Source: Leptolyngbyaceae cyanobacterium clean351
Lineage (GTDB): Bacteria > Cyanobacteriota > Cyanobacteriia > DAIDHW01
Assembly (NCBI GenBank): GCA_027451865.1
Contig: DAIDHW010000001.1
Location: forward strand, 372,353-436,352
DNA length: 64,000 bases
Direction: 5' to 3'
Shown: piece after piece, positions 1 to 64,000 of the stretch
Layout: every line of letters begins with the position of its first letter
How positions within the stretch are numbered: the first letter of the stretch is position 1
Program-made: the position numbers and the translations under genes
The notes under the pieces: generated by a model
The model's input: the letters and a program-made list of their open reading frames with translations, nothing else
Database searches by the model: none
What the model was told of the DNA's origin: nothing

Positions 1-1235
1 CTAACCCCGCCTCCATTACCACCAGCTGAATTACCACTAATAGTACTATTGCTGACTGCCAGGTCTTTGTAGTTGTAAATTCCACCTCCATTGGTCTTGG
101 CGGTGTTGCCACTAATGGTGGTGCTGCTGAGGGTGGCCATGGCTGTGGTGCCACTGTTGAACAAGCCACCTCCAGACCCAGTCTGGGCGATGTTGCCATT
201 GAGGGTGCCCCCTATCAGACTGAGGGTGCCGTAGTTGGCGATACCCCCCCCGTTGAGGCTGGCGGTATTACTGCTAATCAGGGAGTTGGTGAGGGTGAGG
301 GCGCCGTGGTTCTCGATGCCAGCACCGTTGGCGGCAGTGTTACTGGTGATGGTGGTGCTGCTGAGGTAGAGACTTACCCCACTCTTAACCTCGAGGCCCC
401 CGCCACTATTACCGGCGGTATTGGCACTGATGAGGGTGCTGGTAATGCTCAGAACCCCAGCATCGTAGATTCCACCCCCATTACCAGCTGAGTTACCACT
501 GATAGTACTACTTCTGACCGTCAGGGTGCCTTTGTTGTAAATCCCACCCCCAAACCTAGCTGAATTACCACTGATAGTACTACCGCTGACCGTCAGGGTG
601 CCATTGTTGAAAATCCCACCCCCATTAAAGCCAGCCGAATTACCGCTAATGGTAGTGCTGCTGACCGTCAGGGTGCCATTGTTGTTGTAAATCCCACCCC
701 CATACTTAGCTGTATTACCACTAACAGTGCTACTGCTGACCGTCAGGGTGCCATTGTTGTTGTAAATCCCACCCCCCCTAGCACTATCCGAATTACCACT
801 GATAGAACTACTGCTGACCGTCAGGGTACCAGTGTTGTCAATCCCACCCCCCCTATAGGCCGTATTACCACTAATAGTAGTACTGCTGACCGTCAGGGTG
901 CCTTTATAGTTGTTAAAAAGTCCACCCCCAAAGCTAGCTGAGTTACCACTAACGGTGCTGTAGTAGACGAGGGCCAGGCCTCCTCCGAAACTATCAATAC
1001 CTCCACCATGGGTGGCAGCAGTATTCCCGCTGAGGGTACTGTTGATGATGAGCAGGCGGCCGTTGCTGTCAATCCCACCCCCATAGTTAGCCGAATTACC
1101 ACTAATAGTACTACTGCTGACCGTCAGGGTGCCATTGTTGTTGAAAATCCCACCCCCACCCTTAGCCGAGTTTCCACTAATAGTACTATTATTAATCGTC
1201 AGGGTGCCTTTGTTGTAAATTCCACCCCCATAGGT
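1..1235 (-). repeat. Tandem coding repeats (PMP-like beta-helix units)
   Basis: About 16 imperfect repeats of roughly 70-84 bp encode the beta-helix units of the adhesin. On the plus strand they show as recurring ccgtcagggtgcc, aatcccaccccc and gaattaccactaatagtact blocks. Units between 484 and 1200 are the most alike at DNA level, which points to recent expansion or exchange inside the gene. This is a protein-coding repeat, not an intergenic array. Confidence 0.85.
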
Positions 1236-3086
1236 AGCCGAGCCCCCCGTAATTACTAGGCTGTTGAGGGTAACCTTGGGAGAACTAATAGCAAAAACCT
1301 CCCTGGCACCACTGCCACTGACGGTAGTACCAGCCGCCCCAGTGACGGTCAAAAATCCAATGTTAGGGTTATTGAGGTTGCCAACCGGAGAAGATCCAAC
1401 ACCCGTGAAGGTTCCCGGACCTAGATGTAAGTTGACGGCGCCCCCCTGGACACTGCCCACCACCCCCAGGGCTTCATTGATGTAGTTACTGTGTTGGCTG
1501 AGGGGACCGGCTCCAACAGCCACATCAAGGGCTAAATTAGCATTGCTGAGGTAGATCTTGGCAGTACCAAAGATGGAGGTACCCGCCTCCAAGGTCAGGG
1601 TGGGATTATGTGTGCCTCCTAGGGGAGCGTTACCGGTATTAGGATCATTGCCGATGTTGTGACTGACACTGATATAGGTTGCGGAGTCTAGGAGGACGTT
1701 GTTGCCGTTGCCAATGGCGGTTTCGATATTCTTGTAGTTGATGGTGCTAGCTACAGCGTTGGCTGTGTAGTAGTAGGGGCTCCCCGTTAAGTTGTTGTTG
1801 GCTGTGCTGATAATCAAGCTGTTGGGGTCAAGCAGCCAAGTCCCCGGGTTTCCCTGGGGGGCGTTGGTCGAGACGCTAGCGGTGGTCAGAATTCCTAGAT
1901 GTCCTTTACCGGAGGTCTCGACAAAGCCCCCGTTCCCTCCTAGGGGTCCTCCCTGGGCAAGGACTGTGCCCCCAAACTCAGTGGTGCCCTCAGACCAGAT
2001 GGCCACACTCCCTCCGTTCCCTACGCTGGTGGCGTTGGCGTTAATCAGGGCTCCGGGGGCAATAGTAGTACCCTGGGCGTTGGGCAGGGGGCCTAGTCCG
2101 TGGAAGTTACCGCCGATGTACACGCTCCCGCCGCCGGTGGGACTGGAGACGTTGACGAGGGCAGTAGAGGTGAGGGAGATGTGGGACCCGGTCACCTGGA
2201 CGGTGCCTCCGGGGGCGGCTAGGGTGCCAGATACGGTGACGGAACCGTTACCCCCTGATAGGGTGATGCGGCCGTTGTGGTCTTGGACGCTGGTGGCCTG
2301 GATCACCCCCCCAGCATTGATGGCGTTCTGGAGGATGGTGTTGGCGGTGGCAGCGGTGAGGAGGACGGTGGGGGCTTGGAGCTGGCCCTGTTGGTTAATT
2401 AGGCTGCTTAAGGGTTGGCCCTGGGCGTTGGTGAGGTGGCTGGCCAGGGTGGGGGTGACGGCCACGGATACTAGGCCATCCCCGGTGAAGTCTAGGGTGA
2501 TTTCTCGGCCGCTGGCAAGAATAATGGTACCCAGCTTGGCAGTTATTAACCCCTGGTTGACGATGCCGGGGGCCAGGAGGGCAGCGGGGCCGGTGGTGGT
2601 GATGCGGCCTTGGTTAAGGATGGTGGCGGGGGGGTGGCCGGGGACTTGGTAGAAGTTGTAGTGGCCGGTGAGGAAGTCGCGGTTGCTGATGTCTAAGGTG
2701 GAACCGAGGAAGCTGCCGATGTTGAGGGTGGCTCCGGGGGTAATCAGGATCCCGTTGGGGTTGACTAGGAGGACTTGGCCGTTGGCGGTGATGGACCCGG
2801 CGATGCTGGAGGGGGTGCTGCCGGTGACCCGGTTGAGGATGGCGGAGTTGACGGAGGGTTGGAGGAACTGGACGCTTTCGGGGGCGGCGACGCTGAAGCT
2901 ATTCCAGTTGACGATGGCCCGGTTAGAGTTCTGCTGGATGGTGAGCCGGGTGCTGCTCGGTTGGGTGATGACTACTTTGCCGGCCTGGACCTGGGCCCCT
3001 TGGGGTAGGGCGAGGGCGGGGGGGGTGATGGCTCCGAGCCCCAATAACACTAGGGCACTGAGGGCGGTGCGGCTGGGGGTAGGCAT
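1..3086 (-). CDS. Filamentous-hemagglutinin-type secreted adhesin with PMP repeats (C-terminus beyond window)
   Basis: The reading frame is open from an ATG at 3086 to the left edge, giving about 1,028 visible codons. A signal peptide (residues 1-27, ending ALA) is followed by a two-partner-secretion domain of the filamentous hemagglutinin type: residues 30-200 carry NSNRAIVNWNSFSV, NRVTGS, the NPNGI motif and repeated N-Q-G strands. After a spacer, from about residue 610 on there are some 16 repeats of 23-28 residues with consensus GGGIYNNGTLTVSSSTISGNSA, the pattern of chlamydial PMP/autotransporter beta-helix proteins. Such proteins are exported through a TpsB outer-membrane pore and act at the cell surface, typically in adhesion. 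No TpsB gene lies upstream within the window. The C-terminus, and so any CHAT or other terminal domain, is not visible. Family assignment is secure; substrate and role are inferred. Confidence 0.85.
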   Translation of the reverse strand, partial: MPTPSRTALSALVLLGLGAITPPALALPQGAQVQAGKVVITQPSSTRLTIQQNSNRAIVNWNSFSVAAPESVQFLQPSVNSAILNRVTGSTPSSIAGSITANGQVLLVNPNGILITPGATLNIGSFLGSTLDISNRDFLTGHYNFYQVPGHPPATILNQGRITTTGPAALLAPGIVNQGLITAKLGTIILASGREITLDFTGDGLVSVAVTPTLASHLTNAQGQPLSSLINQQGQLQAPTVLLTAATANTILQNAINAGGVIQATSVQDHNGRITLSGGNGSVTVSGTLAAPGGTVQVTGSHISLTSTALVNVSSPTGGGSVYIGGNFHGLGPLPNAQGTTIAPGALINANATSVGNGGSVAIWSEGTTEFGGTVLAQGGPLGGNGGFVETSGKGHLGILTTASVSTNAPQGNPGTWLLDPNSLIISTANNNLTGSPYYYTANAVASTINYKNIETAIGNGNNVLLDSATYISVSHNIGNDPNTGNAPLGGTHNPTLTLEAGTSIFGTAKIYLSNANLALDVAVGAGPLSQHSNYINEALGVVGSVQGGAVNLHLGPGTFTGVGSSPVGNLNNPNIGFLTVTGAAGTTVSGSGAREVFAISSPKVTLNSLVITGGSATYGGGIYNKGTLTINNSTISGNSAKGGGGIFNNNGTLTVSSSTISGNSANYGGGIDSNGRLLIINSTLSGNTAATHGGGIDSFGGGLALVYYSTVSGNSASFGGGLFNNYKGTLTVSSTTISGNTAYRGGGIDNTGTLTVSSSSISGNSDSARGGGIYNNNGTLTVSSSTVSGNTAKYGGGIYNNNGTLTVSSTTISGNSAGFNGGGIFNNGTLTVSGSTISGNSARFGGGIYNKGTLTVRSSTISGNSAGNGGGIYDAGVLSITSTLISANTAGNSGGGLEVKSGVSLYLSSTTITSNTAANGAGIENHGALTLTNSLISSNTASLNGGGIANYGTLSLIGGTLNGNIAQTGSGGGLFNSGTTAMATLSSTTISGNTAKTNGGGIYNYKDLAVSNSTISGNSAGGNGGGV

Positions 3087-3247
3087 AACAGCAGGGGACC
3101 GGGATGACGGCTACGAGACTATCACTTAACTCCCATCTGGTCAATACTGGTTGGGGGGTGTGTTAATAACTCGACAAATTTTGTTTATCAAGCTCCATCC
3201 AAGAGTCCCAAGGCCCACTACCCCACTTTCCACCCAAGAACCGACAA

Positions 3248-3267
3248 GGCCAGGAAAACTCCTGGCC
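3248..3267. other. Perfect 8-bp inverted repeat
   Basis: GGCCAGGA and TCCTGGCC are separated by a 4-base loop, about 160 bp upstream of the adhesin start. No T-run follows on either strand, so an operator or an untranslated-region hairpin is more likely than a terminator. The function is unknown. Confidence 0.4.
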
Positions 3268-3292
3268 AATCCCTTAGGATTCGCCTGAGGAC

Positions 3293-3477
3293 CTAGTTAC
3301 CCTGATGGTTGCCATTGCACTGGGGCAAGTCACCGGCCGGCTCTACGTTGGTACATAGGAGGGGCGTGGTGTTGGAGGGTAAGGCTAGGGGTCACTTGCT
3401 AGAGGTAGGGAACTAGTTACCTTGTAGTGACCTGCCCTGGGGTAAGTGGCCTGCTAGCTCTGGTACACAGGCGGGGC
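3293..3477. repeat. Degenerate direct repeat pair (about 70 bp units)
   Basis: Copy A (3293-3364) and copy B (3413-3477) share ctagttacc, ctggggcaagt/ctggggtaagt, and a tail reading ggtacataggaggggc or ggtacacaggcggggc. The intervening 48 bp are unrelated. This is either an old local duplication or two members of a dispersed intergenic family. Confidence 0.45.
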
Positions 3478-3814
3478 TCAGTGGTCGGGGGGGTATTAAA
3501 CTCCTGCTGCTCCAGGAAGAAGTTCAGCAGGTTGGGTGTTGGGGTGGGCAGCTTGGTCAGGCTGAAGAAGGCCCCCTGGGGAATCCCAGAATAGGGCGAT
3601 CACGGGGAATAGGGAGGCAGAGCTACATCTGGGGCCGTGTGCCGGTAGCCTGAGGGTGCTGCTGAGGTTGATGGTATCGAGCTGACTGGCAACTAGTGTC
3701 CTCGGGGCCAGCTACCCTAGGCTAAAACAAGCCCCCGCCAGGGTAGATCCTGGGAGAGTATAGAGGTAGATAAAATATCCGCTTCCTCAAGTTGCCGCCC
3801 CCTGACCTAGCCCC

Positions 3815-4891
3815 ATGACACCCAACTGCACTGCCGGAGAAACCTCCCCAGACCCCAACCTGCCCGAGCGCCTCCAGACCCCCCTGAGGGTGGGTTCTGT
3901 AGTCCTTAAAAGTCGAGTTTTCCAATCTCCTCTCTCCGGGGTTACCGATCTAGTATTTCGCCGGTTGGTGCGTCGCTACGCCCCAGATTCCATGCTCTAC
4001 ACAGAAATGGTCAACGCCACTGGCCTGCACTACGGCGCTCAGGTTCCCAAGATCATGGAGGTAGACCCCCAGGAGTCACCGGTCAGCATCCAGCTTTTTG
4101 ATTGCCGGCCCGACTTCCTAGCCGAAGCTGCCCGCCTGGCGGTAGCCCAAGGGGCAAGCACCGTCGACATCAATATGGGCTGCCCAGTCAACAAGATCAC
4201 CCGCAACGGCGGTGGCTCCTCCCTCCTGCGCCAACCGGAGTTAGCTGGCGAAATTGTGGCCCGGGTAGTGGCGGCGGTGAACGTACCGGTGACAGTAAAA
4301 ACCCGCCTGGGTTGGTCAGACCAAGAGATCAATATATTGGAGTTTGCCCGGCGCATGGAGGAGGCCGGCGCCGCCATGATCACGGTCCACGGCCGCACCC
4401 GGGCCCAGGGCTATCATGGACCAGCCCGCTGGGAGTGGATCAAAAAGGTCAAGGAAGTCCTCAAGATCCCAGTGATTGCCAACGGGGATATCTTCTCGGC
4501 CACTGCCGCCGTCAAATGTTTAGCCGAAACCGGGGCTGATGGGGTAATGTGCTCCCGGGGCACCATGGGCTACCCCTTTCTGGTAGCTGAGGTAGACCAC
4601 TTCCTCAAGACCGGGGAGCTACCAGCCCCCCCTACCCCCCGGCAACGTCTAGAATGTGCCCGAGACCACCTGCAGGGCCTGTGGGAGTACAAGGGAGAAC
4701 GGGGCCTACGGCAGGCGCGCAAACACCTCACCTGGTATGCCCGGGGTTTTCCGGGGGCGGCGCCCCTGCGGGGTCAGCTGTGTTTGGTCAGCAGCCTCCA
4801 GGAGGGCCTAGACCTGTTAGACCGGGCTATGGACTACCTGGAGGAATTTGCCCCTAGGGAGTTTAGAGTTAATCCTGGTATGGTTGATTAG
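3815..4891 (+). CDS. dusB: tRNA-dihydrouridine synthase, DusB/NifR3 family
   Basis: FMN-dependent enzyme that reduces specific uridines in the tRNA D-loop using NADPH. The 358-residue protein has the expected TIM-barrel hallmarks: [14 protein letters not shown] near residue 38, YTEMVNA, the active-site GCPVNK with the catalytic Cys at about 123, [18 protein letters not shown] and the C-terminal barrel motif IANGDI...[10 protein letters not shown]. The length fits the family. The start is the first ATG after the AT-rich gataaaatat element. It is followed 23 nt later by pyrH on the same strand, so the genes are probably cotranscribed. Strong call on family; the precise subfamily (DusB rather than DusA) rests on the GCPVNKI and barrel motifs. 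Confidence 0.93.
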
Positions 4892-4914
4892 GGAAAATTG
4901 AGGTGGGACTTAGC

Positions 4915-5643
4915 ATGGGGATTCCATACCGGCGTATTTTGCTTAAACTAAGTGGCGAAGCCCTCATGGGGGACCTTGCCTACGGTATTGACCCAGTAGT
5001 CGTCCAAAGCATTGCCCAGGAGGTGGCCGAGGTCGCAGCCATGGGAGTCCAAACCGCGATTGTGGTCGGGGGGGGGAACATCTTCCGGGGGGTGAAGGGG
5101 GCGGCAGCGGGTATGGACCGTTCCACCGCCGACTACATCGGCATGATTGCCACCGTCATGAATGCCATGACCCTCCAGGATGCCCTCGAACAGATCGGAG
5201 TCCCCACCCGGGTGCAGACGGCCATTACCATGCAACAGGTGGCGGAGCCCTACATTCGCCGCCGGGCCATTCGTCATCTAGAGAAGGGGCGAGTAGTGAT
5301 CTTTGGGGCAGGCTCTGGCAACCCCTACTTTACCACCGATACCACCGCTGCCCTAAGGGCGGCAGAAATCGGGGCCGAAGTAGTCTTCAAGGCCACGCGC
5401 GTTGATGGGGTGTACGACAGTGACCCCCTCCTCAACCCCCAAGCCCACCGCTTCCACAGCCTCACCTACAACCACGTCCTCGCCCATAACCTTAGGGTCA
5501 TGGACAGCACCGCCATCGCCCTGTGTAAGGATAATGACATCCCGATCCTGATTTTCAACCTGTCCGTGACGGGTAATATCCTCCGGGCTGTGACCGGAAA
5601 CCCAATTGGTACTATTGTGGGAGGTTCCTGTGAAGTTAGCTGA
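4915..5643 (+). CDS. pyrH: Uridylate kinase (UMP kinase)
   Basis: Phosphorylates UMP to UDP with ATP in pyrimidine nucleotide synthesis; the bacterial enzyme is a hexamer of the amino-acid-kinase fold. The protein (242 residues from this ATG) begins with [14 protein letters not shown], has [10 protein letters not shown], the [12 protein letters not shown] helix, the [15 protein letters not shown] loop and [13 protein letters not shown], all diagnostic. A GTG at 4903 could add four residues; the ATG is preferred because [11 protein letters not shown] matches the usual N-terminus. It overlaps the next gene, frr, by 14 nt, an arrangement common in bacteria that couples translation of the two. 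Confidence 0.95.
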
Positions 5644-6178
5644 CTTAGAAGAACAAATGCGCAAGGCCGTTGAAGCCACCCAGCGCTCCTTTAACACCCT
5701 GCGCACCGGCCGGGCTAATGCTTCGCTCCTAGACCGGGTAATGGTGGACTACTACGGTACCCCTACCCCCATCAAATCCCTGGCCACGATCAGCACCCCA
5801 GACGCCAGCACAATCTTGATCCAACCCTACGACCGCACCGGGCTCAGTGGCATCGAAAAGGCCATCTCCCTGTCAGAAGTGGGCTTGACCCCCAGCAACG
5901 ATGGGTCAGTGGTGCGCCTTAATATCCCTCCCCTGACGAGCGAACGGCGCAAGGAGCTAGTCAAGCTAGCCGCCAAATACGCTGAGGAGGGGAAGGTATC
6001 GATCCGGAATATACGCCGGGATGCCATCGACGCGGTCAAGAAACAGGAGAAGGCCGGGGAGGTCTCGGAGGATGAGGCCCGGGACTGGCAGGACAAAATT
6101 CAAAAATTGACCAGCCGCTACATCGAGCGGGTTGAGGAGGCCCTGGCGGAAAAGGAGAAGGACATCTCTACAGTCTGA
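5630..6178 (+). CDS. frr: Ribosome recycling factor
   Basis: Splits post-termination ribosomes together with EF-G. With the GTG start at 5630 the protein has 182 residues, normal for the family, and begins [10 protein letters not shown]. Typical blocks are [48 protein letters not shown] and the C-terminal IRRDA..AVKK. The start is fixed by a ggagg Shine-Dalgarno sequence at 5619-5623, which lies inside the end of pyrH; an upstream in-frame start would add an unusual leader. No terminator is visible directly after it. Confidence 0.95.
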
Positions 6179-6264
6179 CCTTTTGGCCGGTGATTTGTAT
6201 AGTGTGATACTTCTAATTCCCACCCCAGTAGCATAATAGTCTATGTTGCAAGGGTCTACTAGGG

Positions 6265-6954
6265 ATGGCTAATCAAAAGACTGTGCTCATGGTGCAACCC
6301 CAGAGCCGTCAGGGGGAGGTGTGGCAGGCAGCCCTCCAGTCCCAAGACATTGCCGTCATTTGGGAGCGGGGGGAGATTGACTTGCCCCAGACCTTTGATG
6401 ACCTCCAGGCAGCCAACTTAGACCTACCCGACTTGCTGCTATTAGAAATCCGCCAGGAGGGATTCAACCCCTACGCCTTCTGCCGCTGGTGTCGCGACCA
6501 CCACCCCCGGCTCAAGATTGTCCTGACTAGCAACACCCAAAAGGAGGTCTCGGCCGCCGAGCGCCGCTGGGCCATTCAACAGGGGGCGGAGGATTTTCTG
6601 CCGGCTTTCCAGTCTGAATCCCTGCTGACTGGGGTGATCCTGGCTATGACCCGGGTGACCAACCTCCTGGACCTAGGCTCTCCTCGCCAAGAGAAGTTAG
6701 CCCAAGCCCTAGTGGCCCTGGTGCGGCGAGACACGACCCCTGTTCCCGTAGGGGCAGAGGAGCCAGTCTCAGAGATGACCGAACCAACCACCTCCAGCAC
6801 CCCTACGACTTCATCCTCCCTGCGCTACTACCGGGGGGTGCCAGTCGGTCAAGCCCGGGAGGATGCGCCGGCTGCCCCGCCGCCAGAACCCAAGCCCAAA
6901 CAGCCTCCCCGCCAGTACCGGGGGATTCCCTTACCGCCCCCTCCTAAGACCTAA
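6265..6954 (+). CDS. Degenerate receiver-like protein with C-terminal YRG motifs
   Basis: 229 residues. Positions 1-125 read like a response-regulator receiver fold: VLMVQPQ, LPDLLLLEIRQEGFNPYAFCRWCR, LKIVLTSN and GAEDFLPAF follow the strand/helix order of a REC domain, but the acidic pocket near the N-terminus is replaced (MVQPQ) and the usual phospho-acceptor Asp is in a LLLLEIR context, so normal phosphotransfer is doubtful. The tail (about 150-229) is low-complexity Thr/Pro/Ala and contains two YRG motifs (YYRGVPVG, QYRGIPLP) that recall the YRG signature of short cyanobacterial DUF4278 proteins. The stop codon overlaps that of the convergent HEAT gene by 4 nt. It is probably a protein-interaction adaptor; no partner is evident. 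Confidence 0.6.
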   Translation: MANQKTVLMVQPQSRQGEVWQAALQSQDIAVIWERGEIDLPQTFDDLQAANLDLPDLLLLEIRQEGFNPYAFCRWCRDHHPRLKIVLTSNTQKEVSAAERRWAIQQGAEDFLPAFQSESLLTGVILAMTRVTNLLDLGSPRQEKLAQALVALVRRDTTPVPVGAEEPVSEMTEPTTSSTPTTSSSLRYYRGVPVGQAREDAPAAPPPEPKPKQPPRQYRGIPLPPPPKT

Positions 6955-7634
6955 GCAATCTGGCCTGGGGGGGTAAGTTTGGCCAGGGATAAACTGGCGG
7001 CCACTGCCACCTGGGCGTTGTCATCCCTTGCCAGGTACCCAAGGGCGGAGATAGCCTGGGGACCCCCCAGACATCCGAGGGCTTCCGCTAGCCGTTGCCG
7101 GACCAGCCAGTCAGGGGATTGGACAAATTCTAATAGGTCTTCTACCACCTCCTTTGCCCCCACTTCCCCCAGGGCAGCGATCGCCGCCTGCTGAATTACC
7201 ACCTCCGGACTTTTAAGGGCACTTAAGAGCGCCTTGACCGCCCGGGGGTCCTTAAGATTACCCAAGGCCACGGCCGCACTGAAGCGCACGAGCCAGTGGG
7301 TATCCTCATAAAAGATACGCGTCAGAGGCTCAAGGGCCCTTAGATCCCCCAGGTACCCTAGGGCTCCCGCCGCGTCAGCCCGAATCCCGTAGTCCGGGTC
7401 CTGTTCCAGAAATTTCACTAGCAGGGGGTAACACTCATCCGTAGGCTTGAGGCCTAGGGCAAATACGGCCATGGAGCGGATCTGTAAGCTAGGATCCTCA
7501 AGTACTTTCTTAATTAGCGGCACAGCTAACTCTGCCGAGACATCCCGCAGTGAGGCCAGGGCTAACATGCGGTCTTTGCTGTCGGGGCTCTCAAGCTGAA
7601 GGGCAATGGCGGTGGTATTAATCATAGTTAACAT
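6951..7634 (-). CDS. HEAT-repeat protein, NblB/CpcE-like
   Basis: 227 residues made almost wholly of about six PBS-lyase-type HEAT repeats (for example IRADAAGALGYLGD, VRFSAAVALGNLKDPRA, VIQQAAIAALGEVG, VRQRLAEALGCLGG). In cyanobacteria this repeat is found in the bilin lyase subunits CpcE/CpcF and in NblB, which is needed for phycobilisome degradation or chlorophyll handling under stress. The single-protein arrangement, the length and the absence of neighbouring phycobiliprotein genes favour an NblB-like protein over a CpcE/F pair. A second ATG nine bases downstream is possible. The gene is convergent with the receiver-like gene and divergent from the solute-binding gene. Confidence 0.7.
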   Translation of the reverse strand: MLTMINTTAIALQLESPDSKDRMLALASLRDVSAELAVPLIKKVLEDPSLQIRSMAVFALGLKPTDECYPLLVKFLEQDPDYGIRADAAGALGYLGDLRALEPLTRIFYEDTHWLVRFSAAVALGNLKDPRAVKALLSALKSPEVVIQQAAIAALGEVGAKEVVEDLLEFVQSPDWLVRQRLAEALGCLGGPQAISALGYLARDDNAQVAVAASLSLAKLTPPGQIA

Positions 7635-7672
7635 AACTTAATCTTCCCTGAATATATCATGGCAGGGGGTAA

Positions 7673-9295
7673 ATGCACCGGAGGGCCATGGGGCGGGTGA
7701 AAAACTTACGGGCGCTAGTGTGTCGCTGGGTCTGTCTGCTAGTCATTCTGGGTACTCTCGGCTGCCGTCCCGACTTGGGGGAGGTACCGGGGCGTGTATC
7801 CCTGGGCACCACTGCCCAAGTGCGCACCCTCGACCCGGCCGATGCCTACGAAATCTTTGCAGGAGCGGTCCTTTATAACCTAGGGGACCGCCTCTACACC
7901 TACGCCCCAGGCACCAGTGAACTTGTACCCCAGCTGGCTACTGCCCTACCGGAGGTGAGTGCCGACGGTCTGACCTACCGAATTCCCCTGCGCCAAGGGG
8001 TCCTCTTCCACGACGGCACCCCCTTTAACGCCTCGGCCATGGCTTTTTCCCTGCAAAGGTTCATAGCTAATGGGGGCCAGCCGAGCTTTCTGCTGAGCGA
8101 ACCCATTGCTAAGGTCCAGGCTACAGGCCCCTACGAATTGACCATCGTCCTGAAGAAACCCTTTGGGGCTTTTCCGGCTTTATTGGCTTTCTCTGGGGCC
8201 TGTGCTGTCTCGCCCCGGGCCTACAGCCTAGGGCCCAACCAGTTCCGTCCCGATACCTTTGTGGGTACTGGGCCCTACCGCTTGGCTGAGTTTGACAACG
8301 ACTCCCTAAAGCTAGACCCCTTCCCCCAGTACTGGGGCCAGAAAGCCCGAAATCAAGGCATAGACATTCAATCCTTCTCCAGCGGGGCTAACCTCTACAG
8401 CGCCTTTCGCACCGCGAGCATTGATCTGGCCTACCAAACCCTAGACCCAGACCAGATCCGTTCCCTGGAGACCGGAGCCCGGCGGGGCCGCTGGCAAATG
8501 GTCCAACACCCAGGGGAAGACATCTACTACTGGACCTTGAACCTGCACAGTCCTCCTTTGGATGACCGCCGCGTGCGCCAAGCTCTGGCCCGGTTGATGA
8601 ACCGGCCATTAATTGATAGGCGGGTCTTTTATGGTCAAGTAAAACCCCTCTACAGCCTGATCCCTACGGTGCTGAGGGCCTCAGAACCGGTGTTTGCCCC
8701 CTACGGGAATGAGCAGACCACCCAGGCTAGGGCGATCCTGACCCAGGCGGGCTACTCCCCTGACCACCCCTTGGATCTAGAGCTGTGGTACCGCTCCAAC
8801 CTGGTGAGCAACGAATTGGCGGTTATGGTGATCAAGGCGTGGATCGAATCTCAGCTGCCGGGGATTGTGGCGGTCAGCTTACACAGTGTCGAGTCCACCA
8901 CCGCCTACCAGAACCTTGACCAGGGAGTATACCCGACCTTCCTGCTGGACTGGACAGCGGACTTTTTGGACCCAGATAGTTACCTACAACCTTTTTTGGC
9001 CTGTGACCAGGGGTCTGAGGCCGCTGGCTGCACCGCAGGTGCCAGCAAGGAGCAGGGTTCCTTCTACTTCAACCCCCAGGTCAACCAACTCATTGACCAG
9101 GAGCGTCGCAGCCACGACCCCCAAAAGCGCCAGGAGGTATTTACCCAGATCCAGACTATCCTGGCCCGGGATATCCCCTTTATTCCCCTCTGGCAGAGCA
9201 AAAACTATCTTTTTGCCCAGGCCAACCTGCGGGGGGTAAGCCTGGAAGTCACCCAAAAGGTGCCCTTTTGGACCCTGGAAAAGCCCCAGAATTAG
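7673..9295 (+). CDS. ABC transporter substrate-binding lipoprotein, family 5
   Basis: 540 residues. A lipobox (LGTLGC) places it on the outer face of the inner membrane as a lipoprotein. The body follows the SBP_bac_5 (DppA/OppA/NikA) pattern: LDPADAYEIFAGAVLYNLGDRLYTY, FHDGTPFNASAMAFSLQRF, VGTGPYRL, the YYWTLNL strand, RRVRQALARLMNR, and near the C-terminus IQTILARDIPFIPLWQSKNY. The family binds oligopeptides, dipeptides or nickel; the ligand cannot be told from sequence. No permease or ATPase genes are nearby, so it must work with a transporter encoded elsewhere. A second member of the family lies at 28692-30428. Start chosen at 7673 because agggggt stands at suitable spacing; an ATG at 7688 is the alternative. 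Confidence 0.88.
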   Translation: MHRRAMGRVKNLRALVCRWVCLLVILGTLGCRPDLGEVPGRVSLGTTAQVRTLDPADAYEIFAGAVLYNLGDRLYTYAPGTSELVPQLATALPEVSADGLTYRIPLRQGVLFHDGTPFNASAMAFSLQRFIANGGQPSFLLSEPIAKVQATGPYELTIVLKKPFGAFPALLAFSGACAVSPRAYSLGPNQFRPDTFVGTGPYRLAEFDNDSLKLDPFPQYWGQKARNQGIDIQSFSSGANLYSAFRTASIDLAYQTLDPDQIRSLETGARRGRWQMVQHPGEDIYYWTLNLHSPPLDDRRVRQALARLMNRPLIDRRVFYGQVKPLYSLIPTVLRASEPVFAPYGNEQTTQARAILTQAGYSPDHPLDLELWYRSNLVSNELAVMVIKAWIESQLPGIVAVSLHSVESTTAYQNLDQGVYPTFLLDWTADFLDPDSYLQPFLACDQGSEAAGCTAGASKEQGSFYFNPQVNQLIDQERRSHDPQKRQEVFTQIQTILARDIPFIPLWQSKNYLFAQANLRGVSLEVTQKVPFWTLEKPQN

Positions 9296-9297
9296 CC

Positions 9298-10440
9298 CTA
9301 GGCCACCTGGGGTAGACAGACTTCGCCCACTAGTTCGGCTTCTCCTTGGGCCATCTCCCGGATTGCTAGGGCCATTACCTCGGCGGGAGTGCGGCCCTGG
9401 GCAATTTGGTCTAACCACCCCCCGGCACAATTACCCGTACGCAGGATCCGGCGTACGGGTGACAGGAAACAACTAAAACCCCGTTGGTGAGCTAAGGGCC
9501 AGACTTCCTGATAAAGCTGGTCAATCCAGTCCCGGGCAGTGAGCACCTGGTCATCCTGCCAACGGCGCACCAAGGCGTCAAGACCATCCCGGGCTACGGC
9601 CATTTCGTTAGCCCGGGTGATTACTAGCAGGTCAGCCTCCGGTCGCCCAAAGCTGGGATGGAGGGGGTCAAGGTCTGGGTCTGAGAGCACCTGCCACAGC
9701 CGGCCTTCTAGCAGGGCGGTAATTCCCAGCAGGGCGATGGGGTCAGTAACCAGGTCACAGATGCGCAACTCGAGACGGTTAAGGTTGTAGGGGCGGCAGT
9801 CCCCATTCGGCCGCACGGAGGTCCACAGGTGGCGGACATTCTGCATGGTCCCGGCGGCAATCTGGGCCTCGGTCCACCGGATGAAATGCTGGTGGCTGGC
9901 AAAGAGGGGGACGTGGGCCGGGGTTTGGGGAAACATCTGCCAACGGGTGGATTGATAACCCGTGACAGCACCACCCAAAAAGGGGGAGGAGGCACTCAGG
10001 GCCAGGTAGAGGGGAGCCTCTAACCGGACTAGCCGGCAGGCCCGCAGGAGAGTGTCGGGGTCACTGATGCCAACGTTGATATGAATGCTGGCAGTGACCA
10101 CGGCGGTACCGTAGGTCTGCTCGATGTAGGTATGGTAAGGGTTACCCGGGTCAGACCGATAAAACCGGCTGGTATCCCCTAGGGCCAGGGTGCTGCCGGG
10201 GAGAATAGTGTAGTCTCCTAGGGTGCGTAGATACTGCCGCAGCTGTTGGCGGGGGCGCAGCAGGGCACACAGAAGTCCCTCGTAGCTGTGGAGGGGGGGG
10301 GTAGTGTACTCAACGTTGCGGCTGTCAGGCTCCCGCACAAAACCGCCCAAGGCAGCCACAATCTGGTCTGCGAGGCCAACGATCTGCCCCTCGGGAGTGC
10401 CGGTGTACATTTCTACTTCAAAACCCTTGGACAGCAACAC
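9298..10440 (-). CDS. gshA: Glutamate-cysteine ligase, cyanobacterial type
   Basis: Catalyses the first step of glutathione synthesis, joining glutamate and cysteine with ATP. The 380-residue protein begins MLLSKGFEVEMYTGTPEG and carries NVEYTTPP, HINVGISDP, GYQSTRWQMFPQTP, a run HLWTSVRPNG, NRLELRICDLVTDP and a C-terminal SPVRRILRTGNCAG block, all characteristic of the gshA family confined to cyanobacteria and a few relatives. It is divergent from the GAF/HD-GYP gene across 148 bp and convergent with the solute-binding gene with a 2-bp gap. Confidence 0.88.
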   Translation of the reverse strand: MLLSKGFEVEMYTGTPEGQIVGLADQIVAALGGFVREPDSRNVEYTTPPLHSYEGLLCALLRPRQQLRQYLRTLGDYTILPGSTLALGDTSRFYRSDPGNPYHTYIEQTYGTAVVTASIHINVGISDPDTLLRACRLVRLEAPLYLALSASSPFLGGAVTGYQSTRWQMFPQTPAHVPLFASHQHFIRWTEAQIAAGTMQNVRHLWTSVRPNGDCRPYNLNRLELRICDLVTDPIALLGITALLEGRLWQVLSDPDLDPLHPSFGRPEADLLVITRANEMAVARDGLDALVRRWQDDQVLTARDWIDQLYQEVWPLAHQRGFSCFLSPVRRILRTGNCAGGWLDQIAQGRTPAEVMALAIREMAQGEAELVGEVCLPQVA

Positions 10441-10588
10441 AGTAATTCCCTCTGCTTGGGCTCCTCCCAGTCTAACTGAATTGATTTGGGGTCCATAGTT
10501 AGGGAGTTTCCCTTGGGGGGAACCCTAGGGACAACGACGAAGGCCCAGACGCTATGCTTTGGATGTGTCAAGCAGGGAAAGTGCCCCC

Positions 10589-12649
10589 ATGACTATCAGA
10601 GGCTCCTTTGTCAGTACCACCGACTTGAAGGAACTAGTCAGAACTGTACTTTGCCAAAGCTGCGCGGTTACTGACAGCGAGGCCGGTAGCATCTACCTGG
10701 TAAAAAGCACTGCCCATGGGAGCCTTAGGGAGCTGCTCCATCTCCACTGGAGGGCCGAGGGCCAAGGTAGCCTCGAGCAGGCGGCTGATGTGCCCCTCAC
10801 CTTGGCTAGTCTCCCAGGCCAGGTAGCCCTGACCGACCAGGTGCTGAACCTCCCCACCGGGGCGATTGACCCGGGAGCCAAGACCACCTTGCTGTTGCCC
10901 ATGCATAATCCTGAGGGGGCAGTTCTAGGGGTCTTGCAGTTATACCAGGCTAGTCCCCGGGGTTATGCAGCCCAGACCGTGCGCACCTTGACAGCCCTGG
11001 CGGACCAGGCGGCTCTCCTCCTAGAGCGCAGCCAAACCCAGGGCCAGGCCCAGTTAGTCGAACAATTACTGACCGTGGGTACAGCCCTCTCCAGTAGCGA
11101 AGACCTCACCACGCTACTGAATATGATTTTGACTAAGTGCCGCCAAATCACCAGTAGTGATGCTGGCAGCCTCTACCTGATCCAACGGCTCCCAGATGCC
11201 CCTGGTTCTTTGCTGTTCAAGGTCGCCCAGAATGACTCCTATCCCCACCTGTCCTTTCGTGAAACCTCCCTGCCCTTGAGCGACCGCAGCTTGGCCGGGT
11301 ACGTAGCCCTCACCGGTAAAAGCCTCAACCTACCTGATGCCTACTGCCTTGACCCCCAAGCCCCCTACCGCTTCGACCAGAGTTTTGACCAGCGCCTCGG
11401 CTACCGCACCAGCTCGGTCCTGATCCTGCCAATGGTGAACCAAGGGGGAGAAATCATCGGGGTGGTGCAGCTGATCAACCGGAAACAACTAGCTGCTGCG
11501 GTAGTCACTCCCCTAAACTACGCCCAGGTCACCCAAGCCTACTCTGCCTGGGAAGAGCAGGTCATCTACTCCCTAGCCAGTCAGGCAGCGATCCTGATTG
11601 AGCGCAGTCAACTCCAAGAGAGCATCGAAAACCTGTTTGCCGGCTTTGTCGAGGCCTCCGTGGCGGTGATTGAAGCCCGCGACCCTTGCACTGCTGGTCA
11701 CTCGGGCCGGGTAGCCGAACTGACCGTGCGCCTAGCCCAGGAATCCCAAGGTCTGTACCTGCCCTCCGTGGGCATCTGTCAATTTAGTCCCCAGCAGCTC
11801 CGGGAGTTGCGCTACGCTTCTCTGCTCCATGACTTCGGCAAGGTGGGGGTCCCGGAGGCGGTCCTAGTCAAGGCCAAGAAACTCTACCCGGAGCAGCTAG
11901 AACTCCTGCGGCACCGCTTTGCCCTAGCCCGCCAGCACCTAAACCTAGAGTGCGCCCAAGCCAGGTACCGCCATCTTCTAGAGCACCCCAGTCACCTTGA
12001 GGAGCTCCACGAGCCAGAATCATGCCCCCATTGTCAATACAACCTCACCCTCGAGGCGCAACTGAGGGAGGGCCTCCAGGCCCTAGAGGAGTACTGGCAG
12101 TTAATCGAGGCGGCCAACGAACCCCGGGTCTGTCAGGAGGCCCCCTTGGCGAGACTGCAGGAAATTGCCCAGATCACCTACCCGGGTTTGGACAACACCC
12201 CTCAACCCCTTGTGAGTAACCAGGAGTTAGAGCAACTGCTGGTCCGTCAAGGCAGCCTAAACTCCCAAGAGCGCAAACTGATCGAGTCCCACGTCAGCCA
12301 AACCTACGAGTTCCTCATCCGCATTCCCTGGACCCGCCAGCTGCAGGATGTCCCCGCCATTGCCTATGGCCACCACGAGAAACTCGATGGCAGCGGTTAT
12401 CCCCTGGCCCTCAAGGCCCCCCAGATCCCCCTCCAGTGTCAGATGATGACTATTGCCGACATCTACGACGCCCTCACCGCCAGCGACCGGCCCTACAAGC
12501 GGGCCTTACCGGTCACGCGGGCGATGGACATCTTAAAGCAGGAAGCCCAGGACCAGAAAATTAACTTTGATCTAGTCACCTTGTTCGAGCAACGACAGGT
12601 CTTCCAGGTCCTAGGCCACGCCCTCGAGCCTGAAAGGAGATCGAGGTGA
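10589..12649 (+). CDS. GAF-GAF-HD-GYP signalling protein with a long insertion
   Basis: 686 residues from the ATG at 10589, which has aggga at suitable spacing; a TTG 30 bases upstream is less likely. Two GAF domains occupy about 10-155 and 165-345 (GSIYLV...LLLPMHNPEG; GSLYLIQ...SVLILPMVNQGGEIIGVVQLIN). A metal-dependent phosphohydrolase domain follows, with GHSGRVAELTVRLA, the HD pair at 414 (LHDFGKVGVPE), HHEKLDGSGYP at 595 and IADIYDALTASDRPYK, the HD-GYP signature of cyclic-di-GMP phosphodiesterases. About 120 extra residues sit between the HD and HHE motifs and include CPHC at 479-482 plus long helices. The enzyme is probably cytoplasmic and controlled by ligand or light through the GAF domains. 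Neither GAF shows an obvious bilin-binding Cys. Confidence 0.85.
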   Translation: MTIRGSFVSTTDLKELVRTVLCQSCAVTDSEAGSIYLVKSTAHGSLRELLHLHWRAEGQGSLEQAADVPLTLASLPGQVALTDQVLNLPTGAIDPGAKTTLLLPMHNPEGAVLGVLQLYQASPRGYAAQTVRTLTALADQAALLLERSQTQGQAQLVEQLLTVGTALSSSEDLTTLLNMILTKCRQITSSDAGSLYLIQRLPDAPGSLLFKVAQNDSYPHLSFRETSLPLSDRSLAGYVALTGKSLNLPDAYCLDPQAPYRFDQSFDQRLGYRTSSVLILPMVNQGGEIIGVVQLINRKQLAAAVVTPLNYAQVTQAYSAWEEQVIYSLASQAAILIERSQLQESIENLFAGFVEASVAVIEARDPCTAGHSGRVAELTVRLAQESQGLYLPSVGICQFSPQQLRELRYASLLHDFGKVGVPEAVLVKAKKLYPEQLELLRHRFALARQHLNLECAQARYRHLLEHPSHLEELHEPESCPHCQYNLTLEAQLREGLQALEEYWQLIEAANEPRVCQEAPLARLQEIAQITYPGLDNTPQPLVSNQELEQLLVRQGSLNSQERKLIESHVSQTYEFLIRIPWTRQLQDVPAIAYGHHEKLDGSGYPLALKAPQIPLQCQMMTIADIYDALTASDRPYKRALPVTRAMDILKQEAQDQKINFDLVTLFEQRQVFQVLGHALEPERRSR

Positions 12650-12802
12650 GTCGTTTCCAGAAAAAATTGGCGTTTTGGTGCCCTGTGAACTTTTTCCCCT
12701 GGACACTGGTCCTATGATTAGATTATGCTCTAGGAAAGTGTAATGCAGAAAACATGCAAAGTGTTACTGCTTATGCAGGTGTGAGGGAAATAGGAGACTA
12801 AC

Positions 12803-14509
12803 ATGTCTAAGCTACTGTGGAAATCGATTTTGGCTGGCCCAGCCGCCCTTGGTGCCACCCTACTAGTTGCCGGTGCTGCCTTTGCAGCCCAGCCCCCCGT
12901 TAAGACTGCCAACCCGGGGGTAAGTCAGACCATGCAAGAGGTCAACTCCCTGACCCAGGCTGACAACACCATTGCCCAGGTGACCTCCGTTTCCCAGCTG
13001 TCAGACGTGCAGCCGACGGACTGGGCCTTCCAAGCTCTCCAGTCCCTGGTGGAGCGCTACGGTTGTATCGCTGGCTACCCTAACGGCACCTTCCGCGGTA
13101 ACCGGGCTATGACCCGCTACGAGTTCGCCGCCGGTCTGAACGCTTGCCTAGACAAGATGAACGAGCTGATTCAGGCCGGGGACAACCAAGTCCGGCAGGA
13201 GGACCTAGCGGCGATCCAAAAGCTCGAGGATGAGTTTGGCCCTGAGCTAGCTGCCCTGCGCGGCCGGGTAGACTCCCTGGAAGCCCGGACAGCTAAGCTG
13301 GAGGCCCAACAATTCTCCACCACCACCAAGCTGACTGCGGAAGTCATCTTTGGCCTAGCGGATGCCAGCAGCATCAATGGCAACAATAACCAAGCCGTAT
13401 TCCAGAGCCGGGTCCGGTTGCTGTTTAACACCAGCTTCACCGGTAAGGACCTGTTGGAAACCCGGTTGACCTACAATAATGCCCCCCTGTTTGGAATCAA
13501 TGCCCCTGGCACTGGTTCTGTAACCGGTGAGGGTCGGCTGACCTACCAGGGTGGCACAGGCCCGGTCAGCGTCGACTGGTTGGCTTACTTCCTGCCCATC
13601 GGTAAGAAGGCCCAACTGTACGTGGCAGCCGTCGGCGGTCTGCACAGCGACTACCTGATCACTACGGCTAACCCCTACAACGAAGGGTACGGCGGTGGTA
13701 GTGGCGCCCTCAGCTACTTTGCCCAAGACAACTCCATCTACGACATCGGTGGTGGGACAGGGGCAGCCTTTAGCTACAACTTCACCCCAGTGGTCGGGTT
13801 CAACATCGGTTATCTAGCCGGCGATGACGTCAGTTCTGCCGCCGTCCCGAGCAATACCCCAGGTATTCCTGGTGTTACTAGCCATGGTAACGGCCTATTC
13901 AACGGCGGTTATGCGGGCCTGGCCCAGTTGAGCTTCCAGCCCTTCAAGGGGAATCTGAAGATCGCCCTGACCTACGTTAACGCCTATGCTGCCCCCGGGT
14001 CCTCCATCTTTAACTACGGTGGCAGTGGCGGTACCGGAGTAGTCGGGACGACCCTGGCTAACTTCCCTGGTAGTGGTGTTATTGGGGCGAGCACAGGTAC
14101 CCAGACCAACTCCTACGCCCTATCTGCTTCCTACCAGTTCACCCCCCACTTTGTGGTCAGCGCCTGGGGTGACTACACCAACGCCCGCATCGCCCACCCA
14201 GCGGCTCTGGGTCTGGTGAACGGCACCGGTGACATCTGGGCCTACGCCCTGTCCCTTGCCTTCCCCGATGCTTTTGTCAAGGGTAACCTGGCAGGCTTCA
14301 TCGTGGGGGCTGAGCCTTACCTGGCTAACTCCAAGTCGATCATTGCTGGCTCTGGTAACAAGGTGCCCATCCACATTGAGGGCTACTACAAGTTCCAGGT
14401 CAACGACTTTATCTCTGTCACCCCGGGGATCATCTACCTGGTCCACCCCGACCAAACCAGTGGTCCAGGGGCGGTGATCGGTACCATCCGCACTACCTTC
14501 ACCTTCTAA
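12803..14509 (+). CDS. SLH-domain OprB-type porin, copy 1 (barrel type A)
   Basis: 568 residues with a signal peptide (1-29, ending AFA). An SLH domain (about 62-122: QLSDVQPTDWAFQALQSLVERY, then GYPNGTFRGNRAMTRYEFAAGLNACL) anchors the protein to peptidoglycan-linked polysaccharide. A coiled coil follows (about 125-172), then a carbohydrate-selective OprB-type beta-barrel ending in the porin-like TTFTF. Cyanobacterial outer membranes are rich in such porins, which pass small solutes and inorganic ions. This is the first of five tandem paralogues. Its SLH/coiled-coil module is almost identical at DNA level to copy 2, and its barrel belongs with copies 2 and 3. A ggaga-type ribosome site precedes the ATG and a strong terminator follows at 14541. 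Confidence 0.93.
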   Translation: MSKLLWKSILAGPAALGATLLVAGAAFAAQPPVKTANPGVSQTMQEVNSLTQADNTIAQVTSVSQLSDVQPTDWAFQALQSLVERYGCIAGYPNGTFRGNRAMTRYEFAAGLNACLDKMNELIQAGDNQVRQEDLAAIQKLEDEFGPELAALRGRVDSLEARTAKLEAQQFSTTTKLTAEVIFGLADASSINGNNNQAVFQSRVRLLFNTSFTGKDLLETRLTYNNAPLFGINAPGTGSVTGEGRLTYQGGTGPVSVDWLAYFLPIGKKAQLYVAAVGGLHSDYLITTANPYNEGYGGGSGALSYFAQDNSIYDIGGGTGAAFSYNFTPVVGFNIGYLAGDDVSSAAVPSNTPGIPGVTSHGNGLFNGGYAGLAQLSFQPFKGNLKIALTYVNAYAAPGSSIFNYGGSGGTGVVGTTLANFPGSGVIGASTGTQTNSYALSASYQFTPHFVVSAWGDYTNARIAHPAALGLVNGTGDIWAYALSLAFPDAFVKGNLAGFIVGAEPYLANSKSIIAGSGNKVPIHIEGYYKFQVNDFISVTPGIIYLVHPDQTSGPGAVIGTIRTTFTF

Positions 14510-14540
14510 CCTGGCTTGACCTAACTTAGAAACTCTCCCG

Positions 14541-14568
14541 CCCCCGGCCTTGTGCCGGGGGTTTTTTT
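14541..14568 (+). terminator. Rho-independent terminator after porin 1
   Basis: CCCCCGGC and GCCGGGGG enclose a 5-base loop and are followed by seven T residues: a canonical intrinsic terminator 31 nt after the stop codon. Confidence 0.9.
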
Positions 14569-14579
14569 GTGGGCTTCCT

Positions 14580-15100
14580 CCCTACGTCTCCCTAGCCCTC
14601 TGGTCTCCCTAAGACCAGCCACAGCAGCCAAACTCCCTCAAGCTTACTATTTGTCCTAGGGTCTGTAGCATTGATAGTCACTACTAGAATTATTTTTCAA
14701 CACCTATTAGATGGCTTATGTCAAAGATTTAAAACCTTTATTAAGGGTATTAGAATATACTTATTTTTCTCTTAACTTAATCTGATTGCTATCTTAGAAA
14801 TATCTCAAAAACTATCTTTTAGACATATAAGAAAGTCTCTATGAGTAATGTAGTTAATTCCTAGAAAGCACACCAAGGAGGGTTATGTCAAGTTCAAAGA
14901 ATATATTTAGAAGCTCTTATAAGCAATCAAGATTTTATTTGAAGTATAGAGCAAGTAAGCTTCAAGTAGTTTATTTTTGCCTACACCGCCATCTATTCAG
15001 TGCATTGAAAGCCCCTATCAATAATCCATAGATCACATTCAATTTCCGTAGGATGATAGGTCCATCGGTGATTGATACCAACCTTGATTTCTTGAGGAGT
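14580..15100. other. AT-rich island between porins 1 and 2
   Basis: From about 14640 to 15080 the base composition swings to clearly AT-rich, with runs such as aattatttttcaacacc and ttaacttaatctgattgc, in a window that is otherwise GC-rich. It contains a 48-codon ORF at 14885-15031. The remainder is either the porin 2 upstream region or acquired DNA; no insertion-sequence ends were recognised. Confidence 0.6.
14885..15031 (+). CDS. Small AT-rich ORF, basic 48-aa protein, unknown
   Basis: A perfect Shine-Dalgarno sequence, AAGGAGG (14875-14881), stands 3 nt before the ATG. The 48 codons run to TAG and encode a basic peptide starting MSSSKNIFRSSYKQSRFYLK, with AGA, ATA, TTT and TAT codons unlike the neighbouring genes. 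No signal peptide, membrane segment or known motif is visible. The strong ribosome site is the main argument for translation; the composition suggests foreign or relaxed sequence. I do not recognise a family. Confidence 0.45.
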   Translation: MSSSKNIFRSSYKQSRFYLKYRASKLQVVYFCLHRHLFSALKAPINNP

Positions 15101-15104
15101 GACT

Positions 15105-16805
15105 ATGCCCGCAAACAACTTTTGGTTTAGGTCCCTGCTCGTAAGCCCCCTGGGGGTGGCTGCTTCCCTCTTGGTGCGCCTACCAGCCCTGGCGGGGACT
15201 GTTCCGGCCCCGGCCCCCGTGGTGCCGCTCTCCCAGATTGCTAGCGCTGACTCGAGCTCCCTGACCGCCCAGGTGACCTCCGTTTCCCAGCTGTCAGACG
15301 TGCAGCCGACGGACTGGGCCTTCCAAGCCCTCCAGTCCCTGGTGGAGCGCTACGGTTGCATCGCTGGCTACCCTAACGGCACCTTCCGCGGCAATCGAGC
15401 CATGACCCGCTACGAGTTCGCCGCCGGTCTGAACGCTTGCCTAGACAAGATGAACGAACTGATTCAGGCTGGGGACAACCAAGTCCGGCAAGAGGACCTA
15501 GCGGCGATCCAAAAGCTTGAGGATGAGTTTGGCCCTGAGCTAGCTGCCCTGCGCGGCCGGGTAGATTCCCTAGAAGCTCGCACCGCTAAGCTAGAAGCCC
15601 AACAATTCTCCACCACCACCAAGCTGACCGGCGAAGTCATCTTTGGCCCGGCTGATGCGAGCAGTATCAACGGCAACAATAACCAAGCGGTATTCCAAAG
15701 CCGGGTCCGGTTGTCCTTTAATACCAGCTTTACCGGTAAGGACCTGTTGGTGACCCGGTTACTCTACAGCAACGCCCCCCTGTTTGGGATCAATGCCCCT
15801 GGCACTGGTTCTGTAACCGGTGAGGGCCGGCTGACCTACCAGGAGGGGGTTACTCCCGTCACTGTCGACTGGTTGGCTTACTACCTACCCCTGGGTAAAA
15901 AAGCTCAACTGTTCCTGTCCGCTACAGGCAGCTTTCACGCTGACTACGTAATCACCACCGCTAACCCCTACAACGATGGGTACACCGGCGGCAATGGCTC
16001 CCTGAGTTTCTGGGCAGCCGACAACTCGATCTACTTTATCGGGGGCGGGACTGGGGCAGCTTTCACCTATAACTTCAGTAAGGTGATCGGTTTGAACCTC
16101 GGCTACCTAGCCGGCGATAACACCAGTTCGGCGGCAGTCCCCGGTAACACCCCGGGGATACCCAGTGTTACTAGCCATGGCAACGGCCTGTTTAACGGTG
16201 CCTATTCTGGCCTGGCTCAGTTGAGTTTCCAGCCTGACCACGGCAACCTGAAGATTGCCTTGATCTATATGAATGCCTACGCCACCCCTGGATCCTCAAT
16301 CTTTAACGCCGGGATCACTGGGGATGCCACCGGTCTGGTGGGGACGACTCTAGCTAACTTTCCTGGCAGTGGCACCGTTGGTGTGAGCACGGGTACCCAG
16401 ACCAACTCCTACGCCCTCTCTGCTTCCTACCAGTTCACCCCCCACTTTGTGGTCAGCGCCTGGGGCGACTACACCAACGCCCGCATCGCCCACCCGGCAG
16501 CCCTGGGTTTGACCCACGGAACAGGGGATATCTGGGCCTACGCCTTGTCCCTGGCCTTCCCTGATGCTCTAGTTAAGGGTAACTTGGCGGGCTTCATCGT
16601 GGGGGCTGAGCCCTACTTAGCTAACTCCAAGTCAATTATCCCCGGCGCTGGCAACAAGGTGCCCATCCACATCGAGGGCTACTACAAGTTCCAGGTCAAT
16701 GACTTTATCTCCGTCACCCCCGGGATCATTTACCTAGTCCACCCCGACCAAACCAGTGGTCCAGGGGCGGTGATCGGTGTCCTGCGCACCACCTTCACCT
16801 TTTAG
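15105..16805 (+). CDS. SLH-domain OprB-type porin, copy 2 (chimeric)
   Basis: 566 residues from the ATG at 15105, which is preceded by GAGGAG at 5-nt spacing; a GTG at 15099 lies inside that Shine-Dalgarno and is unlikely. The domains run as in copy 1: signal peptide, SLH, coiled coil, barrel, terminal TTFTF. The signal peptide (NNFWFRSLL..PLGVAASLL..RLPALAGTVP) matches copies 4 and 5, while the barrel matches copy 1 closely, including GIPSVTSHGNGLFNG and PHFVVSAWGDYTNARIAHPAALGL. The gene is thus a mosaic of the two porin subtypes. Function as an outer-membrane channel is inferred from the family. Confidence 0.93.
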   Translation: MPANNFWFRSLLVSPLGVAASLLVRLPALAGTVPAPAPVVPLSQIASADSSSLTAQVTSVSQLSDVQPTDWAFQALQSLVERYGCIAGYPNGTFRGNRAMTRYEFAAGLNACLDKMNELIQAGDNQVRQEDLAAIQKLEDEFGPELAALRGRVDSLEARTAKLEAQQFSTTTKLTGEVIFGPADASSINGNNNQAVFQSRVRLSFNTSFTGKDLLVTRLLYSNAPLFGINAPGTGSVTGEGRLTYQEGVTPVTVDWLAYYLPLGKKAQLFLSATGSFHADYVITTANPYNDGYTGGNGSLSFWAADNSIYFIGGGTGAAFTYNFSKVIGLNLGYLAGDNTSSAAVPGNTPGIPSVTSHGNGLFNGAYSGLAQLSFQPDHGNLKIALIYMNAYATPGSSIFNAGITGDATGLVGTTLANFPGSGTVGVSTGTQTNSYALSASYQFTPHFVVSAWGDYTNARIAHPAALGLTHGTGDIWAYALSLAFPDALVKGNLAGFIVGAEPYLANSKSIIPGAGNKVPIHIEGYYKFQVNDFISVTPGIIYLVHPDQTSGPGAVIGVLRTTFTF

Positions 16806-16807
16806 CC

Positions 16808-16870
16808 TAACTTGCAGCCCCCAACCGGGGGCCCTAGGGCTGGCAAGTTAGTGTTTGTGTTTTATTCTGT
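16808..16870 (+). terminator. Probable terminator after porin 2
   Basis: A long hairpin pairs AACTTGC-AGCCC with GGGCT-G-GCAAGTT, with an inner GCCCCC/GGGGGC stem, and is followed by a T-rich tail (gtgtttgtgttttattct). The T-run is interrupted, so the call is moderate. Confidence 0.65.
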
Positions 16871-16920
16871 CTCCCCCTGCCGCCGGACGGGGGGACAGCA
16901 GGATATTTGGTTGAGGTTTT

Positions 16921-16999
16921 CTCGCAAACATGGCCCTGGGAACGGACCATGGTATGTTCGCGGAGGCTAACCATTTCAGGGTGCCGACTGGTTCCCAGG
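16921..16999 (+). promoter_or_regulatory. Inverted repeats upstream of porin 3
   Basis: CCTGGGAAC (16935-16943) is exactly complementary to GTTCCCAGG (16991-16999). Within the same span cgcaaacatgg and ccatggtatgttcgcg form a second, imperfect inverted repeat. They could be part of a structured 5' leader or a regulator-binding site, 57 bp or more before the porin 3 start. The function is not known. Confidence 0.35.
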
Positions 17000-17055
17000 C
17001 AGATTCAGTCATCCCCCATCCCTGATTAATACCTCATCAACACCTAGGAAACTCC

Positions 17056-18648
17056 ATGCCGCCAAAGTGGTACTTGGCTGGATTAATTAGCCCCCTCCTC
17101 CTGGCCACCGTCCTGCCCGCCGCCCCGGGCTGGGCCCAGACCCAATCTCCTTCCCCAGTTACCTCCGTCTCCCAGTTAGCCGATGTGCAACCGACCGACT
17201 GGGCCTTCCAAGCTCTCCAGTCCCTGGTAGAGCGCTACGGTTGTATTGCCGGCTACCCTAACAGCACCTTCCGCGGCAACCGGGCCATGACCCGCTACGA
17301 GTTCGCCGCTGGACTGAATGCTTGCTTGAACAAGATGAGCGAGCTGATCCAAGCTGGGGACAACCAGGTGCGTCAGGAAGACTTGGCAGCCCTGCAAAAG
17401 CTCGAAGATGAGTTTAACCCTGAGCTAGCGGCCCTGCACGGCCGGGTTGACTCCCTGGAAGCTCGCACCGCTAAGCTAGAAGCCCAACAATTTTCCCCCA
17501 CCACCAAGCTGACCGGTACAGTCGTCTTTGGCCTAGCGGATGCAAGCAGCATCAACGGCAACAGCAATCAAACCGTCTTCCAGAGTCGGGTGCGCCTCCT
17601 ATTTAGCACCAGCTTCACGGGCCAAGACCTGCTCTCAACCCGTTTAACCTACAGTAATTCCCCTCTGTTTGGCCTTACCAGTGATGCGGCGGGGAATTTT
17701 ACCGGAGAGGGACGCCTATCCTTCCAGGACGGCACCGGCCCCTTGTCCATCGACTGGCTAGCCTACCAGTTCCCCATCGGTGAAAAAGCCCAGCTCTACG
17801 TAGCCGCGGTAGGTGCCCAGCACGAAGACTACGTAATCACCACCGCTAGCCCCAACGACGACGAAAACAGTGGCGCCTTGAGCTACTTCGGCCAATACAA
17901 CGCCATTTTCGACATCGGGGGTGACACGGGAGTGGGCTTTACCTACAACTTCACCCCCGTGCTTGGCTTCAATCTGGGTTACCTAGCCGGGGCTGATGTT
18001 TCCAACCCGAGTTCTCCCCTGCCTAACAATGGCCTTTTCAACGGCACCTACGGGGCCCTGGCCCAACTAAGCTTCCAGCCCCACAAGGGCTGGCTGCAAG
18101 TGGCTCTCACCTACGTGAACGCCTACGCGGCCCCAGGGGAGTCGCTTTTTAATTACGGTGGGAGTGATGGGACTGGGATCGTCGGCACTACCCTGGCTAA
18201 TTTCCCCGGCAGCGGTTCAGTGGGCTTTGGTACCGGTGTTCAGAGCAATTCCTACGGTCTTTCCGCCGCCTACCAGTTCACTCCCCACCTGATCCTGAGC
18301 GCCTGGGGTGACTATACTAACGCCCAGATCACCCACCCGGCCTCCCTAGGTCTGAACCAGGGAACTGGGGACATCTGGGCTTATGCCCTGGCCCTTAACT
18401 TCCCCGACGCCTTCCGTAAGGGCAATATGGCCAGCCTGATCCTGGGGGCTGAACCCTACCTGGCTAACTCTAAATCGATTCTGGCCGGGTCCGGGAACCT
18501 CGTACCAGTTCACCTTGAGGGTTACTACCGGTTCCAGGTCAATGACTTTATTTCGGTCACCCCCGGGATCATTTACCTGGTCCATCCCGACCAAAACCCC
18601 GGGCCAGGAGCGGTGATTGGGGCGGTGAGGACTACCTTCACCTTCTAG
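17056..18648 (+). CDS. SLH-domain OprB-type porin, copy 3 (barrel type A)
   Basis: 530 residues, the shortest of the five. Its signal peptide (ending GWAQ) is unrelated to the others, and only a short linker precedes the SLH domain (about 35-95). A coiled coil follows, then a type A barrel that is shorter in one extracellular loop than copies 1 and 2 (VSNPSSPLPNNGLFNG in place of the longer segment with GIPGVTSHGNGLFNG). It ends TTFTF. Start ATG with tagga upstream. A decayed copy of its 3' end and downstream leader exists at 20936-21310, showing that this segment was part of a past tandem duplication. Confidence 0.92.
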   Translation: MPPKWYLAGLISPLLLATVLPAAPGWAQTQSPSPVTSVSQLADVQPTDWAFQALQSLVERYGCIAGYPNSTFRGNRAMTRYEFAAGLNACLNKMSELIQAGDNQVRQEDLAALQKLEDEFNPELAALHGRVDSLEARTAKLEAQQFSPTTKLTGTVVFGLADASSINGNSNQTVFQSRVRLLFSTSFTGQDLLSTRLTYSNSPLFGLTSDAAGNFTGEGRLSFQDGTGPLSIDWLAYQFPIGEKAQLYVAAVGAQHEDYVITTASPNDDENSGALSYFGQYNAIFDIGGDTGVGFTYNFTPVLGFNLGYLAGADVSNPSSPLPNNGLFNGTYGALAQLSFQPHKGWLQVALTYVNAYAAPGESLFNYGGSDGTGIVGTTLANFPGSGSVGFGTGVQSNSYGLSAAYQFTPHLILSAWGDYTNAQITHPASLGLNQGTGDIWAYALALNFPDAFRKGNMASLILGAEPYLANSKSILAGSGNLVPVHLEGYYRFQVNDFISVTPGIIYLVHPDQNPGPGAVIGAVRTTFTF

Positions 18649-18669
18649 GCTAGGCCAGATGAGGTGCAG

Positions 18670-18714
18670 AACATAGCTAGCGTGCAGAAATTTCACGCCC
18701 GACCTATGTTTTCC
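18670..18714 (+). terminator. Hairpin after porin 3
   Basis: AACATAG (18670-18676) pairs with CTATGTT (18704-18710), and inner GCGTG pairs with CACGC around a cagaaattt loop; a short ttttcc tail follows. The same element is kept, partly decayed, at about 21122-21172. It may be a terminator or an RNA structure in the leader of porin 4. Confidence 0.5.
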
Positions 18715-18865
18715 AGGCGACATAGATTTTTGGGGACCTCATGCTACTGTTTCTAGTGAAAACTTAAGGGGGCAAGTGCCGCGCATTAGTTTAGTAAAAC
18801 TAGTGCCCCCCTCTCAGCTGATTGACCCCTTAAATTTCTTAACTCTGGTGTGAGGATCTGTAGTG

Positions 18866-20566
18866 ATGAATAGCTTTTGGTTCAAGGCCTTGGTAGCTAG
18901 CCCCGTGGCCGTGGCTGCCTCCCTGCTTTTCCGGCTGCCCGCCCTCGCCGGGACTGTCCCCCCTCCCGTAGTACCCATCTCCCAGATTGCCACCGCCGAC
19001 TCTGGCCAGCTGACTGCCCAGGTCACCTCAGTCTCTCAACTGTCTGACGTGCAACCTACCGACTGGGCCTTCCAAGCCCTCCAATCCCTAGTGGAGCGCT
19101 ACGGTTGTATCGCCGGCTATCCTAACGGCACCTTCCGCGGTAACCGGGCCATGACTCGGTATGAGTTTGCTGCCGGTCTGAATGCCTGCTTGAACAAGAT
19201 GAACGAGCTGATCGAAGCTGGGGATAACCAGGTGCGTCAGGAAGACTTGGCGGCTCTGCAAAAGCTCGAGGATGAGTTTGGCCCTGAGCTAGCGGCCCTG
19301 CGCGGCCGGGTTGACTCCCTTGAAGCTCGCACCGCTAAGCTAGAAGCCCAACAGTTCTCCACCACCACCAAACTGAGTGGGGAAGTCGTCTTCGCCTTGG
19401 CTGGGGCCTTCGGTAACACCATTGCCGTCAATAGTGGTAAGCCCGCCTCCACCACTGGCATTCCCAACAACTTAATCTTCGGTGACCGGGTCCGCTTAAA
19501 CTTCGTTACTAGCTTTAACGGCCGGGACCAATTGTTGACCCGCTTGGAAGCCAATGATTTCTCTCCCTTCAGTGGTAGTGTGACTGGCACCAACGAAACC
19601 CGCTTGGGCTTTGATGGTATTCCTGCCGGCACCGCGCCAAACGGCGTCATTGTTGGACGCTTGTGGTACGCTACTCCTATTGGTGACCACTTCAAGCTTT
19701 GGGCCATCGCCACGGGTGGTGAATTTAACGACGTCTTCTACAACTACAACCCCTACTTCCAGGATGGTGGCACTGGCGCCCTCTCTCGCTTCGGCCGGTT
19801 TAGCTCCATCTACCGCTTTGACGGCACCGGCAGCGGTTCTGGCACTGGTGGTACTGGCTTTGCCTTCACCTACCGGTTTAACCGACACGCAGCATTTGAC
19901 GCAGGCTACATGGCCAAGAACGCTGAGTTCTCCAGCTCTACGGGGGCTCCGACCACCAGCTTCAGTCTCTTTGGCAGCACCTACGAGGCCCTGGCCCAGA
20001 TAGATGTCACTCCGGTTAAGAAGTTCCAGTTTGGGCTCACCTACGCCCACACCTACTTCCAAGGAGGGGACGTCAGCGTCACCAGCGCCACCGGCACCAA
20101 CTTTGCGGCGGTGCCCTTCCCGACCACCGCTGGGGGGAGTGTCGGTCAGCCTAGCTCCTCCGACGCCTACGGTTTGGAGTTCAACTGGTCCCCCGTCCGT
20201 CACTTCAACCTGTCCGGCTGGGTGGACTACACCACCGTCGTCGCCCAAAAGGGTACCGCTGGTCTGTTCCCCACTGGCGCCCATGCTAACCTGATCACCT
20301 GGGCTGCTGCCCTGGCCTTCCCGGATCTGGGTCGTCGCGGCAACGTAGGTGGGATTATCTTCGGTCAACCCGGTACTCTGGAAGCCAGCACCTACGGAGC
20401 CCAAGTTGACTCGGCCAACACCTACCAGCTGGAGATGCTGTACAAGTACCGAGTGACGGATAACATCTTCTTCACCCCTGGTGCTTTTGTGATCTTCAAT
20501 CCCAACGGTAACAGCGCCAATAGTGACATCTACGTGGCTGCTGTGCGTACCACCTTCCACTTCTAA
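18866..20566 (+). CDS. SLH-domain OprB-type porin, copy 4 (barrel type B)
   Basis: 566 residues from the ATG at 18866 (gagga Shine-Dalgarno at 18852; GTG at 18863 possible). Signal peptide of the NSFWFKALVASPVAVAASLL type, then the shared SLH domain and coiled coil, then a second barrel type with FGNTIAVNSGKPASTTGIPN, FVTSFNGRDQLLTRLEAND and the Gly-rich GTGSGSGTGGTGFAFTYRFN segment. It ends TTFHF. From about 19960 through the stop and into the terminator the DNA is nearly identical to copy 5, the footprint of recent duplication or gene conversion. Role as an outer-membrane channel for small solutes is inferred from the family. Confidence 0.93.
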   Translation: MNSFWFKALVASPVAVAASLLFRLPALAGTVPPPVVPISQIATADSGQLTAQVTSVSQLSDVQPTDWAFQALQSLVERYGCIAGYPNGTFRGNRAMTRYEFAAGLNACLNKMNELIEAGDNQVRQEDLAALQKLEDEFGPELAALRGRVDSLEARTAKLEAQQFSTTTKLSGEVVFALAGAFGNTIAVNSGKPASTTGIPNNLIFGDRVRLNFVTSFNGRDQLLTRLEANDFSPFSGSVTGTNETRLGFDGIPAGTAPNGVIVGRLWYATPIGDHFKLWAIATGGEFNDVFYNYNPYFQDGGTGALSRFGRFSSIYRFDGTGSGSGTGGTGFAFTYRFNRHAAFDAGYMAKNAEFSSSTGAPTTSFSLFGSTYEALAQIDVTPVKKFQFGLTYAHTYFQGGDVSVTSATGTNFAAVPFPTTAGGSVGQPSSSDAYGLEFNWSPVRHFNLSGWVDYTTVVAQKGTAGLFPTGAHANLITWAAALAFPDLGRRGNVGGIIFGQPGTLEASTYGAQVDSANTYQLEMLYKYRVTDNIFFTPGAFVIFNPNGNSANSDIYVAAVRTTFHF

Positions 20567-20586
20567 ACCCGCCTGAGGTTAACTCG

Positions 20587-20621
20587 AACCCCCTGGGAGC
20601 CTGGCCCCCGGGGGGTTTTTT
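20587..20621 (+). terminator. Rho-independent terminator after porin 4
   Basis: AACCCCC(TGGG) pairs with the C-rich/GGGGGGTT arm and is followed by a run of six T. The same element follows porin 5. Confidence 0.85.
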
Positions 20622-20640
20622 GTGGGCTTAGAGAGTCAGC

Positions 20641-20800
20641 ATCCACGGCTAGGCTAAACACCACTGGTACAAAGAGCAGGGTAAAAAGCACCGATACCAC
20701 TAGGGGTTTTTTGCAGCAGACCCGGTTCCTAGGGCCAGCTGATTAGTGTCCTAAAATAACCCCCTCTTTGACCACCAACAGACGGAGGGGAATTTGGGCC
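20641..20800 (-). pseudogene. Decayed fragment of the RND transporter 3' end
   Basis: This stretch aligns by eye with the 3' end of the intact RND gene at 23157-23488, in the same orientation and order but with internal deletions. Matching blocks are cacggctaggctaaacacca, then agcagggtaaa, accgatacc, gggttttttgcag against gggcttttgcag, gattagtgt against gattggtgt, and tttgaccacca. Reading frames are broken. The segment sits immediately after porin 4 exactly as the intact RND gene sits after porin 5, so it marks the end of a duplicated unit. Confidence 0.75.
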
Positions 20801-20935
20801 GCTAGCCCCTAAGGAAAAGTCTTCAAAATTGGCGGGGCGATTTAATTTATTTCTGCTGTAAAAGAGCAAAAAATGTACCTTGATCTAAGGAAATGCAGTC
20901 ATTTCGTGGATTTCTTTTGCAGAATACTTGTGCTT
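20801..20935. other. Junction between two decayed fragments
   Basis: About 135 bp of moderately AT-rich sequence with no gene and no clear repeat. It separates the RND remnant from the porin 3 remnant and so should contain the breakpoint of the ancestral tandem duplication. Confidence 0.5.
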
Positions 20936-21101
20936 GCCTAAACTGATTCTGGCCGGGTCTGCTAACCTCCTACCGATTACTATTCAGGGTTAGTGCTGGT
21001 CCAGCTCAATGATTTTATTACGGTCACCCCGGGGATTATTTATTTAGTTCATTGCAACTAACTTTGGATCGGGGGCAGGGAGGACTACCTTCACCTTCTA
21101 G
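20936..21101 (+). pseudogene. Decayed 3' end of a type A porin
   Basis: It aligns with the last 170-190 bp of porin 3 (18460-18648): gattctggccgggtc, then caatgattttattacggtcacc, then ggggattatttatttagttcat, and the final aggactaccttcacc before TAG at 21099. Deletions and frameshifts have removed coding capacity. The leader downstream (to 21335) is also homologous to the porin 3-porin 4 spacer, including the hairpin and the ribosome site used by porin 5. Confidence 0.8.
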
Positions 21102-21335
21102 GCTGGATGGGATGAAGTTGAGACATATCTAGAGTGCAGGAATTTCACCTGCGGGGGGTAATATGTTTTCCGGACTACATAAATTCCTGGGGTCCTCATT
21201 CTATCGTCTATGTCTGTTGTTTCTGAGGGGGGCCCAGAGGTCCAGGTATTTTGTGCTAGTCGAATAAACCTAGTGCTCCCCTGTCAGCTGATTGCCCCCT
21301 TCAATTTCTTAACCCTGGTGTGAGGATCTGTAGTG

Positions 21336-23045
21336 ATGAATAGCTTGATGAATAGCTTTTGGTTCAAGGCCTTGGTAGCTAGCCCCGTGGCTGTGGCTGC
21401 CTCCCTGCTTTTCCGGCTGCCCGCCCTTGCCGGGACTGTCCCCCCTCCCGTAGTCCCAGTCTCCCAGATTGCTGCTAACTCGGGTCAGTTGACGGCCCAA
21501 GTCACCTCCGTTTCTCAACTGTCTGACGTGCAACCTACCGACTGGGCCTTCCAAGCCCTCCAATCCCTAGTGGAGCGCTACGGTTGTATCGCCGGCTACC
21601 CCAACGGTACCTTCCGCGGTAACCGGGCCATGACTCGGTATGAGTTCGCCGCCGGTTTGAATGCTTGCTTGAACAAGATGAACGAGCTGATCGAAGCTGG
21701 GGATAACCAGGTGCGTCAGGAAGACTTGGCGGCCCTGCAAAAGCTCGAGGATGAGTTTGGCCCTGAGCTAGCGGCCCTGCGCGGCCGGGTAGACTCCCTG
21801 GAAGCTCGCACCGCCAAGCTAGAAGACCAGCAGTTCTCCACCACTACTAAGCTGAGTGGGTCAGTAGTCTTTGCTATAGCCGGGGCCTTCGGTAACACCC
21901 TCGCCGTTAATAGTGGTAAGCCTGCCTCCACCACTGGCATCCCCAATAATCTGATCTTTGGTGACCGGATCCGCTTGAACTTCGTCACCAGCTTCAACGG
22001 CCGGGACCAGTTGTTGACCCGCTTAGAAGCTAACGACTTCACTCCCTTCAATGGCCCCGTGACCGGCACCAACGAAACCCGTCTCGGTTTTGACGGGATC
22101 CCCGCCGGTGCAGGTCCTAACACCGTGATCATTGGTCAGTTGGTGTATGACACCCCCATTGGTGACCACTTCAAACTCTGGGCAATCGCCACCGGTGGCG
22201 AATTTGATGCCGTCTTCAACAACTACAACCCCTACTTCCAGGCCAACGGCACTGGCGCCCTCTCCCGTTTCAGTCGATTTAGCTCCATCTACCGCTTTGA
22301 CGGCACCGGCAGCGGTTCTGGCACCGGCGGCACAGGCTTTGCCTTCACCTACCGGTTCAACCAGCACGTGGCGGTAGACGCGGGCTACATGGCCAAGAAT
22401 GCCGAGTTCCCCAACGCCGTTGGCGCTCCGACCACCAGCTTCAGTCTCTTCGGCAGCACCTACGAGGCCCTGGCCCAGATAGATGTCACTCCGGTTAAGA
22501 AGTTCCAGTTTGGGCTCACCTACGCCCACACCTACTTCCAAGGAGGGGACGTCAGCGTCACCAGCGCCACCGGCACCAACTTTGCGGCGGTGCCCTTCCC
22601 GACCACCGCTGGGGGGAGTGTCGGTCAGCCTAGCTCCTCCGACGCCTACGGTTTGGAGTTCAACTGGTCCCCCGTCCGTCACTTCAACCTGTCCGGCTGG
22701 GTGGACTACACCACCGTCGTCGCCCAAAAGGGTACCGCTGGTCTGTTCCCCACTGGCGCCCATGCTAACCTGATCACCTGGGCCGCTGCCCTGGCCTTCC
22801 CGGATCTGGGTCGTCGCGGCAACGTAGGTGGGATTATCTTCGGTCAACCCGGTACTCTGGAAGCCAGCACCTACGGAGCCCAAGTTGACTCGGCCAACAC
22901 CTACCAGCTGGAGATGCTGTACAAGTACCGAGTGACGGATAACATCTTCTTCACCCCTGGTGCTTTTGTGATCTTCAATCCCAACGGTAACAGCGCCAAT
23001 AGTGACATCTACGTGGCTGCTGTGCGTACCACCTTCCACTTCTAA
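21336..23045 (+). CDS. SLH-domain OprB-type porin, copy 5 (barrel type B)
   Basis: 569 residues. The N-terminus contains a 12-base tandem duplication (atgaatagcttg repeated imperfectly) relative to copy 4, giving MNSLMNSFWFKAL; start at 21336 or 21348, with the gagga site favouring 21336. SLH and coiled coil as in the other copies, then a type B barrel. The first two thirds of the barrel differ from copy 4 at many codons, whereas the last 600 or so bases plus the terminator are virtually identical. It is followed convergently by the RND gene. Role as an outer-membrane channel is inferred from the family. Confidence 0.93.
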   Translation: MNSLMNSFWFKALVASPVAVAASLLFRLPALAGTVPPPVVPVSQIAANSGQLTAQVTSVSQLSDVQPTDWAFQALQSLVERYGCIAGYPNGTFRGNRAMTRYEFAAGLNACLNKMNELIEAGDNQVRQEDLAALQKLEDEFGPELAALRGRVDSLEARTAKLEDQQFSTTTKLSGSVVFAIAGAFGNTLAVNSGKPASTTGIPNNLIFGDRIRLNFVTSFNGRDQLLTRLEANDFTPFNGPVTGTNETRLGFDGIPAGAGPNTVIIGQLVYDTPIGDHFKLWAIATGGEFDAVFNNYNPYFQANGTGALSRFSRFSSIYRFDGTGSGSGTGGTGFAFTYRFNQHVAVDAGYMAKNAEFPNAVGAPTTSFSLFGSTYEALAQIDVTPVKKFQFGLTYAHTYFQGGDVSVTSATGTNFAAVPFPTTAGGSVGQPSSSDAYGLEFNWSPVRHFNLSGWVDYTTVVAQKGTAGLFPTGAHANLITWAAALAFPDLGRRGNVGGIIFGQPGTLEASTYGAQVDSANTYQLEMLYKYRVTDNIFFTPGAFVIFNPNGNSANSDIYVAAVRTTFHF

Positions 23046-23065
23046 ACCCGCCTGAGGTTAACTCG

Positions 23066-23099
23066 AACCCCCTGGGAGCCTGGCCCCCGGGGGGGTTTT
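23066..23099 (+). terminator. Terminator after porin 5
   Basis: AACCCCC(TGGG) pairs with the C-rich/GGGGGGGTT arm and is followed by TTTT. It is the same element as at 20587 with one more G and a shorter T-run. It lies 8 bp before the convergent end of the RND gene and may serve both. Confidence 0.75.
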
Positions 23100-23106
23100 A
23101 GCTGGC

Positions 23107-26100
23107 TTAGGGGACTGGAGAATCAACCGGCAGCTGCCTAGCCCCAGCGGGCTTACCCACGGCTAGGCTAAACACCACCGGCACGAACAGCAGGGTAAAG
23201 AGAGTCGAAACACATAACCCACCAATTACCGATACCGCCAAGGGCTTTTGCAGTTCAGACCCAGCTCCTAAACCCAAGGCTAAGGGCAGCAGTCCTAAAA
23301 TTGTGCAGAGGGTCGTCATCAGAATTGGCCGCAGACGAGCCCGCCCCGCCCGCAGCAGAGCCTCCCGGAGGGGATATTCCTGGGCACGCAGTTGATTGGT
23401 GTACTCAAGCAAAATAATCCCGTTTTTGACCACCAGACCCACAAGCAAAACAATCCCCATGAGGGAAGAGACGTTGAGGGGGATCTGGGTCAACCTTAAG
23501 GCCACCACCACCCCAAGCAAGGCTAAGGGGACAGTCGTGAAAATTACCAAGGGCTGGCGGAAGGAGCGAAACTGCAACAGCAAAATCAGGTACACCAAGA
23601 GCAGGGCCAAGGCCAATACCTGGAGCAACTGCCAAAAGGCCTGCTGTTGACTTTGGTAAAGACCACCAATGTCTAGGGAGTAACCAGCCGGGAGGTTCAG
23701 GGGCTGCAAACGGCGCCGGAGGGAGGATACCACTGACCCCAGGTCCTGCCCCTGTAGGTCAGCGTTCAAGCCCACGTAGCGCTGTTGATTTTCCCTGAGG
23801 ATTTCGGCCTGGCTATCGCGATCCACCACTTGGGCGATCTCCCCGAGGGGTACTAGGGCATGATTAGATCCGGCAATGGGGATCTGGAGGATTTGCTGCC
23901 GGTCTTGGCGAGCACCGGCTGGGAGCCGGACCCGAATATCCACCAGGCGCTCCCCCTGGCGCAGTTGGCCAATTACCTGGCCAAACAGGGCATTTTGCAC
24001 CTGCAGGGCCACATCAGCCTGAGTAAGGCCTAGCTGGCCCGCAGCTACCGGGTCAACCACTAAGTCTAGTTCAGGGACCGCCACACTACCGACCTGGGCT
24101 AAGTCCACCAGCCCTGGCACCGCCTTGATCCGCTGGGCGATCTGGTCACTCAAGGTCCCCAGCTGCTGTGAGTCACTGCCAAATAATCGCAGGGCAATAG
24201 GGCTGGCACTACCAGACAGGTCATCTAATTCATCCTGGAGGATCTGGTGAAAATTCACCTGCAGCTGAGGCACAAGGGCAGCAATGTCTTGGCGTTGCTG
24301 GTCGATGACAGCAAATACACTGCGGTGTCGCTGGCTCTGGGGCTGCAGGATCACCTGAATGTCTCCCGTATTGGGTTCAGTGGCAAACAGGCCATTTTGG
24401 GCCCCAGTCCGGCGGGTCCAGGTGACCACCTCTGGGGTTTTGGCTAGAACCTGCTCAATGCGCTCAGCTAAAGCACTAGTTTGCTGCAGGCTAGTACCGG
24501 CGGGGGCAACGTAGTCAACAATATAACTCCCCTCATCAAAAGCTGGCAGGAAGTCATTCCCTAAACCCTGAAACAGTGTAATTCCCAGCCCCAATAAGCC
24601 CACAGCCATCGCCACTAACCACCGGGGATGGTCTAGGGCCCACCCCAGGAGGTCAGTATAACCTTGGTCCAGACGCACTAGCATCCTTGGCTCAGAGTGG
24701 GAGGTACCGCCCTGGAGGACTCGGGCGGCCAGGAGGGGAGTTAGCACTAGGGCTAGAAGCAAAGAAAAAATCACCGCCGCTGCTAGGGTGATAGTCAAGC
24801 TGATAAAAAACTCCCCCGCTACTCCCGAAAGGAGGCCCAAGGGCAGAAATACCGCCACCGTGGTGGCCGTGGAGCTGATCACCGGCCCGGCTAGCTCGCC
24901 CATGGCTGCGGCCACTGCCCTTTGGGGGTCAGCCTGGTGCTGCAGCTGGCGGTCAATGTTCTCGATCACCACAATTGCATCATCGATCACCAGGCCGATC
25001 GCCACGGCCAAACCTCCCAAGGACATGAGGTTTAGGCTCTCCCCCACCAAGTACAAGACGCAAAAGGCCGCCAGGGCTGACAAGGGGATAGTCAAGGCAG
25101 CAATAAAGGTACTGCGCCACTCCCGGAGAAAAGCGTACAAGACCACTATGATCAGGGCAATGCCAATCAAGATTGAGTCCCGGACATTGGCGATGGCATC
25201 GACTACCAAGCCCGATTCGTCGTAGGCCGGCTCAATTTCCAGGCCCGGAGGGAGGCTAGGGCGTAGGCGTTCCCACTCTCGGGCCACCCCCTGGCCAACT
25301 GCCACCACGTTGCTGTAGGGTTGGCGGAACACATTCAGGGTCAGGCCGGGCCGACCGTGGACGCTGACAATCTGGGTGGGGTCAGCCTCACCTAGGGTGA
25401 CGGTGGCCACATCCCGCAGGAATAGGGGTTTTCCGTCCCCTCGGCTGGTAATCACCACATTCAAGAGGGCTTGGGGGTCCGTGGGCTGTCCATTGGCAAT
25501 TAAGAGATTCTGCTGGTCGAGGCGGTCTAACTTACCCACCGCTAGGGTTTGACTCGACTGCTGGAGGGCATTGGAGACCTCAGGCAAGCTCAGGGAGTAG
25601 TTTTTGAGCTTGACCGGGTCTACTTGCACCTCCACCTCGGCTGCGTTGCCCCCTTGGATCTGAATACGTGATACCCCGGGCACGCGGGTTAGCCGGGGCT
25701 GAATTTGATAGCGGGCAATTGCGTCTAGGTCCGTCGGCAGGAGGGTGGAGCTGCTGAGGTTATAGCTGAGGACTGGGAAGATGGCGGGGGTAATTCGTTC
25801 AATGTCCAGGGTGATGCCGGCCGGTAGTGCACTCTGAATCTGGGTTACCCGGGCTTGCACCTGCTGGAGGGCCTGGTCCATATTGGTGCCCGGCTGGAAG
25901 TTGACAGAAATTTCCGTAGAGCCGCGGATGGTCTTAGATTTGACCCAATCTACCCCGGGGACTTGACCTACCTCAGCCTCTAGAAGACGCGTGGCACTCA
26001 AAACCACCTGCTCAGCTGAGAGGTCCCCCAAGCCACCAATCACCGTGATGCGGGCAAAGGTCAGCTCCGGGTAGACAGCACTAGGGAGGACTGTAAAGGC

Positions 26101-26184
26101 AGCGGCGCCGGCCAGAGCAATCAGGAGAAAAAGCAGATAGATGCCCTTGGCTTGGTGCTGCAGCAGGCGGGTAAACTTCAGCAT
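23107..26184 (-). CDS. RND efflux transporter, inner-membrane permease
   Basis: 1,025 residues with the two-fold RND layout: TM1 (LLFLLIALAGAAAFTVLP), a large periplasmic loop (PVLSYNL, RVPGVSRIQIQGG), a TM2-6 block with the diagnostic GLVIDDAIVVIENIDR segment carrying the Asp pair used for proton relay, a second periplasmic loop and a TM8-12 block (VLLVGLVVKNGIILLEYTN). It is a proton-driven exporter that works in a tripartite complex with the adaptor and TolC-type channel encoded just upstream. Substrates (drugs, lipids or metals) cannot be read from sequence; Met/His-rich metal signatures were not seen. The ATG is 6 nt after the adaptor stop. A decayed copy of its 3' end lies at 20641. Confidence 0.93.
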   Translation of the reverse strand: MLKFTRLLQHQAKGIYLLFLLIALAGAAAFTVLPSAVYPELTFARITVIGGLGDLSAEQVVLSATRLLEAEVGQVPGVDWVKSKTIRGSTEISVNFQPGTNMDQALQQVQARVTQIQSALPAGITLDIERITPAIFPVLSYNLSSSTLLPTDLDAIARYQIQPRLTRVPGVSRIQIQGGNAAEVEVQVDPVKLKNYSLSLPEVSNALQQSSQTLAVGKLDRLDQQNLLIANGQPTDPQALLNVVITSRGDGKPLFLRDVATVTLGEADPTQIVSVHGRPGLTLNVFRQPYSNVVAVGQGVAREWERLRPSLPPGLEIEPAYDESGLVVDAIANVRDSILIGIALIIVVLYAFLREWRSTFIAALTIPLSALAAFCVLYLVGESLNLMSLGGLAVAIGLVIDDAIVVIENIDRQLQHQADPQRAVAAAMGELAGPVISSTATTVAVFLPLGLLSGVAGEFFISLTITLAAAVIFSLLLALVLTPLLAARVLQGGTSHSEPRMLVRLDQGYTDLLGWALDHPRWLVAMAVGLLGLGITLFQGLGNDFLPAFDEGSYIVDYVAPAGTSLQQTSALAERIEQVLAKTPEVVTWTRRTGAQNGLFATEPNTGDIQVILQPQSQRHRSVFAVIDQQRQDIAALVPQLQVNFHQILQDELDDLSGSASPIALRLFGSDSQQLGTLSDQIAQRIKAVPGLVDLAQVGSVAVPELDLVVDPVAAGQLGLTQADVALQVQNALFGQVIGQLRQGERLVDIRVRLPAGARQDRQQILQIPIAGSNHALVPLGEIAQVVDRDSQAEILRENQQRYVGLNADLQGQDLGSVVSSLRRRLQPLNLPAGYSLDIGGLYQSQQQAFWQLLQVLALALLLVYLILLLQFRSFRQPLVIFTTVPLALLGVVVALRLTQIPLNVSSLMGIVLLVGLVVKNGIILLEYTNQLRAQEYPLREALLRAGRARLRPILMTTLCTILGLLPLALGLGAGSELQKPLAVSVIGGLCVSTLFTLLFVPVVFSLAVGKPAGARQLPVDSPVP

Positions 26185-26190
26185 GGGCTC

Positions 26191-27318
26191 CTATCCTTTT
26201 TGAGCGACGATCATAGTTCCATCAGGGAAACCGTAGGCCCCCTGAGCAACGATCAACTCCCCGGCTTGCAGGCCGGCGGTAACCTCAACCTGACCATGGG
26301 ATTTAATCCCGGTTTGGATCGGCACCCGTTTGATCCGTTGATGAGCGTAGACGTAAACAAGCTGCTGGCCGGGGTGGGCCGGGTCCGGCACCAGGGCTGT
26401 TTGGGGAATAGTCAACGCTTGGTCATGGACAGCAGTGACTGCTACCACGCTGACGGCCTGGTTTTCCTTCAGCAGTTCTCCCGGGTTGGGGACGCGGATG
26501 GCTACACTGACCGTGTTACTGGCTGGGTCAACCACCGGGCTGATGGCCGTCACCATCCCCGGGAAAATCCGCCCCGGGTAGGCGGGGGTGGTGATATTGA
26601 CCGATTGACCCGGGTGCAGGTGAGCCTGTTGGTCGGCGGGTAGATGGGCACTCACCAGCACATTTTGCAGGTTAACCACTTGCAAAATGGGGGTGTTAGG
26701 GTCGGTTATGTCTCCTTGATTAAGAAACCGGTGGGCCACCACCCCGGTAAGAGGACTAGTCACTCGGGTGAAGCTAGCCTGGGTCTGGGATTGGTCCTGG
26801 ACCGCTTCAGCCTGCTGGGCCTGGGCCTGGGCAGCCCTTAGTTGGGCCTGGGCACTTTGGTACTGGCTGAGGGCTGCGACCAGGTCTTTGCGGGGAGCAA
26901 TTTTTTCCCCGTAAAGTTGCCGCTGGCGAGCTAGGTTATTGGCCGCCAACAGGAGGGCCGTGCGAGCTTGGGACACCCCGGCTTGGGCCACCTCCAGAGA
27001 AGCGCTGCTTTGGTCTACCTGGGTCTGGGCTACTTGACTATCCAGACGGGCGACGACCTCACCTTGACTCACCCACTGACCCTCTTGGGGAAGAACAGCG
27101 GCCAGCCGCCCAGCCACCGCCGGACTAATTTTCACCGAGTGGTCTGGCAGAGGATTAACGGTACCGCTGAGGGTAATGGTGGCAGTAAGGTTGGCGCGGC
27201 CCACGGAAATCACCGGCAGGGCAACGGGGGCGGGAGAGGCTAACGGGGTAGGAGACTTGGCCTGGCAACCTGCCAGGCACACCACTAACGCTCCCCCGAG
27301 ACCAAGGCGACGGATCAT
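26191..27318 (-). CDS. RND efflux periplasmic adaptor (membrane fusion) lipoprotein
   Basis: 375 residues. Lipobox CLAGC near residue 18 indicates lipid anchoring to the inner membrane. A lipoyl-type half (GRLAAVLPQEGQWVSQGEVVARLD) is split by an alpha-helical hairpin rich in Ala/Gln (about 110-175) and completed by VTSPLTGVVAHRFLNQGD; beta-barrel (VNLQNVLVSAHLPADQ) and membrane-proximal domains follow. It bridges the RND permease and the outer-membrane channel. It sits between those two genes with gaps of 12 and 6 nt, clearly an operon. Start ATG with ggag upstream. Confidence 0.92.
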   Translation of the reverse strand: MIRRLGLGGALVVCLAGCQAKSPTPLASPAPVALPVISVGRANLTATITLSGTVNPLPDHSVKISPAVAGRLAAVLPQEGQWVSQGEVVARLDSQVAQTQVDQSSASLEVAQAGVSQARTALLLAANNLARQRQLYGEKIAPRKDLVAALSQYQSAQAQLRAAQAQAQQAEAVQDQSQTQASFTRVTSPLTGVVAHRFLNQGDITDPNTPILQVVNLQNVLVSAHLPADQQAHLHPGQSVNITTPAYPGRIFPGMVTAISPVVDPASNTVSVAIRVPNPGELLKENQAVSVVAVTAVHDQALTIPQTALVPDPAHPGQQLVYVYAHQRIKRVPIQTGIKSHGQVEVTAGLQAGELIVAQGAYGFPDGTMIVAQKG

Positions 27319-27330
27319 AGTTACTCCAAA

Positions 27331-28605
27331 TCAAAATAGGGGAGCATTTACCGCCTGCTCCAGCTGGGTAAGGGAACGCTCGTAGGTGGCAAAATCCTGG
27401 TAAAAGGACTCTAACTGGGCCTGAACGGATTGCTGCACGGTCAACACATCGGTGATCCCGGTTTCCCCAGCCTGATAACTCTTGAAGGCTAGATCTAGGA
27501 CTTCCCGAGCTTGGGGCAGTAACACCTGGTCATCCTGGGTGAGGGAGCGCTGAGCACTGTTGACATCCTGGTAGGCACTGGCTACCTCCTGGGCAATTTG
27601 GGCTTTAACTACCGTCACCTGGGCCTGAGCCTGGGCTTGATTAGCTTGGGCTAGGGATACCTCCCCTCCGTGGTGGGTAAAAATCGGTAAGTCGATCCGC
27701 AAACCAGCAATCAAAGCTGTGGTCAGGGGCGTATTGCCCCCGGGAGGGCCCGGGTCCCAGGTGAAGGAGCCCGCCAGGGTCAGGTCTGGTACCTGTTGGG
27801 CTTTGGCGAGGTTGACCTGGGCGGCGCCGAGCTGAACTGCCTGTTGAGCTAAGGCCAGATCGGTGCGCTCAGTCAAGGCCAACCGTTCTAGGGTAGCCAG
27901 GGGCGGCAGCTGGACTAGGGCCGGGAGGGGTTGAGTAGTCAGGCCCGGGGGAGTGAACTCCCCTACCCCCTGCAGCTGGAGGACGGTGTCTAGGGGTTGA
28001 CCGAGGAGGGCGTTGAGGCGAATCATGGCCTGCTGGACTTGATTTTGCTGCGGCTCAAGCTTTTGTTGTTCCTGGGCGAGGGCAAACTGGGCGCGGATCA
28101 AGTCTGCCTCAGCAATATCCCCAGCCAAGAGCCGCAGGCGAGCAATTTTCACCAGTTGCTGATTAATCCCGATTGCCTGCTGAGTCTGGGCAAGACTCCC
28201 CTGGGCCAGGGCCAGGCTGACAAAGGCTTGGCGGACCTGATTGCGCACCCGCCACAGCAGGTCATTAATCTGCAGGTTAGCCTGCTGAACCTGGGCCTGG
28301 GCTACCTGGGTTCGGGCGGCCGGTTTTCCGCCCAGTTCTATGGGTTGCTCAATGCCCAGACTACGTTTGGTTTCCCCGGCCCCAAAGGGATAGTCAAAGG
28401 ACAGGCGGGGGTTTAGCCCTTCCTTGGCTACTCGCACTTGGGCCTGGGCCACCGGTAAGCTTGCTTCCGCCGCCAGGAGTTGAGGGTTGTGGGCTTGGGC
28501 GTAAGCCAGGGCCTGGGGGAGGGATAGGGAACGGGTTTGGGCCCAGGCTCGGCCATTCCCGAGCAGGGCTAGGGCTAGGGCCCAGACCACCGTGCTTTTA
28601 GACAT
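27331..28605 (-). CDS. TolC-family outer-membrane efflux channel
   Basis: 424 residues from the ATG at 28605, which is preceded by ggagg at 5-nt spacing and begins a good signal peptide ending AWAQ. A longer frame upstream has no comparable start. Two OEP repeats show LSLPQALAYAQAHNPQLLAAEA and a second LALTERTDLALAQQAV block, with long Gln/Ala coiled-coil helices typical of the TolC tunnel. It forms the outer-membrane exit duct for the RND pump encoded downstream. It is the first gene of the three-gene efflux operon and lies 86 nt after the solute-binding gene on the same strand, so co-transcription with that gene is possible. Confidence 0.92.
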   Translation of the reverse strand: MSKSTVVWALALALLGNGRAWAQTRSLSLPQALAYAQAHNPQLLAAEASLPVAQAQVRVAKEGLNPRLSFDYPFGAGETKRSLGIEQPIELGGKPAARTQVAQAQVQQANLQINDLLWRVRNQVRQAFVSLALAQGSLAQTQQAIGINQQLVKIARLRLLAGDIAEADLIRAQFALAQEQQKLEPQQNQVQQAMIRLNALLGQPLDTVLQLQGVGEFTPPGLTTQPLPALVQLPPLATLERLALTERTDLALAQQAVQLGAAQVNLAKAQQVPDLTLAGSFTWDPGPPGGNTPLTTALIAGLRIDLPIFTHHGGEVSLAQANQAQAQAQVTVVKAQIAQEVASAYQDVNSAQRSLTQDDQVLLPQAREVLDLAFKSYQAGETGITDVLTVQQSVQAQLESFYQDFATYERSLTQLEQAVNAPLF

Positions 28606-28691
28606 TAGGTCCTCCGGTCTGAATAGACATGGGGTTAGAAACCCACCCCCGTCAGGGACGTCCGACCCCGGGGATTGTTTCCCCTCCAGGC

Positions 28692-30428
28692 CTAGGCAGC
28701 CTCCTGGAGGGTGAGTTGGGGCAGATTCCAAAAAGCCCCCCCCAAGGCAGAAAATTCGATCCCCCGGACCCGGTCGCGCACCGCCTCCAGGGCCAGGGGC
28801 ACCACTAGGGGGATATAGGGCAGCTCCTGCTCGGCAATGACTTGAAACTGGGCGTAGAGGCGCCGGCGCTTAGCTTCATCGAGTTCCTGGTCGGCGGCAA
28901 TGTACAGCCTATCGATGGCCAGCTCCCAGGCTGAAGCCCGCCAGCCTTGGATTTTCTCTCCCCCCACCACGGGTCCCTGGTTGAAGGTGTGTAGACCTCC
29001 TGTACTTAACCAGATGTTACTTGCCCCATGGGGTTCGATCCCCCCGCCGGCAAATCCTCCTAGGTAGGCTTCCCAATCGTGGGAACCAGAGATCTTACTC
29101 AGGTAGGTGTTAAAGCTGAGGATCTGCAGGTCTACCTCCATGCCCAGGCGGCCCAGGTCCTGTTGGATCTGGGTAGCCATGGCCACCCGACTGCCGCGCT
29201 CGGAGTTAGAGAGGAGGGTAAACCGGACCGGGTGTCCCTGGGGGTCCCGCAGGTGACCTTGGGGGTCCCGGTAAAACCCGGATGCCTCTAGGAGAGCCTT
29301 GGCCTGCGCGGGGTCGTAGTTATAGATGGGTAGGCCAGAGGTGAGGAAGTAGGGGCTGCGCGGGTAGATGGGGGAATTTTCCAGAACCCCGAGGCCCTCG
29401 AAGATATCAAGGAGCATCCGTTGGCGGTCAATACCGTAGGCTACCGCCTGGCGAAAGCGCACATCGTTAAACCAGCCAGACTTAACCGGGTCTACCAGGG
29501 GCCGGCCCTGGGGGTCCCGGGCCCGGTTCAAATTAAAGGTCAAAAAGGAGGTCAGGGTATCTGGGCCACCGTCATAAATGCGGAATTTTCCCCGTTGCTC
29601 CTCGCGCTTGAGCAGCTGAAAGTCCTCCGGGGAAACATCTAGGGCGTCTAGGCCCCCGGAGCGAAAGTTGATGAGTTGGTTATCTGTTGACTCAATGATT
29701 TCCAGGACTACCTGGGGGATTTCCGGGAGCCGCCGGCCCCGGGAGTCCCGTTGCCAGTAGTAGGGGTTGCGCTCTAGGACCACCCGCTGGCTCGGTAGAT
29801 AACTAGTCATCCGGTAGGGGCCATTACCAACTATCTGGCGCGGGTCAGCCCCGGTGGTCCAAAAGCTCAGAAATCGCAGATTACCGCCCTGGTCCCGGGT
29901 GTGGACAGCCGCGGCGAGGGCGTGGGCCGGCAGAATCGCTAGCTCTCCGGCGTAGCGTACAAAGGGAGCAAAGGGTTCCTTAACCTTAAACTGGACCTGG
30001 CGTTGGTTGAGCTTGGCCACTGTGGGGAAGGTCTGCTGGACCCCCACCTTGAGCAGGTCCTTAATATCGGTGGGGATCTGGGGGTTGAGGTAAACCTCCT
30101 GGAAGGTGAAGACCACATCATCAACGGTCAGGGGCTGGCCATCTGACCACTGCAGGCCCGGGCGCAGGGTGAAAATAATTTCCGTGTGGTCCGCCGACAG
30201 TTCCCAGCTTTCGGCCAGGTCTGGTTCTAGGGCCCCTGTCACCCCATTTTCCCGCACCAAACCCTCGTAGAGGTAACCAAACACGCTGTAGGCAGACTGG
30301 TTGAGGGCGTAGTTAAAGGTTTGGGGGTCATTGAGCATAGTCAAGCGCAGTTGTGCCCCCGGTGGACTTTGGCAACCCATCAACAGCAGTAGTGCTCCTA
30401 CTAGCAGTAGTCTCCCCAAGGCAGCCAT
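28692..30428 (-). CDS. ABC transporter substrate-binding lipoprotein, family 5 (second copy)
   Basis: 578 residues. Lipobox LLLMGC marks a lipoprotein. SBP_bac_5 hallmarks: LNDPQTFNYALNQSAYSVFGYLYEGL, DLAESWELSADHTEIIFTLRPGLQWSDGQP (with its DVVFTFQEV continuation), VGNGPYRM, FRQAVAYGIDRQRM and the C-terminal ELPYIPLVVPLALEAVR. It resembles peptide-binding proteins, but the ligand is unknown. No cognate permease or ATPase is nearby. The ATG directly abuts the stop codon of ispF, so the two are translationally linked. It is only a distant relative of the solute-binding protein at 7673. Confidence 0.88.
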   Translation of the reverse strand: MAALGRLLLVGALLLLMGCQSPPGAQLRLTMLNDPQTFNYALNQSAYSVFGYLYEGLVRENGVTGALEPDLAESWELSADHTEIIFTLRPGLQWSDGQPLTVDDVVFTFQEVYLNPQIPTDIKDLLKVGVQQTFPTVAKLNQRQVQFKVKEPFAPFVRYAGELAILPAHALAAAVHTRDQGGNLRFLSFWTTGADPRQIVGNGPYRMTSYLPSQRVVLERNPYYWQRDSRGRRLPEIPQVVLEIIESTDNQLINFRSGGLDALDVSPEDFQLLKREEQRGKFRIYDGGPDTLTSFLTFNLNRARDPQGRPLVDPVKSGWFNDVRFRQAVAYGIDRQRMLLDIFEGLGVLENSPIYPRSPYFLTSGLPIYNYDPAQAKALLEASGFYRDPQGHLRDPQGHPVRFTLLSNSERGSRVAMATQIQQDLGRLGMEVDLQILSFNTYLSKISGSHDWEAYLGGFAGGGIEPHGASNIWLSTGGLHTFNQGPVVGGEKIQGWRASAWELAIDRLYIAADQELDEAKRRRLYAQFQVIAEQELPYIPLVVPLALEAVRDRVRGIEFSALGGAFWNLPQLTLQEAA

Positions 30429-30908
30429 CTACTGCACCAACAGCACTACCGCCTGGGCACTGATGCCCTCCTCCCGGCCCTCGGGACCAAGGCCTTCATT
30501 GGTAGTAGCCTTGACGCTGACTTGGTTGGGGTTGAGGTCGAGGCGAGTAGCCAGGCTCTGGCAGATGGCGCTAATGTGGGGCTTAAGCTTGGGGCGCTCG
30601 GCGATCACTACGGCATCAATATTGCCCACCTGCCAGCCCGCCCCCCGGACTCGTTGATATACTTGGTCCAGCAGCTCTAGGCTGTCGGCACCCCGCCACC
30701 TAGGGTCCGTCGGGGGAAACATATGCCCAATGTCCCCCAGGCTCAAGGCCCCGAGGAGGGCATCCATCACCGCGTGGGTCAGGACATCGGCATCACTGTG
30801 CCCCAATAGCCCTAGGTGATGTTCAATTCTCACTCCTCCCAGGATCAGGGGCCGCTCTGGTACCAGGCGGTGGATGTCGTAGCCGTTGCCAATCCGCACA
30901 CTGACCAT
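30429..30908 (-). CDS. ispF: 2-C-methyl-D-erythritol 2,4-cyclodiphosphate synthase
   Basis: Methylerythritol-phosphate pathway enzyme that forms the cyclic diphosphate, leading to isoprenoids for carotenoids, chlorophyll tails and quinones. 159 residues, typical. Metal-binding GYDIHR near residue 9 and [19 protein letters not shown] are present, as are the substrate loop [34 protein letters not shown] and [18 protein letters not shown]. It is divergent from the AAA/WD40 gene across 64 bp. Confidence 0.96.
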
Positions 30909-30972
30909 ACCTCAATCCTCATCAGATGCTTTTGTGGGGCAGGCCCATGTCAAGTAAGCATAGTGCCAGTTG

Positions 30973-33900
30973 ATGACCCCTGACCAGTACCAAGTCGGGG
31001 GTAGTCTGCCGGGGGATGCCCCCACCTACGTGGTCCGCCAGTGTGACTGGGACCTCTACCAAGCCCTGAAGGCTGGCAAGTTTTGTTATGTCCTAACTTC
31101 TCGGCAGATGGGCAAGTCTAGCCTGCGGGTGCACACTATGCAACGCCTAGTGCAGGAAGGGTTCACCTGCGCAGCCCTAGATATCAGTAAGATCGGCAGT
31201 CAAAACATCACCCCCGAGCAGTGGTATGCCAGCCTCGTGGGAGCTTTGGCTAGTAGTTTACAGCTGCGGTTTAACTTGCGTAGTTGGTGGCGGGAGCGCT
31301 TGGAGTTGTCCCCGGTCCAGCGGCTAGGAGAGTTTGTCGATGAGGTCCTGCTAGCCCATGTCTCCTGGCCGGTGGTGGTCTTCATCGACGAAATTGATAG
31401 CCTCTTGAGCTTGAACTTTCCGATAGATGACTTTTTTGCCTGGATTCGTTCCTGCTATAACGACCGGGCCGACCGCTCTCAGGACCAGCGGCTGACCTTT
31501 GCCCTGCTAGGGGTTACTACCCCTTCGAATCTAATTCGGGATAAGTACCGCACCCCCTTTAATATTGGTCAAGCCATCCAAGTGCGCGGGTTTCAGTACC
31601 AGGAGGCTTCACCCCTATTGCCTGGGCTGGCCACCCGGACTCCCGAGCCGGGCCCTCTACTAGGGGAAATCTTGGCCTGGACAGGAGGGCAGCCGTTCCT
31701 TACCCAGAAACTTTGTCAGTTAGCCCTCCTAGAGCCTGCTCCCCTAGACCCGGGCCAAGAAGCTCCCTGGGTGCACCAGCTGGTACAACGGCGGCTAGTG
31801 GATAACTGGGAAGCCCAGGATGAACCCGAGCACCTGAGAACCATCCGCAACCGACTGCTGCAAAATGAACACCACGCTAGCAAGACCCTCAGTCTCTACC
31901 AGGAGGTTCTAGCCCACGGGGGGATCCCTGGGGATGACAGCCCGGAGCAGATAGAGCTGCGTCTTTCCGGACTGGTGGTTTTAGACCAGGGGTGTCTGTG
32001 CCCCCATAACCCGATCTACGCCCAAGTATTCAACCAGGAGTGGGTAGAGCGGTCCCTGGCCGCCCTGCGTCCCTACACCGTTGCCCTCCAGGCCTGGGTA
32101 GCGGCCGAGAGGCGGGATGACTCACGGCTTTTGCGGGGCCAAGCCCTAGCCGACGCCCTAGCCTGGGCTGCCAACCGGAGTTTAAGTCCCCTAGACCATC
32201 AGTTTTTCCATGCTAGTCAGGACCTAGAAAAGCAAGAGTTCCAGAACACCCTCAAGGTCGAACAGGAGGCGAATTTCATCCTCACCCGGGCTCAACAAAA
32301 GGCCCGCCAGATCCTCCGGCGCGCTTTTATCGGCCTGGTGCTGGTGTCTTTAGTATCCATCCTGGCCCTGGTCAGTTTAGTGCAAGCTAATGTCTCCCTG
32401 GAAAAACTGCGCACCAGCCTGGGACTGGAACAGCAGGGGGTCTTTTTGATGGAGGAATTCAAAGTCAATCAAATCCAGGCCCTCCTGGGAGCCCTAGAAG
32501 CCGGGAAGGACCTAAACCGGTTGTCCGACCACAGCTCTGGCTACCCCACCACTAAACCCCTGCTCGTGCTGCAGATGATCCTCAACCGGATCCACGAGCG
32601 CACTCTATGGCCAGGAGGGCAGGGAGAGGTGTACGGGGGCAGCTTTAGTCACGATGGTCAACGGGTGCTTACGGCCGGGTCGGACGGCACGGTCCGGTTT
32701 TGGAGCTTGGTGGGGGAGCCCCTCGGGGGGTTTCGTGCTGACCGGGGCAGCCTCAATCTCCTAGTAGGCAGTCCCGACGGACAAACCTGGTTAACTGCCA
32801 ACCCCCAGGGGACCATGCGCCTGTGGAACCTACAGGGGAAACAACTAGCCGAGTTACAGGGACACTCCGGTTTGGTTAATAGCGTCAGCTTTCGTCCCCA
32901 GGGGGACCAGATAGCCAGTGCCGGGGAGGACGGCACGATTCGGCTATGGGACCTCCAGGGGCGCGAGTTGGAGCGCTTTCAGGGCTATCATGGCCCCCTC
33001 AACAGCGTTAGTTTTAACCCCCAAGGCCACCAGCTAGTTAGTGCCGGGGAAGACGGGTTAATCCGCCTGTGGAATCTCCACGGCCAGGAACTCAACCAAT
33101 GGCGGGGCGGCTGGGCCCCCCTCTACAGTGTTAAATTTAATCCCCAAGGCAACATCATCCTCAGTCTGGGGGAAGACACGGTGATCCGCCTGTGGAACTT
33201 AGCCGGCCTAGAATTAGACGAGCTCCAGGGCCACCGGGGTCTAGTAGGAGAGGCCAGTTTTAGTCCCCAGGGACACCACCTCATCAGCACTGGTATGGAT
33301 GGGACTATCCACCGCTGGGATTTTGTCCATCAGGCTGGATACGAGTGGTCCGGGGGGCAAGGGAGTATTTGGGGAGTAGCCTTTAATCAACACTCCCTAG
33401 CTACCGCCGGCCGGGATGGGACAGTGAAGGTCTGGAGCTACCAGGGTCAACTCCAGCACACCCTGACCCCCCACCAAGGAGGAGTTAACGATCTAGCCTT
33501 TAGTCCAGATGGTCGCTGGCTAGCCGCAGTCGGGGTGGACGGCACGGTCCAGGTGTGGGACAGCCAAGGTACTAAGCAACACCTGTTTCCCACAGGTCAG
33601 GGTCAAGTATACCAAATTGGTTTTAACCCCCAGGGGACGCAGGTCGCCACTGCCGGGGACCGGGGGGCGAGGATTTGGACCCTAGGGGGAGAGTTGGTCG
33701 CCGACTTGCCGGTCGGCCAGGGACCAGTGTGGAGCGCCGAATTTGATCCCCTAGGGGGTAAAACGGTGGCCACTACGGGCAAGGATGGAGTAGTCCGGCT
33801 GTGGAGCATCAACGGACAACTAGAGCGGCAGTTTAGTCCCCGGGCAGGCTGGCTAGCCAGCGCCCAGTTTAGCCCTGATGGTCAACAGATCGCCGCCGCT

Positions 33901-34278
33901 GGCCGGAATGGCACTGTTTACCTATGGAGCCGAGATGGGAAGCCCCAACGAAATTTCCGCAGCCACCCGACCGGAATTTTGAGCCTAAGTTTTGACCCCC
34001 AGGGCCAAGAGCTAGCTGCCGCTGGCCAGGATGGCTCGGTAAAGCTCTGGTCCCTGTTCGGTCAGCAGGTAGGGGAATTCAACAACCATCAGGGGGCTGT
34101 GTACGACTTGAAGTTCAGCCCCAAGGGGGCTCTACTCGCCACCGTTGGGCAAGATGATATGGTGCAACTGCAACGCACAGGTAATCTTGAGCAACTGTTA
34201 AAGCGGGGTTGTGCTTGGCTAGGTGACTACTTCCTCCTCCATCCCCAGAGCCAGCAACGCTGTCAAGGACTAACTTAA
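30973..34278 (+). CDS. AAA-like ATPase domain fused to WD40 propellers, membrane-anchored
   Basis: 1,101 residues from the ATG at 30973. The N-terminal AAA-like module (about 1-350) begins with [17 protein letters not shown], has a P-loop-like SRQMGKSSL near 45, a Walker [13 protein letters not shown] near 138 and a following [13 protein letters not shown] motif, the set seen in cyanobacterial AAA/WD40 proteins. A single membrane span lies at about 447-472. The C-terminal half has 13 WD40 repeats (e.g. [19 protein letters not shown] with its IRLWDLQG tail), enough for two seven-bladed propellers with the last blade degenerate. The role is unknown; such proteins are thought to be signalling or assembly scaffolds, like NACHT/STAND proteins. 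The stop overlaps that of the convergent kinase gene. Confidence 0.85.
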
Positions 34279-35813
34279 AGGGGGTTGCGCTCCTTGTAGC
34301 TCAACTCTAGCTTCTGGAGGATCTTAGGCTTGAGCTTCTCAAACTCAGACTTCAGCAAAACCCGGCTGACGTGGGAGTGGTCAGTATCCGGGGATATCTG
34401 CCCGGCCTTGATCCATTCTCCCAGGAGAGGCTGTTGGGACGCAGAAACCTTGGCAGTCATGACGCTACTGCAGTTGCCTGGTGTCTCTAAGGCGAACAAC
34501 AGCAACCGGTACTCCCCTTGCAGATGCAGTACGGAGACAATGTCTCGACTGCGCGGGTTTTTTAAGTCTAGATAGCAGGGTAGCCAGCGGGGTCCGTAAT
34601 CGAGGTTATAGAGGACAGTGATCCACAGGATCACGGGGTGGGGCACTAGGACAAAGAGGAACTGATTATAACGGGTGCACAAGGCTCGGTTTTCGATTTC
34701 CTGGCGAGATAACATTACCCACACACTAGCCATGGAAAACTTTTCTGTCGTCAGTAACTTAGGGAAGACTATTTCTGCCAAGGGCTTATTCCCAGGCCAC
34801 GTAGATTTTTGACACGCCTGGTCGATCAGGGCCTGGGGGGCCGGAACTGGTTCGACCGGGGCTTCGACTCCCGGGGCCTCCGGGGCCGCAGTCATGGTAT
34901 TGGTCAATTCACTGCGCTGAAACCCACCCCCGAATCGCTGCTCTAAGCTGGCGAGCACCGCGAGGATCTCAGACATATTTTGAGGCCGGGCAGTAGGGGA
35001 TTTGGCTAAACAGGTCATCACCAACTTTTCTAGGGCCGGGGGCACCTGGACGCGCACCGGCACCTGACTGAGGGGAGCAGGGATTTGGGAGTGGTGGGCC
35101 TTGTACCAGGCCGGGAAAGTGTGGGCTTGGGGTTCTAGGGGCAGTCGACCGGTGATCAGCTCGTAGACCAAGACCCCTAGGCTGTAGATGTCGGCCCGGT
35201 TATCTAGGCTTTTTCCCTCCATTTGCTCTGGAGAGGAGTAAGCTAAAGTGCCCATAAAAGAGCTAGTCTGCTCACTGTTAGACTGGAGAATTTTGGCAAT
35301 CCCAAAGTCTAGAATCTTTACTAGTTCGCCCACTGTATCGTCTTGACAGACCAGAATATTGCTGGGTTTGATGTCCCGATGGATGATTGGGCATAGCTCG
35401 CCCTCAATTAAAATCCCCTGGTGAGCACACTGGAGCCCCAGACAGATTTGGCGCACTAGACTCAGGAGCTTGCCGAGGGACATGGGCTGACTGTTAATCA
35501 GGTTAGCAAGGCTTTCCCCCTGCAGGTACTCCATGACGTAGAAGGGAGCATCTTCGTCGTAGACACCGTAGTCCATCACGCGAACGATATGCATGCTCTT
35601 CTGGCCCAGTTGGGCGCAGGCTCGAGCTTCCCGCTGGAAACGCTCGCGCATCTTATCATTCATCAGTGCCTGGACCAGAAATTTCACGGCCACCGGTACC
35701 CCCCCTAAGAGGGTATCCTTAGCCTGGTAGACACGCCCCATAGCTCCTTTGCCAATCATTTCCACTAGTTGGTAGCGATTGGCTAGTAATCGTCCGAGGT
35801 AGGGGTCTGACAT
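34275..35813 (-). CDS. Serine/threonine protein kinase
   Basis: 512 residues. A Hanks-type kinase domain (about 8-275) shows the glycine loop [12 protein letters not shown], the catalytic Lys in [18 protein letters not shown] with Asp near 147, KILDFGIAK and the SPEQMEG activation segment, so it should be active. The C-terminal 190 residues are a separate, mostly alpha/beta region without transmembrane span or recognised domain ([31 protein letters not shown]). It is adjacent to and convergent with the AAA/WD40 protein; whether it phosphorylates it is speculation. Clear family call, unknown target. Confidence 0.92.
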
Positions 35814-35857
35814 CCTAATCAGGGGTTGGGGGTGAGGGTGAGTCGATAGAGGCTGGC

Positions 35858-36349
35858 CTAGGAGGACTGACGTTCTAGAGAAGCTTCCATGGTACTAACC
35901 AGGTGATGTCCAGCCATAATGCCGCTTGAGAGATAGTAGAGGTTGTCCTTGGCCTGATGAATGGTCTCAAACCCAGCCCGGCGCTGACGGTCCCCCAAGA
36001 CCCAGTAGCGTTGAACGATGGAGCGGGGGGATATCCAGCCTTCACCTTCTATACGTCCCATGTGACTATGTTGGAGCACAAAGTTATATTGTCTCTCCCC
36101 TTCGGCCAAGCGACCGCGGTACTTGAACATGAGCTCGTCCTGGGCGCTGCCAGGGAAAACAATTTTGGTGACGATGTCAAACCAAGCATTTTCATTCCAG
36201 GCTACTAGGGTTCTGCCCTTGAAGGGTATAGGGTTACGGCCACGCTCAGACAGGCTTCCCTCCAGTACCCAACGCCCTGCCTGGACCAGAAAAGTATGCG
36301 CCACTCCCGTTAGTTTTGTCCCTCGTTGGATGTTATGCCGCAGTCTCAC
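35858..36349 (-). CDS. Hypothetical protein, possible lipocalin-like beta-barrel
   Basis: 163 residues from a GTG preceded by ggag. No signal peptide or membrane span. Alternating beta-strand pattern (WVLEGSLSERG, KGRTLVAWNENAWFDIVTKIVF, FKYRGRLAEGERQYNFVLQHS, GRIEGEGWISP, QRYWVLGD) recalls calycin/lipocalin-type barrels such as the DUF1579 group. I cannot assign a family or a ligand. It lies between the kinase and anmK on the same strand with only 25 bp to anmK, so it may be transcribed with anmK. Confidence 0.6.
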   Translation of the reverse strand: MRLRHNIQRGTKLTGVAHTFLVQAGRWVLEGSLSERGRNPIPFKGRTLVAWNENAWFDIVTKIVFPGSAQDELMFKYRGRLAEGERQYNFVLQHSHMGRIEGEGWISPRSIVQRYWVLGDRQRRAGFETIHQAKDNLYYLSSGIMAGHHLVSTMEASLERQSS

Positions 36350-36374
36350 AGGCTCCGCCTTCAGATCTTAGATC

Positions 36375-37529
36375 CTAGAGGTAGGTGCCGGCAACGTGTA
36401 ATTCCCCAAGGACCGTAGCGCTGCGGGCACCAGTTACCCGGGGCAGATTACCGGGAACTCCTTGGTGATACCAGTAGGCTAGCACTGCAAAGGCGATTGC
36501 TTCCCGAAAGTCTGCCTGCCACCCTAGCTCATCGGTCAGGCGCACGGGAACAGGGTCAAGCAAAGACGCAAGACGACGGTGCAGGTAGCGGTTACGACTC
36601 CCCCCGCCGCTCAGGAACACTGCTTCTGGTATCTGGGGGAGATAGTGGGTGTAACTGTGGAGGACAGCTTGCACCGTTAGTTCCGTCAGGGTAGCCAGGC
36701 AGTCGGCCGGGGTGAGGTTGTAGGCGGCGGCATCCTGGAGGCAGGTTTCTAGGTAGACAGCCCCAAACCTCTCCCGACCAGTGGAGCGCGGCGGGGGCTG
36801 CTGAAAGAAATCCTCCGCTAGCCATTTTTGGACTAGGGGTTGACAAACGGTGCCCGTAGATGCCCAGGCACCGTCCTGGTCGTAGGTTTGGCGGCCACCC
36901 GAGAACTTTCGGACTGCTAGGTCAAGCAGTATATTAGCCGGTCCCGTATCCCATCCCTGCACCTGGTTGAGCCAGGTTTCGCCTCGGCGAGGGATGTAGG
37001 TGACATTGCCGATCCCCCCTAGGTTTTGGATACAACGACTCTCGTAGGGACTGCCCAGTAAACAGGCGTCAACTGCTGGCACTAGGGGAGCTCCCTGGCC
37101 ACCTAGGGCTAGGTCGGCGGCCCGGAAGTTACTCACCGTATCTATCCCGGTCAAGGCAGCGATCTGTGCCCCTCGACCAGCCTGGTAACTAAAGCCTAGG
37201 CGGCCGGGGCTCGGGGGACGATGAAGCAGGGTCTGGCCATGGGAGCCAATCAGGTTGGCAGCTGGTTGACCGGCCTGGATCTCCAGGGCAGCCCGAGCAA
37301 ATTCCCCACTAATTAGGTCATCAAGGTCGTCTAGACTAGCTAGAGTGACCGAGCCGCCCCCGGCGACTTGGAGAATAGCGTGGCGTAGGGAACTACTGTA
37401 GGGGTAGGTGCGGGCCGCTAGAAGGCGGACTTGGAGATCGTAGGCTTCACCGGTTATCTCTACTAGGGCAGCGTCTATCCCATCAACAGACGTGCCACTC
37501 ATCAGGCCAATGACGATTGACCGTTGCAC
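36375..37529 (-). CDS. anmK: Anhydro-N-acetylmuramic acid kinase
   Basis: Phosphorylates and opens 1,6-anhydro-N-acetylmuramic acid during peptidoglycan recycling. 384 residues, family-typical. N-terminal [18 protein letters not shown] (ATP-binding), [55 protein letters not shown] and [16 protein letters not shown] are all diagnostic. A 53-aa gene ends one base before its start. A GH3 N-acetylglucosaminidase-like protein at 51381 could act in the same recycling route, although not linked. Confidence 0.95.
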
Positions 37530-37530
37530 C

Positions 37531-37692
37531 CTAGGGGGAGACTGGAGCTTTGAGCACGTACTGAGCCACTGGTACCGGCTCCGCGTTGAATACTTGCACT
37601 GATACCAACTGCCCTAGGTCAAGGGTGTCACTTAGGAGGCAGCCCAGGAGGTAGATGCGGTAATCACAATAAATATCGACGGAGGCGCTCAT
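37531..37692 (-). CDS. Small 53-aa protein upstream of anmK, unknown
   Basis: An ATG at 37692 opens 53 codons to TAG at 37531, one base before the anmK start, so the two are almost certainly translated from one message. The peptide starts [20 protein letters not shown] and continues with [20 protein letters not shown] and then PVAQYVLKA. It has no signal peptide and a hydrophobic middle. I do not recognise it. The tight spacing and the maintained frame support a real gene over chance. Confidence 0.5.
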
Positions 37693-37887
37693 GGCGTTAA
37701 CCTGGGTTTAGCTGAATCTTTACATATCTTAAAAAATCAGCCAAGTTTTGTCCACCCATCTTCAGGGTGAGGATCCCCCTTTTCTAGAATCCTAGTAAAT
37801 TTGATTCTCTCCTAGTCCCAGGCAGAATCCCGGGGAGGAATTGTTGGTAGAATGACTAGGCTGCCTGTTTGCCACTCCCCCCTGTAA

Positions 37888-38217
37888 ATGAACACCCTGG
37901 TAAACCAAGATTATCCTTTGCCTCTTGCCTCCTGGTCCCTCTGGCAACCCTCAATCATCCGCCTGGACGAAGAGGCCTGGGACTACGACCTTTCAGAAGA
38001 CTACAACGAAGAGGAAGATATTGAAGAGGAAGAGGAGTTTGAAGACGAGGAGGAATTCGACCTAGATGGGGAAGAGTTTGAGGATGAGGACTTTGGGGAA
38101 GACCTAGAGGACCTTGACGACCTAGATGAGGAAGGGTTTGAGGATGAAGACTTTGGGGAGGACCTAGAGGACCTTGACGACCTAGATGAAGCAGACGAGG
38201 AGGATTTTGAAGACTAG
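37888..38217 (+). CDS. Highly acidic Asp/Glu-rich repeat protein
   Basis: 109 residues. The first 35 are ordinary (YPLPLASWSLWQPSIIRLDEE); the rest is nearly all Asp, Glu, Phe and Leu and contains a tandem unit EDEDFGEDLEDLDDLDE twice, plus a partial third. No signal peptide is present, so a cytoplasmic location is likely. Such runs bind divalent cations or basic proteins, but no family can be assigned. The codons are well mixed and the DNA repeat is not a simple trinucleotide tract. It is isolated: its upstream flank is shared with the 53-aa gene and it is convergent with hsp20. Confidence 0.65.
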   Translation: MNTLVNQDYPLPLASWSLWQPSIIRLDEEAWDYDLSEDYNEEEDIEEEEEFEDEEEFDLDGEEFEDEDFGEDLEDLDDLDEEGFEDEDFGEDLEDLDDLDEADEEDFED

Positions 38218-38245
38218 GGAAACCCTCGTCATCCCCCAAGGAAAG

Positions 38246-38277
38246 CCAGCCCATCCCCTGATAGGAGGGACTGGCCT
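38246..38277. terminator. Possible bidirectional hairpin between acidic-protein gene and hsp20
   Basis: gccagcccatccc and gaggggactggc-like arms pair imperfectly around tgatag in the 72-bp convergent spacer. No T-run follows, so termination is only a guess. Confidence 0.3.
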
Positions 38278-38289
38278 GCAACTAAGCAA

Positions 38290-38772
38290 CTAGGAGTTGA
38301 CGGTTAGTTTGACAATTTTGTTCTTGTCGGCCTCGGACCGGGGCAGAGTCAGGATAAGAATACCATCCTTGAACTCGGCTTTGGCTTGAGTATTATTAAC
38401 TAAGGCTGGTAGAGGAATGATCCGCTCAAACCGGCCATAGCGGAACTCTGAGCGCACGGTGCCTTGTTCTTCAGTTCTGGTCTCGCTGCGTCGTTCCCCC
38501 CGCAAGGACACGGCGTTTTCAGCTACCTGAATGTCTAAATGCTCAGGCTTAAGGCCCGGCAGTTCTACCCGGAGTTCTAGGGCTTCCGGAGTTTCCGTCA
38601 GTTCTGCCGCCGGGATAAAGGCGAGGTTATTGCGGTGGCCATCACCACCTTGGGGGCTAAATTGGTCTAGAAGACGGTCCATTTCCCGCCGCAGAATCTC
38701 CGTAGACCGCATCGGCTCCCAGAGGTTAGCGTCTCGGAAGGGTTCCCAACGAATTAGAGCCATAGCTGACAT
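38290..38772 (-). CDS. Small heat-shock protein, Hsp20/alpha-crystallin family
   Basis: ATP-independent chaperone that holds unfolding proteins. 160 residues: N-terminal arm (LIRWEPFRDANLWEPM), alpha-crystallin domain from about 50 to 145 (FIPAAELTETPEALELRVELPG, NAVSLRGERR, the FRYGRFERIIPLPALV strand and the A-x-x-x-n-G-I-L motif as AEFKDGILILTLP). The length is normal for bacterial Hsp20. Cyanobacterial HspA proteins protect thylakoids and phycobilisomes in heat. Single gene with a gagat-type ribosome site; no heat-shock element recognised. Confidence 0.93.
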   Translation of the reverse strand: MSAMALIRWEPFRDANLWEPMRSTEILRREMDRLLDQFSPQGGDGHRNNLAFIPAAELTETPEALELRVELPGLKPEHLDIQVAENAVSLRGERRSETRTEEQGTVRSEFRYGRFERIIPLPALVNNTQAKAEFKDGILILTLPRSEADKNKIVKLTVNS

Positions 38773-39125
38773 CTCCCTTGGTTAGTAACTACCCGGGGGG
38801 TCCCAGGTGTTATTCTTACCCTACCAAGGCCACCCTAAACCCTTGGTTCGGTTCTCCCTCATCGTATCGGGCCGGATTACCGCCAGGGGATAACTCCTGG
38901 CCTCGGAGGCTTGTTGGAGGAGTAACCGGCCAAGGTGCCTACCCTCCTTAGTACTTTTTAACTATAATATCTAGGCGGCGATATTTAGACAAGAGAATCA
39001 CGAAAAATTGCCCTAAGATAAAAAATGTAAATAAAAATGAGGATTTACCCGAGGCCAGCCCGGCAAGCGACCCAAGCTACCGGTCACCCTCCGTAATCCC
39101 CCGCTGCTGAACCTACGAGTTGCCC
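38773..39125. promoter_or_regulatory. Divergent promoter region between hsp20 and psb32-like gene
   Basis: 353 bp with no gene. The middle (38945-39050) is AT-rich and holds TATAAT at 38963-38968 on the plus strand and further A-runs (gataaaaaatgtaaataaaaa). These are candidate core promoter elements for the psb32-like gene, although a matching -35 is not seen. Nothing else was recognised. Confidence 0.45.
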
Positions 39126-39920
39126 ATGCCCCAAGTATTTCGCAGTCTCAGCCAACTCCTGATAGGTTGGGTGCTGTGCCTAGTTTTCCTGATGCCGGCG
39201 GCAGCCGCCCAAGCTTTTAATAATCCTGAACTACTTCCCCAGCCCCCCACTCCTGTAGTTGACTTGGGCAAGTCCCTCACCAGCACCCAGGAACAGTCAC
39301 TGACTAGGCAGATCGAGCAGTTTGAGGCTGACACGGGTTGGAAGCTGCGGGTGCTTACCCAGTTTGACCGCACCCCGGGCTCGGCGGTGAAACAGTACTG
39401 GGGCCTAGACGACAAGAGTATCCTGCTGGTGGCGGACGGCCGGGGGGGGAATATCCTCAATTTCAGTGTTGGTGAAGCAGCCTACCAGTACCTGCCCCGG
39501 ACCTTCTGGATTGAGCTTCAAACCCGCTTTGGTAATCAATTCTACGTGCGGGAATACGGGGAAGACCAGGCAATTATTCAGGCCCTCAGTGCAGTAGAGA
39601 CTTGCCTGCGCCAGCAGGGTTGTCGGTTTGTACCCGGTCTGCCCCGGGAACAGTGGCTGCTAACCTTAGTCACTTCAATTCTGGGGGGCCTAATCTTAGG
39701 ATTTACTGCCCAGCCCCGCCAGCCTGGCCAATGGGTAGCTTGGCAGTGGGCCCTAGTGTTCTCACCCCTTTGGGGGATCCTGTTTATTGCCTTTGGCATT
39801 GGACCAGTAGTGTCTCGGACTACGGACTTGTTGCCCCTGGTGCGCAATGTGGCCGGCTTTACCCTCGGCACTCTCCTGGCCTACTTTTTACCCTTGATCC
39901 GCTTCACCCCGGAAAACTAG
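39126..39920 (+). CDS. psb32: TPM-domain protein, photosystem II repair protein Psb32-like
   Basis: 264 residues from the ATG at 39126 (a TTG at 39120 is the alternative). A signal peptide (ending AAAAQA) directs it to the lumen or periplasm. The TPM domain (about 45-170) follows: VVDLGKSLTSTQEQSLTRQIEQ, WKLRVLTQ, KSILLVADGRGGNILNFSVG. One or more membrane segments follow (LLTLVTSILGGLILGF; WALVFSPLWGILFIAFGIG; a further C-terminal hydrophobic stretch). Psb32 in Synechocystis helps protect and repair photosystem II. Domain order and topology match it; the assignment is from family knowledge. Confidence 0.8.
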   Translation: MPQVFRSLSQLLIGWVLCLVFLMPAAAAQAFNNPELLPQPPTPVVDLGKSLTSTQEQSLTRQIEQFEADTGWKLRVLTQFDRTPGSAVKQYWGLDDKSILLVADGRGGNILNFSVGEAAYQYLPRTFWIELQTRFGNQFYVREYGEDQAIIQALSAVETCLRQQGCRFVPGLPREQWLLTLVTSILGGLILGFTAQPRQPGQWVAWQWALVFSPLWGILFIAFGIGPVVSRTTDLLPLVRNVAGFTLGTLLAYFLPLIRFTPEN

Positions 39921-39934
39921 CACCGGGAGACCAC

Positions 39935-41128
39935 CTAGAGACTAGCTCCGGTCAAGTTGGCCTGCTGCAGATTAGCCCCGGTTAGGTTAGCCGTGCGCAG
40001 GTCGGCTCCGCGACAGTCAGCGCCGGTTAAGTTAGCACCCTGGAGGTCCACTCCGTACAGGTGAGCCTGCAGGAGATTAGCCCCGGTGAGATTAGCCCCC
40101 TTGGCCACGGCGCCGGTCAAGTCTGCCTGCTGTAGATTAGCCCCATTAAAGTTGACCTGTTCAAGGTGGCTACTGCGCAAGTAGGCCATGGTCAGGTCCG
40201 CCCCAGCAGCTACTCCCCCCTGCCAGTTGACCCCGTAGAGGTAGGCCCGATTCATCTGGGCACCACTAAAGTTCGCCCCTTGAAGATTGGCCATGGCCAT
40301 CTGAGCCCGGGCAAGGTTGGCACTAACTAGGGTGGCCCCACTCAGGTTGCTGTAGGCTAGGTCGGCCCCCCGCAGGTCTAGGGAGCTAAGATTCACCCCA
40401 GTCAAGTTACTAGAGCTAAGGTTGGCACTGGCCAGGACAGCCCCCTGCAGGTTAGCCCCCCGCAGGTCCGTGTGGTCGAGGGAAGTGTCACCAAGAAAAT
40501 CATCCTGGAAGTTGGCGCTGGCCAAGTTAGCTCCAGACAGGACCGTGCTTTCTAAGTCCGTGCCTACTAGGTTTGCTCCCCGGAGGATAGCTCCCCGCAG
40601 AGTCGCATCCCGCAGGCTCGCCCCGGCCAGATTTGCCCCGGTCAGGTTGGGACCAGCCCCCACCGCCCCTAGGAGGTTAGCTCCCTGGAGGTCGACCCCG
40701 GTCAAGTCTGCCCCATCTAATTGAACTTTGACTAAACTCGCGGCAGCTAAATTCGCCTTCACCAGCACACTCTGGTAGAGATTCGCCCCGTCTAGGATAG
40801 CGCCCCTAAGATCAGCACCAGTCAAGTCTGCCTGGTCAAGGTCAGCATTGGTCAAGTCCGCCCCGGCTAAATTGGCCTGGTCAAGGTGCACACTGGTGAG
40901 CACCGCTCCAGCCAAGTGGGCCCCCTGAAGATTAGCACCGCTGAGGTTAGTGCCCGCTAAGTTTACCCCCTCTAGGTTGTCTCCTGCCAAGTCCGCATGG
41001 CGCAGATCGCAATCTAGGCAGCGGTGCTGCCGCAGCAACTGCTGTAAAGGAGATTCCCCAGCCAGGGCTGGTAGGCTGATAAGGCACCCCAAGAGCGCCA
41101 GGGAAATATTGAGAGACTTCAAACCCAT
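39935..41128 (-). CDS. Secreted pentapeptide-repeat protein
   Basis: 397 residues. Signal peptide (MGLKSLNISLALLGCLISLP, cleavage after ALA), then a short Cys-containing segment (QQLLRQHRCLDCDLR) and about 65 pentapeptides of the A(D/N)LXX form running to the C-terminus. These fold as a square right-handed beta-helix, as in cyanobacterial lumenal proteins and MfpA. Location is periplasm or thylakoid lumen; the function is unknown. The ATG at 41128 is chosen because it begins the signal peptide; upstream TTG/GTG codons would extend it with charged residues. It shares the CATG palindrome with the start of the divergent aminotransferase gene. Confidence 0.85.
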   Translation of the reverse strand: MGLKSLNISLALLGCLISLPALAGESPLQQLLRQHRCLDCDLRHADLAGDNLEGVNLAGTNLSGANLQGAHLAGAVLTSVHLDQANLAGADLTNADLDQADLTGADLRGAILDGANLYQSVLVKANLAAASLVKVQLDGADLTGVDLQGANLLGAVGAGPNLTGANLAGASLRDATLRGAILRGANLVGTDLESTVLSGANLASANFQDDFLGDTSLDHTDLRGANLQGAVLASANLSSSNLTGVNLSSLDLRGADLAYSNLSGATLVSANLARAQMAMANLQGANFSGAQMNRAYLYGVNWQGGVAAGADLTMAYLRSSHLEQVNFNGANLQQADLTGAVAKGANLTGANLLQAHLYGVDLQGANLTGADCRGADLRTANLTGANLQQANLTGASL

Positions 41129-42284
41129 GGAAAAAGACTTATCCCTCACCAAGGCATTACGGCGGGAATTTCCTGCCTTAGCCTATCACACCTACTTCAA
41201 CTACGGCGGCCAGGGTCCCCTACCCCGGGTGGCCCGGGAAGCGATCCTCGCCGCCTTTGGTCGTCTGGATGAGTTGGGACCCTTCTCTAACGCCGTCAAC
41301 CCCTGGGTAGCAGACCAAACTAGGCTCACCCGCCAGGTCATGGCCCAGGAGTTGGGAGTAGACTGGCAAACCATTACCCTAACCGAAAATGTCACCGCCG
41401 GGTGTAATACGGTTCTCTGGGGCCTCCCCTGGCAGGCCGGCGATCACTTACTGATGAGCGATTCTGAGCACCCCGGGGTAATTGCTACCGTCTTGGAGCT
41501 GCAGCGCCGCTATGGGATCAGCATCTCTCGGTTCCCCGCTAGTCAAGAGGACGGTTGGCAAACCCTAGGACACTATCTACAGCCTAATACCCGTCTAGTG
41601 GTACTCAGCCACGTGCTCTGGAATACCGGTCAGGTGATCCCGCTGCCGGCACTACCCCCCTTGGGTAAGACCTTGATCTTGGTGGATGGAGCTCAATCAG
41701 TGGGGGACCTACCCCTACAATTGACCGAGTTAAACGCGGACTTTTACGCTTTCACCGGTCATAAGTGGTGGTGTGGCCCGGCGGGGGTAGGGGGGTTGTA
41801 CGTCCATCCCCAAGCCCTAGAGCAACTGCAGCCGACTTTCATTGGCTGGCGCAGTGTGACCATGGATGGAGCAGGGGAGCCGACGGGCTGGCAGCCCGAT
41901 GGCCGCAGGTTTGAGGTGGCCACCTCTTCCATTCCCTTGTACGCCGGTCTGCGGGCTGCCATCACGCTCCACCAGGGGGTAGGAGGGAGTCGTTACCGGC
42001 AGATCCGTCACCTTAGCCAGTACCTCTGGGAGGGCCTGCAATCCCTGCCTAATTACCGCTGCCTTTTGTCTAGGCCCCCCGAATCGGGCCTAATTTGCTT
42101 TCGTTACCACCCAAACCCCAGCCCCCAGATCCACCAGCACCTGGTAGAGTTCCTAGAGAGAGAGAAGATTTTGATCCGGCAGTTAGCTAGTCCCAGTTGT
42201 GTGCGGGCCTGCGTCCACTACTTCACTCTTCCCGAGGAAATTGATCTTCTCCTGGACCGTCTACGGGCTTTCCCACCAGTTTAA
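41127..42284 (+). CDS. Aminotransferase class V / cysteine desulfurase-like PLP enzyme
   Basis: 385 residues from the ATG at 41127. Begins LRREFPALAYHTYFNYGGQGPLPR, the usual start of cyanobacterial class V enzymes. PLP-binding features are TLTENVTAGCNTVLWGLPW, LILVDGAQSVGDLPL (Asp contacting the ring) and FTGHKWWCGPAGVGGLYV, with Lys at about 213 forming the Schiff base. Further motifs are LSHVLWNTG and IGWRSV. The group includes isopenicillin N epimerase-like and NifS/SufS-like enzymes; the substrate is not determinable, and no SufE or scaffold gene is adjacent. It is followed by a glycosyltransferase gene with a 12-nt gap. Confidence 0.85.
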   Translation: MEKDLSLTKALRREFPALAYHTYFNYGGQGPLPRVAREAILAAFGRLDELGPFSNAVNPWVADQTRLTRQVMAQELGVDWQTITLTENVTAGCNTVLWGLPWQAGDHLLMSDSEHPGVIATVLELQRRYGISISRFPASQEDGWQTLGHYLQPNTRLVVLSHVLWNTGQVIPLPALPPLGKTLILVDGAQSVGDLPLQLTELNADFYAFTGHKWWCGPAGVGGLYVHPQALEQLQPTFIGWRSVTMDGAGEPTGWQPDGRRFEVATSSIPLYAGLRAAITLHQGVGGSRYRQIRHLSQYLWEGLQSLPNYRCLLSRPPESGLICFRYHPNPSPQIHQHLVEFLEREKILIRQLASPSCVRACVHYFTLPEEIDLLLDRLRAFPPV

Positions 42285-42296
42285 GACCCCCCTGCC

Positions 42297-43406
42297 ATGC
42301 ACCAGAAAACGATCTACGTCGCTATTACCAACCACGGCTTTGGCCACGCTGCCCGCACCAGCGCTCTGATTGCCGAAGTGTCTCGGCTTGCCCCCCAAAC
42401 CCGCGTGATCATCGCCACTACTGCCCCCCCCTGGCTACTGGATTCTTACTTGGGGCCGGGGTTTGAATACCGTCCCCAGGCCCTAGACTTCGGAGTAGTC
42501 CAAAAAGACAGCCTAGTCGTCGACAAGAGCGCCACCTGGGAAAAGTTCCAGACCTTCCAACAGCAGCAGCCAGACCTAATTGCCCAGGAAGTGGAGTTTA
42601 TCCACCAGGAAAAAGTAGACCTAGTCTTGGCGGATATCCCCCCCCTGGCTGGCCTAATTGCCAAGGCAGCTGGTCTACCCTGCTGGGGGATAAGTAATTT
42701 CGGCTGGGACTTTATTTACCAAGCCTGGGGGGAGGCTTTCGACTCCCTAGTGGCCTGGTGCCAGAGGGGCTATGCCCACTTTGACCGCCTCTATCGCCTC
42801 CCGTTTGCGGCCCCGACGGAGGGGTTTCGCAAGGTGATTGATGTGGGCCTGACGGGGGGGACGCCCAAGTTCCCCCTGACCCAGCTAACGCAGCAGTTTA
42901 ACCTCCAGGCTCCCCGGTCCCGGCGGGTGTTAATTGCCTTTGGTGGCCTCGGGTTAGCCGCAATTCCTTACCACAACTGCCGAAACTTCCCGGATTGGGA
43001 GTTTCTCACCTTTGATGCCCTAGCCCCGGAATTAGCCAATCTGCGCCGGATTACTGACCACTGTTATCGGCCGGTGGATTTTATGCCCCTGGTGGGACGG
43101 GTAGTCTCTAAGCCGGGCTACGGCACCTATAGTGAGGCCTTAAGGTTAGGGGTGCCCCTAGTGTCTCTCCGGCGGCAGGATTTTGCCGAGGCCCCCTACC
43201 TGCTGACAGGGTTGGAGCAGTGGTCTGAACACCAAATCCTGGAGCCCCAGGAGTTTTGCACCGGAGATTGGGACTTTTTGACACAACCCTTGGTGCCCCC
43301 CAGTCATCCCCGACCCAGGGGAGACGGGAACCAGGCCATCGCCCAGGCAGTAGTGAATTACTTAGCCTCCCTGGAATTCCCAACCCAAGTGGGAGTCCGT
43401 CGGTAG
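42297..43406 (+). CDS. Glycosyltransferase-like protein (GT-B fold)
   Basis: 369 residues. The N-terminal domain has ITNHGFGHAARTSALIAE and VDLVLADIPPLAGLIAKAAGLP; the C-terminal domain has RRVLIAFGGLGLA, DFMPLVGRVVSKPGYGTYSEAL and GVPLVSL, the nucleotide-sugar-binding layout of GT28/MurG-like enzymes. Conserved in cyanobacteria, but donor and acceptor are not established. It is probably cotranscribed with the aminotransferase just upstream. A soluble or peripheral membrane enzyme; no signal peptide or spans. Confidence 0.8.
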   Translation: MHQKTIYVAITNHGFGHAARTSALIAEVSRLAPQTRVIIATTAPPWLLDSYLGPGFEYRPQALDFGVVQKDSLVVDKSATWEKFQTFQQQQPDLIAQEVEFIHQEKVDLVLADIPPLAGLIAKAAGLPCWGISNFGWDFIYQAWGEAFDSLVAWCQRGYAHFDRLYRLPFAAPTEGFRKVIDVGLTGGTPKFPLTQLTQQFNLQAPRSRRVLIAFGGLGLAAIPYHNCRNFPDWEFLTFDALAPELANLRRITDHCYRPVDFMPLVGRVVSKPGYGTYSEALRLGVPLVSLRRQDFAEAPYLLTGLEQWSEHQILEPQEFCTGDWDFLTQPLVPPSHPRPRGDGNQAIAQAVVNYLASLEFPTQVGVRR

Positions 43407-43434
43407 GGCTAAGCACAGTGGCCGGGCCCAGGTC

Positions 43435-43845
43435 TCAACTTTGGGTCTGGGCCAGATAACGCTCCACCAATAGCATCGCCGCAATGTCATCCACTGACCG
43501 GGGGGGCACCCGCAAACCCAGGGGGATTAGCCGCCTCCAACCCCGGGATGGGCACATCTGCCAGTAACGGCGGCGGGCCTGGAGGGTAGTGTGCCGTTCA
43601 TCTACCAGTACTGGGGCAGGTAGGGCAGGAGCACCGGCGGCCAGACGCTTGATCCAGGACTGAGAACCAGTCTGATTGCCCATAACTACCTGCACAATTT
43701 GGTACTCACCCTGGAGCCTCTGCAGAACCTCCAGTACGTCCCCAGCCGCCACCACTTGGTGGTAGACCACCTGGCTGTCAATCCCTAGGAGGGCTAGACC
43801 ACACTTAGCTCGGCCAGGGTCGAAACCTAAAATCACTGGTGGCAT
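43435..43845 (-). CDS. ruvX: RuvX/YqgF-family putative Holliday-junction resolvase or pre-16S rRNA nuclease
   Basis: 136 residues with the RNase H-like fold: ILGFDPGRAKCGLAL (first Asp), VVMGNQTGSQSW, VLVDERHTTLQARRRYW and SVDDIAAMLLVERYL (last Asp). YqgF of E. coli matures the 5' end of 16S rRNA; a junction-resolvase role has also been proposed. It is the second gene of a short minus-strand pair with the pentapeptide gene (43850), which is separated by only 4 bp. Confidence 0.88.
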   Translation of the reverse strand: MPPVILGFDPGRAKCGLALLGIDSQVVYHQVVAAGDVLEVLQRLQGEYQIVQVVMGNQTGSQSWIKRLAAGAPALPAPVLVDERHTTLQARRRYWQMCPSRGWRRLIPLGLRVPPRSVDDIAAMLLVERYLAQTQS

Positions 43846-43849
43846 AGTA

Positions 43850-44236
43850 TCAAGGGTGGGGAGCCGGGGAAGAGTAGATTAACCGCAGCAGACACACTGC
43901 AAATCCCGGGGGGAAATAGGTAAGGTCATTGCACAGAGCCCCAGTAAGTTTGGTGTGACTAAATTTGGCTGAACTGAGGTCAGCCCCGCAAAGGTTAGCA
44001 CCGGTCAAATCGGCCCCTTGAAGGTTTGCCCCCCGCAAATTGGCAAAGCTCAAATTGGCTTGCTGCAGGCTGGCGTAGGAAAGGTCTGCATCCCGCAAGT
44101 CAGTACGACTCAGATCAGCCCGGCGTAAATCAACAAACCCCAAGGCGGATCCGTGAAAGCGTCGCCGGCCGCTGCCGTAATCCTTTAGGAGCACGACAGC
44201 GCTGGTCACCTTGTCTTCTGACTTTAAAGAGTACAT
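43850..44236 (-). CDS. Short pentapeptide-repeat protein
   Basis: 128 residues from the ATG at 44236 (a TTG at 44254 could add six). A 30-residue N-terminal region (SEDKVTSAVVLLKDYGSGRRRFHGSAL cut short here at its repeat boundary) precedes about 14 A(D/N)LXX pentapeptides forming a beta-helix, then a C-terminal segment with hydrophobic LTYFPPGFAVCLL. No signal peptide. Lies 4 bp before ruvX. Function unknown. Confidence 0.78.
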   Translation of the reverse strand: MYSLKSEDKVTSAVVLLKDYGSGRRRFHGSALGFVDLRRADLSRTDLRDADLSYASLQQANLSFANLRGANLQGADLTGANLCGADLSSAKFSHTKLTGALCNDLTYFPPGFAVCLLRLIYSSPAPHP

Positions 44237-44373
44237 GGCGGGATCCAGGAACAACCTTAGCTGGCCAGGGGAAGAGCGCTACTGATACAGCCTTGAGTAG
44301 ATACAACCCCGAGGTTTAGTTTCACCCCAACCCATAAACAGATCTTAGCAGAATCAAGTTGCTCCAAAAGAAT

Positions 44374-44389
44374 TTAAGCTAGGGCTTAA
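44374..44389 (-). terminator. Possible terminator downstream of tRNA-Gln
   Basis: On the minus strand TTAAGC-CCTA-GCTTAA is followed by attctttt, about 30 nt past the tRNA 3' end. The stem is short and AT-rich. Confidence 0.35.
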
Positions 44390-44419
44390 GATAGTTACAA
44401 AGCTTCAAGTGAAGAAAAA

Positions 44420-44491
44420 CTGGGGCGCTAGGATTCGAACCTAGGGATGGCGGGACCAAAACCCGCTGCCTTACCGCTTGGCTACGCCCCA
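44420..44491 (-). tRNA. tRNA-Gln (anticodon UUG)
   Basis: The minus strand folds into a full cloverleaf of 72 nt. The acceptor stem is TGGGGCG with CGCCCCA and discriminator G, the D-arm is GCC..GGC, the anticodon stem is GCGGG/CCCGC with loop TTTTGGT, and the T-arm contains GGTTCGAATC. Loop positions 34-36 read TTG, giving glutamine. CCA is not encoded, normal in cyanobacteria. A T-run follows the 3' end. Confidence 0.96.
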
Positions 44492-44562
44492 ATGTGTGCC
44501 GTGGCCTCAACTATATTAACAACAAGACGCGGGGCATTGTCAAGGGTGGGAGCTAGGTGGTG

Positions 44563-45375
44563 ATGGGGGAAGCGGCCGTGCTGGCAGTCGTGTTTGTTTT
44601 GGGGTCCGCGATCGGCAGTTTTTTAAATGTAGTGGTTTATCGTCTGCCGGCAGGCATATCAATCGCCTGGCCCCCTTCCCGCTGCCCAGTTTGTGTTACC
44701 CGCCTAGGGGCGAGGGAAAACCTCCCCATCCTTGGTTGGCTGTGGCTACGGGGTCGTTGTGCCCACTGTCGCGCTCCCATATCCGGGCGTTATCCCCTCG
44801 TGGAAGCAGGGACAGCAGTTTTGTTTTGTCTGACTTACCAAAGGTTTGGCCTATCCCCCGAGACCTTGGGAATTTGGGTGTTTTTGAGTTGGCTAGTGGC
44901 TCTGGCCCTCATCGATTGGGACACCCTTACCCTCCCCAACCGCCTGACTCAGTCCGGCCTAGTAGTCGGTCTACTATACCAAGGCCTAATCGGTTGGGGT
45001 ACAACCTTCACTCCCGGCGGCATCATTGCCCACCTGATGACCGGGATTGGTGGGGCCGTCCTGGGATTGTGGTTACTAGATGTCATTGCTCTTGGAGGCA
45101 CAGCCCTCCTGGGTCAACCGGCCATGGGGGCAGGGGATGCAAAGCTAGCGGCCCTAATCGGAGCTTGGCTGGGGTGGAAAATGCTTCTGATCGCAGCTTT
45201 GGTAGCTGCTGCCCTCGGAGCTCTAATCGGTACTGTGGCCATTACCCTGGGTTGGCTAGAGCGTCGCCAACCCATGCCCTTTGGTCCTTTTTTGGCCGTG
45301 GGGGGGGCAATCAGTGCCTTCTGGGGCTCCCAACTCCTCAACCTCTACACCGCATGGTTTTTCCCCACCCTATAG
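44563..45375 (+). CDS. pilD: Prepilin peptidase / N-methyltransferase (A24 aspartic protease)
   Basis: Cleaves the leader of type IV prepilins and pseudopilins and methylates the new N-terminus. About 270 residues; GTG codons at 44557 and 44560 are alternative starts. Integral membrane protein: GSAIGSFLNVVVYRLP near the N-terminus, a zinc-binding pair of CxxC motifs (RCPVC, RCAHC) in the cytoplasmic loop, and the two catalytic Asp residues in LALIDWDTLTLPN (about 118) and GAGDAKLAALIGA (about 192). The pseudopilins at 61420-63832 are expected substrates. No other pil genes are adjacent. Confidence 0.95.
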   Translation: MGEAAVLAVVFVLGSAIGSFLNVVVYRLPAGISIAWPPSRCPVCVTRLGARENLPILGWLWLRGRCAHCRAPISGRYPLVEAGTAVLFCLTYQRFGLSPETLGIWVFLSWLVALALIDWDTLTLPNRLTQSGLVVGLLYQGLIGWGTTFTPGGIIAHLMTGIGGAVLGLWLLDVIALGGTALLGQPAMGAGDAKLAALIGAWLGWKMLLIAALVAAALGALIGTVAITLGWLERRQPMPFGPFLAVGGAISAFWGSQLLNLYTAWFFPTL

Positions 45376-45458
45376 GGTGTCCTTGACCTGATTAGACTAG
45401 ACTAGGTGAGGACTTACCTGCAAGTCTGACCGGTGACTCTTCAACCCTTGCGCTCCTT

Positions 45459-46412
45459 ATGATCCAAATTTTGGTTCTCGTCCCCGGTGGCGTTGGTGAC
45501 CAGATCCTCTTCTTTCCGACCCTGGAAGACTTAAAAACCGCCTATCCCCAGGCCCAAATTGATGTGGTGGTGGAACCAAGGGCCACGGGCGCCTACCGCC
45601 TTTGTAAACACGTGCGGCGAGTAATTCCTTTTGACTATAAGGCCAACAACAGCCTGGCAGACTGGAGTAATATCCTGGGGGTTATTCGGGAACAGGAATA
45701 CGACTTAGCCCTCTCCCTGGGCCGGCGCTGGGGGGTAAGGTTTTTCCTGTGGTTGACCGGGATTCCAGTGCGGGTCGGCTACGGCCGGGGCCGGGGTTTG
45801 CTCACCCAAACTGTGCCCCTGAAAGCTGAGCAGTACGCCGCCCATATGTACCATGACCTGCTGGGGGGCTTAGGCATCCACACCCCCTGTCCCAGCCTCC
45901 AGGTGACAGTGCCCCAAGCCGATCTAGACTGGGCCGAGGCAGAGAAAGGCCGCCTAGAGGTATCCGGTTACCTGCTAGTCCACGGAGGGGCTAGCTACCT
46001 CTCCCGAGCTCTAGGCATCGACAAAATTTACCCCCCGCGCAACTGGCAAGTCATCATCCAGGACTTCCAAAAGCGCCAGCCCCAGATTTCCCCAGTCCTA
46101 ATTGAGGGTCCAGAAGACCAAGAGCTGGTTAAGACCCTCCAGGAAATCTGCCCCGGGGTAAAAGTCACGGCTCCCCCGGACCTCGGCAAGTTGGCAGCCA
46201 TTATCGCTGGTGCCAATCTACTGCTGTGTACGGATAGTGCCCCAATGCATTTGGGGGTAGCAGTCCGGACCTACACCTTTGCCCTGTTTGGTCCGACAGA
46301 CCCCCAACGCCTCCTGCCCCCCGACCCTCGGTTTGTTGGGATTAAATCCCCTACAGGGCGGATGGCCGACCTCGACCCCCAGCAAGTCCTGACCAAGGTT
46401 TGGGGTGGCTAG
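45459..46412 (+). CDS. Glycosyltransferase family 9 (heptosyltransferase-like)
   Basis: 317 residues. GT-B fold of the ADP-heptose transferase group: LVLVPGGVGDQILFFPTLEDLK, YDLALSLGRRWGVRFFLWLTG, RVGYGRGRGLL, YLLVHGGAS, and the donor-binding LLLCTDSAPMHLGVA with ALFGPTDPQ. Likely transfers a heptose or related sugar to lipopolysaccharide or another surface glycan. The next gene, gmhB, overlaps its end by 8 nt and makes a heptose precursor, which supports a heptose role. Confidence 0.87.
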   Translation: MIQILVLVPGGVGDQILFFPTLEDLKTAYPQAQIDVVVEPRATGAYRLCKHVRRVIPFDYKANNSLADWSNILGVIREQEYDLALSLGRRWGVRFFLWLTGIPVRVGYGRGRGLLTQTVPLKAEQYAAHMYHDLLGGLGIHTPCPSLQVTVPQADLDWAEAEKGRLEVSGYLLVHGGASYLSRALGIDKIYPPRNWQVIIQDFQKRQPQISPVLIEGPEDQELVKTLQEICPGVKVTAPPDLGKLAAIIAGANLLLCTDSAPMHLGVAVRTYTFALFGPTDPQRLLPPDPRFVGIKSPTGRMADLDPQQVLTKVWGG

Positions 46413-46989
46413 GGCAGCTGTATTTTTGGACCGGGACGGGGTCTTAAACCAGGAGGCAGGCTACCTTCACCATCTAGAAAATCTAGTACTGCTGCCGGGG
46501 GTGGCCGCGGCCGTCAACCGTCTCAACCAAGGGGGCCAGTTTGTTTGCCTAGTTTCTAATCAATCTGGCCCGGCTCGGGGCTACTACGGTACTGGTCACG
46601 TGGAGGCCTTGCACCAACGCCTCCAGGACCTGCTGAGGCAAGAGGGGGGAGCCCACTTAGACGCTGTGTACTACTGTCCCCATCTGAGTCCGGGGGCGGG
46701 GGGCACCCAGGCCCCTTGGGCGGCGTGGTCCGCCTGGCGCAAACCTAACACCGGCATGCTAGTGGCCGCGGCCTGGGATTACGACCTGGACCTAGGAGCG
46801 AGCTTTATGGTTGGGGATAAAGCGACCGACATGGACCTGGCCAGAAATGCTGGCTGCCGGGCTGTCTTGGTCCGATCCGGTTTCGGAACTCAGGTCCTCC
46901 AGGGAAATTACCAGCATCCGGTGCAACCAGACTATATTTGCCCTGGGTTGCCCGAGGCTGTGGATTGGATCTGCCGCCAGCTAAATTAA
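46405..46989 (+). CDS. gmhB: D-glycero-D-manno-heptose 1,7-bisphosphate 7-phosphatase
   Basis: 194-residue HAD phosphatase: AAVFLDRDGVLNQEAGYL (nucleophile Asp and acid Asp), VSNQSGPARGYYG, YYCPHLSPG zinc-loop region, RKPNTGMLVAAAWDYDLDL and MVGDKATDMDLARNAG. This matches GmhB, which removes the 7-phosphate in ADP-heptose biosynthesis. The zinc-binding Cys/His set is partial by eye (CPHLSP present, second Cys pair not clear), so some drift is possible. GTG start within the end of the GT9 gene; the stop overlaps petL by 9 nt on the opposite strand. Confidence 0.85.
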   Translation: MARAAVFLDRDGVLNQEAGYLHHLENLVLLPGVAAAVNRLNQGGQFVCLVSNQSGPARGYYGTGHVEALHQRLQDLLRQEGGAHLDAVYYCPHLSPGAGGTQAPWAAWSAWRKPNTGMLVAAAWDYDLDLGASFMVGDKATDMDLARNAGCRAVLVRSGFGTQVLQGNYQHPVQPDYICPGLPEAVDWICRQLN

Positions 46990-47082
46990 CTTCACCGCCC
47001 GCAGACCGAAAAAGAGTACTAACACTGCCCCTAGGGCTCCCCCCAAAAGCACAAAATAATCGACCACGGCTATAGTATTCAT
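46981..47082 (-). CDS. petL: Cytochrome b6f complex subunit 6 (PetL)
   Basis: 33 residues: MNTIAVVDYFVLLGGALGAV, then LVLFFGLRAVKLI. It is a single membrane helix ending in the FGLRA.KLI signature typical of PetL, a small helix at the outside of the cytochrome b6f dimer that stabilises the complex. The frame overlaps the last 9 bases of gmhB on the other strand. It is divergent from the ABC-3 permease across 64 bp. Length and terminal motif make the call likely, although a protein this short cannot be confirmed by eye alone. Confidence 0.72.
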   Translation of the reverse strand: MNTIAVVDYFVLLGGALGAVLVLFFGLRAVKLI

Positions 47083-47145
47083 AACCTGTTTTATCCCCAT
47101 CATTACCTAAGACACTGCCTTAATCTATCACCAAATTCCTCCCCC

Positions 47146-47994
47146 ATGGTTAGCCCCAGTTCCATCAACTGTGCCAGGAATCCCCTGGATATCCTCAGCC
47201 AGATGTTGGCCATTGACTTTGTCCATCAAGCCTTACTCACTGGCACAATCCTGGCCCTTGGAGCCGGTCTGGTGGGCTACTTTGTGGTTCTGCGAGGGCT
47301 GATATTTGCCGCCGACACCCTTGCCCATGTCACCTTCACCGGTGGGTTGGGAGCGGCCGCCCTAGGAGTGCCGCCCTTCATCGGTCTAGTGGGGCTAACC
47401 CTCCTGACAGCCCTAGGTATGGGTCTGCTGCAGGAACGTCTGCGCACCCACGACGCCGCGGTAGCGATGGTGCTGACTTGGGTCCTAGGATGGGGAGCCC
47501 TGTTCATCAGTATCTACACCGCTAGGGGCACTGACGGCACCATCGGCGTCCACCTGTTGTTCGGTTCAATTCTCGCAGTGGAAAAATCCCAGGTGCTTTG
47601 GATAGTCCTAGTGGGTTTGGTTTGTACGGGGCTGCTTTTAGGGATTGCCCGGCCCCTCCTATTTGCCTCCCTAGATCCAGAACTAGCCCTAGGACGAGGG
47701 ATTCCCGTGCGGGGGTTAGGTATTATCCTTTTGCTCCTAATCGCCCTCGGAGTCACTAGCGCCGTCCCGGCAGTGGGGGCCCTCCTCAATTCAGCTCTGC
47801 TAATCACTCCCGCTGCCATTGCCCAACGCCTATGCCCTCGCCCCTATCTGGCGATGGGTTTAAGTGGCCTACTAGCGGTTCTCTTCACCTGGGCAGGCTT
47901 AGGTCTGGGATTTTGCACCCCCTACCCGATTAGTTTTTTCATCAGCAGCTTGGCTTTTATCGCCTATGGCTTGACGGTGATCGTCAGGCGCTAG
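47146..47994 (+). CDS. Metal ABC transporter permease, ABC-3 (ZnuB/MntB) family
   Basis: 282 residues, about eight membrane spans. Motifs ALLTGTILALGAGLVGYFVVL, RGLIFAADTLAHVTFTGG, DAAVAMVLTWVLGWGALF and the late TSAVPAVGALLNSALLITPAA are characteristic of zinc/manganese/iron ABC permeases. The ATPase and binding protein are not adjacent, so this is an orphan component whose partners must lie elsewhere. The first 18 residues may be extra; an ATG in the LSQMLAIDFVHQAL segment is an alternative start. Divergent from petL. Confidence 0.87.
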   Translation: MVSPSSINCARNPLDILSQMLAIDFVHQALLTGTILALGAGLVGYFVVLRGLIFAADTLAHVTFTGGLGAAALGVPPFIGLVGLTLLTALGMGLLQERLRTHDAAVAMVLTWVLGWGALFISIYTARGTDGTIGVHLLFGSILAVEKSQVLWIVLVGLVCTGLLLGIARPLLFASLDPELALGRGIPVRGLGIILLLLIALGVTSAVPAVGALLNSALLITPAAIAQRLCPRPYLAMGLSGLLAVLFTWAGLGLGFCTPYPISFFISSLAFIAYGLTVIVRR

Positions 47995-48007
47995 CCCAGG
48001 TGGAGGT

Positions 48008-48181
48008 TCAAGCCGGCGGGGCGGGGAAGGCGCGGTCTAACTCCTCTAGGAGGTCATCAATCTCCTCTAGGGCTTGATTTACATCCGTGCGCAGACTCCC
48101 TAGGTTGGGTTCTTCCAGGAGACGCACCAGCGCTGACCGCTTAGCTTCAATTACTGCCACCCGTTCTCTCAAAATTTGCAT
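48008..48181 (-). CDS. Small coiled-coil protein (57 aa), unknown
   Basis: ATG at 48181 to TGA at 48008. The sequence (QILRERVAVIEAKRSALVRL, with EEIDDLLEELDRAF near the end) is strongly amphipathic and predicts one coiled coil, with no signal peptide. The heptad pattern and full-length frame argue for a genuine gene between the ABC-3 permease and the DUF2854 gene. An upstream GTG would add two residues. No family name is known to me. Confidence 0.55.
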   Translation of the reverse strand: MQILRERVAVIEAKRSALVRLLEEPNLGSLRTDVNQALEEIDDLLEELDRAFPAPPA

Positions 48182-48230
48182 ATCCACGAGACACTAGTCC
48201 TCATAGTTAGTTATGGATCAAGGGCACTTT

Positions 48231-48245
48231 AGCCCCAGTGGGGCT
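48231..48245. other. Perfect 6-bp hairpin upstream of DUF2854 gene
   Basis: AGCCCC-agt-GGGGCT without a T-run, in the 139-bp divergent spacer. It may be an operator or an upstream element. Confidence 0.35.
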
Positions 48246-48262
48246 TAACCCCTCCGGACACC

Positions 48263-48268
48263 TATAAT
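48263..48268 (+). promoter_or_regulatory. -10 element TATAAT for the DUF2854 gene
   Basis: A consensus TATAAT lies 52 bp before the ATG at 48321 in AT-rich context (cctataatattttattcc). No good -35 is seen, which is common in cyanobacterial promoters. Confidence 0.5.
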
Positions 48269-48320
48269 ATTTTATTCCAGGCGCCAGTTCGTCCACTAGC
48301 TCGAGAGCCCCCTGTCGTCT

Positions 48321-48908
48321 ATGAATCGACCCCTTATCCCCCAAATTTCCCTTGCCTCTCTGGGGATCGCCCTAGGAGCGGGCTTGACTACCATTGGTGG
48401 TGTGGCCTACGGTACCGGCAACGCCACTTTAAACCTCATCGGGTTTTTCTACGGGGTCCCTTTACTGTTGGGTGGCTTGGCCTTCAAGGCTGCAGAATTA
48501 AAACCAGTCCCCGCTCGCCTAGCTTCCCCTGAGGTCCAGGCCCTGCGCCAGTCCCAAGCTACTCCCACTCAAAACCAGATCCGCCGGGATGTGACCCGTT
48601 ACCGGTACGGCGAGGCAGCCCACCTAGACGCCGCCTTAACTCATCTGGGTTTGAAACCGACCGATCAAGAGCGGCCGGTCATAATTGGTCTACAGGAGCA
48701 AGACTTTCAGGGCGCCTACGGCCTAGTGCTGCAATTTGAGTCTCCCCATATCCCCTTCTCCACCTGGCAAGATAAACAGGCCAGGATGGAAAAGTTCTTT
48801 GGACCAGGGGTAAAAGTCATCCTCGAGCAGCCAAAACCTGACCGGGTAGATCTAGCCCTGGTCGCCCTGGACCAGCCCGGGGATTCCCAGGCCGCCGTGA
48901 TAGAATGA
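48321..48908 (+). CDS. DUF2854 family protein
   Basis: 195 residues: two N-terminal hydrophobic stretches (LASLGIALGAGLTTIGGVAYG; TLNLIGFFYGVPLLLGGLAFKAAELKPVP, given in part) then a soluble domain (VTRYRYGEAAHLDAALTHLGL, RMEKFFGPGVKVILEQ). DUF2854 proteins occur in cyanobacteria and plant chloroplasts and are membrane-associated, with no settled function that I can cite. A TATAAT lies upstream. Not in an obvious operon. Confidence 0.8.
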   Translation: MNRPLIPQISLASLGIALGAGLTTIGGVAYGTGNATLNLIGFFYGVPLLLGGLAFKAAELKPVPARLASPEVQALRQSQATPTQNQIRRDVTRYRYGEAAHLDAALTHLGLKPTDQERPVIIGLQEQDFQGAYGLVLQFESPHIPFSTWQDKQARMEKFFGPGVKVILEQPKPDRVDLALVALDQPGDSQAAVIE

Positions 48909-49107
48909 GGAAGATGAGTGGTGCTAAGGCCTGCCAGTAAATGCCCGGGGTTGGAGTTTTGCCCGTGCGGATACTCTGGCTAAGGAAGAGTTAAGAGTCC
49001 GCCCTAGTCACGTGCCCCAGCATCGCCGGATCTCTAGGGGCTGAGCTTCCCCCCCTTAATGGCCCGCCCAGGTTGCCAGCCAAATTCCTTCCTAGTCTTA
49101 TCCAGCC

Positions 49108-50778
49108 GTGGCTTTGCCTAACCCATCTTCAGTGCAGTTTGACTCCATCCCCGCTGCCCTAGCAGCGATCAAGGAAGGCGCCGTAGTGGTGGTGGTAGAT
49201 GATGAGAACCGTGAAAACGAAGGGGACCTAGTCTGTGCAGCCCAGTTTGCCAGTCCGGACCTGATCAACTTCATGGCTACAGCTGCCCGGGGCCTGATCT
49301 GCCTGGCGTTGACAGGGGAGCGTCTAGACCAGCTAGATTTACCCCTAATGGTTACCCACGGCACCGATAGTAACCAGACGGCTTTCACCGTCAGCATTGA
49401 TGCTGGCCCAGCTCTAGGAGTTACCACCGGTATATCCGCCGAAGACCGCTCCGCCACGATTCGGGCCGCCATCAGTCCCCACACTCGCCCCCAAGACCTG
49501 CGCCGGCCAGGTCATGTGTTCCCCATTCGAGCCCGGGAAGGAGGAGTCCTCAAGCGAGCTGGTCACACAGAGGCAGCAGTAGACCTGGCGCGCTTGGCGG
49601 GACTGTACCCGGGGGGCGTAATCTGTGAGATCCAAAACCCCGATGGCTCCATGGCCCGTCTCCCGGAACTGATGGAGTACGCCCGCACCTACAGCTTGAA
49701 AATTATCAGCATTGCTGATCTGATTAGCTACCGGCTGCAGCATGAGCGGTTTGTGCGCCGGGAGACCGTTGCTGATCTACCTACGGAGTTTGGCCACTTT
49801 CGTATCTATGCCTACCGCAACCTTCTAGATGACTCGGAACACGTAGCCGTCGTCAAGGGAAACCCGGAGGATTTTGACGGCCGGCCAGTCATGGTCCGCA
49901 TGCATTCTGAATGCCTGACAGGAGATGCCCTAGGTTCCCTGCGCTGCGACTGCCGGATGCAACTGCAAGCTGCCCTGAAAATGATTGAAAACGCTGGCTG
50001 TGGAATAGTAGTTTACCTGCGCCAGGAGGGCCGCGGAATTGGCCTGGTGAACAAGCTCAAGGCCTACTCTCTGCAGGACTTAGGTTTAGATACAGTGGAA
50101 GCAAATCAACAGCTAGGCTTCCCGGCGGATCTGCGCAATTATGGGGTGGGGGCCCAAATCCTAGCTGACCTGGGAGTCCAGAAGATCCGCCTAGTGACCA
50201 ATAACCCCCGTAAAATTGCTGGTCTTAAGGGTTACGGCCTCGAGGTGGTAGACCGGGTGCCCCTGCTCATCGAAGTCACTAACTACAACCACAGCTATCT
50301 GACCACCAAGGCTGAAAAACTCGGTCATCTGCTGCTGCAAACCTACCTGGTGACGGTGGCAGTTTATGGGGGAGAAACCTGGTCAGCTATCCCGGAGCGC
50401 TACCACTACCTGGATAAGTTGCGGCACCTAGGCAGTAGTTACGATCTGCTCCTGCAGGAGGAGGCCCGTCCTGTAGGGGCCGCCGTCTTTGCCCAAGGGG
50501 GGTTGATTTTCCACTTGGGATTAGACCAAGCCCAAGTGGCAGCGGTAGACTGGTTCCGGGAGCCGGAGCACCCTTACCTTCAGGCAGTTTTGGGGGTTCT
50601 CGATCGCATCCAGGCCTGGCCAGAGGTGACTAGATTCGAATTCCTGGTCGGGAATGGCTCAGACCCCCTGACCGGTCTACAGGTCCAGCTAGACCGGCAG
50701 ACCTTCCCGCGCCACTGTCAACCCTCCCAGGTGGCAGGCCAGTTTCAAACTCAGGTAATCTATAGTTTTCAGGATTGA
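49108..50778 (+). CDS. ribBA: Bifunctional 3,4-dihydroxy-2-butanone-4-phosphate synthase / GTP cyclohydrolase II
   Basis: Catalyses the first steps of both riboflavin branches. 556 residues from a GTG start. The DHBP-synthase half (1-210) has DDENRENEGDLVCAAQ, HTRPQDLRRPGHVFP and GHTEAAVDLARLAGLYPGGVICEI. The GTP cyclohydrolase II half (215-415) has the zinc ligands in HSECLTGDALGSLRCDCR, then LRQEGRGIGL and LVTNNPRKIAGL. About 130 further residues (after 425) form the C-terminal extension found in many cyanobacterial RibBA proteins. No FMN riboswitch signature is visible in the 199 bp upstream. Confidence 0.95.
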   Translation: MALPNPSSVQFDSIPAALAAIKEGAVVVVVDDENRENEGDLVCAAQFASPDLINFMATAARGLICLALTGERLDQLDLPLMVTHGTDSNQTAFTVSIDAGPALGVTTGISAEDRSATIRAAISPHTRPQDLRRPGHVFPIRAREGGVLKRAGHTEAAVDLARLAGLYPGGVICEIQNPDGSMARLPELMEYARTYSLKIISIADLISYRLQHERFVRRETVADLPTEFGHFRIYAYRNLLDDSEHVAVVKGNPEDFDGRPVMVRMHSECLTGDALGSLRCDCRMQLQAALKMIENAGCGIVVYLRQEGRGIGLVNKLKAYSLQDLGLDTVEANQQLGFPADLRNYGVGAQILADLGVQKIRLVTNNPRKIAGLKGYGLEVVDRVPLLIEVTNYNHSYLTTKAEKLGHLLLQTYLVTVAVYGGETWSAIPERYHYLDKLRHLGSSYDLLLQEEARPVGAAVFAQGGLIFHLGLDQAQVAAVDWFREPEHPYLQAVLGVLDRIQAWPEVTRFEFLVGNGSDPLTGLQVQLDRQTFPRHCQPSQVAGQFQTQVIYSFQD

Positions 50779-50787
50779 TTCCCCCCC

Positions 50788-50997
50788 ATGCAAGAACTGC
50801 TCAGAAACATTTCCCGGGTGCCAGAATTCCTGGTAGTAGTCATGGTGGGTGGCTTGACCAACTTGTTTAAGCCCCTAACCCCCCTGCTGCAAAAGCCCAG
50901 CACAGCTCTCCTGCTGTTGGGCCTATTGACAGGCGGTTTAGTATTTATCTTTCTGACCCTAGAGGCGATGCTAGGTCGTCCTGTCCACTTAATCTAA
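50788..50997 (+). CDS. DUF751 small membrane protein
   Basis: 69 residues with two hydrophobic segments (FLVVVMVGGLTNLF; TALLLLGLLTGGLVFIFLTL), N-terminal MQELLRNISRVPEFL. The pattern matches the DUF751/Ycf33 group of small cyanobacterial and plastid membrane proteins. It lies 9 nt after ribBA and 10 nt before rbfA, so the three are probably one transcript. Function unknown; retention in photosynthetic lineages suggests a thylakoid role. Confidence 0.8.
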   Translation: MQELLRNISRVPEFLVVVMVGGLTNLFKPLTPLLQKPSTALLLLGLLTGGLVFIFLTLEAMLGRPVHLI

Positions 50998-51007
50998 ACC
51001 CTAAACC

Positions 51008-51394
51008 ATGGCTACTGACCGTCGCCAAGCCCGTGTGGCCGAACTTATCAAACGGGAAATCAGCCAGATGCTGATCACGGGAATTAAGGACGAGCGGCTA
51101 AGTAGCACCATGGTGAGTGTTACCGAAGTAGACATCTCTAGGGACTTACGCCACGCGCGGGTGTTTGTCAGTTTCTACGGGCCAGACGCCCTGAAAGCCG
51201 AAGCCTTAATTGGCCTAGAATCGGCGACTAGCTACGTACGCCGGGAGTTAGGCCGGCGGTTACAGATGCGCAATACCCCAGACATCACCTTTCTTGAGGA
51301 CCAAGCCCTGGCCCGTGGCAGTCGAGTCTTAACCTTGATAGAGCAACTCAGCCTCCCTGAGGACTTGGCAAAGGAGCAGGGTGAGTCTAGCTGA
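51008..51394 (+). CDS. rbfA: Ribosome-binding factor A
   Basis: 128 residues, KH-type fold. Begins RRQARVAELIKREISQMLITGIKDERL, then VSVTEVDISRDLRHARVFVSF and RRELGRRLQMRNTPDITF. RbfA binds the 30S subunit near helix 1 of 16S rRNA during late maturation and is needed in cold. The end overlaps the GH3 gene by 14 nt, giving translational coupling. Confidence 0.95.
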   Translation: MATDRRQARVAELIKREISQMLITGIKDERLSSTMVSVTEVDISRDLRHARVFVSFYGPDALKAEALIGLESATSYVRRELGRRLQMRNTPDITFLEDQALARGSRVLTLIEQLSLPEDLAKEQGESS

Positions 51395-52901
51395 CCAGGT
51401 AGCCCAGCTGTTGGTGGTGCGCGCTTCCGGCCATCTGTACGACCACCAGATCCGCTATCCAGCCTGGGAGCCCCCCCTGGCCACCCTGCACCATTGGATC
51501 CAAGACCTGGGGGTGGGGGGGGTGATCCTGGCAGGTGGCAGCGCCGCGGAGGTAGCCGAGCGCACCCGGCAGCTCCAGGCCTGGGCCCCCCGGACCCTCC
51601 TCATAGCAGCCGACCTCGAGGAAGGTCTAGGGCAAAGATTTGCCGGAGGGACCTGGTTTCCCCCCCCCATGGCTCTGACGGGAGTCCAAGACCGGCGTCA
51701 GGCCCAGACCTACGCTTGGTGCCTAGGGGAGGTCACTGCCCGGGAAGCCCTGGCCCTCGGGGTGAACTGGCTTTTGGCCCCCGTAGTAGATGTCAACAAT
51801 AACCCCCTCAACCCAGTCATCAACGTGCGGGCCTTCGGGGAAACTCCCGAGACTGTGGCCTACTTTACTCACGCCTTTATCCAGGGTGCCCATAGCCATC
51901 CGGTGTTGACTACGGCCAAGCACTTCCCCGGCCATGGCGACACCAGCTGCGATTCCCATCTGGAGTTACCGGTCTTGGACCAAACCCTAGAGCGCTTAGG
52001 GCAGGTGGAACTGCCCCCCTTCAGGCAAGCCATGAGCGCCGGTGTAGACGCGGTAATGACTGGCCATCTCCTTGTACCAGAGCTAGACCCTAGGTACCCA
52101 GCCACCCTCTCCCGCCCCATTCTCACTGGCCTACTGCGCCAAGAGTTGGGGTTTACCGGCCTAATTGTCACCGATGCCTTGATCATGGGCGCCATAGCCC
52201 AATACTGCGGCCCGGAAGAGGCGGTAGTGCTAGCCTTGGCGGCGGGGGCGGATATGGTCCTGATGCCCAAAGACCCCACCAGAACCATCCCAGCAGTCCT
52301 AGCAGCAGTGCAATCCGGTCGCCTGTCCCGGGAGGTTATCCAAAGCGCCCTAGGCCGTGTAGAGCAGGCTAAGGCCAAGGTGGGAACTCCCCACCCAGCT
52401 AAACTTGCCGACTTGGGACAATCCCAAGTCCTAGTGCAGGAGTGGCTGGGTCTTGCGGCGCGGGGCGAGGGCCTACCCCGTCCAAAGCCGGGCCGGAATC
52501 TGGTGATTGCCGACGACTTGATGGGGAGTGAATTTCTCCATCCGACTGCCCCAGCTGTGGCCTTGCCTGCCCAGGCGGACTATGTCCTCCAGCTAGCTGA
52601 CGGTCACACCCGGTCGGTCCCCGGCGGGGGTGAGCCAACTCTCCTGCAGCTATTTATGCGGGGTAATCCCTTTCGGGGCGAGCCGGGTCTGTCGACTAAT
52701 GCCCAGGACTGGTTAGTCTATCTCCTTGAACGACAACTACTCCAGGGCCTCATCATCTACGGTAGTCCTTACGTATTGGCAGCCTGTGTCCCCCATCTCC
52801 CCCCGGGGCTCCCCTACTTCTTCACCTGGGGCCAAATGCCAGCGGCCCAAGCCCAGGCCATGGAATGGTGGCTGGGGAGCGCCAGGATACCAAAGCTTTA
52901 G
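51381..52901 (+). CDS. Glycoside hydrolase family 3 (beta-N-acetylhexosaminidase-like)
   Basis: 506 residues. GH3 core (about 1-330): VGGVILAGGSAAEVAERTRQLQ, AADLEEGLGQRF, ALGVNWLLAPVVDVNNNPLNP, NVRAFGETPETV, the KHFPGHGDTSCDSHLELP motif with the conserved Lys-His pair, and the nucleophile Asp in GLIVTDALIMGAI. A C-terminal domain follows (LLQLFMRGN...ERQLLQGLIIYGSPYVL). Such enzymes remove N-acetylglucosamine from peptidoglycan fragments, as NagZ does. Cyanobacterial GH3 proteins of this length are common. The GTG start overlaps rbfA, an unusual operon partner. No signal peptide, so likely cytoplasmic. Confidence 0.88.
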   Translation: MSLADQVAQLLVVRASGHLYDHQIRYPAWEPPLATLHHWIQDLGVGGVILAGGSAAEVAERTRQLQAWAPRTLLIAADLEEGLGQRFAGGTWFPPPMALTGVQDRRQAQTYAWCLGEVTAREALALGVNWLLAPVVDVNNNPLNPVINVRAFGETPETVAYFTHAFIQGAHSHPVLTTAKHFPGHGDTSCDSHLELPVLDQTLERLGQVELPPFRQAMSAGVDAVMTGHLLVPELDPRYPATLSRPILTGLLRQELGFTGLIVTDALIMGAIAQYCGPEEAVVLALAAGADMVLMPKDPTRTIPAVLAAVQSGRLSREVIQSALGRVEQAKAKVGTPHPAKLADLGQSQVLVQEWLGLAARGEGLPRPKPGRNLVIADDLMGSEFLHPTAPAVALPAQADYVLQLADGHTRSVPGGGEPTLLQLFMRGNPFRGEPGLSTNAQDWLVYLLERQLLQGLIIYGSPYVLAACVPHLPPGLPYFFTWGQMPAAQAQAMEWWLGSARIPKL

Positions 52902-52942
52902 GGTGTGACCTGATAGACTGATACTCCGTACCCTCGCTTCCC

Positions 52943-54043
52943 ATGGATCTTCTGGAGTACCAAGCCAAGGAACTGTTCCGGCGAGTAGGCATTCCGGTTC
53001 TGCCTGCCCAACGCATCGATAGCCCTGCGGATCTCAAGGGATTGAAGATCTCCTACCCAGTAGTGCTCAAATCCCAGGTACGGGTAGGCGGACGGGCCAA
53101 AGCTGGGGGAGTGAGATTTGTCAACAACACCATTGACGCCGTAGCCGCTGCCCAAACCATCTTTGGCCTGCCGATCCTAGGCGAGTATCCCCAGGCAATT
53201 TTGGCAGAGACTAAGTACGATGTGCAGCGGGAGTTGTACCTGGCAATTATCCTTGACTGTGGCCTGCGCCGGCCGGTTTTATGGGGATCAGCCCAGGGAG
53301 GAGGTCAGGTGGAGGCTGACCCGGAACGGCTGCAAAAGGTAGTGGTGGACCAGGATTTTTCCCCTTTTTGCGCTCGTCATCTAGGGGCAAAGATAGACCT
53401 ACAAGGGCCATTACTGCCGGCGGTAAGCGAGATTATTGTGAAAATGTACCGACTGTTTGTCCAGTGGGACTTAGACTTTCTGGAAATTAACCCCCTCGGG
53501 GTTGACACAAGGGGGGCGCTGATGGCCCTAGATGGGAAAGTGCGCTTGAACGACTATGCCCTAGGTCGCCACCCGGAATTGCGCTCCCTAGTTGGGGAGC
53601 AGAGCCTTGAGGGGGGGTGCCCCCGCTCCCTACCCCTGGGGGGAAATTTGGCTATTCTCGCTAACGGCACCGGGTTGACCTGGGCGACGTTAGACCAGGT
53701 AATGGCCCTCGGGGAAGTCCCCCGGTGCTACGCCAGCTTGGGAGACGGAGAGCAGACGGGGACCCTAGGCCGAACTCTGGCTCGTAGTCTTGACCAGGTG
53801 AGGATGGTGGGAGGGGTTAAGGTGGTGTTAGTGAATCTCTGCGGGGAGGTGGGGTCCTGGAACGAGCTGGGCGCCTACCTAGAGCAGTACCTCCAACAAG
53901 TTCCCCCGCCGCCGCCCCTGGTAATCCGTTGGGGAGGGGGTGACTTGGCAACAGCCTGGCAGGCTCTGGCTAGTTTGCCAGTCCGGCTGACCGCCAGCCT
54001 CGAGGAAGCCGTAGAGCAAGCCATCGCTCTGGCAAAGGACTAG
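52943..54043 (+). CDS. Succinyl-CoA synthetase beta-subunit-like protein (divergent)
   Basis: 366 residues, slightly shorter than usual SucC (about 388). ATP-grasp hallmarks are kept: LLEYQAKELFRRVGIPV, VVLKSQVRVGGRAKAGGVRFV, LDFLEINPLGVDTRGALMALDGKVRLND. In the second half the CoA-ligase interface is worn: the E. coli motif with NGAGLAMGTMD reads NGTGLTWATLD, and the GGGA loop reads GDGEQTGTLG. It pairs with the SucD-like gene 6 nt downstream. It may be a succinyl-CoA synthetase with altered activity or a paralogue with another acid substrate. Confidence 0.82.
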   Translation: MDLLEYQAKELFRRVGIPVLPAQRIDSPADLKGLKISYPVVLKSQVRVGGRAKAGGVRFVNNTIDAVAAAQTIFGLPILGEYPQAILAETKYDVQRELYLAIILDCGLRRPVLWGSAQGGGQVEADPERLQKVVVDQDFSPFCARHLGAKIDLQGPLLPAVSEIIVKMYRLFVQWDLDFLEINPLGVDTRGALMALDGKVRLNDYALGRHPELRSLVGEQSLEGGCPRSLPLGGNLAILANGTGLTWATLDQVMALGEVPRCYASLGDGEQTGTLGRTLARSLDQVRMVGGVKVVLVNLCGEVGSWNELGAYLEQYLQQVPPPPPLVIRWGGGDLATAWQALASLPVRLTASLEEAVEQAIALAKD

Positions 54044-54049
54044 GGGGCG

Positions 54050-54946
54050 ATGAAATTTAGTCTCAAGGGCAAAGTAATTATCCAGGGGATTATGGAGCCC
54101 CTAGGTCAATGGGCGGCTCGGCAAATGCAGGCCTACGGCACTCCCTTGGTGGCAGGTATCAGTCCCGGCCATGGCTCTTCATTCCTAGGGGGAGTACCAG
54201 TGTTTGATCTAGTGGAGGAGATTGCCACCCTAGGAGAGCAAGTAGACACCAGCGTTATTTTTTCCCCCCCCTACGAGGTGCTAGATGCTGGCCTTGAGGC
54301 GATTGCCATGGGGATTCGCCACCTGGTAATCGTTACTCCCCGGGTCCCTCCCCTGGATATGGTATCCCTAGTGCGCCGGGCTGAGGCCACGGAAACCCTG
54401 GTGTTAGGTCCTAACTCCCCAGGGCTGGTCATCCCGGGTCAGACCCTCCTGGGGATTCATCCCCCTTCCCTGTACCAGAGGGGTTTCACGGGGCTGGTCA
54501 GCTCCGCTGTCTCCCTCACCTACGAGGTGGCTTTGACCCTGACGGGGGCGGGTTTAGGGCAATCCCTGGTGGTGGGGATTGGGGGGGATAGCATCCCTGG
54601 CTCGACTATTTCCCAGTGGCTACAAATCCTGGATGAGGACGAGGACACCGGGGTGATTGTGGTGGTGGGGCAAGTGGAAGACCGGTGGGAAGAACACCTA
54701 GCCGACCATATCGCAGCCACCATCTACAAGCCGGTCGTAGTCTATCTGGCTGGCCACCTGGTCCGGGGGGGAAATATTTCCTATCCCCCAGCTAGTCCCA
54801 TGCCCGCTAGCACCTACCCCTGGCAACCCTCAGACCCCCAGCAGAGACTGACTCAGCTGGGGCAATCGGGGGTGTTAGTTGCTAATTGCCTCCAGGATAT
54901 CCCCCACCTAGTGCGGCAGGCAGCCCCTGGGCTCCTGGGAGAATAA
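54050..54946 (+). CDS. Succinyl-CoA synthetase alpha-subunit-like protein lacking the phosphohistidine motif
   Basis: 298 residues. The N-terminal Rossmann CoA-binding half is recognisable (KVIIQGIMEPLGQWAARQMQ, TSVIFSPPYEVLDAGLEAI, LVLGPNSPGLVIPG) and so is GIGGDSIPGS. However, the region that in SucD carries the phospho-acceptor His (GHAGA) reads GGNISYPPASPMPASTYP and has no His; SRSGTLTYE reads SSAVSLTYE, and GEIGG reads GQVED. Thus catalysis by the classical phosphohistidine route is unlikely. Downstream tadA begins 4 nt later. Function is uncertain: a non-catalytic scaffold, an altered ligase or decay. Confidence 0.75.
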   Translation: MKFSLKGKVIIQGIMEPLGQWAARQMQAYGTPLVAGISPGHGSSFLGGVPVFDLVEEIATLGEQVDTSVIFSPPYEVLDAGLEAIAMGIRHLVIVTPRVPPLDMVSLVRRAEATETLVLGPNSPGLVIPGQTLLGIHPPSLYQRGFTGLVSSAVSLTYEVALTLTGAGLGQSLVVGIGGDSIPGSTISQWLQILDEDEDTGVIVVVGQVEDRWEEHLADHIAATIYKPVVVYLAGHLVRGGNISYPPASPMPASTYPWQPSDPQQRLTQLGQSGVLVANCLQDIPHLVRQAAPGLLGE

Positions 54947-54950
54947 ACCC

Positions 54951-55433
54951 ATGCTCCTAGAGGACTCGGCCCATGAGCAGTGGATGGACCAGGCTCTGGC
55001 TCTAGCTGACCTTGCCGGCCAGGCGGGAGAAGTACCGGTAGGGGCCTTGGTGGTAGGCCCAGGGGGGGAACTGCTAGCGACAGCCCAAAACCGCCGGGAG
55101 CGGGACGCCGACCCTACCGCCCACGCCGAGGTGCTAGTTTTGCGGGCGGCCGGTCAGCGCCTAGGTAACTGGCACTTAAACCTCTGCCGCCTGTACGTTA
55201 CCCTGGAGCCTTGCCCCATGTGCGCCGGGGCAGCCATTCTCAGCCGTCTAGGCCTAGTGGTCTACGGGGCTGCAGACCCCAAAAGCGGCGCCCTGGGAAC
55301 GGTCCTCAACCTCCCCACCAGCCCCGCCTCCAACCATCGCCTGCCGGTGATTGGCGGAGTCCGGGAAGATCGGTGCCGAGCCCAACTCCAGGATTGGTTT
55401 GCCCAGCGACGGCAGGAGAGGCGCCAAGACTAG
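54951..55433 (+). CDS. tadA: tRNA-specific adenosine deaminase
   Basis: Converts A34 to inosine in tRNA-Arg(ACG). 160 residues: GEVPVGALVVGPGGELLATAQNRRE, the active site HAEVLVLRAAG (His and Glu) and the zinc ligands PCPMCAGA, then VVYGAADPKSGALGTVLNL. Normal length for TadA. Three nucleotides overlap the end of the convergent HNH gene. Confidence 0.95.
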   Translation: MLLEDSAHEQWMDQALALADLAGQAGEVPVGALVVGPGGELLATAQNRRERDADPTAHAEVLVLRAAGQRLGNWHLNLCRLYVTLEPCPMCAGAAILSRLGLVVYGAADPKSGALGTVLNLPTSPASNHRLPVIGGVREDRCRAQLQDWFAQRRQERRQD

Positions 55434-55957
55434 TAAATGCTGCTCTGGTCACTGCCAGGGCCAGCCCCGATTACGTACTTTTGCCATTCCTCGTGGTTAC
55501 CGCTCTCTAGGTGCTTGGCAACCTCAAAGTATAGGCTACTGTAGGGTTTGCGGGGCATTTGGTACAAGGGCATGTTTGCCTCCTTGGGGGTACGGCTGCC
55601 CTTTTTAACGTTACATTGCACGCAGGCGGCAACAATATTTTCCCAAGTATCACCCCCGCCGCGGGACCGGGGTATGACGTGGTCAAGGGTCAGGGCTTCC
55701 CCACCGTAACCGCAATACTGACAGAAGTGCCCATCTCGGTAGAGGATATTGCGGCGAGTCAAGGGGATTTCCTTGTAGGGCACTCGCACGTAGTGCCGTA
55801 GACGGATTACGGTCGGCAAGGGCAGCCCCGGATAGGCGTATTTGTTGCTCTGTTCGACCCGCTCGGCTTTGCCCTTGAGTAGGAGCACAACGGCTCTTCT
55901 CCAGCTGGTAATGTTGAGCGGTTCGTAGGAAGCGTTCAGCACCAAGACCTTGCTCAT
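55430..55957 (-). CDS. HNH endonuclease family protein
   Basis: 175 residues. N-terminal VLVLNASYEPLNITSWRRAVVLLLKGKAE, then the HNH core: CQYCGYGGEALTLDHVIPRSRGG with the paired zinc Cys, followed by NIVAACVQCNVKKGSRTP. This short HNH protein is universal in cyanobacteria and found in other bacteria; its biological role is not settled and it is not linked to restriction or a mobile element here. Convergent with tadA. Confidence 0.9.
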   Translation of the reverse strand: MSKVLVLNASYEPLNITSWRRAVVLLLKGKAERVEQSNKYAYPGLPLPTVIRLRHYVRVPYKEIPLTRRNILYRDGHFCQYCGYGGEALTLDHVIPRSRGGGDTWENIVAACVQCNVKKGSRTPKEANMPLYQMPRKPYSSLYFEVAKHLESGNHEEWQKYVIGAGPGSDQSSIY

Positions 55958-56274
55958 GGATGGCTAAGTGAGGTAGGCTTCTGAACTGACCGTGACCTGA
56001 CATTCTTCCGTCGGTTACCCTAATGGCGTCCTCGGCGACGGCAGATTCTCAGTTTAACCAGTCGACTCGCAAGGGCTGCAGGACAAACAAGCCCCTTCGA
56101 CAAACCCCTAGGCCAACCAAATTTCTGAGCCTTGACTCCCCTGTGCCCCAGGGTACCTAGGGGGGATTGTAGCACACGAGAGGCAGAGGGGACGCCCCGA
56201 GCCACCCCCCCAGCTGCAGGAAATTTCTGCTAAAATCAGGGGTCGTGCCTTATCACAGCAGAGAGTTTTTTACC
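55958..56274. other. Spacer between HNH gene and rpmB
   Basis: 317 bp without a convincing gene. Near its start (55997-56023) acctgacattcttccgtcggttaccct resembles the 56550-56580 block (cctgacattcctgggtaccct), and ccccagggtacctaggggg at about 56144-56163 is related in inverse orientation. At the rpmB end an extended -10, TGCTAAAAT (56228-56236), is visible. Confidence 0.5.
56228..56236 (+). promoter_or_regulatory. Extended -10 promoter element for rpmB
   Basis: TGC followed by TAAAAT, 38 bp before the rpmB start: an extended -10 of the sigma-70 type. No -35 is needed for such promoters and none is obvious. Confidence 0.5.
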
Positions 56275-56511
56275 ATGGCTCGTCAATGTCAACTGACCGG
56301 TAAACAGGCCAACAATGGCTACGCCGTCTCCCACTCCCACCGCCGGACTAAAAAAATTCAAGAAGCCAACCTGCAGTGGAAACGGGTGTGGTGGCCCCAA
56401 GGCAAGCGCTGGGTACGCCTGCGGCTTTCTACGAAAGCCATCAAGACTCTCACGAGCAAAGGTCTGATGGCTTTTGCTAAGGAAGCTGGGCTAGACCTGA
56501 CCCGCTGCTAG
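56275..56511 (+). CDS. rpmB: 50S ribosomal protein L28
   Basis: 78 residues: [56 protein letters not shown]. Typical length and composition for cyanobacterial L28. The ATG at 56275 begins the canonical MARQCQ; an in-frame GTG further upstream would add ten unusual residues. It is monocistronic, flanked by spacers. Confidence 0.96.
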
Positions 56512-56722
56512 AGCGCGACTAATTGCATTAATCTTGGGTCGCCGGTGATGGCAACCTGACATTCCTGGGTACCCTGATTCTAGGGGATTTCCCTCCAAGT
56601 GTGTCAGGGGCTGCACAGCTAATAGCTACCACCACCCCTACAATTGGTTTGCTTCTAATCGGCCTGGTACGGCTTTCCCTGGCCCGGTTCGCTGAACTCT
56701 ACTTCACTCCTCAGGCAACAGC
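56512..56722. other. Spacer upstream of hpsA-like gene
   Basis: 211 bp. It contains the cctgacattcctgggtaccct motif also seen, altered, before rpmB. No core promoter could be placed with confidence and no small gene is evident. Confidence 0.4.
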
Positions 56723-59700
56723 ATGTCCTCTCGTAAATCGCCTGGTGCTTGGCAAAAGACCCTCCGCAGCTGTCGTCGGCAAGTTCGGGTCCTGGCTGGG
56801 GTAGTCCTTTATCGGTTGGGATGGGCCTGGCTGGCTGTGAATCGGGGAGCCCAAGAGGGGGGGTTTATCCTGCCCACGGTGATGCTGACCATTCTGTTCA
56901 CGGCCCTGGTAGTGGCAGCCCTAGTGTTCCAAGCCACAAACCAGGTGGAGCTGACCGTGGGTAATCAACAGATGCAGGTGGTCTACAATTCCGCCACTCC
57001 CGCCATTGACCGGGCCAAGGCCAAGCTAGAGCGGGTCTTTGACGAGGACCTCAGTGGAGCTACCTTGCCCACAGACGGATTCCTGTTCACTGACTTGTTG
57101 AGTTCCCGTTACACTCTGCCGGATGAGACAGCCCTAGACTACAACGGCAACGGTATAGCCGATGACCTGGCCTGGGCCTACCGGGTAGACATGAATGGGG
57201 ATGGAGTTCTGGACGGGACTACCGGTTACGTAATTGTTCTGAGGGTGGGCATTAATACCGCCAGCGCCTACAATCCCGGGGTAGATACCACTAGCAGCAC
57301 TGACCCTAGCTGGACCCCTAACCGATTCTACAACGACCCTTTTCCCCCCAGTTACAACACCAACTACTTCCAGACTACGGCCGACCCCCTGGGCAATAAA
57401 CTTAAGGCCTTGTACCAGGTAATCGAAAACGGGCCGCTAGTGGTGGATTACACCAATAGTTCCAACTGCACTCTAGCTAGCCAATCGGGCAACACTAACC
57501 CCTACTGGAGCGCCACTAGCAGCTCCCAGAACCTGAAAAAAACCTTCCAGGTCTTCGCCACCACTATCCCCGACTCCAGTACCCAGGGCACTATTCCCCC
57601 CGTTAAAGCCCTCAAGTATCAACAGGACCGCACCATCAGTCAGCCGGGCAAGTGGGGGGCCTGGTTTAGGCACGACCTAGAGATTTATCCCGGTCCGGAC
57701 TTTAACTGGAATGGGGCCGTCCACTCCGAAGGAAACATCTACATCAACTCCGGTGCCGGATTTCGCTCTTACCTGATTAGCTCCGGTGCGTCCTGTTACT
57801 TCAACCCCAAACTCAACTCGGAGGTATCGACTGGGGGACACTTGGCGACAGGTTCGGTCCGGGATGGCAACTACAGTGTTGGTAGTGGGGCCAACTTTGA
57901 CATCTGGCCGGGTACCACCCTCAACGTGGCCTTGACCCCTAGTAACGACTCCCTGGCCTACAGTGTCACCAACGCTTACTCTCCCATTCAGGCGGCCATC
58001 AATCCCATGGCCATCGTTACCCAGGACCTTTCCCTTAGCCGGGCTGTCCCGGCCTTAACTGGCGAAGGAACAGCCACCCGGGAGATGAAAACTCTAGACC
58101 TGAACCCAGCTTGGAACAGTGGCACCCTGATCAATCGGGTTAACGTCCAGACCCCGGTATGCCCCCCCTACGTAGACGACTTTTACCGAGCTGATAACAT
58201 CTACGGCCCCAAGCCCAGTTACACCCGGCCCCAGGGATCCGTTTGCACTCCCATCCTTAGCGGCACCATTGGCACTGCCATCAGCCCCACCACTAACACC
58301 GACTTAACCTTAAATATCCCCACTGACCTGACTGATCCAGAAAGTGTGGGACTAGACGGTTATTGGGAACGGCGGGCCCGCCTAGAGGGCCTGCGAGTAA
58401 TTGTCGGCCAACGATTGGAGTTGGGCAATGCCTACGGCTGGGGTCTACAGCTTAGCCCTGACCCCCTCTACCCAGCCGGGGGGGCTAGTTTCCTCCCCTC
58501 CACCCTGGCCACAGCCCCTAGCTCCGATCAGCAGCGCCAACGGCGCCAACTGCGGGATAACCTGGCCGCAGTCCAAAGCACGGCTATCTACCACTACACC
58601 TATAGCGGCAGCACTGCTAGCGCCCCGGGCTCCGGCTCCCATCCCGGAGGCTTTTTCCCAGTCGCTTGCCTGGCTACTACCGCTCACCCGGGCACCTCTA
58701 CCTCCATCACCAACAGCACCACCTTCAGCAATCTCACCCTCAACGGTACCTCCACCACCATCACCGACTTCCTGACCGGCAACGGTACCAATGGTTGGGA
58801 ATTTCCTCCCCCCGCTGGCGGCAGCGAATCTACCTTCACCACCAACATCGCCAACAACCAGCCCCTCGGTAAGGCCCTGCGCAACCTGGCCTACTTCGCC
58901 GGTGACCCGGTAGGTTCCTTCCCTCCCCAGCAGGACGTCTCAGGCAGTACTGGCGCCGTCACCCACCCCTACCCCATGGCCACCATGTGGGGGGATTTTT
59001 CCAACCTGCGTCGTGTTGTCACAGCCCTAGACGCCGGCAGCACCTACCCTAGCAACTGGAGTGGTCCTGCCTCCACCGACATTAGCCTGGCAGACGCCAC
59101 CACCCTTCAGACCGCTGCCTGCACCCTGGGGATGCTGGCCTACCACCTCAGTACCCTGAACTCCTACAGCTACACCAACACTGGCAATAGCATTCCTCTT
59201 GCCAACCTCAACCTCCAGATTGCCCGTCTCACGGACAAAAACACCAGAAATGGCGAGGTAGCCAACGTTGCTACTGACGAGTGGAAGATCTATAACGCCT
59301 CTGGCACCGTAGTTGCGACGGTCAAGTCTACCCTGGCCGATGCCCTAATCGCTGGGCTAGCCTATACCACCTCCATGACCGGAGGTGACCTGCGGCCCTT
59401 CGCCCGGTTTATCCACGAAAAGGAGCAGGTAGCCCGAGACATCGCCAATGGCTTCACCGCCGCCGACAGCTGCAATGTCTCCACTAGTTACACCGATGTA
59501 GAGCTGCTGTGCCCGAGTAACTCGGTAATTACCACCAACTTCGCCGGCATCATCGGCGGCGGCGGCTCCCTCAGCAGCGTTAGCAACCACCCCAAATTCC
59601 CAGCCCTCTACTACCTGTTCCCCACCACTGCCCACGGTCAAACCAACGGTCAGCCCAGCACCGAGCCCTACATCGCCGACAGTTACATGGTCGGCAGCTC

Positions 59701-61399
59701 TGTCAATGGTCCCGCTACCAACACCACTAAGTACAACGCCCTGAGCGCGGCCGACGTCACTAGCATTGCCCTCACTCCCCGCACTAGCACTAGCTGGGTT
59801 CTCCCCCGCGGGGCCACCAGTAGCTATGCCGGGGGCAATAACTCCCTCTCCCCCGCCAACACTATTACCGACAGCACTAGTGGTACTGCCACCTCCACCT
59901 ACGTGCCTTTCCTAGACAAGGGGATATTTAATGGTCGGCAGATGATGCTGGCCCGGGTATTGGACTTTGACATCAACCTGCTGCGCAGCAGTCAGATCGG
60001 CGGTGACTTTTGGTTTGCCACTAACACCGACACCGGAGCTGACCCCTACCGCTACGGGGGGATTGTCTACGCCTTCCGGGAGGATGGCCTGCGGGAAGAT
60101 GGCCTCCTCCGGCCAGCCATCACCGACTGGAACAGTTATCTAACTTGGTATAACAGCAACCCCACCGGCAACTACGGCACCAGCACCACTAACCTCATGA
60201 ATGCCAACGGCAGGGCTCCCCAGGACCCCCCAGTGTGCATCCTGGCAGGTACGGCAGGCTCTTCCCTCAATGGCTGCAACGATGGCACTGGGGGGGTGGG
60301 CATCAGTACCAAGTCCATTGACTACTACGCTGACCCAGACCGGAAGGTTCACGGGTTCCGCCTGCGCAACGGCCAGTCAGTGCGCCGTCTGCCTACCCCA
60401 AGCAATGACACCGCCGGTATCAGTTTTATCTCCGATAACCCGGTGTACGTCCAAGGAGACTTTAACCTCCACAGTACCAATGAGACCACCAGCAACCTGA
60501 TTGAGGAATTTACCGACTACATCCTCAACGGCACCTACACCAACTTCTACAACCGTTCAGTCCTAAGTACTGTGTTTGCGGTAGTGGGGTCGGATACTTG
60601 GCGCACTGTCGAGGTCCTAGCCGATGCGGTGGTAGTCCTTTACAAAAATTTCGTCGACGGCACCATCCAGGATACCTTTGTGGCCCCCGGTACCACCACC
60701 TCCTACCTCAACCAGAATCTGCCTACCTCGAGGCCGCCGACCGGTTACGCCTGGGCCCGGGAGAACCCCACGGAAAACTACTTCAGTGCCCCTGTCTCCC
60801 CAGTCCTAGTAGACCGCAATGGTGTTCCTCAACTAGTGAAGAATACTAGCACCGCCTACAACGCCATCACTGCCTACGGCGGTGGCTACTACCTATTCTC
60901 CAATGGCAAAGCCCTGATGCGGACCAGCACCATGCATGTGAACATGACCATGGCCAATGGTATCAATCCCCCCCGCTCCAACCAAGACTACGGGGGGCTG
61001 CACAATTTCCCCCGATTCCTGGAAAACTGGGGTGGTCAAAACCTGATCATCGCCGGCTCCATGCTGCAGCTTAACTACTCCAACTACGCTACTGGTAACT
61101 ACGACCAGCAGGCCTGGGAGCCTGGCACAGCGGTGCTTCCCATCGGTTCCGGCGGTCAACAGATTAATTATTACGGCGCCCCCAATCGGGACTGGGGCTA
61201 TGACGTGGCTCTTCAGTACGTCAGCGCCGGCCCCCTGTCTCGGCGGCTGTTCCAGATCGAACCTACTCGGGATGAGTTTTACCAGGAGGTGGATGCCTCT
61301 AACACCCCCTACATCTGTAGGTTGCGCAGGGCCGGGTATGCCAGCGGCAACGGCGGTTACGTAGATTCGAGCGCCACAAGCACCACCTGTCCTACCTAA
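56723..61399 (+). CDS. hpsA: Hormogonium polysaccharide biosynthesis protein HpsA-like (very large pseudopilin-type protein)
   Basis: 1,558 residues. An N-terminal basic stretch leads to GGFILPTVMLTILFTALVVA, a pseudopilin-like hydrophobic helix but without the Glu5 of type III prepilin signals, so processing is uncertain. Two Asp-rich loops DYNGNGIADD and DMNGDGVLDG (about 140-175) resemble calcium-binding DxNxNG repeats. The rest is Ser/Thr/Asn/Gly-rich and extracellular-looking, with many aromatic and few charged residues. Size, N-terminus and the three following pseudopilin genes match HpsA, needed in filamentous cyanobacteria for polysaccharide secretion and gliding. A 21-nt gap leads to hpsB. 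Confidence 0.78.
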   Translation: MSSRKSPGAWQKTLRSCRRQVRVLAGVVLYRLGWAWLAVNRGAQEGGFILPTVMLTILFTALVVAALVFQATNQVELTVGNQQMQVVYNSATPAIDRAKAKLERVFDEDLSGATLPTDGFLFTDLLSSRYTLPDETALDYNGNGIADDLAWAYRVDMNGDGVLDGTTGYVIVLRVGINTASAYNPGVDTTSSTDPSWTPNRFYNDPFPPSYNTNYFQTTADPLGNKLKALYQVIENGPLVVDYTNSSNCTLASQSGNTNPYWSATSSSQNLKKTFQVFATTIPDSSTQGTIPPVKALKYQQDRTISQPGKWGAWFRHDLEIYPGPDFNWNGAVHSEGNIYINSGAGFRSYLISSGASCYFNPKLNSEVSTGGHLATGSVRDGNYSVGSGANFDIWPGTTLNVALTPSNDSLAYSVTNAYSPIQAAINPMAIVTQDLSLSRAVPALTGEGTATREMKTLDLNPAWNSGTLINRVNVQTPVCPPYVDDFYRADNIYGPKPSYTRPQGSVCTPILSGTIGTAISPTTNTDLTLNIPTDLTDPESVGLDGYWERRARLEGLRVIVGQRLELGNAYGWGLQLSPDPLYPAGGASFLPSTLATAPSSDQQRQRRQLRDNLAAVQSTAIYHYTYSGSTASAPGSGSHPGGFFPVACLATTAHPGTSTSITNSTTFSNLTLNGTSTTITDFLTGNGTNGWEFPPPAGGSESTFTTNIANNQPLGKALRNLAYFAGDPVGSFPPQQDVSGSTGAVTHPYPMATMWGDFSNLRRVVTALDAGSTYPSNWSGPASTDISLADATTLQTAACTLGMLAYHLSTLNSYSYTNTGNSIPLANLNLQIARLTDKNTRNGEVANVATDEWKIYNASGTVVATVKSTLADALIAGLAYTTSMTGGDLRPFARFIHEKEQVARDIANGFTAADSCNVSTSYTDVELLCPSNSVITTNFAGIIGGGGSLSSVSNHPKFPALYYLFPTTAHGQTNGQPSTEPYIADSYMVGSSVNGPATNTTKYNALSAADVTSIALTPRTSTSWVLPRGATSSYAGGNNSLSPANTITDSTSGTATSTYVPFLDKGIFNGRQMMLARVLDFDINLLRSSQIGGDFWFATNTDTGADPYRYGGIVYAFREDGLREDGLLRPAITDWNSYLTWYNSNPTGNYGTSTTNLMNANGRAPQDPPVCILAGTAGSSLNGCNDGTGGVGISTKSIDYYADPDRKVHGFRLRNGQSVRRLPTPSNDTAGISFISDNPVYVQGDFNLHSTNETTSNLIEEFTDYILNGTYTNFYNRSVLSTVFAVVGSDTWRTVEVLADAVVVLYKNFVDGTIQDTFVAPGTTTSYLNQNLPTSRPPTGYAWARENPTENYFSAPVSPVLVDRNGVPQLVKNTSTAYNAITAYGGGYYLFSNGKALMRTSTMHVNMTMANGINPPRSNQDYGGLHNFPRFLENWGGQNLIIAGSMLQLNYSNYATGNYDQQAWEPGTAVLPIGSGGQQINYYGAPNRDWGYDVALQYVSAGPLSRRLFQIEPTRDEFYQEVDASNTPYICRLRRAGYASGNGGYVDSSATSTTCPT

Positions 61400-61419
61400 T
61401 TGGCCCCAAGGAGGTCCCC

Positions 61420-62154
61420 ATGACGAGGAAGTTGCCCCTGGTTGCTGCTGGTTTTACCCTGGTTGAGGCTTTGGTGGCGGTAGTGATGCTGGGGATCACC
61501 ATTGCCGTGGTGGCCCCGGGGATTTTCGTAGCGATAGCTAGCCGGGAGCAAAGCCAGCAGGCCGAACAGGCCCTGGCAATTGCCCAAGCCCAAGCCGACC
61601 GGATCCGCATCGACCTGCAGATTGGCACCTCTGGCCTTACCGGCACTAATCCCCAGGTAAATCTCCTAGACCAGATTCCCCAGGACAGCGGTGACAGCTC
61701 AATCCGGGCGGTGGCTGCCCCCGATTCTTCTACCGCCAGCTCCGGATGTAACAGCTTTAACCTCGACCCTAACAATTACCGAGCCTGGTGTGCAGTTTCC
61801 CTCAACAGCGACGGCACTAGCGCCTTTGCCGTCCAGACCTTCCGCACTAACACCCAATTCGAACCTGCTGCCGATGACCCTTCCCAATCGGTTCCGGTGG
61901 CCTTCTGGCTCGGAGTGCGAGTTTATCAGATTGCCGCCCTGCAAAACCCGGGGTCACTGGCCCAGGGGACTGCGATCCAGCCGGCTGCCTTGGGTCTCAC
62001 CTCGGGGGCTGTCAACCTCACCCAACCCCTAGCAGTAATCTATATGCCGGTGGTGCGACCGGACCTGGCTGGATCAAACCAAGTCAATTGCCTGCTGCCG
62101 GCTACCCCAGAGGGCACAGGGGGGGGGACAAGCACCTCCTGCGCCAGCTACTAA
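61420..62154 (+). CDS. hpsB: Pseudopilin HpsB-like
   Basis: 244 residues. A type III prepilin signal is perfect: short basic leader, cleavage at AG|FTLVEALVAVVMLGI with Glu at +5, then a long helix to about residue 65 (REQSQQAEQALAIAQAQADRIR). The C-terminal half is a Ser/Asn-rich globular domain with Cys pairs. It follows HpsA and precedes HpsC in the order known for hps clusters. It would be processed by the prepilin peptidase at 44563 and assemble in a type IV-pilus or type II-secretion-like machine. Clear ggagg Shine-Dalgarno. Confidence 0.8.
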   Translation: MTRKLPLVAAGFTLVEALVAVVMLGITIAVVAPGIFVAIASREQSQQAEQALAIAQAQADRIRIDLQIGTSGLTGTNPQVNLLDQIPQDSGDSSIRAVAAPDSSTASSGCNSFNLDPNNYRAWCAVSLNSDGTSAFAVQTFRTNTQFEPAADDPSQSVPVAFWLGVRVYQIAALQNPGSLAQGTAIQPAALGLTSGAVNLTQPLAVIYMPVVRPDLAGSNQVNCLLPATPEGTGGGTSTSCASY

Positions 62155-62177
62155 CACCTTTCCCCTAGGCGACCCCT

Positions 62178-63239
62178 ATGCCTCCCCGTCTCCCCTTTAA
62201 CCGCCGCCTGAGACCCCGCTGGCTGGGTTTTACCCTCGTAGAACTCCTAGTAGCTGCCTTTATTGGCGCCCTGATGGTGACTGCCCTAGCCGGGTTCGTA
62301 GTGGAAATTAACACCACCAATGGCCAGGAGACCGTCCGGGCTGAGACCCAGCAGGCCATGAGCCAGGCCCTAGACTACATTCAGGCGGACATGCGCCAGG
62401 CGGTATACATCTACGATGCCAATTGTGTCCTGACCAACGACATTAGCGATTATTGCCCTGGTCTTACCAACGCCATCAGTTTTCCAGCTAACATTACCCC
62501 GGTGCTAGCCTTTTGGAAGCTGGAAACTACCCCGGGACTGCCCAGTCCTATTCCTACAGCCACCACGAGTGCCACCTACCAGGAAGCTCAGGACCTTAAC
62601 GTTAGCCGCAACCTCTACAGCCTAGTGGTTTACTCCCTAGACTCTACTACTCCCCCTAGCTCCCCCTTCTCGGGCCCCTACCTCATCCGTCGCTACATCC
62701 TCAGGCAGTACAACTGGACGGACTTGGCAGCGGGCACCCTGGTGGCTACCCCGGGTTATGTACGGCCCTACAGCGGTGCCGGGGATAACAACATCCTGTT
62801 TCGCTCCTGGCCCTGTACCGAAAATACCACCTGTCCCACTAGTAATTACCCAGTTGTAACTGCCCTGAGTGACCATGAGGTCCTGACTGACTTGGTGGAT
62901 AACCAAAGCCTGGGGGTCGACTACTGTACCACCCTAGACCCTACCGGCACCACCTATAATCGGGTCATTGCTACGGTCGGCTCCCAAGCCATCGACAGCT
63001 TCTACGCCTGCGTCCGCATCGGTGATGAAACCGCCTCCGCCGGATCGGTCCAGGACGCCTACCTATCCCTACGAGGTAATGCCCTCTACAAGCTCTACGG
63101 CGCCACCACCGCTGCTGGGTTTGAGACCACCAAAAGCACCCAGGATCTAGATACCTACCTGCCCACCCTCACCACCCAGGTTCAGGCTCGCAGCGTCTTT
63201 GAAAGGGTCCCCCCCGCGGTTAACTATAACTCTCCCTAA
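62178..63239 (+). CDS. hpsC: Pseudopilin HpsC-like (PilW type)
   Basis: 353 residues. Prepilin signal with a longer basic leader (RLPFNRRLRPRW) before LG|FTLVELLVAAFIGALMV, Glu at +5, followed by a GspJ/PilW-like body (ETQQAMSQALDYIQADMRQAV). Several Cys residues (NCVLTND..DYCPG; WPCTENTTCPTS) suggest disulphides. It is the third gene of the operon, 23 nt after hpsB and 5 nt before the next pseudopilin gene. Role in surface polysaccharide secretion or motility is inferred from context. Confidence 0.8.
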   Translation: MPPRLPFNRRLRPRWLGFTLVELLVAAFIGALMVTALAGFVVEINTTNGQETVRAETQQAMSQALDYIQADMRQAVYIYDANCVLTNDISDYCPGLTNAISFPANITPVLAFWKLETTPGLPSPIPTATTSATYQEAQDLNVSRNLYSLVVYSLDSTTPPSSPFSGPYLIRRYILRQYNWTDLAAGTLVATPGYVRPYSGAGDNNILFRSWPCTENTTCPTSNYPVVTALSDHEVLTDLVDNQSLGVDYCTTLDPTGTTYNRVIATVGSQAIDSFYACVRIGDETASAGSVQDAYLSLRGNALYKLYGATTAAGFETTKSTQDLDTYLPTLTTQVQARSVFERVPPAVNYNSP

Positions 63240-63244
63240 AGACC

Positions 63245-63832
63245 ATGGCCCAAAAACAGCGCAGAAAAAAATACCGAGACCGGTGGTGGCCAGGGTTTAC
63301 CCTGCTTGAGGTGCTAGTAACCGTCGTAATCGTGGGTATCCTAGCTTCCCTGGCTGCCTCCTTGTTCGTCAATCTCAACTACCGCATTGCCCTCAATGGG
63401 GTCCAGGCTGCCGCCCTGCAGTACATCCAGCAGGCTCAGAATAACGCCGAAAAGCAACAGGTAGTCTGGGAGGTAGCCTTTAAGGACACAGGCAGTCAAA
63501 CTGAGTGGGCCATGACCTCCTGTCCAGCCTTCAGCAGCACCAATCCCTGTGCCACCCTCACAGCCTGGAACCCCCTTGGCAGCAACCCGTCCCTGTTTGC
63601 GATCAAGACGGGGGCTCCCTACACCACCCTAGTCAGCAACGCCAACGGTTACTACACCCTCACCTTTGACAGCGACGGCACCGTTGACAGCAGTAACACT
63701 ATTCCGGCCCAGATCACCTTTGTGTTGCGCAGCTCCACCGTCAACCCCAAACGGTGCGTGATCGTGGAAACTATTCTCGGAGAAACAACTACCGCCGGCG
63801 AAGACAGTACCGCAGACACCGGTTGTGGGTAA
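63245..63832 (+). CDS. GspH/FimT-like minor pseudopilin (HpsD candidate)
   Basis: 195 residues. Basic leader, then PG|FTLLEVLVTVVIVGILASLA with Glu at +5, and a long helix with GVQAAALQYIQQAQNNAEKQQVVWEV, the GspH/FimT arrangement. A C-terminal beta domain contains TLTFDSDGTVDSSN, ITFVLRSS and a final Cys pair. It is the last gene of the visible hps operon and would cap or initiate the pseudopilus. By position it corresponds to HpsD, but I do not assign the symbol. Confidence 0.72.
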   Translation: MAQKQRRKKYRDRWWPGFTLLEVLVTVVIVGILASLAASLFVNLNYRIALNGVQAAALQYIQQAQNNAEKQQVVWEVAFKDTGSQTEWAMTSCPAFSSTNPCATLTAWNPLGSNPSLFAIKTGAPYTTLVSNANGYYTLTFDSDGTVDSSNTIPAQITFVLRSSTVNPKRCVIVETILGETTTAGEDSTADTGCG

Positions 63833-63845
63833 TTTCCGGCTGAGC

Positions 63846-63904
63846 CTCAGTTTGAGGAACTAATCCTCCAAAACTCATCAAATTATGCGGGATTTATGAT
63901 CCCG
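63846..63904. terminator. Two hairpins after the hps pseudopilin operon
   Basis: CCTCA-gtt-TGAGG (63846-63858) and CGGGAT-TTATG-ATCCCG (63888-63904). Neither has a following T-run, so intrinsic termination is uncertain. The remaining bases to 64000 show no gene. Confidence 0.35.
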
Positions 63905-64000
63905 AGACCCAGGCTCGTGATAAGTTAGGAGGGTTACTATTCAGGAATTCTTCCCCTCTTGAATCCTCCTAGTCTCCCCGCCCACGGCGGCCAGTTGATC

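Follow-up and report, generated by a model that had tools for sequence, protein, structure and literature searches.

Probable concerted evolution of the wall anchor in a tandem array of five cyanobacterial SLH porins

Five SLH porin genes in tandem

Five intact, complete open reading frames (g1 to g5) lie in tandem on the plus strand at 12803-23045 of the window, the 64,000-nucleotide stretch of DNA analysed here, which comes from the draft genome of an order-singleton cyanobacterium. All five match the NCBIfam family NF033921 (por_somb) with scores of 488-570 bits (cut-off 100), and all have an N-terminal SLH domain (PF00395) and a C-terminal OprB domain (PF04966) above the curated Pfam cut-offs. 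For the SLH part, there are further matches to SlpA and other SLH proteins of solved structure. The products are por_somb (SomA/SomB, OmpM-like) porins with an SLH anchor, a coiled coil and an OprB-type barrel. Presumably the SLH domain tethers the outer membrane to the wall, the coiled coil acts as a stalk and the C-terminal barrel is the channel. A search with g4 alone returned no close named relative, PHROGs held no match to g1 or g4, and the two AlphaFold2 predictions, made from five-row alignments, had mean pLDDT values of 31.0 and 30.6.

Each gene can be divided into a leader, a module that runs from the end of the leader to the start of the barrel (113 codons or 339 bp, SLH plus coiled coil), and a barrel. 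The barrels are of two types, A in g1-g3 and B in g4 and g5, as the preliminary description had recognized and as the reading frames, Pfam, NF033921 and sequence identities confirm. Gene g1 (12803-14509) has a leader type of its own (12803-12979), a module at 12980-13318 and a barrel at 13319-14506. In g2 (15099-16805), a leader of the g4/g5 type (15099-15272) precedes the module (15273-15611) and a type A barrel (15612-16802), and g3 (17056-18648) has a third leader type (17056-17157), a module at 17158-17496 and a barrel at 17497-18645. The type B genes are g4 (18863-20566; leader 18863-19021, module 19022-19360, barrel 19361-20563) and g5 (21333-23045; leader 21333-21500, module 21501-21839, barrel 21840-23042). 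A terminator-like hairpin 3' of g1 (14540-14562, plus strand), a consensus match of a kind no more frequent than in shuffled sequence, suggests separate transcription units. Promoter-like sites in the array region did not exceed the shuffled-sequence count, and an RNA-family scan of the window found one tRNA and nothing else.

An RND efflux-pump gene adjoins the array at 23107-26184, and the spacer between g4 and g5 contains two gene fossils. One, on the minus strand at 20643-20777, resembles the 3' end of the pump gene (at 20644-20703, 18 of 20 residues are those of the pump). The other, on the plus strand at 20938-21332, corresponds to the 3' end of a type A barrel plus the g3-g4 spacer; it is 71% identical to 18470-18862 over 412 aligned columns, and at 21002-21052 it has 15 of 17 residues in common with g1. 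These fossils record the origin of g5: tandem duplication enlarged the array, and remnants of the end points of the g4-g5 duplication stayed in the spacer.

Divergence, conversion tracts and trees within the array

The module had been described as almost identical in all copies, which is true of the protein (94-100% identity among g1-g5) and less so of the DNA (86-96% overall, 86-89% between A and B genes). Barrel protein identity is 68-85% among g1-g3, 93% between g4 and g5, and 34-37% between types. In the SLH part, A and B genes differ at few amino acid positions (dN 0.007-0.021) and at many silent ones (dS 0.74-1.22). Most of these silent sites are near saturation (Fisher tests against the barrel, p 0.029-0.38), so exchange between A and B genes is mostly old, and the near-identity of the SLH protein mostly reflects purifying selection.

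Silent divergence is nevertheless strongly non-uniform along the genes. A permutation test on silent sites (2000 permutations, ten gene pairs) found significant tracts in g1-g2 (P = 0.003) and in g3-g4, g3-g5 and g4-g5 (P = 0.0005 each). The g1/g2 tract spans 12926-13270 in g1 and 15234-15563 in g2, where 87 of 97 silent codons are identical; for this pair dS is 0.24 in the module and 0.68 in the barrel. The second tract lies in the coiled coil of g3 (17323-17487), with partners in g4 (19187-19351) and g5 (21666-21830). Here 45 of 50 silent codons of g3 are the same as in g4, and dS between g3 and the type B genes is 0.21-0.25 in the coiled coil and 1.38-1.63 in the barrel (Fisher 8.4e-6 for g3-g4, 1.1e-4 for g3-g5). 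The third covers the 3' ends of g4 (19973-20615) and g5 (22452-23094), 643 nt with one mismatch that extend in g4 beyond the stop codon into a terminator-like hairpin; since the genome is a draft in 48 contigs, this near-identity could partly be an assembly effect. Barrel dS between g4 and g5 falls from 0.80 in the N-terminal half, where most of their differences lie, to 0.007 in the C-terminal half. Bounded tracts of low silent divergence are thus present within more diverged paralogues, and recombination among the array genes is real. Within barrels, conversion is seen only inside one type, at the 3' end of g4/g5.

The leader of g2 resembles that of g4 with z = 28 over shuffles, and the g1 and g2 leaders resemble each other with z = 3.5 only. 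Gene g2 is therefore a real chimera of a B-type leader and an A barrel, as first proposed. We infer that it may stem from one unequal crossover in which an A gene and a B gene downstream of it paired within the common module. The location of g2 between A and B genes fits such a product.

Trees of the separate parts conflict only once outgroups are added. With only the five genes, AU tests covering all 15 topologies for the SLH part, the coiled coil, the module and each barrel half showed no clear conflict, and such a tree is uninformative on the point because it is unrooted and cannot place g3 with either A or B. Barrel trees were built from g1-g6 and a random draw of 44 of 106 other porins (LG+G4, with g6 included in the AU test), and module trees from the same rows minus g6, with fifteen barrel-A rows named from the barrel tree. 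In the module tree, g1-g5 form a single clade (support 100/98.6), and forcing the 15-row barrel-A group together costs 153 log units (p-AU 7.8e-113). In the barrel tree, a single g1-g5 clade is rejected, again by 153 log units (p-AU 2.5e-16). The two trees disagree with each other.

Porin pairs in other genomes

We compared silent divergence of module and barrel in porin pairs elsewhere, using the porins among the matches listed rather than every porin of a genome. A first comparison took 17 loci because the listings showed neighbouring hits, with dispersed controls hand-picked from the same listings; 40 more loci entered as top or lower-ranking matches to g4, or as top family hits, irrespective of neighbours. 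One pair 2.9 kb apart (in G380) was set aside as near. Module and barrel differ at Fisher p < 0.01 in 10 of 32 adjacent pairs when the window is counted, and in 9 of 77 dispersed pairs (Fisher 0.017 for the two shares); without the window genome the adjacent count is 8 of 28. In the added set (80 loci, 8 of them removed because they were the same regions), one of eight adjacent pairs is significant. Module silent divergence lies further below that of the barrel in adjacent than in dispersed pairs (32 vs 77; Mann-Whitney p = 8.4e-5), also without the window genome (28 vs 72 pairs, p = 0.0012) and when each genome is represented by its mean (p = 0.0015 and 0.003); pairs from one genome are not independent. 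Being neighbours favours the pattern without being necessary for it, given the significant pairs among dispersed genes. These dispersed paralogues mostly retain ~80-97% module protein identity, their silent sites being at saturation (median pS 0.71), and SLH protein identity alone is consequently no evidence of recombination.

Elsewhere, in genus g25 and above all in genome G039, the module groups paralogues within the genome and the barrel groups orthologues. The orthologue topology is rejected for the module (p-AU 0.0075) and the paralogue topology for the barrel (1.8e-10). Two porins of G039 have modules that are 99.7% identical and barrels that are 53.5% identical in DNA (pS 0.01 and 0.70). 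Genus g19 resembles g25 by appearance, without a formal test. In the four-copy arrays of family f15 (G083, G141, G257), compared among 193 distinct porins out of 203, modules mostly group with genes of other genomes. Module conversion recurs, then, in a minority of tandem pairs. The module had been proposed as a constant hot spot of recombination; recurrent it is, but not constant, with most tandem pairs elsewhere lacking recent module conversion.

Concerted evolution of the anchor and its alternatives

The observations themselves are the silent-site tracts, the disagreement between trees, the spacer fossils and the recurrence elsewhere. We consider it highly probable that they reflect concerted evolution of the anchor, in which old barrels keep diverging while the wall tether is re-copied from gene to gene within the tandem array. 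Two barrel lineages that predate the divergence of cyanobacterial families would have become neighbours. Stretches of the 339-bp module would pass between copies by homologous recombination, for the most part non-reciprocal gene conversion and possibly of the RecA type, so that the anchor evolves in concert and the barrel types stay distinct; within one type, conversion would also enter the barrel, as at the g4/g5 3' end. Selection for a common anchor may keep homology high enough for conversion to continue.

Purifying selection without any recombination could preserve the anchor protein while barrels diverge freely. The low dN and high dS of the SLH part between A and B genes, and the dispersed paralogues with conserved modules and saturated silent sites, are what it predicts, and for most of the A-vs-B SLH comparison this explanation stands. 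It is refuted for the g1/g2, g3/g4-g5 and g4/g5 tracts by their sharp drops in silent divergence, and the lineage-specific clade of five modules, not mirrored by the barrels, and the module-barrel contrast in G039 also speak against it; as a full account it is very improbable. Duplication alone, with copies of differing age whose youngest parts are alike, gains from the spacer fossils, which imply at least one tandem duplication. Yet a single event would give g4 and g5 a single age, contrary to the two halves of their barrels, and the duplicated spacer is just 71% identical. This reading is refuted on the sequence as it stands, and we give it almost no credence.

The preliminary description went further and saw the array as a recombining reservoir of channels. 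Recombination is borne out by the non-uniform divergence, the silent-site tracts and the outgroup trees, though not by SLH protein identity; the reservoir goes too far. A dedicated variation system, shuffling barrels behind a common anchor to alter channel or phage-receptor properties, would suit the g2 chimera and the concentration of g4/g5 differences in the N-terminal half of the barrel. However, all five genes are intact with their own starts and there are no truncated copies, barrels of different types show no exchange in the array, a Pfam scan found no recombinase among seven flanking proteins, and the N-terminal half of the g4/g5 barrel is under purifying selection (dN 0.079, dS 0.80). 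We regard such a system as very improbable.

Beyond concerted evolution in this array, a broader idea is speculative and, in our judgement, rather unlikely: the SLH and coiled-coil stalk of cyanobacterial porins might be an independently evolving cassette, with tandem arrays repeatedly re-fitting ancient barrels with the lineage's current anchor. The stalk could be trimer-forming, in which case identical stalks would let different barrels join in mixed trimers bound to a single wall ligand, and conversion would keep subunits interchangeable. In many deep-branching bacteria, SLH porins are considered to attach the outer membrane to the wall (PMC10628300). If anchor and channel do evolve on separate tracks, trees of entire porins are misleading, overall similarity is an unsafe basis for transferring annotation, and the wall ligand of each lineage can be read from its anchor sequence. 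It also becomes possible to test why several copies of the tether are kept in these bacteria.

The array genes share domain order and family score with the known cyanobacterial SLH/OprB porins (SomA and SomB, and Slr1841, Slr1908 and others of Synechocystis; NF033921). Synechocystis has six such genes, which have been associated with the uptake of ions and iron and with the stability of the envelope (PMC8707739), and a set has been described in Anabaena (PMC9705863). What sets the present array apart is five copies in a row, with tracts of conversion. Gene conversion is unmentioned for cyanobacterial porins in the available parts of both papers, and the open-licence PMC literature, represented mostly by titles and the starts of abstracts, yielded no earlier report of it in cyanobacterial SLH porins. 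Veillonella OmpM, from diderm Firmicutes, is likewise described as having an SLH tether, stalk and barrel; three of its four paralogues are in tandem (PMC10628300, PMC5491611), and the term gene conversion is absent from the main texts of both papers. Segmental conversion between neighbouring porin genes is described for Brucella omp2a/omp2b (PMC7050475), where two inverted copies, one of them silent, swap barrel segments. In g1-g5, unlike Brucella, it is mainly the wall anchor that is converted, without exchange between the two barrel types. The sap surface-layer genes of Campylobacter fetus have a common anchor part in which recombination occurs and a divergent remainder, and their variation relies on silent cassettes and on inversion at a single promoter. 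Unlike these, g1-g5 are all complete genes on one strand.

The tandem porin array

Five complete genes for SLH plus OprB-type porins (NCBIfam NF033921; g1 to g5) lie on the plus strand at 12803-23045. Each protein runs from a leader through a 113-codon module (SLH domain, then coiled coil) to a barrel. Module protein identity is 94-100% among all five genes, and barrel identity is 68-85% among g1-g3 (type A), 93% between g4 and g5 (type B), and 34-37% across types, so the near-identical module and two barrel types of the preliminary description are borne out. A sixth, diverged paralogue (g6; L083:6347-8011, G000:C1:354541-356010) occurs ~16-18 kb left of the window. Its barrel is ~50% identical to type A and 32-34% to type B, and its module, 52-54% identical to those of the array, sits on a long branch of the module tree.

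The host assembly is a 2.48 Mb draft in 48 contigs, and the 38 other genomes compared are related to it only at the level of class, none being from its order; the class of these genomes and the porin family point to a cyanobacterial host. Genes for an RND efflux pump, a membrane fusion protein and an outer-membrane efflux protein (23107-28731) are tail to tail with the array, and two family-5 solute-binding proteins (7673-9295 and 28692-30428) are encoded one on each side of the region; no recombinase was found among the seven neighbouring proteins scanned. The 589 nt g1-g2 spacer (14510-15098) is AT-rich (GC 38% versus 58% for the window), and the sole match found for it is 22 nt of the g4-g5 spacer, at a terminator-like site.

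Silent sites and tree topologies

The shared module had been proposed as a recombination hot spot that makes the array a reservoir of channels, not a set of independently diverged paralogues. This is partly right, and on grounds partly other than those argued. Identity of the SLH protein, taken alone, proves little: in this part, types A and B differ by dN of 0.007-0.021 and dS of 0.74-1.22, and 77 dispersed paralogue pairs from 26 genomes have median silent-site divergence (pS) of 0.71 in the module and 0.75 in the barrel. Matching silent codons do, however, cluster in tracts (ten gene pairs, 2000 permutations per pair). They cover the g1/g2 module (87 of 97 silent codons the same, P = 0.003), the coiled coil of g3-g4 (45/50) and g3-g5 (42/46), and the 3' end of g4/g5 (192/193; P = 0.0005 for each of these three). 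The g4/g5 tract, 643 nt with one mismatch, passes the stop codon and reaches a terminator-like hairpin. Weaker signals for g1-g5 (P = 0.005), g2-g4 (0.015) and g2-g3 (0.027) are given no weight, and g1-g3, g1-g4 and g2-g5 were not significant.

Trees of g1-g5, g6 and 44 other porins drawn at random place the five modules in one clade (SH-aLRT 99; 100/98.6 under a mixture model without g6). The barrel data reject this clade by 153 log units (p-AU 2.5e-16) and group g1-g3 with barrels of other families in a 15-row clade (support 100), which the module data reject in turn (p-AU 7.8e-113). Module and barrel histories therefore differ. Agreement among trees would have spoken for independent divergence; with outgroups they are discordant, but g1-g5 alone give no clear topology conflict.

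Duplication, chimerism and a probable mechanism

The g2 leader clearly matches those of g4 and g5 (z = 28 and 26), whereas its resemblance to the g1 leader is weak (z = 3.5), confirming a g4/g5-type leader on a type A barrel. The chimera is old, given a leader dS to g4 of ~1.2. Lying between A and B genes, g2 is what one unequal crossover within the module would be expected to yield as its duplication product, although the spacers on either side have diverged too far to serve as evidence. The 766 nt g4-g5 spacer opens with a repeat of the sequence downstream of g5, continues with a remnant of the 3' end of the RND pump gene, intact beyond g5, and closes with sequence that copies the g3 3' end and g3-g4 spacer at 71% identity; the protein reading of the pump and porin remnants is still recognisable. 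The duplicated unit therefore started at a type A 3' end, spanned g4 and reached into the pump gene. Conversion between g4 and g5 postdates this duplication, because the spacer copy (71% identical) and barrel N-terminal half (dS 0.80) have aged and the C-terminal half (dS 0.007) has not.

According to passages in PMC10628300 and PMC8707739, the SLH domain in proteins of this kind attaches to the wall, the cyanobacterial ligand being a pyruvylated polymer, and the barrel forms the channel. Because all copies must fit one wall, the anchor would be conserved, and ~340 bp would thereby stay similar enough for homologous recombination; tracts would stop near the module borders because leaders and barrels are too diverged. 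The pattern suggests concerted evolution of the anchor, leaving barrels free. The open-access literature searched yielded no earlier report of conversion restricted to the anchor in tandem SLH porins.

Recurrence in other genomes

Median barrel-minus-module pS is 0.126 in 32 adjacent same-strand pairs (21 genomes) versus 0.031 in the dispersed pairs (Mann-Whitney p = 8.4e-5; p = 0.0012 without the window genome), and 10/32 adjacent versus 9/77 dispersed pairs reach Fisher p < 0.01 (difference, Fisher p = 0.017). The clearest case, G039, has pS of 0.01 in the module and 0.70 in the barrel. Across the three genomes sampled from its genus, leader and barrel identities track orthologues. Topology tests reject grouping by orthologue for the module (p-AU 0.0075) and grouping by paralogue for the barrel. 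The third genome, G053, shows no recent conversion: the modules of its two genes are 82.7% identical. The picture is similar in G018 and G035. Among 80 named loci are eight new adjacent pairs, and only that of Nostoc sp. LEGE 06077 has the pattern (pS 0.12 module, 0.66 barrel).

In 9 of 40 adjacent pairs both nearest modules, and not both nearest barrels, lie in the pair's own array, and the reverse holds in one (sign test 0.021). Many of the 40 lack the pattern, including four-copy tandem arrays in three genomes of a single family (f15; L078, L079, L080), whose modules are mostly nearest to genes of other genomes. Two porins of G029 ~0.63 Mb apart (L138:6640-8436 and L139:6857-8608; pS 0.25 module, 0.69 barrel) may reflect conversion at a distance or recent module transfer. 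The pattern of G018 and G035 is absent from G063 (L081). In the barrel tree with its congeners (L067, L068), the first tandem porin of G063 groups with 'b' copies and the second with 'a' copies, which may reflect a change in pairing and order.

Follow-up and report, generated by a model that had tools for sequence, protein, structure and literature searches.

Decayed gene ends between two neighbouring cyanobacterial porin genes point to a tandem duplication followed by gene conversion

The spacer between the fourth and fifth genes (P4 and P5) of a cyanobacterial porin array holds the decayed 3' end of the adjacent RND transporter gene, followed by the decayed 3' end of porin P3 and its downstream leader. 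The locus thus reads P3 - P4 - RND' - P3' - P5 - RND, with both fossils in the order predicted for a head-to-tail duplication and in their native orientations, and P4 and P5 form a mosaic of near-identical and diverged sequence. We consider it likely that one account covers these observations: a tandem duplication, the decay of its inner flanks, and a later gene conversion between P4 and P5.

Results

A five-gene porin array beside an RND efflux operon

The window, that is, the whole 64,000-nucleotide stretch of DNA that was analysed, belongs to an assembly of 2.48 Mb in 48 contigs that is 98.8% complete; a search of this assembly for 16S rRNA found none. Its five head-to-tail porin genes, P1-P5 (Table 1), have 530-570 codons each, and all five of the encoded proteins combine an SLH domain with an OprB barrel, both above the curated Pfam cut-offs. 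Such SLH-OprB porins are common to 290 of the 291 genomes of the window's class, which is the basis for the cyanobacterial assignment, in a comparison set where the window's genome is the sole representative of its order. Directly after P5 lies the RND gene, convergent to the array, and next to it the gene for a HlyD-type adaptor. No known RNA families were found in 12000-27000.

Two further features of the array were observed. At the P5 start (21333-21365) there is a 12-bp direct repeat (ATGAATAGCTTG ATGAATAGCTTT), with four more codons than in P4, and the listed GTG start is probably the wrong one, an ATG coming immediately after it. The P1-P2 spacer (14510-15098, 589 bp) is visibly AT-rich relative to its surroundings and, beyond a terminator, is without a match elsewhere in the window.

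Table 1. Features of the porin array and of the P4-P5 spacer, in window coordinates.
Feature	Position	Strand	Remarks
P1 porin	12803-14509		SLH + OprB (Pfam)
P2 porin	15099-16805		SLH + OprB (Pfam)
P3 porin, intact source of the P3 fossil	17056-18648	+	Pfam OprB 1.8e-42, SLH 3e-7
P3-P4 leader, putative source of the duplicated leader	18649-18862	+	
P4 porin, putative copy 1 of the duplicated porin	18863-20566	+	Pfam OprB 2.5e-46, SLH
Putative conversion tract in P4 and its terminator	19973-20615	+	1 mismatch/643 nt
Decayed RND 3' end	20616 to about 20850	-	Source 23095 to about 23570
Junction zone	20851-20924	no strand	AT-rich, fits neither source
Decayed P3 3' end	20925-21104	+	Source 18457-18648
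Leader of P5, putatively duplicated	21105-21332	+	
P5 porin, putative copy 2 of the duplicated porin	21333-23045	+	Pfam OprB 6e-44, SLH
Putative partner conversion tract in P5	22452-23094	+	1 mismatch/643 nt
Intact RND transporter (AcrB family), source of the RND fossil	23107-26184	-	Pfam ACR_tran 4.9e-257
HlyD-type adaptor	26191-27318	-	

The P4-P5 spacer contains decayed ends of the RND gene and of P3

The initial annotation had proposed that both remnants lie in this 766-bp spacer, and local alignment of 20567-21335 against 18450-18870 and 23045-23500 bore this out, with significant matches to both segments, which were also the best matches of the spacer against the rest of the window. For the RND end, 20567-20757 aligned to 23046-23301 with 167 of 190 bases identical and a score of 188, compared with a maximum of 53 among 300 dinucleotide shuffles (the control used for both main spacer alignments), and blastn returned pieces with E=3e-23 and 2e-11. 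Immediately after the P4 stop, 49 bases (20567-20615) form an intact shared terminator rather than decayed RND sequence, being GC-rich and aligned to 23046-23094 without a mismatch; the RND-derived sequence begins at about 20616. With the terminator left out, the decayed RND part still gave two significant pieces, of 46 nt (89% identity) and 54 nt. A stem-loop with a T run lies at 20603-20617, the count of such structures not being above that in shuffles.

Further collinear pieces continue the match to the RND gene: 20732-20777 pairs with 23382-23435 (score 54, reached by none of 1000 shuffles, maximum 41), and 20778-20850 carries the match on as far as about 23570, with a score higher than in any of 500 shuffles. 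The fossil is collinear with about 475 bp of its source, with internal deletions between the pieces. Its minus-strand frame still reads KPLVVSV..LFTLLFVPVVFSLAV, like the intact RND C-terminus, and carries stops, frameshifts and deletions. The best decayed piece has 89% DNA identity to the adjacent RND gene, and identity to the adjacent RND protein is only 28-30% for the genome's four other RND proteins.

The second remnant, at 20925-21335, aligned to 18457-18865 with 309 of 389 aligned bases identical and a score of 365 (shuffle maximum 56; blastn E=5e-52). Its coding part is nearest to P3 (143/178) and less near to P1 (127/179) and P2 (112/158), and contains in-frame stops, frameshifts and deletions. 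Relative to intact P3 it shows 20 GC>AT and 4 AT>GC changes; a drift from GC to AT is expected of unselected DNA from general mutational bias. The leader of P5 (21106-21332) has 162 positions identical to the P4 leader and 40 mismatches, and matches that leader alone (score 194, compared with 22-32 for the leaders of P1-P3); its last 76 nt are 88% kept and the remainder 77%.

The junction between the remnants can be bracketed at about 20851-20924, since 20831-20915 alone has no significant RND match and the sequence upstream of 20925 has no P3 match. Extension of the RND fossil through 20831-20915 gave p=0.06 by shuffling (rank 124 of 671 segments) and is not claimed, and for the P3 fossil an extension to the left of about 20925 lacked significance (20880-20937, p=0.38). 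Some 75 nt at the junction have a match in neither RND nor P3; GC is 36% over 20851-20920, compared with 58% for the window, and a search across the genome found no other significant match to this zone.

The 3' parts of P4 and P5 have probably been homogenized

P4 and P5 share 91.8% nucleotide identity overall, and within them lies a 643-nt tract with one mismatch, made up of identical runs of 332 and 310 bases, the longest of which was matched in none of 20,000 permutations. The tract spans mid-barrel through terminator, including 49 non-coding bases after the stop, and ends where the decayed RND sequence starts, that is, where intact homology stops. Upstream of it, 50-nt coding windows vary between 62 and 100% identity. 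In the 5' part, dS is 0.497 (bootstrap 0.388-0.611; 369 codons), with a value of 0.80 for the 5' part of the barrel, whereas in the 3' part it is 0.007 (0-0.022; 197 codons). From a single difference in 643 nt while the 5' part has a dS of about 0.5, we infer that the identical tract was produced by conversion through homologous recombination, and a recent conversion that would have overwritten the 3' part best explains the pattern. Purifying selection might be invoked instead, since the protein sequence of porin barrels is under constraint, but the synonymous sites are identical too, as are the 49 non-coding bases, and the tract has abrupt ends; the chance that selection underlies this identity appears negligible. 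The idea in the initial annotation that selection preserved the porins while their flanks decayed holds for the flanks, but selection alone is insufficient for the genes, given the contrast in dS between their two parts.

The signal-peptide region may be a second, shorter tract (dS 0.07, 95% 0-0.22), although its 36 codons provide too few data. The most diverged part of P4 and P5 lies at 19570-19669 / 22049-22148, with 62-76% identity per 50 nt and a dS of about 1.9, and is possibly a surface loop or the product of conversion from an unknown donor. In the SLH/coil region (for example 19016-19338), P1-P5 are far more alike, synonymous sites included; dS between P3 and P4 is 0.54 there compared with 1.59 in the barrel, and this likeness suggests exchange between two porin subgroups.

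A head-to-tail duplication and its alternatives

A head-to-tail duplication of a block running from the P3 end through one porin to the RND end, of at least about 2.6 kb, seems well supported by the arrangement of the sequence, as the initial annotation had anticipated: order and orientation are right, and each fossil is nearest to the adjacent intact gene rather than to other paralogues. We infer a single tandem event. The ancestral order would have been P3 - porin - RND, with RND convergent, and the duplicated block would have started ~190 bp before the end of P3, taken in the leader, the porin and the terminator, and reached ~480 bp into the 3' end of RND. Because this block carried the porin together with its own leader and terminator, both porins would have stayed complete genes, while the inner truncated ends of RND and P3, being functionless, would have decayed by substitutions, stops and deletions. 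Later, and probably much more recently, conversion between P4 and P5 would have copied a stretch of about 643 nt that begins mid-barrel and runs to the terminator's end. No comparable gene remnants were found in the P1-P2 and P2-P3 spacers.

The fossil flanks and the 5' part of P4/P5 agree in pointing to an old duplication. The fossils lie at distances of K about 0.14-0.28 from the intact copies, each pair consisting of one decaying and one constrained lineage. The dS of 0.50 in the 5' part of P4/P5 falls within the range expected from these values, which favours the duplication, whereas the 0.80 of the 5' barrel is high relative to the fossils and counts against it.

Two other histories of the spacer were weighed. 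A larger tandem duplication, taking in the whole of P3 and of RND and perhaps more, could have been followed by a deletion that joined the inner RND to the inner P3, in which case 20851-20924 would be the deletion scar. This history predicts an identical final sequence, and it accords both with the several internal deletions that the fossils already hold and with a junction zone that fits neither source, but it requires one extra event and the spacer is without any other trace of a bigger block; on balance it seems rather unlikely. Since a deletion between the truncated genes after a bigger duplication would give this very sequence, the junction, although it falls inside the interval of 20801-20935 first proposed for the breakpoint, need not be the original breakpoint of the duplication. 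RND and P3 fragments might also have been copied independently into the spacer, with P4 and P5 of other origin. Nothing specific speaks for this beyond the unassigned stretch that separates the pieces, whereas their order, their orientation and their adjacency to the matching porin sides are what one tandem event predicts, and the fossils directly adjoin leader and terminator; we regard independent copying as very improbable.

Porin arrays at other cyanobacterial loci

Tandem arrays occur in 10 of 11 porin loci from other cyanobacterial genomes, a count that is not a frequency because these loci were picked for visible neighbouring porin matches. One tandem pair (locus L070, 6467-10213) has 341 identical nt in the N-terminal region and barrels that are 52-66% alike, and loci L064 and L065 contain 92-nt runs of up to 98% identity, also in the N-terminal region. 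As near-identical stretches thus occur in otherwise diverged pairs, local conversion among neighbouring porins is probably recurrent; the similarity of the SLH regions is in part a matter of constraint. The 19 best RND homologue loci from other cyanobacteria have no porin within about 1.5 kb and are therefore not orthologous to this one. Scans for relatives with the RND gene and with P4 gave no hit. For cyanobacterial porins, a literature search on tandem duplication and on gene conversion found nothing relevant.

Discussion

Tandem duplication by unequal or illegitimate recombination can leave decayed flanking gene fragments in bacterial genomes. The locus described here is like such cases in its head-to-tail arrangement, in the truncated neighbours at the joint, in the complete gene in each copy and in the decay of the truncated pieces; unlike them, its scar is old yet readable from both sides. 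Tandem paralogues can also undergo concerted evolution by gene conversion, which the P4/P5 tract resembles in being near-identical and sharply bounded within diverged paralogues. Here the tract comprises the 3' barrel and the terminator, whereas porins in the other cyanobacterial arrays examined are most alike in the N-terminal SLH and the region that follows it. With an N-terminal SLH domain and an OprB barrel, P1-P5 are like the cyanobacterial SLH-OprB porins of the SomA/SomB type (PMC9705863); unlike that type, here five head-to-tail copies adjoin an RND efflux operon.

The scar is ordinary genome evolution by an ordinary mechanism, in an unusually legible form. It offers a clear case in which non-functional flanks still record how old a duplication is, although gene conversion has removed part of that record from the genes. 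It also warns against dating porin paralogues by their coding sequence and provides a way to tell the two processes apart in the porin arrays of cyanobacteria. We suggest, tentatively and at somewhat less than even odds, that recurrent tandem duplication, together with frequent conversion on a local scale, drives the evolution of cyanobacterial SLH-OprB arrays, with SLH regions and barrel halves shuffled among the copies. If so, duplications would have to be dated by their decayed flanks and not by the genes, and an array of this kind would be a slow generator of mosaic porins.
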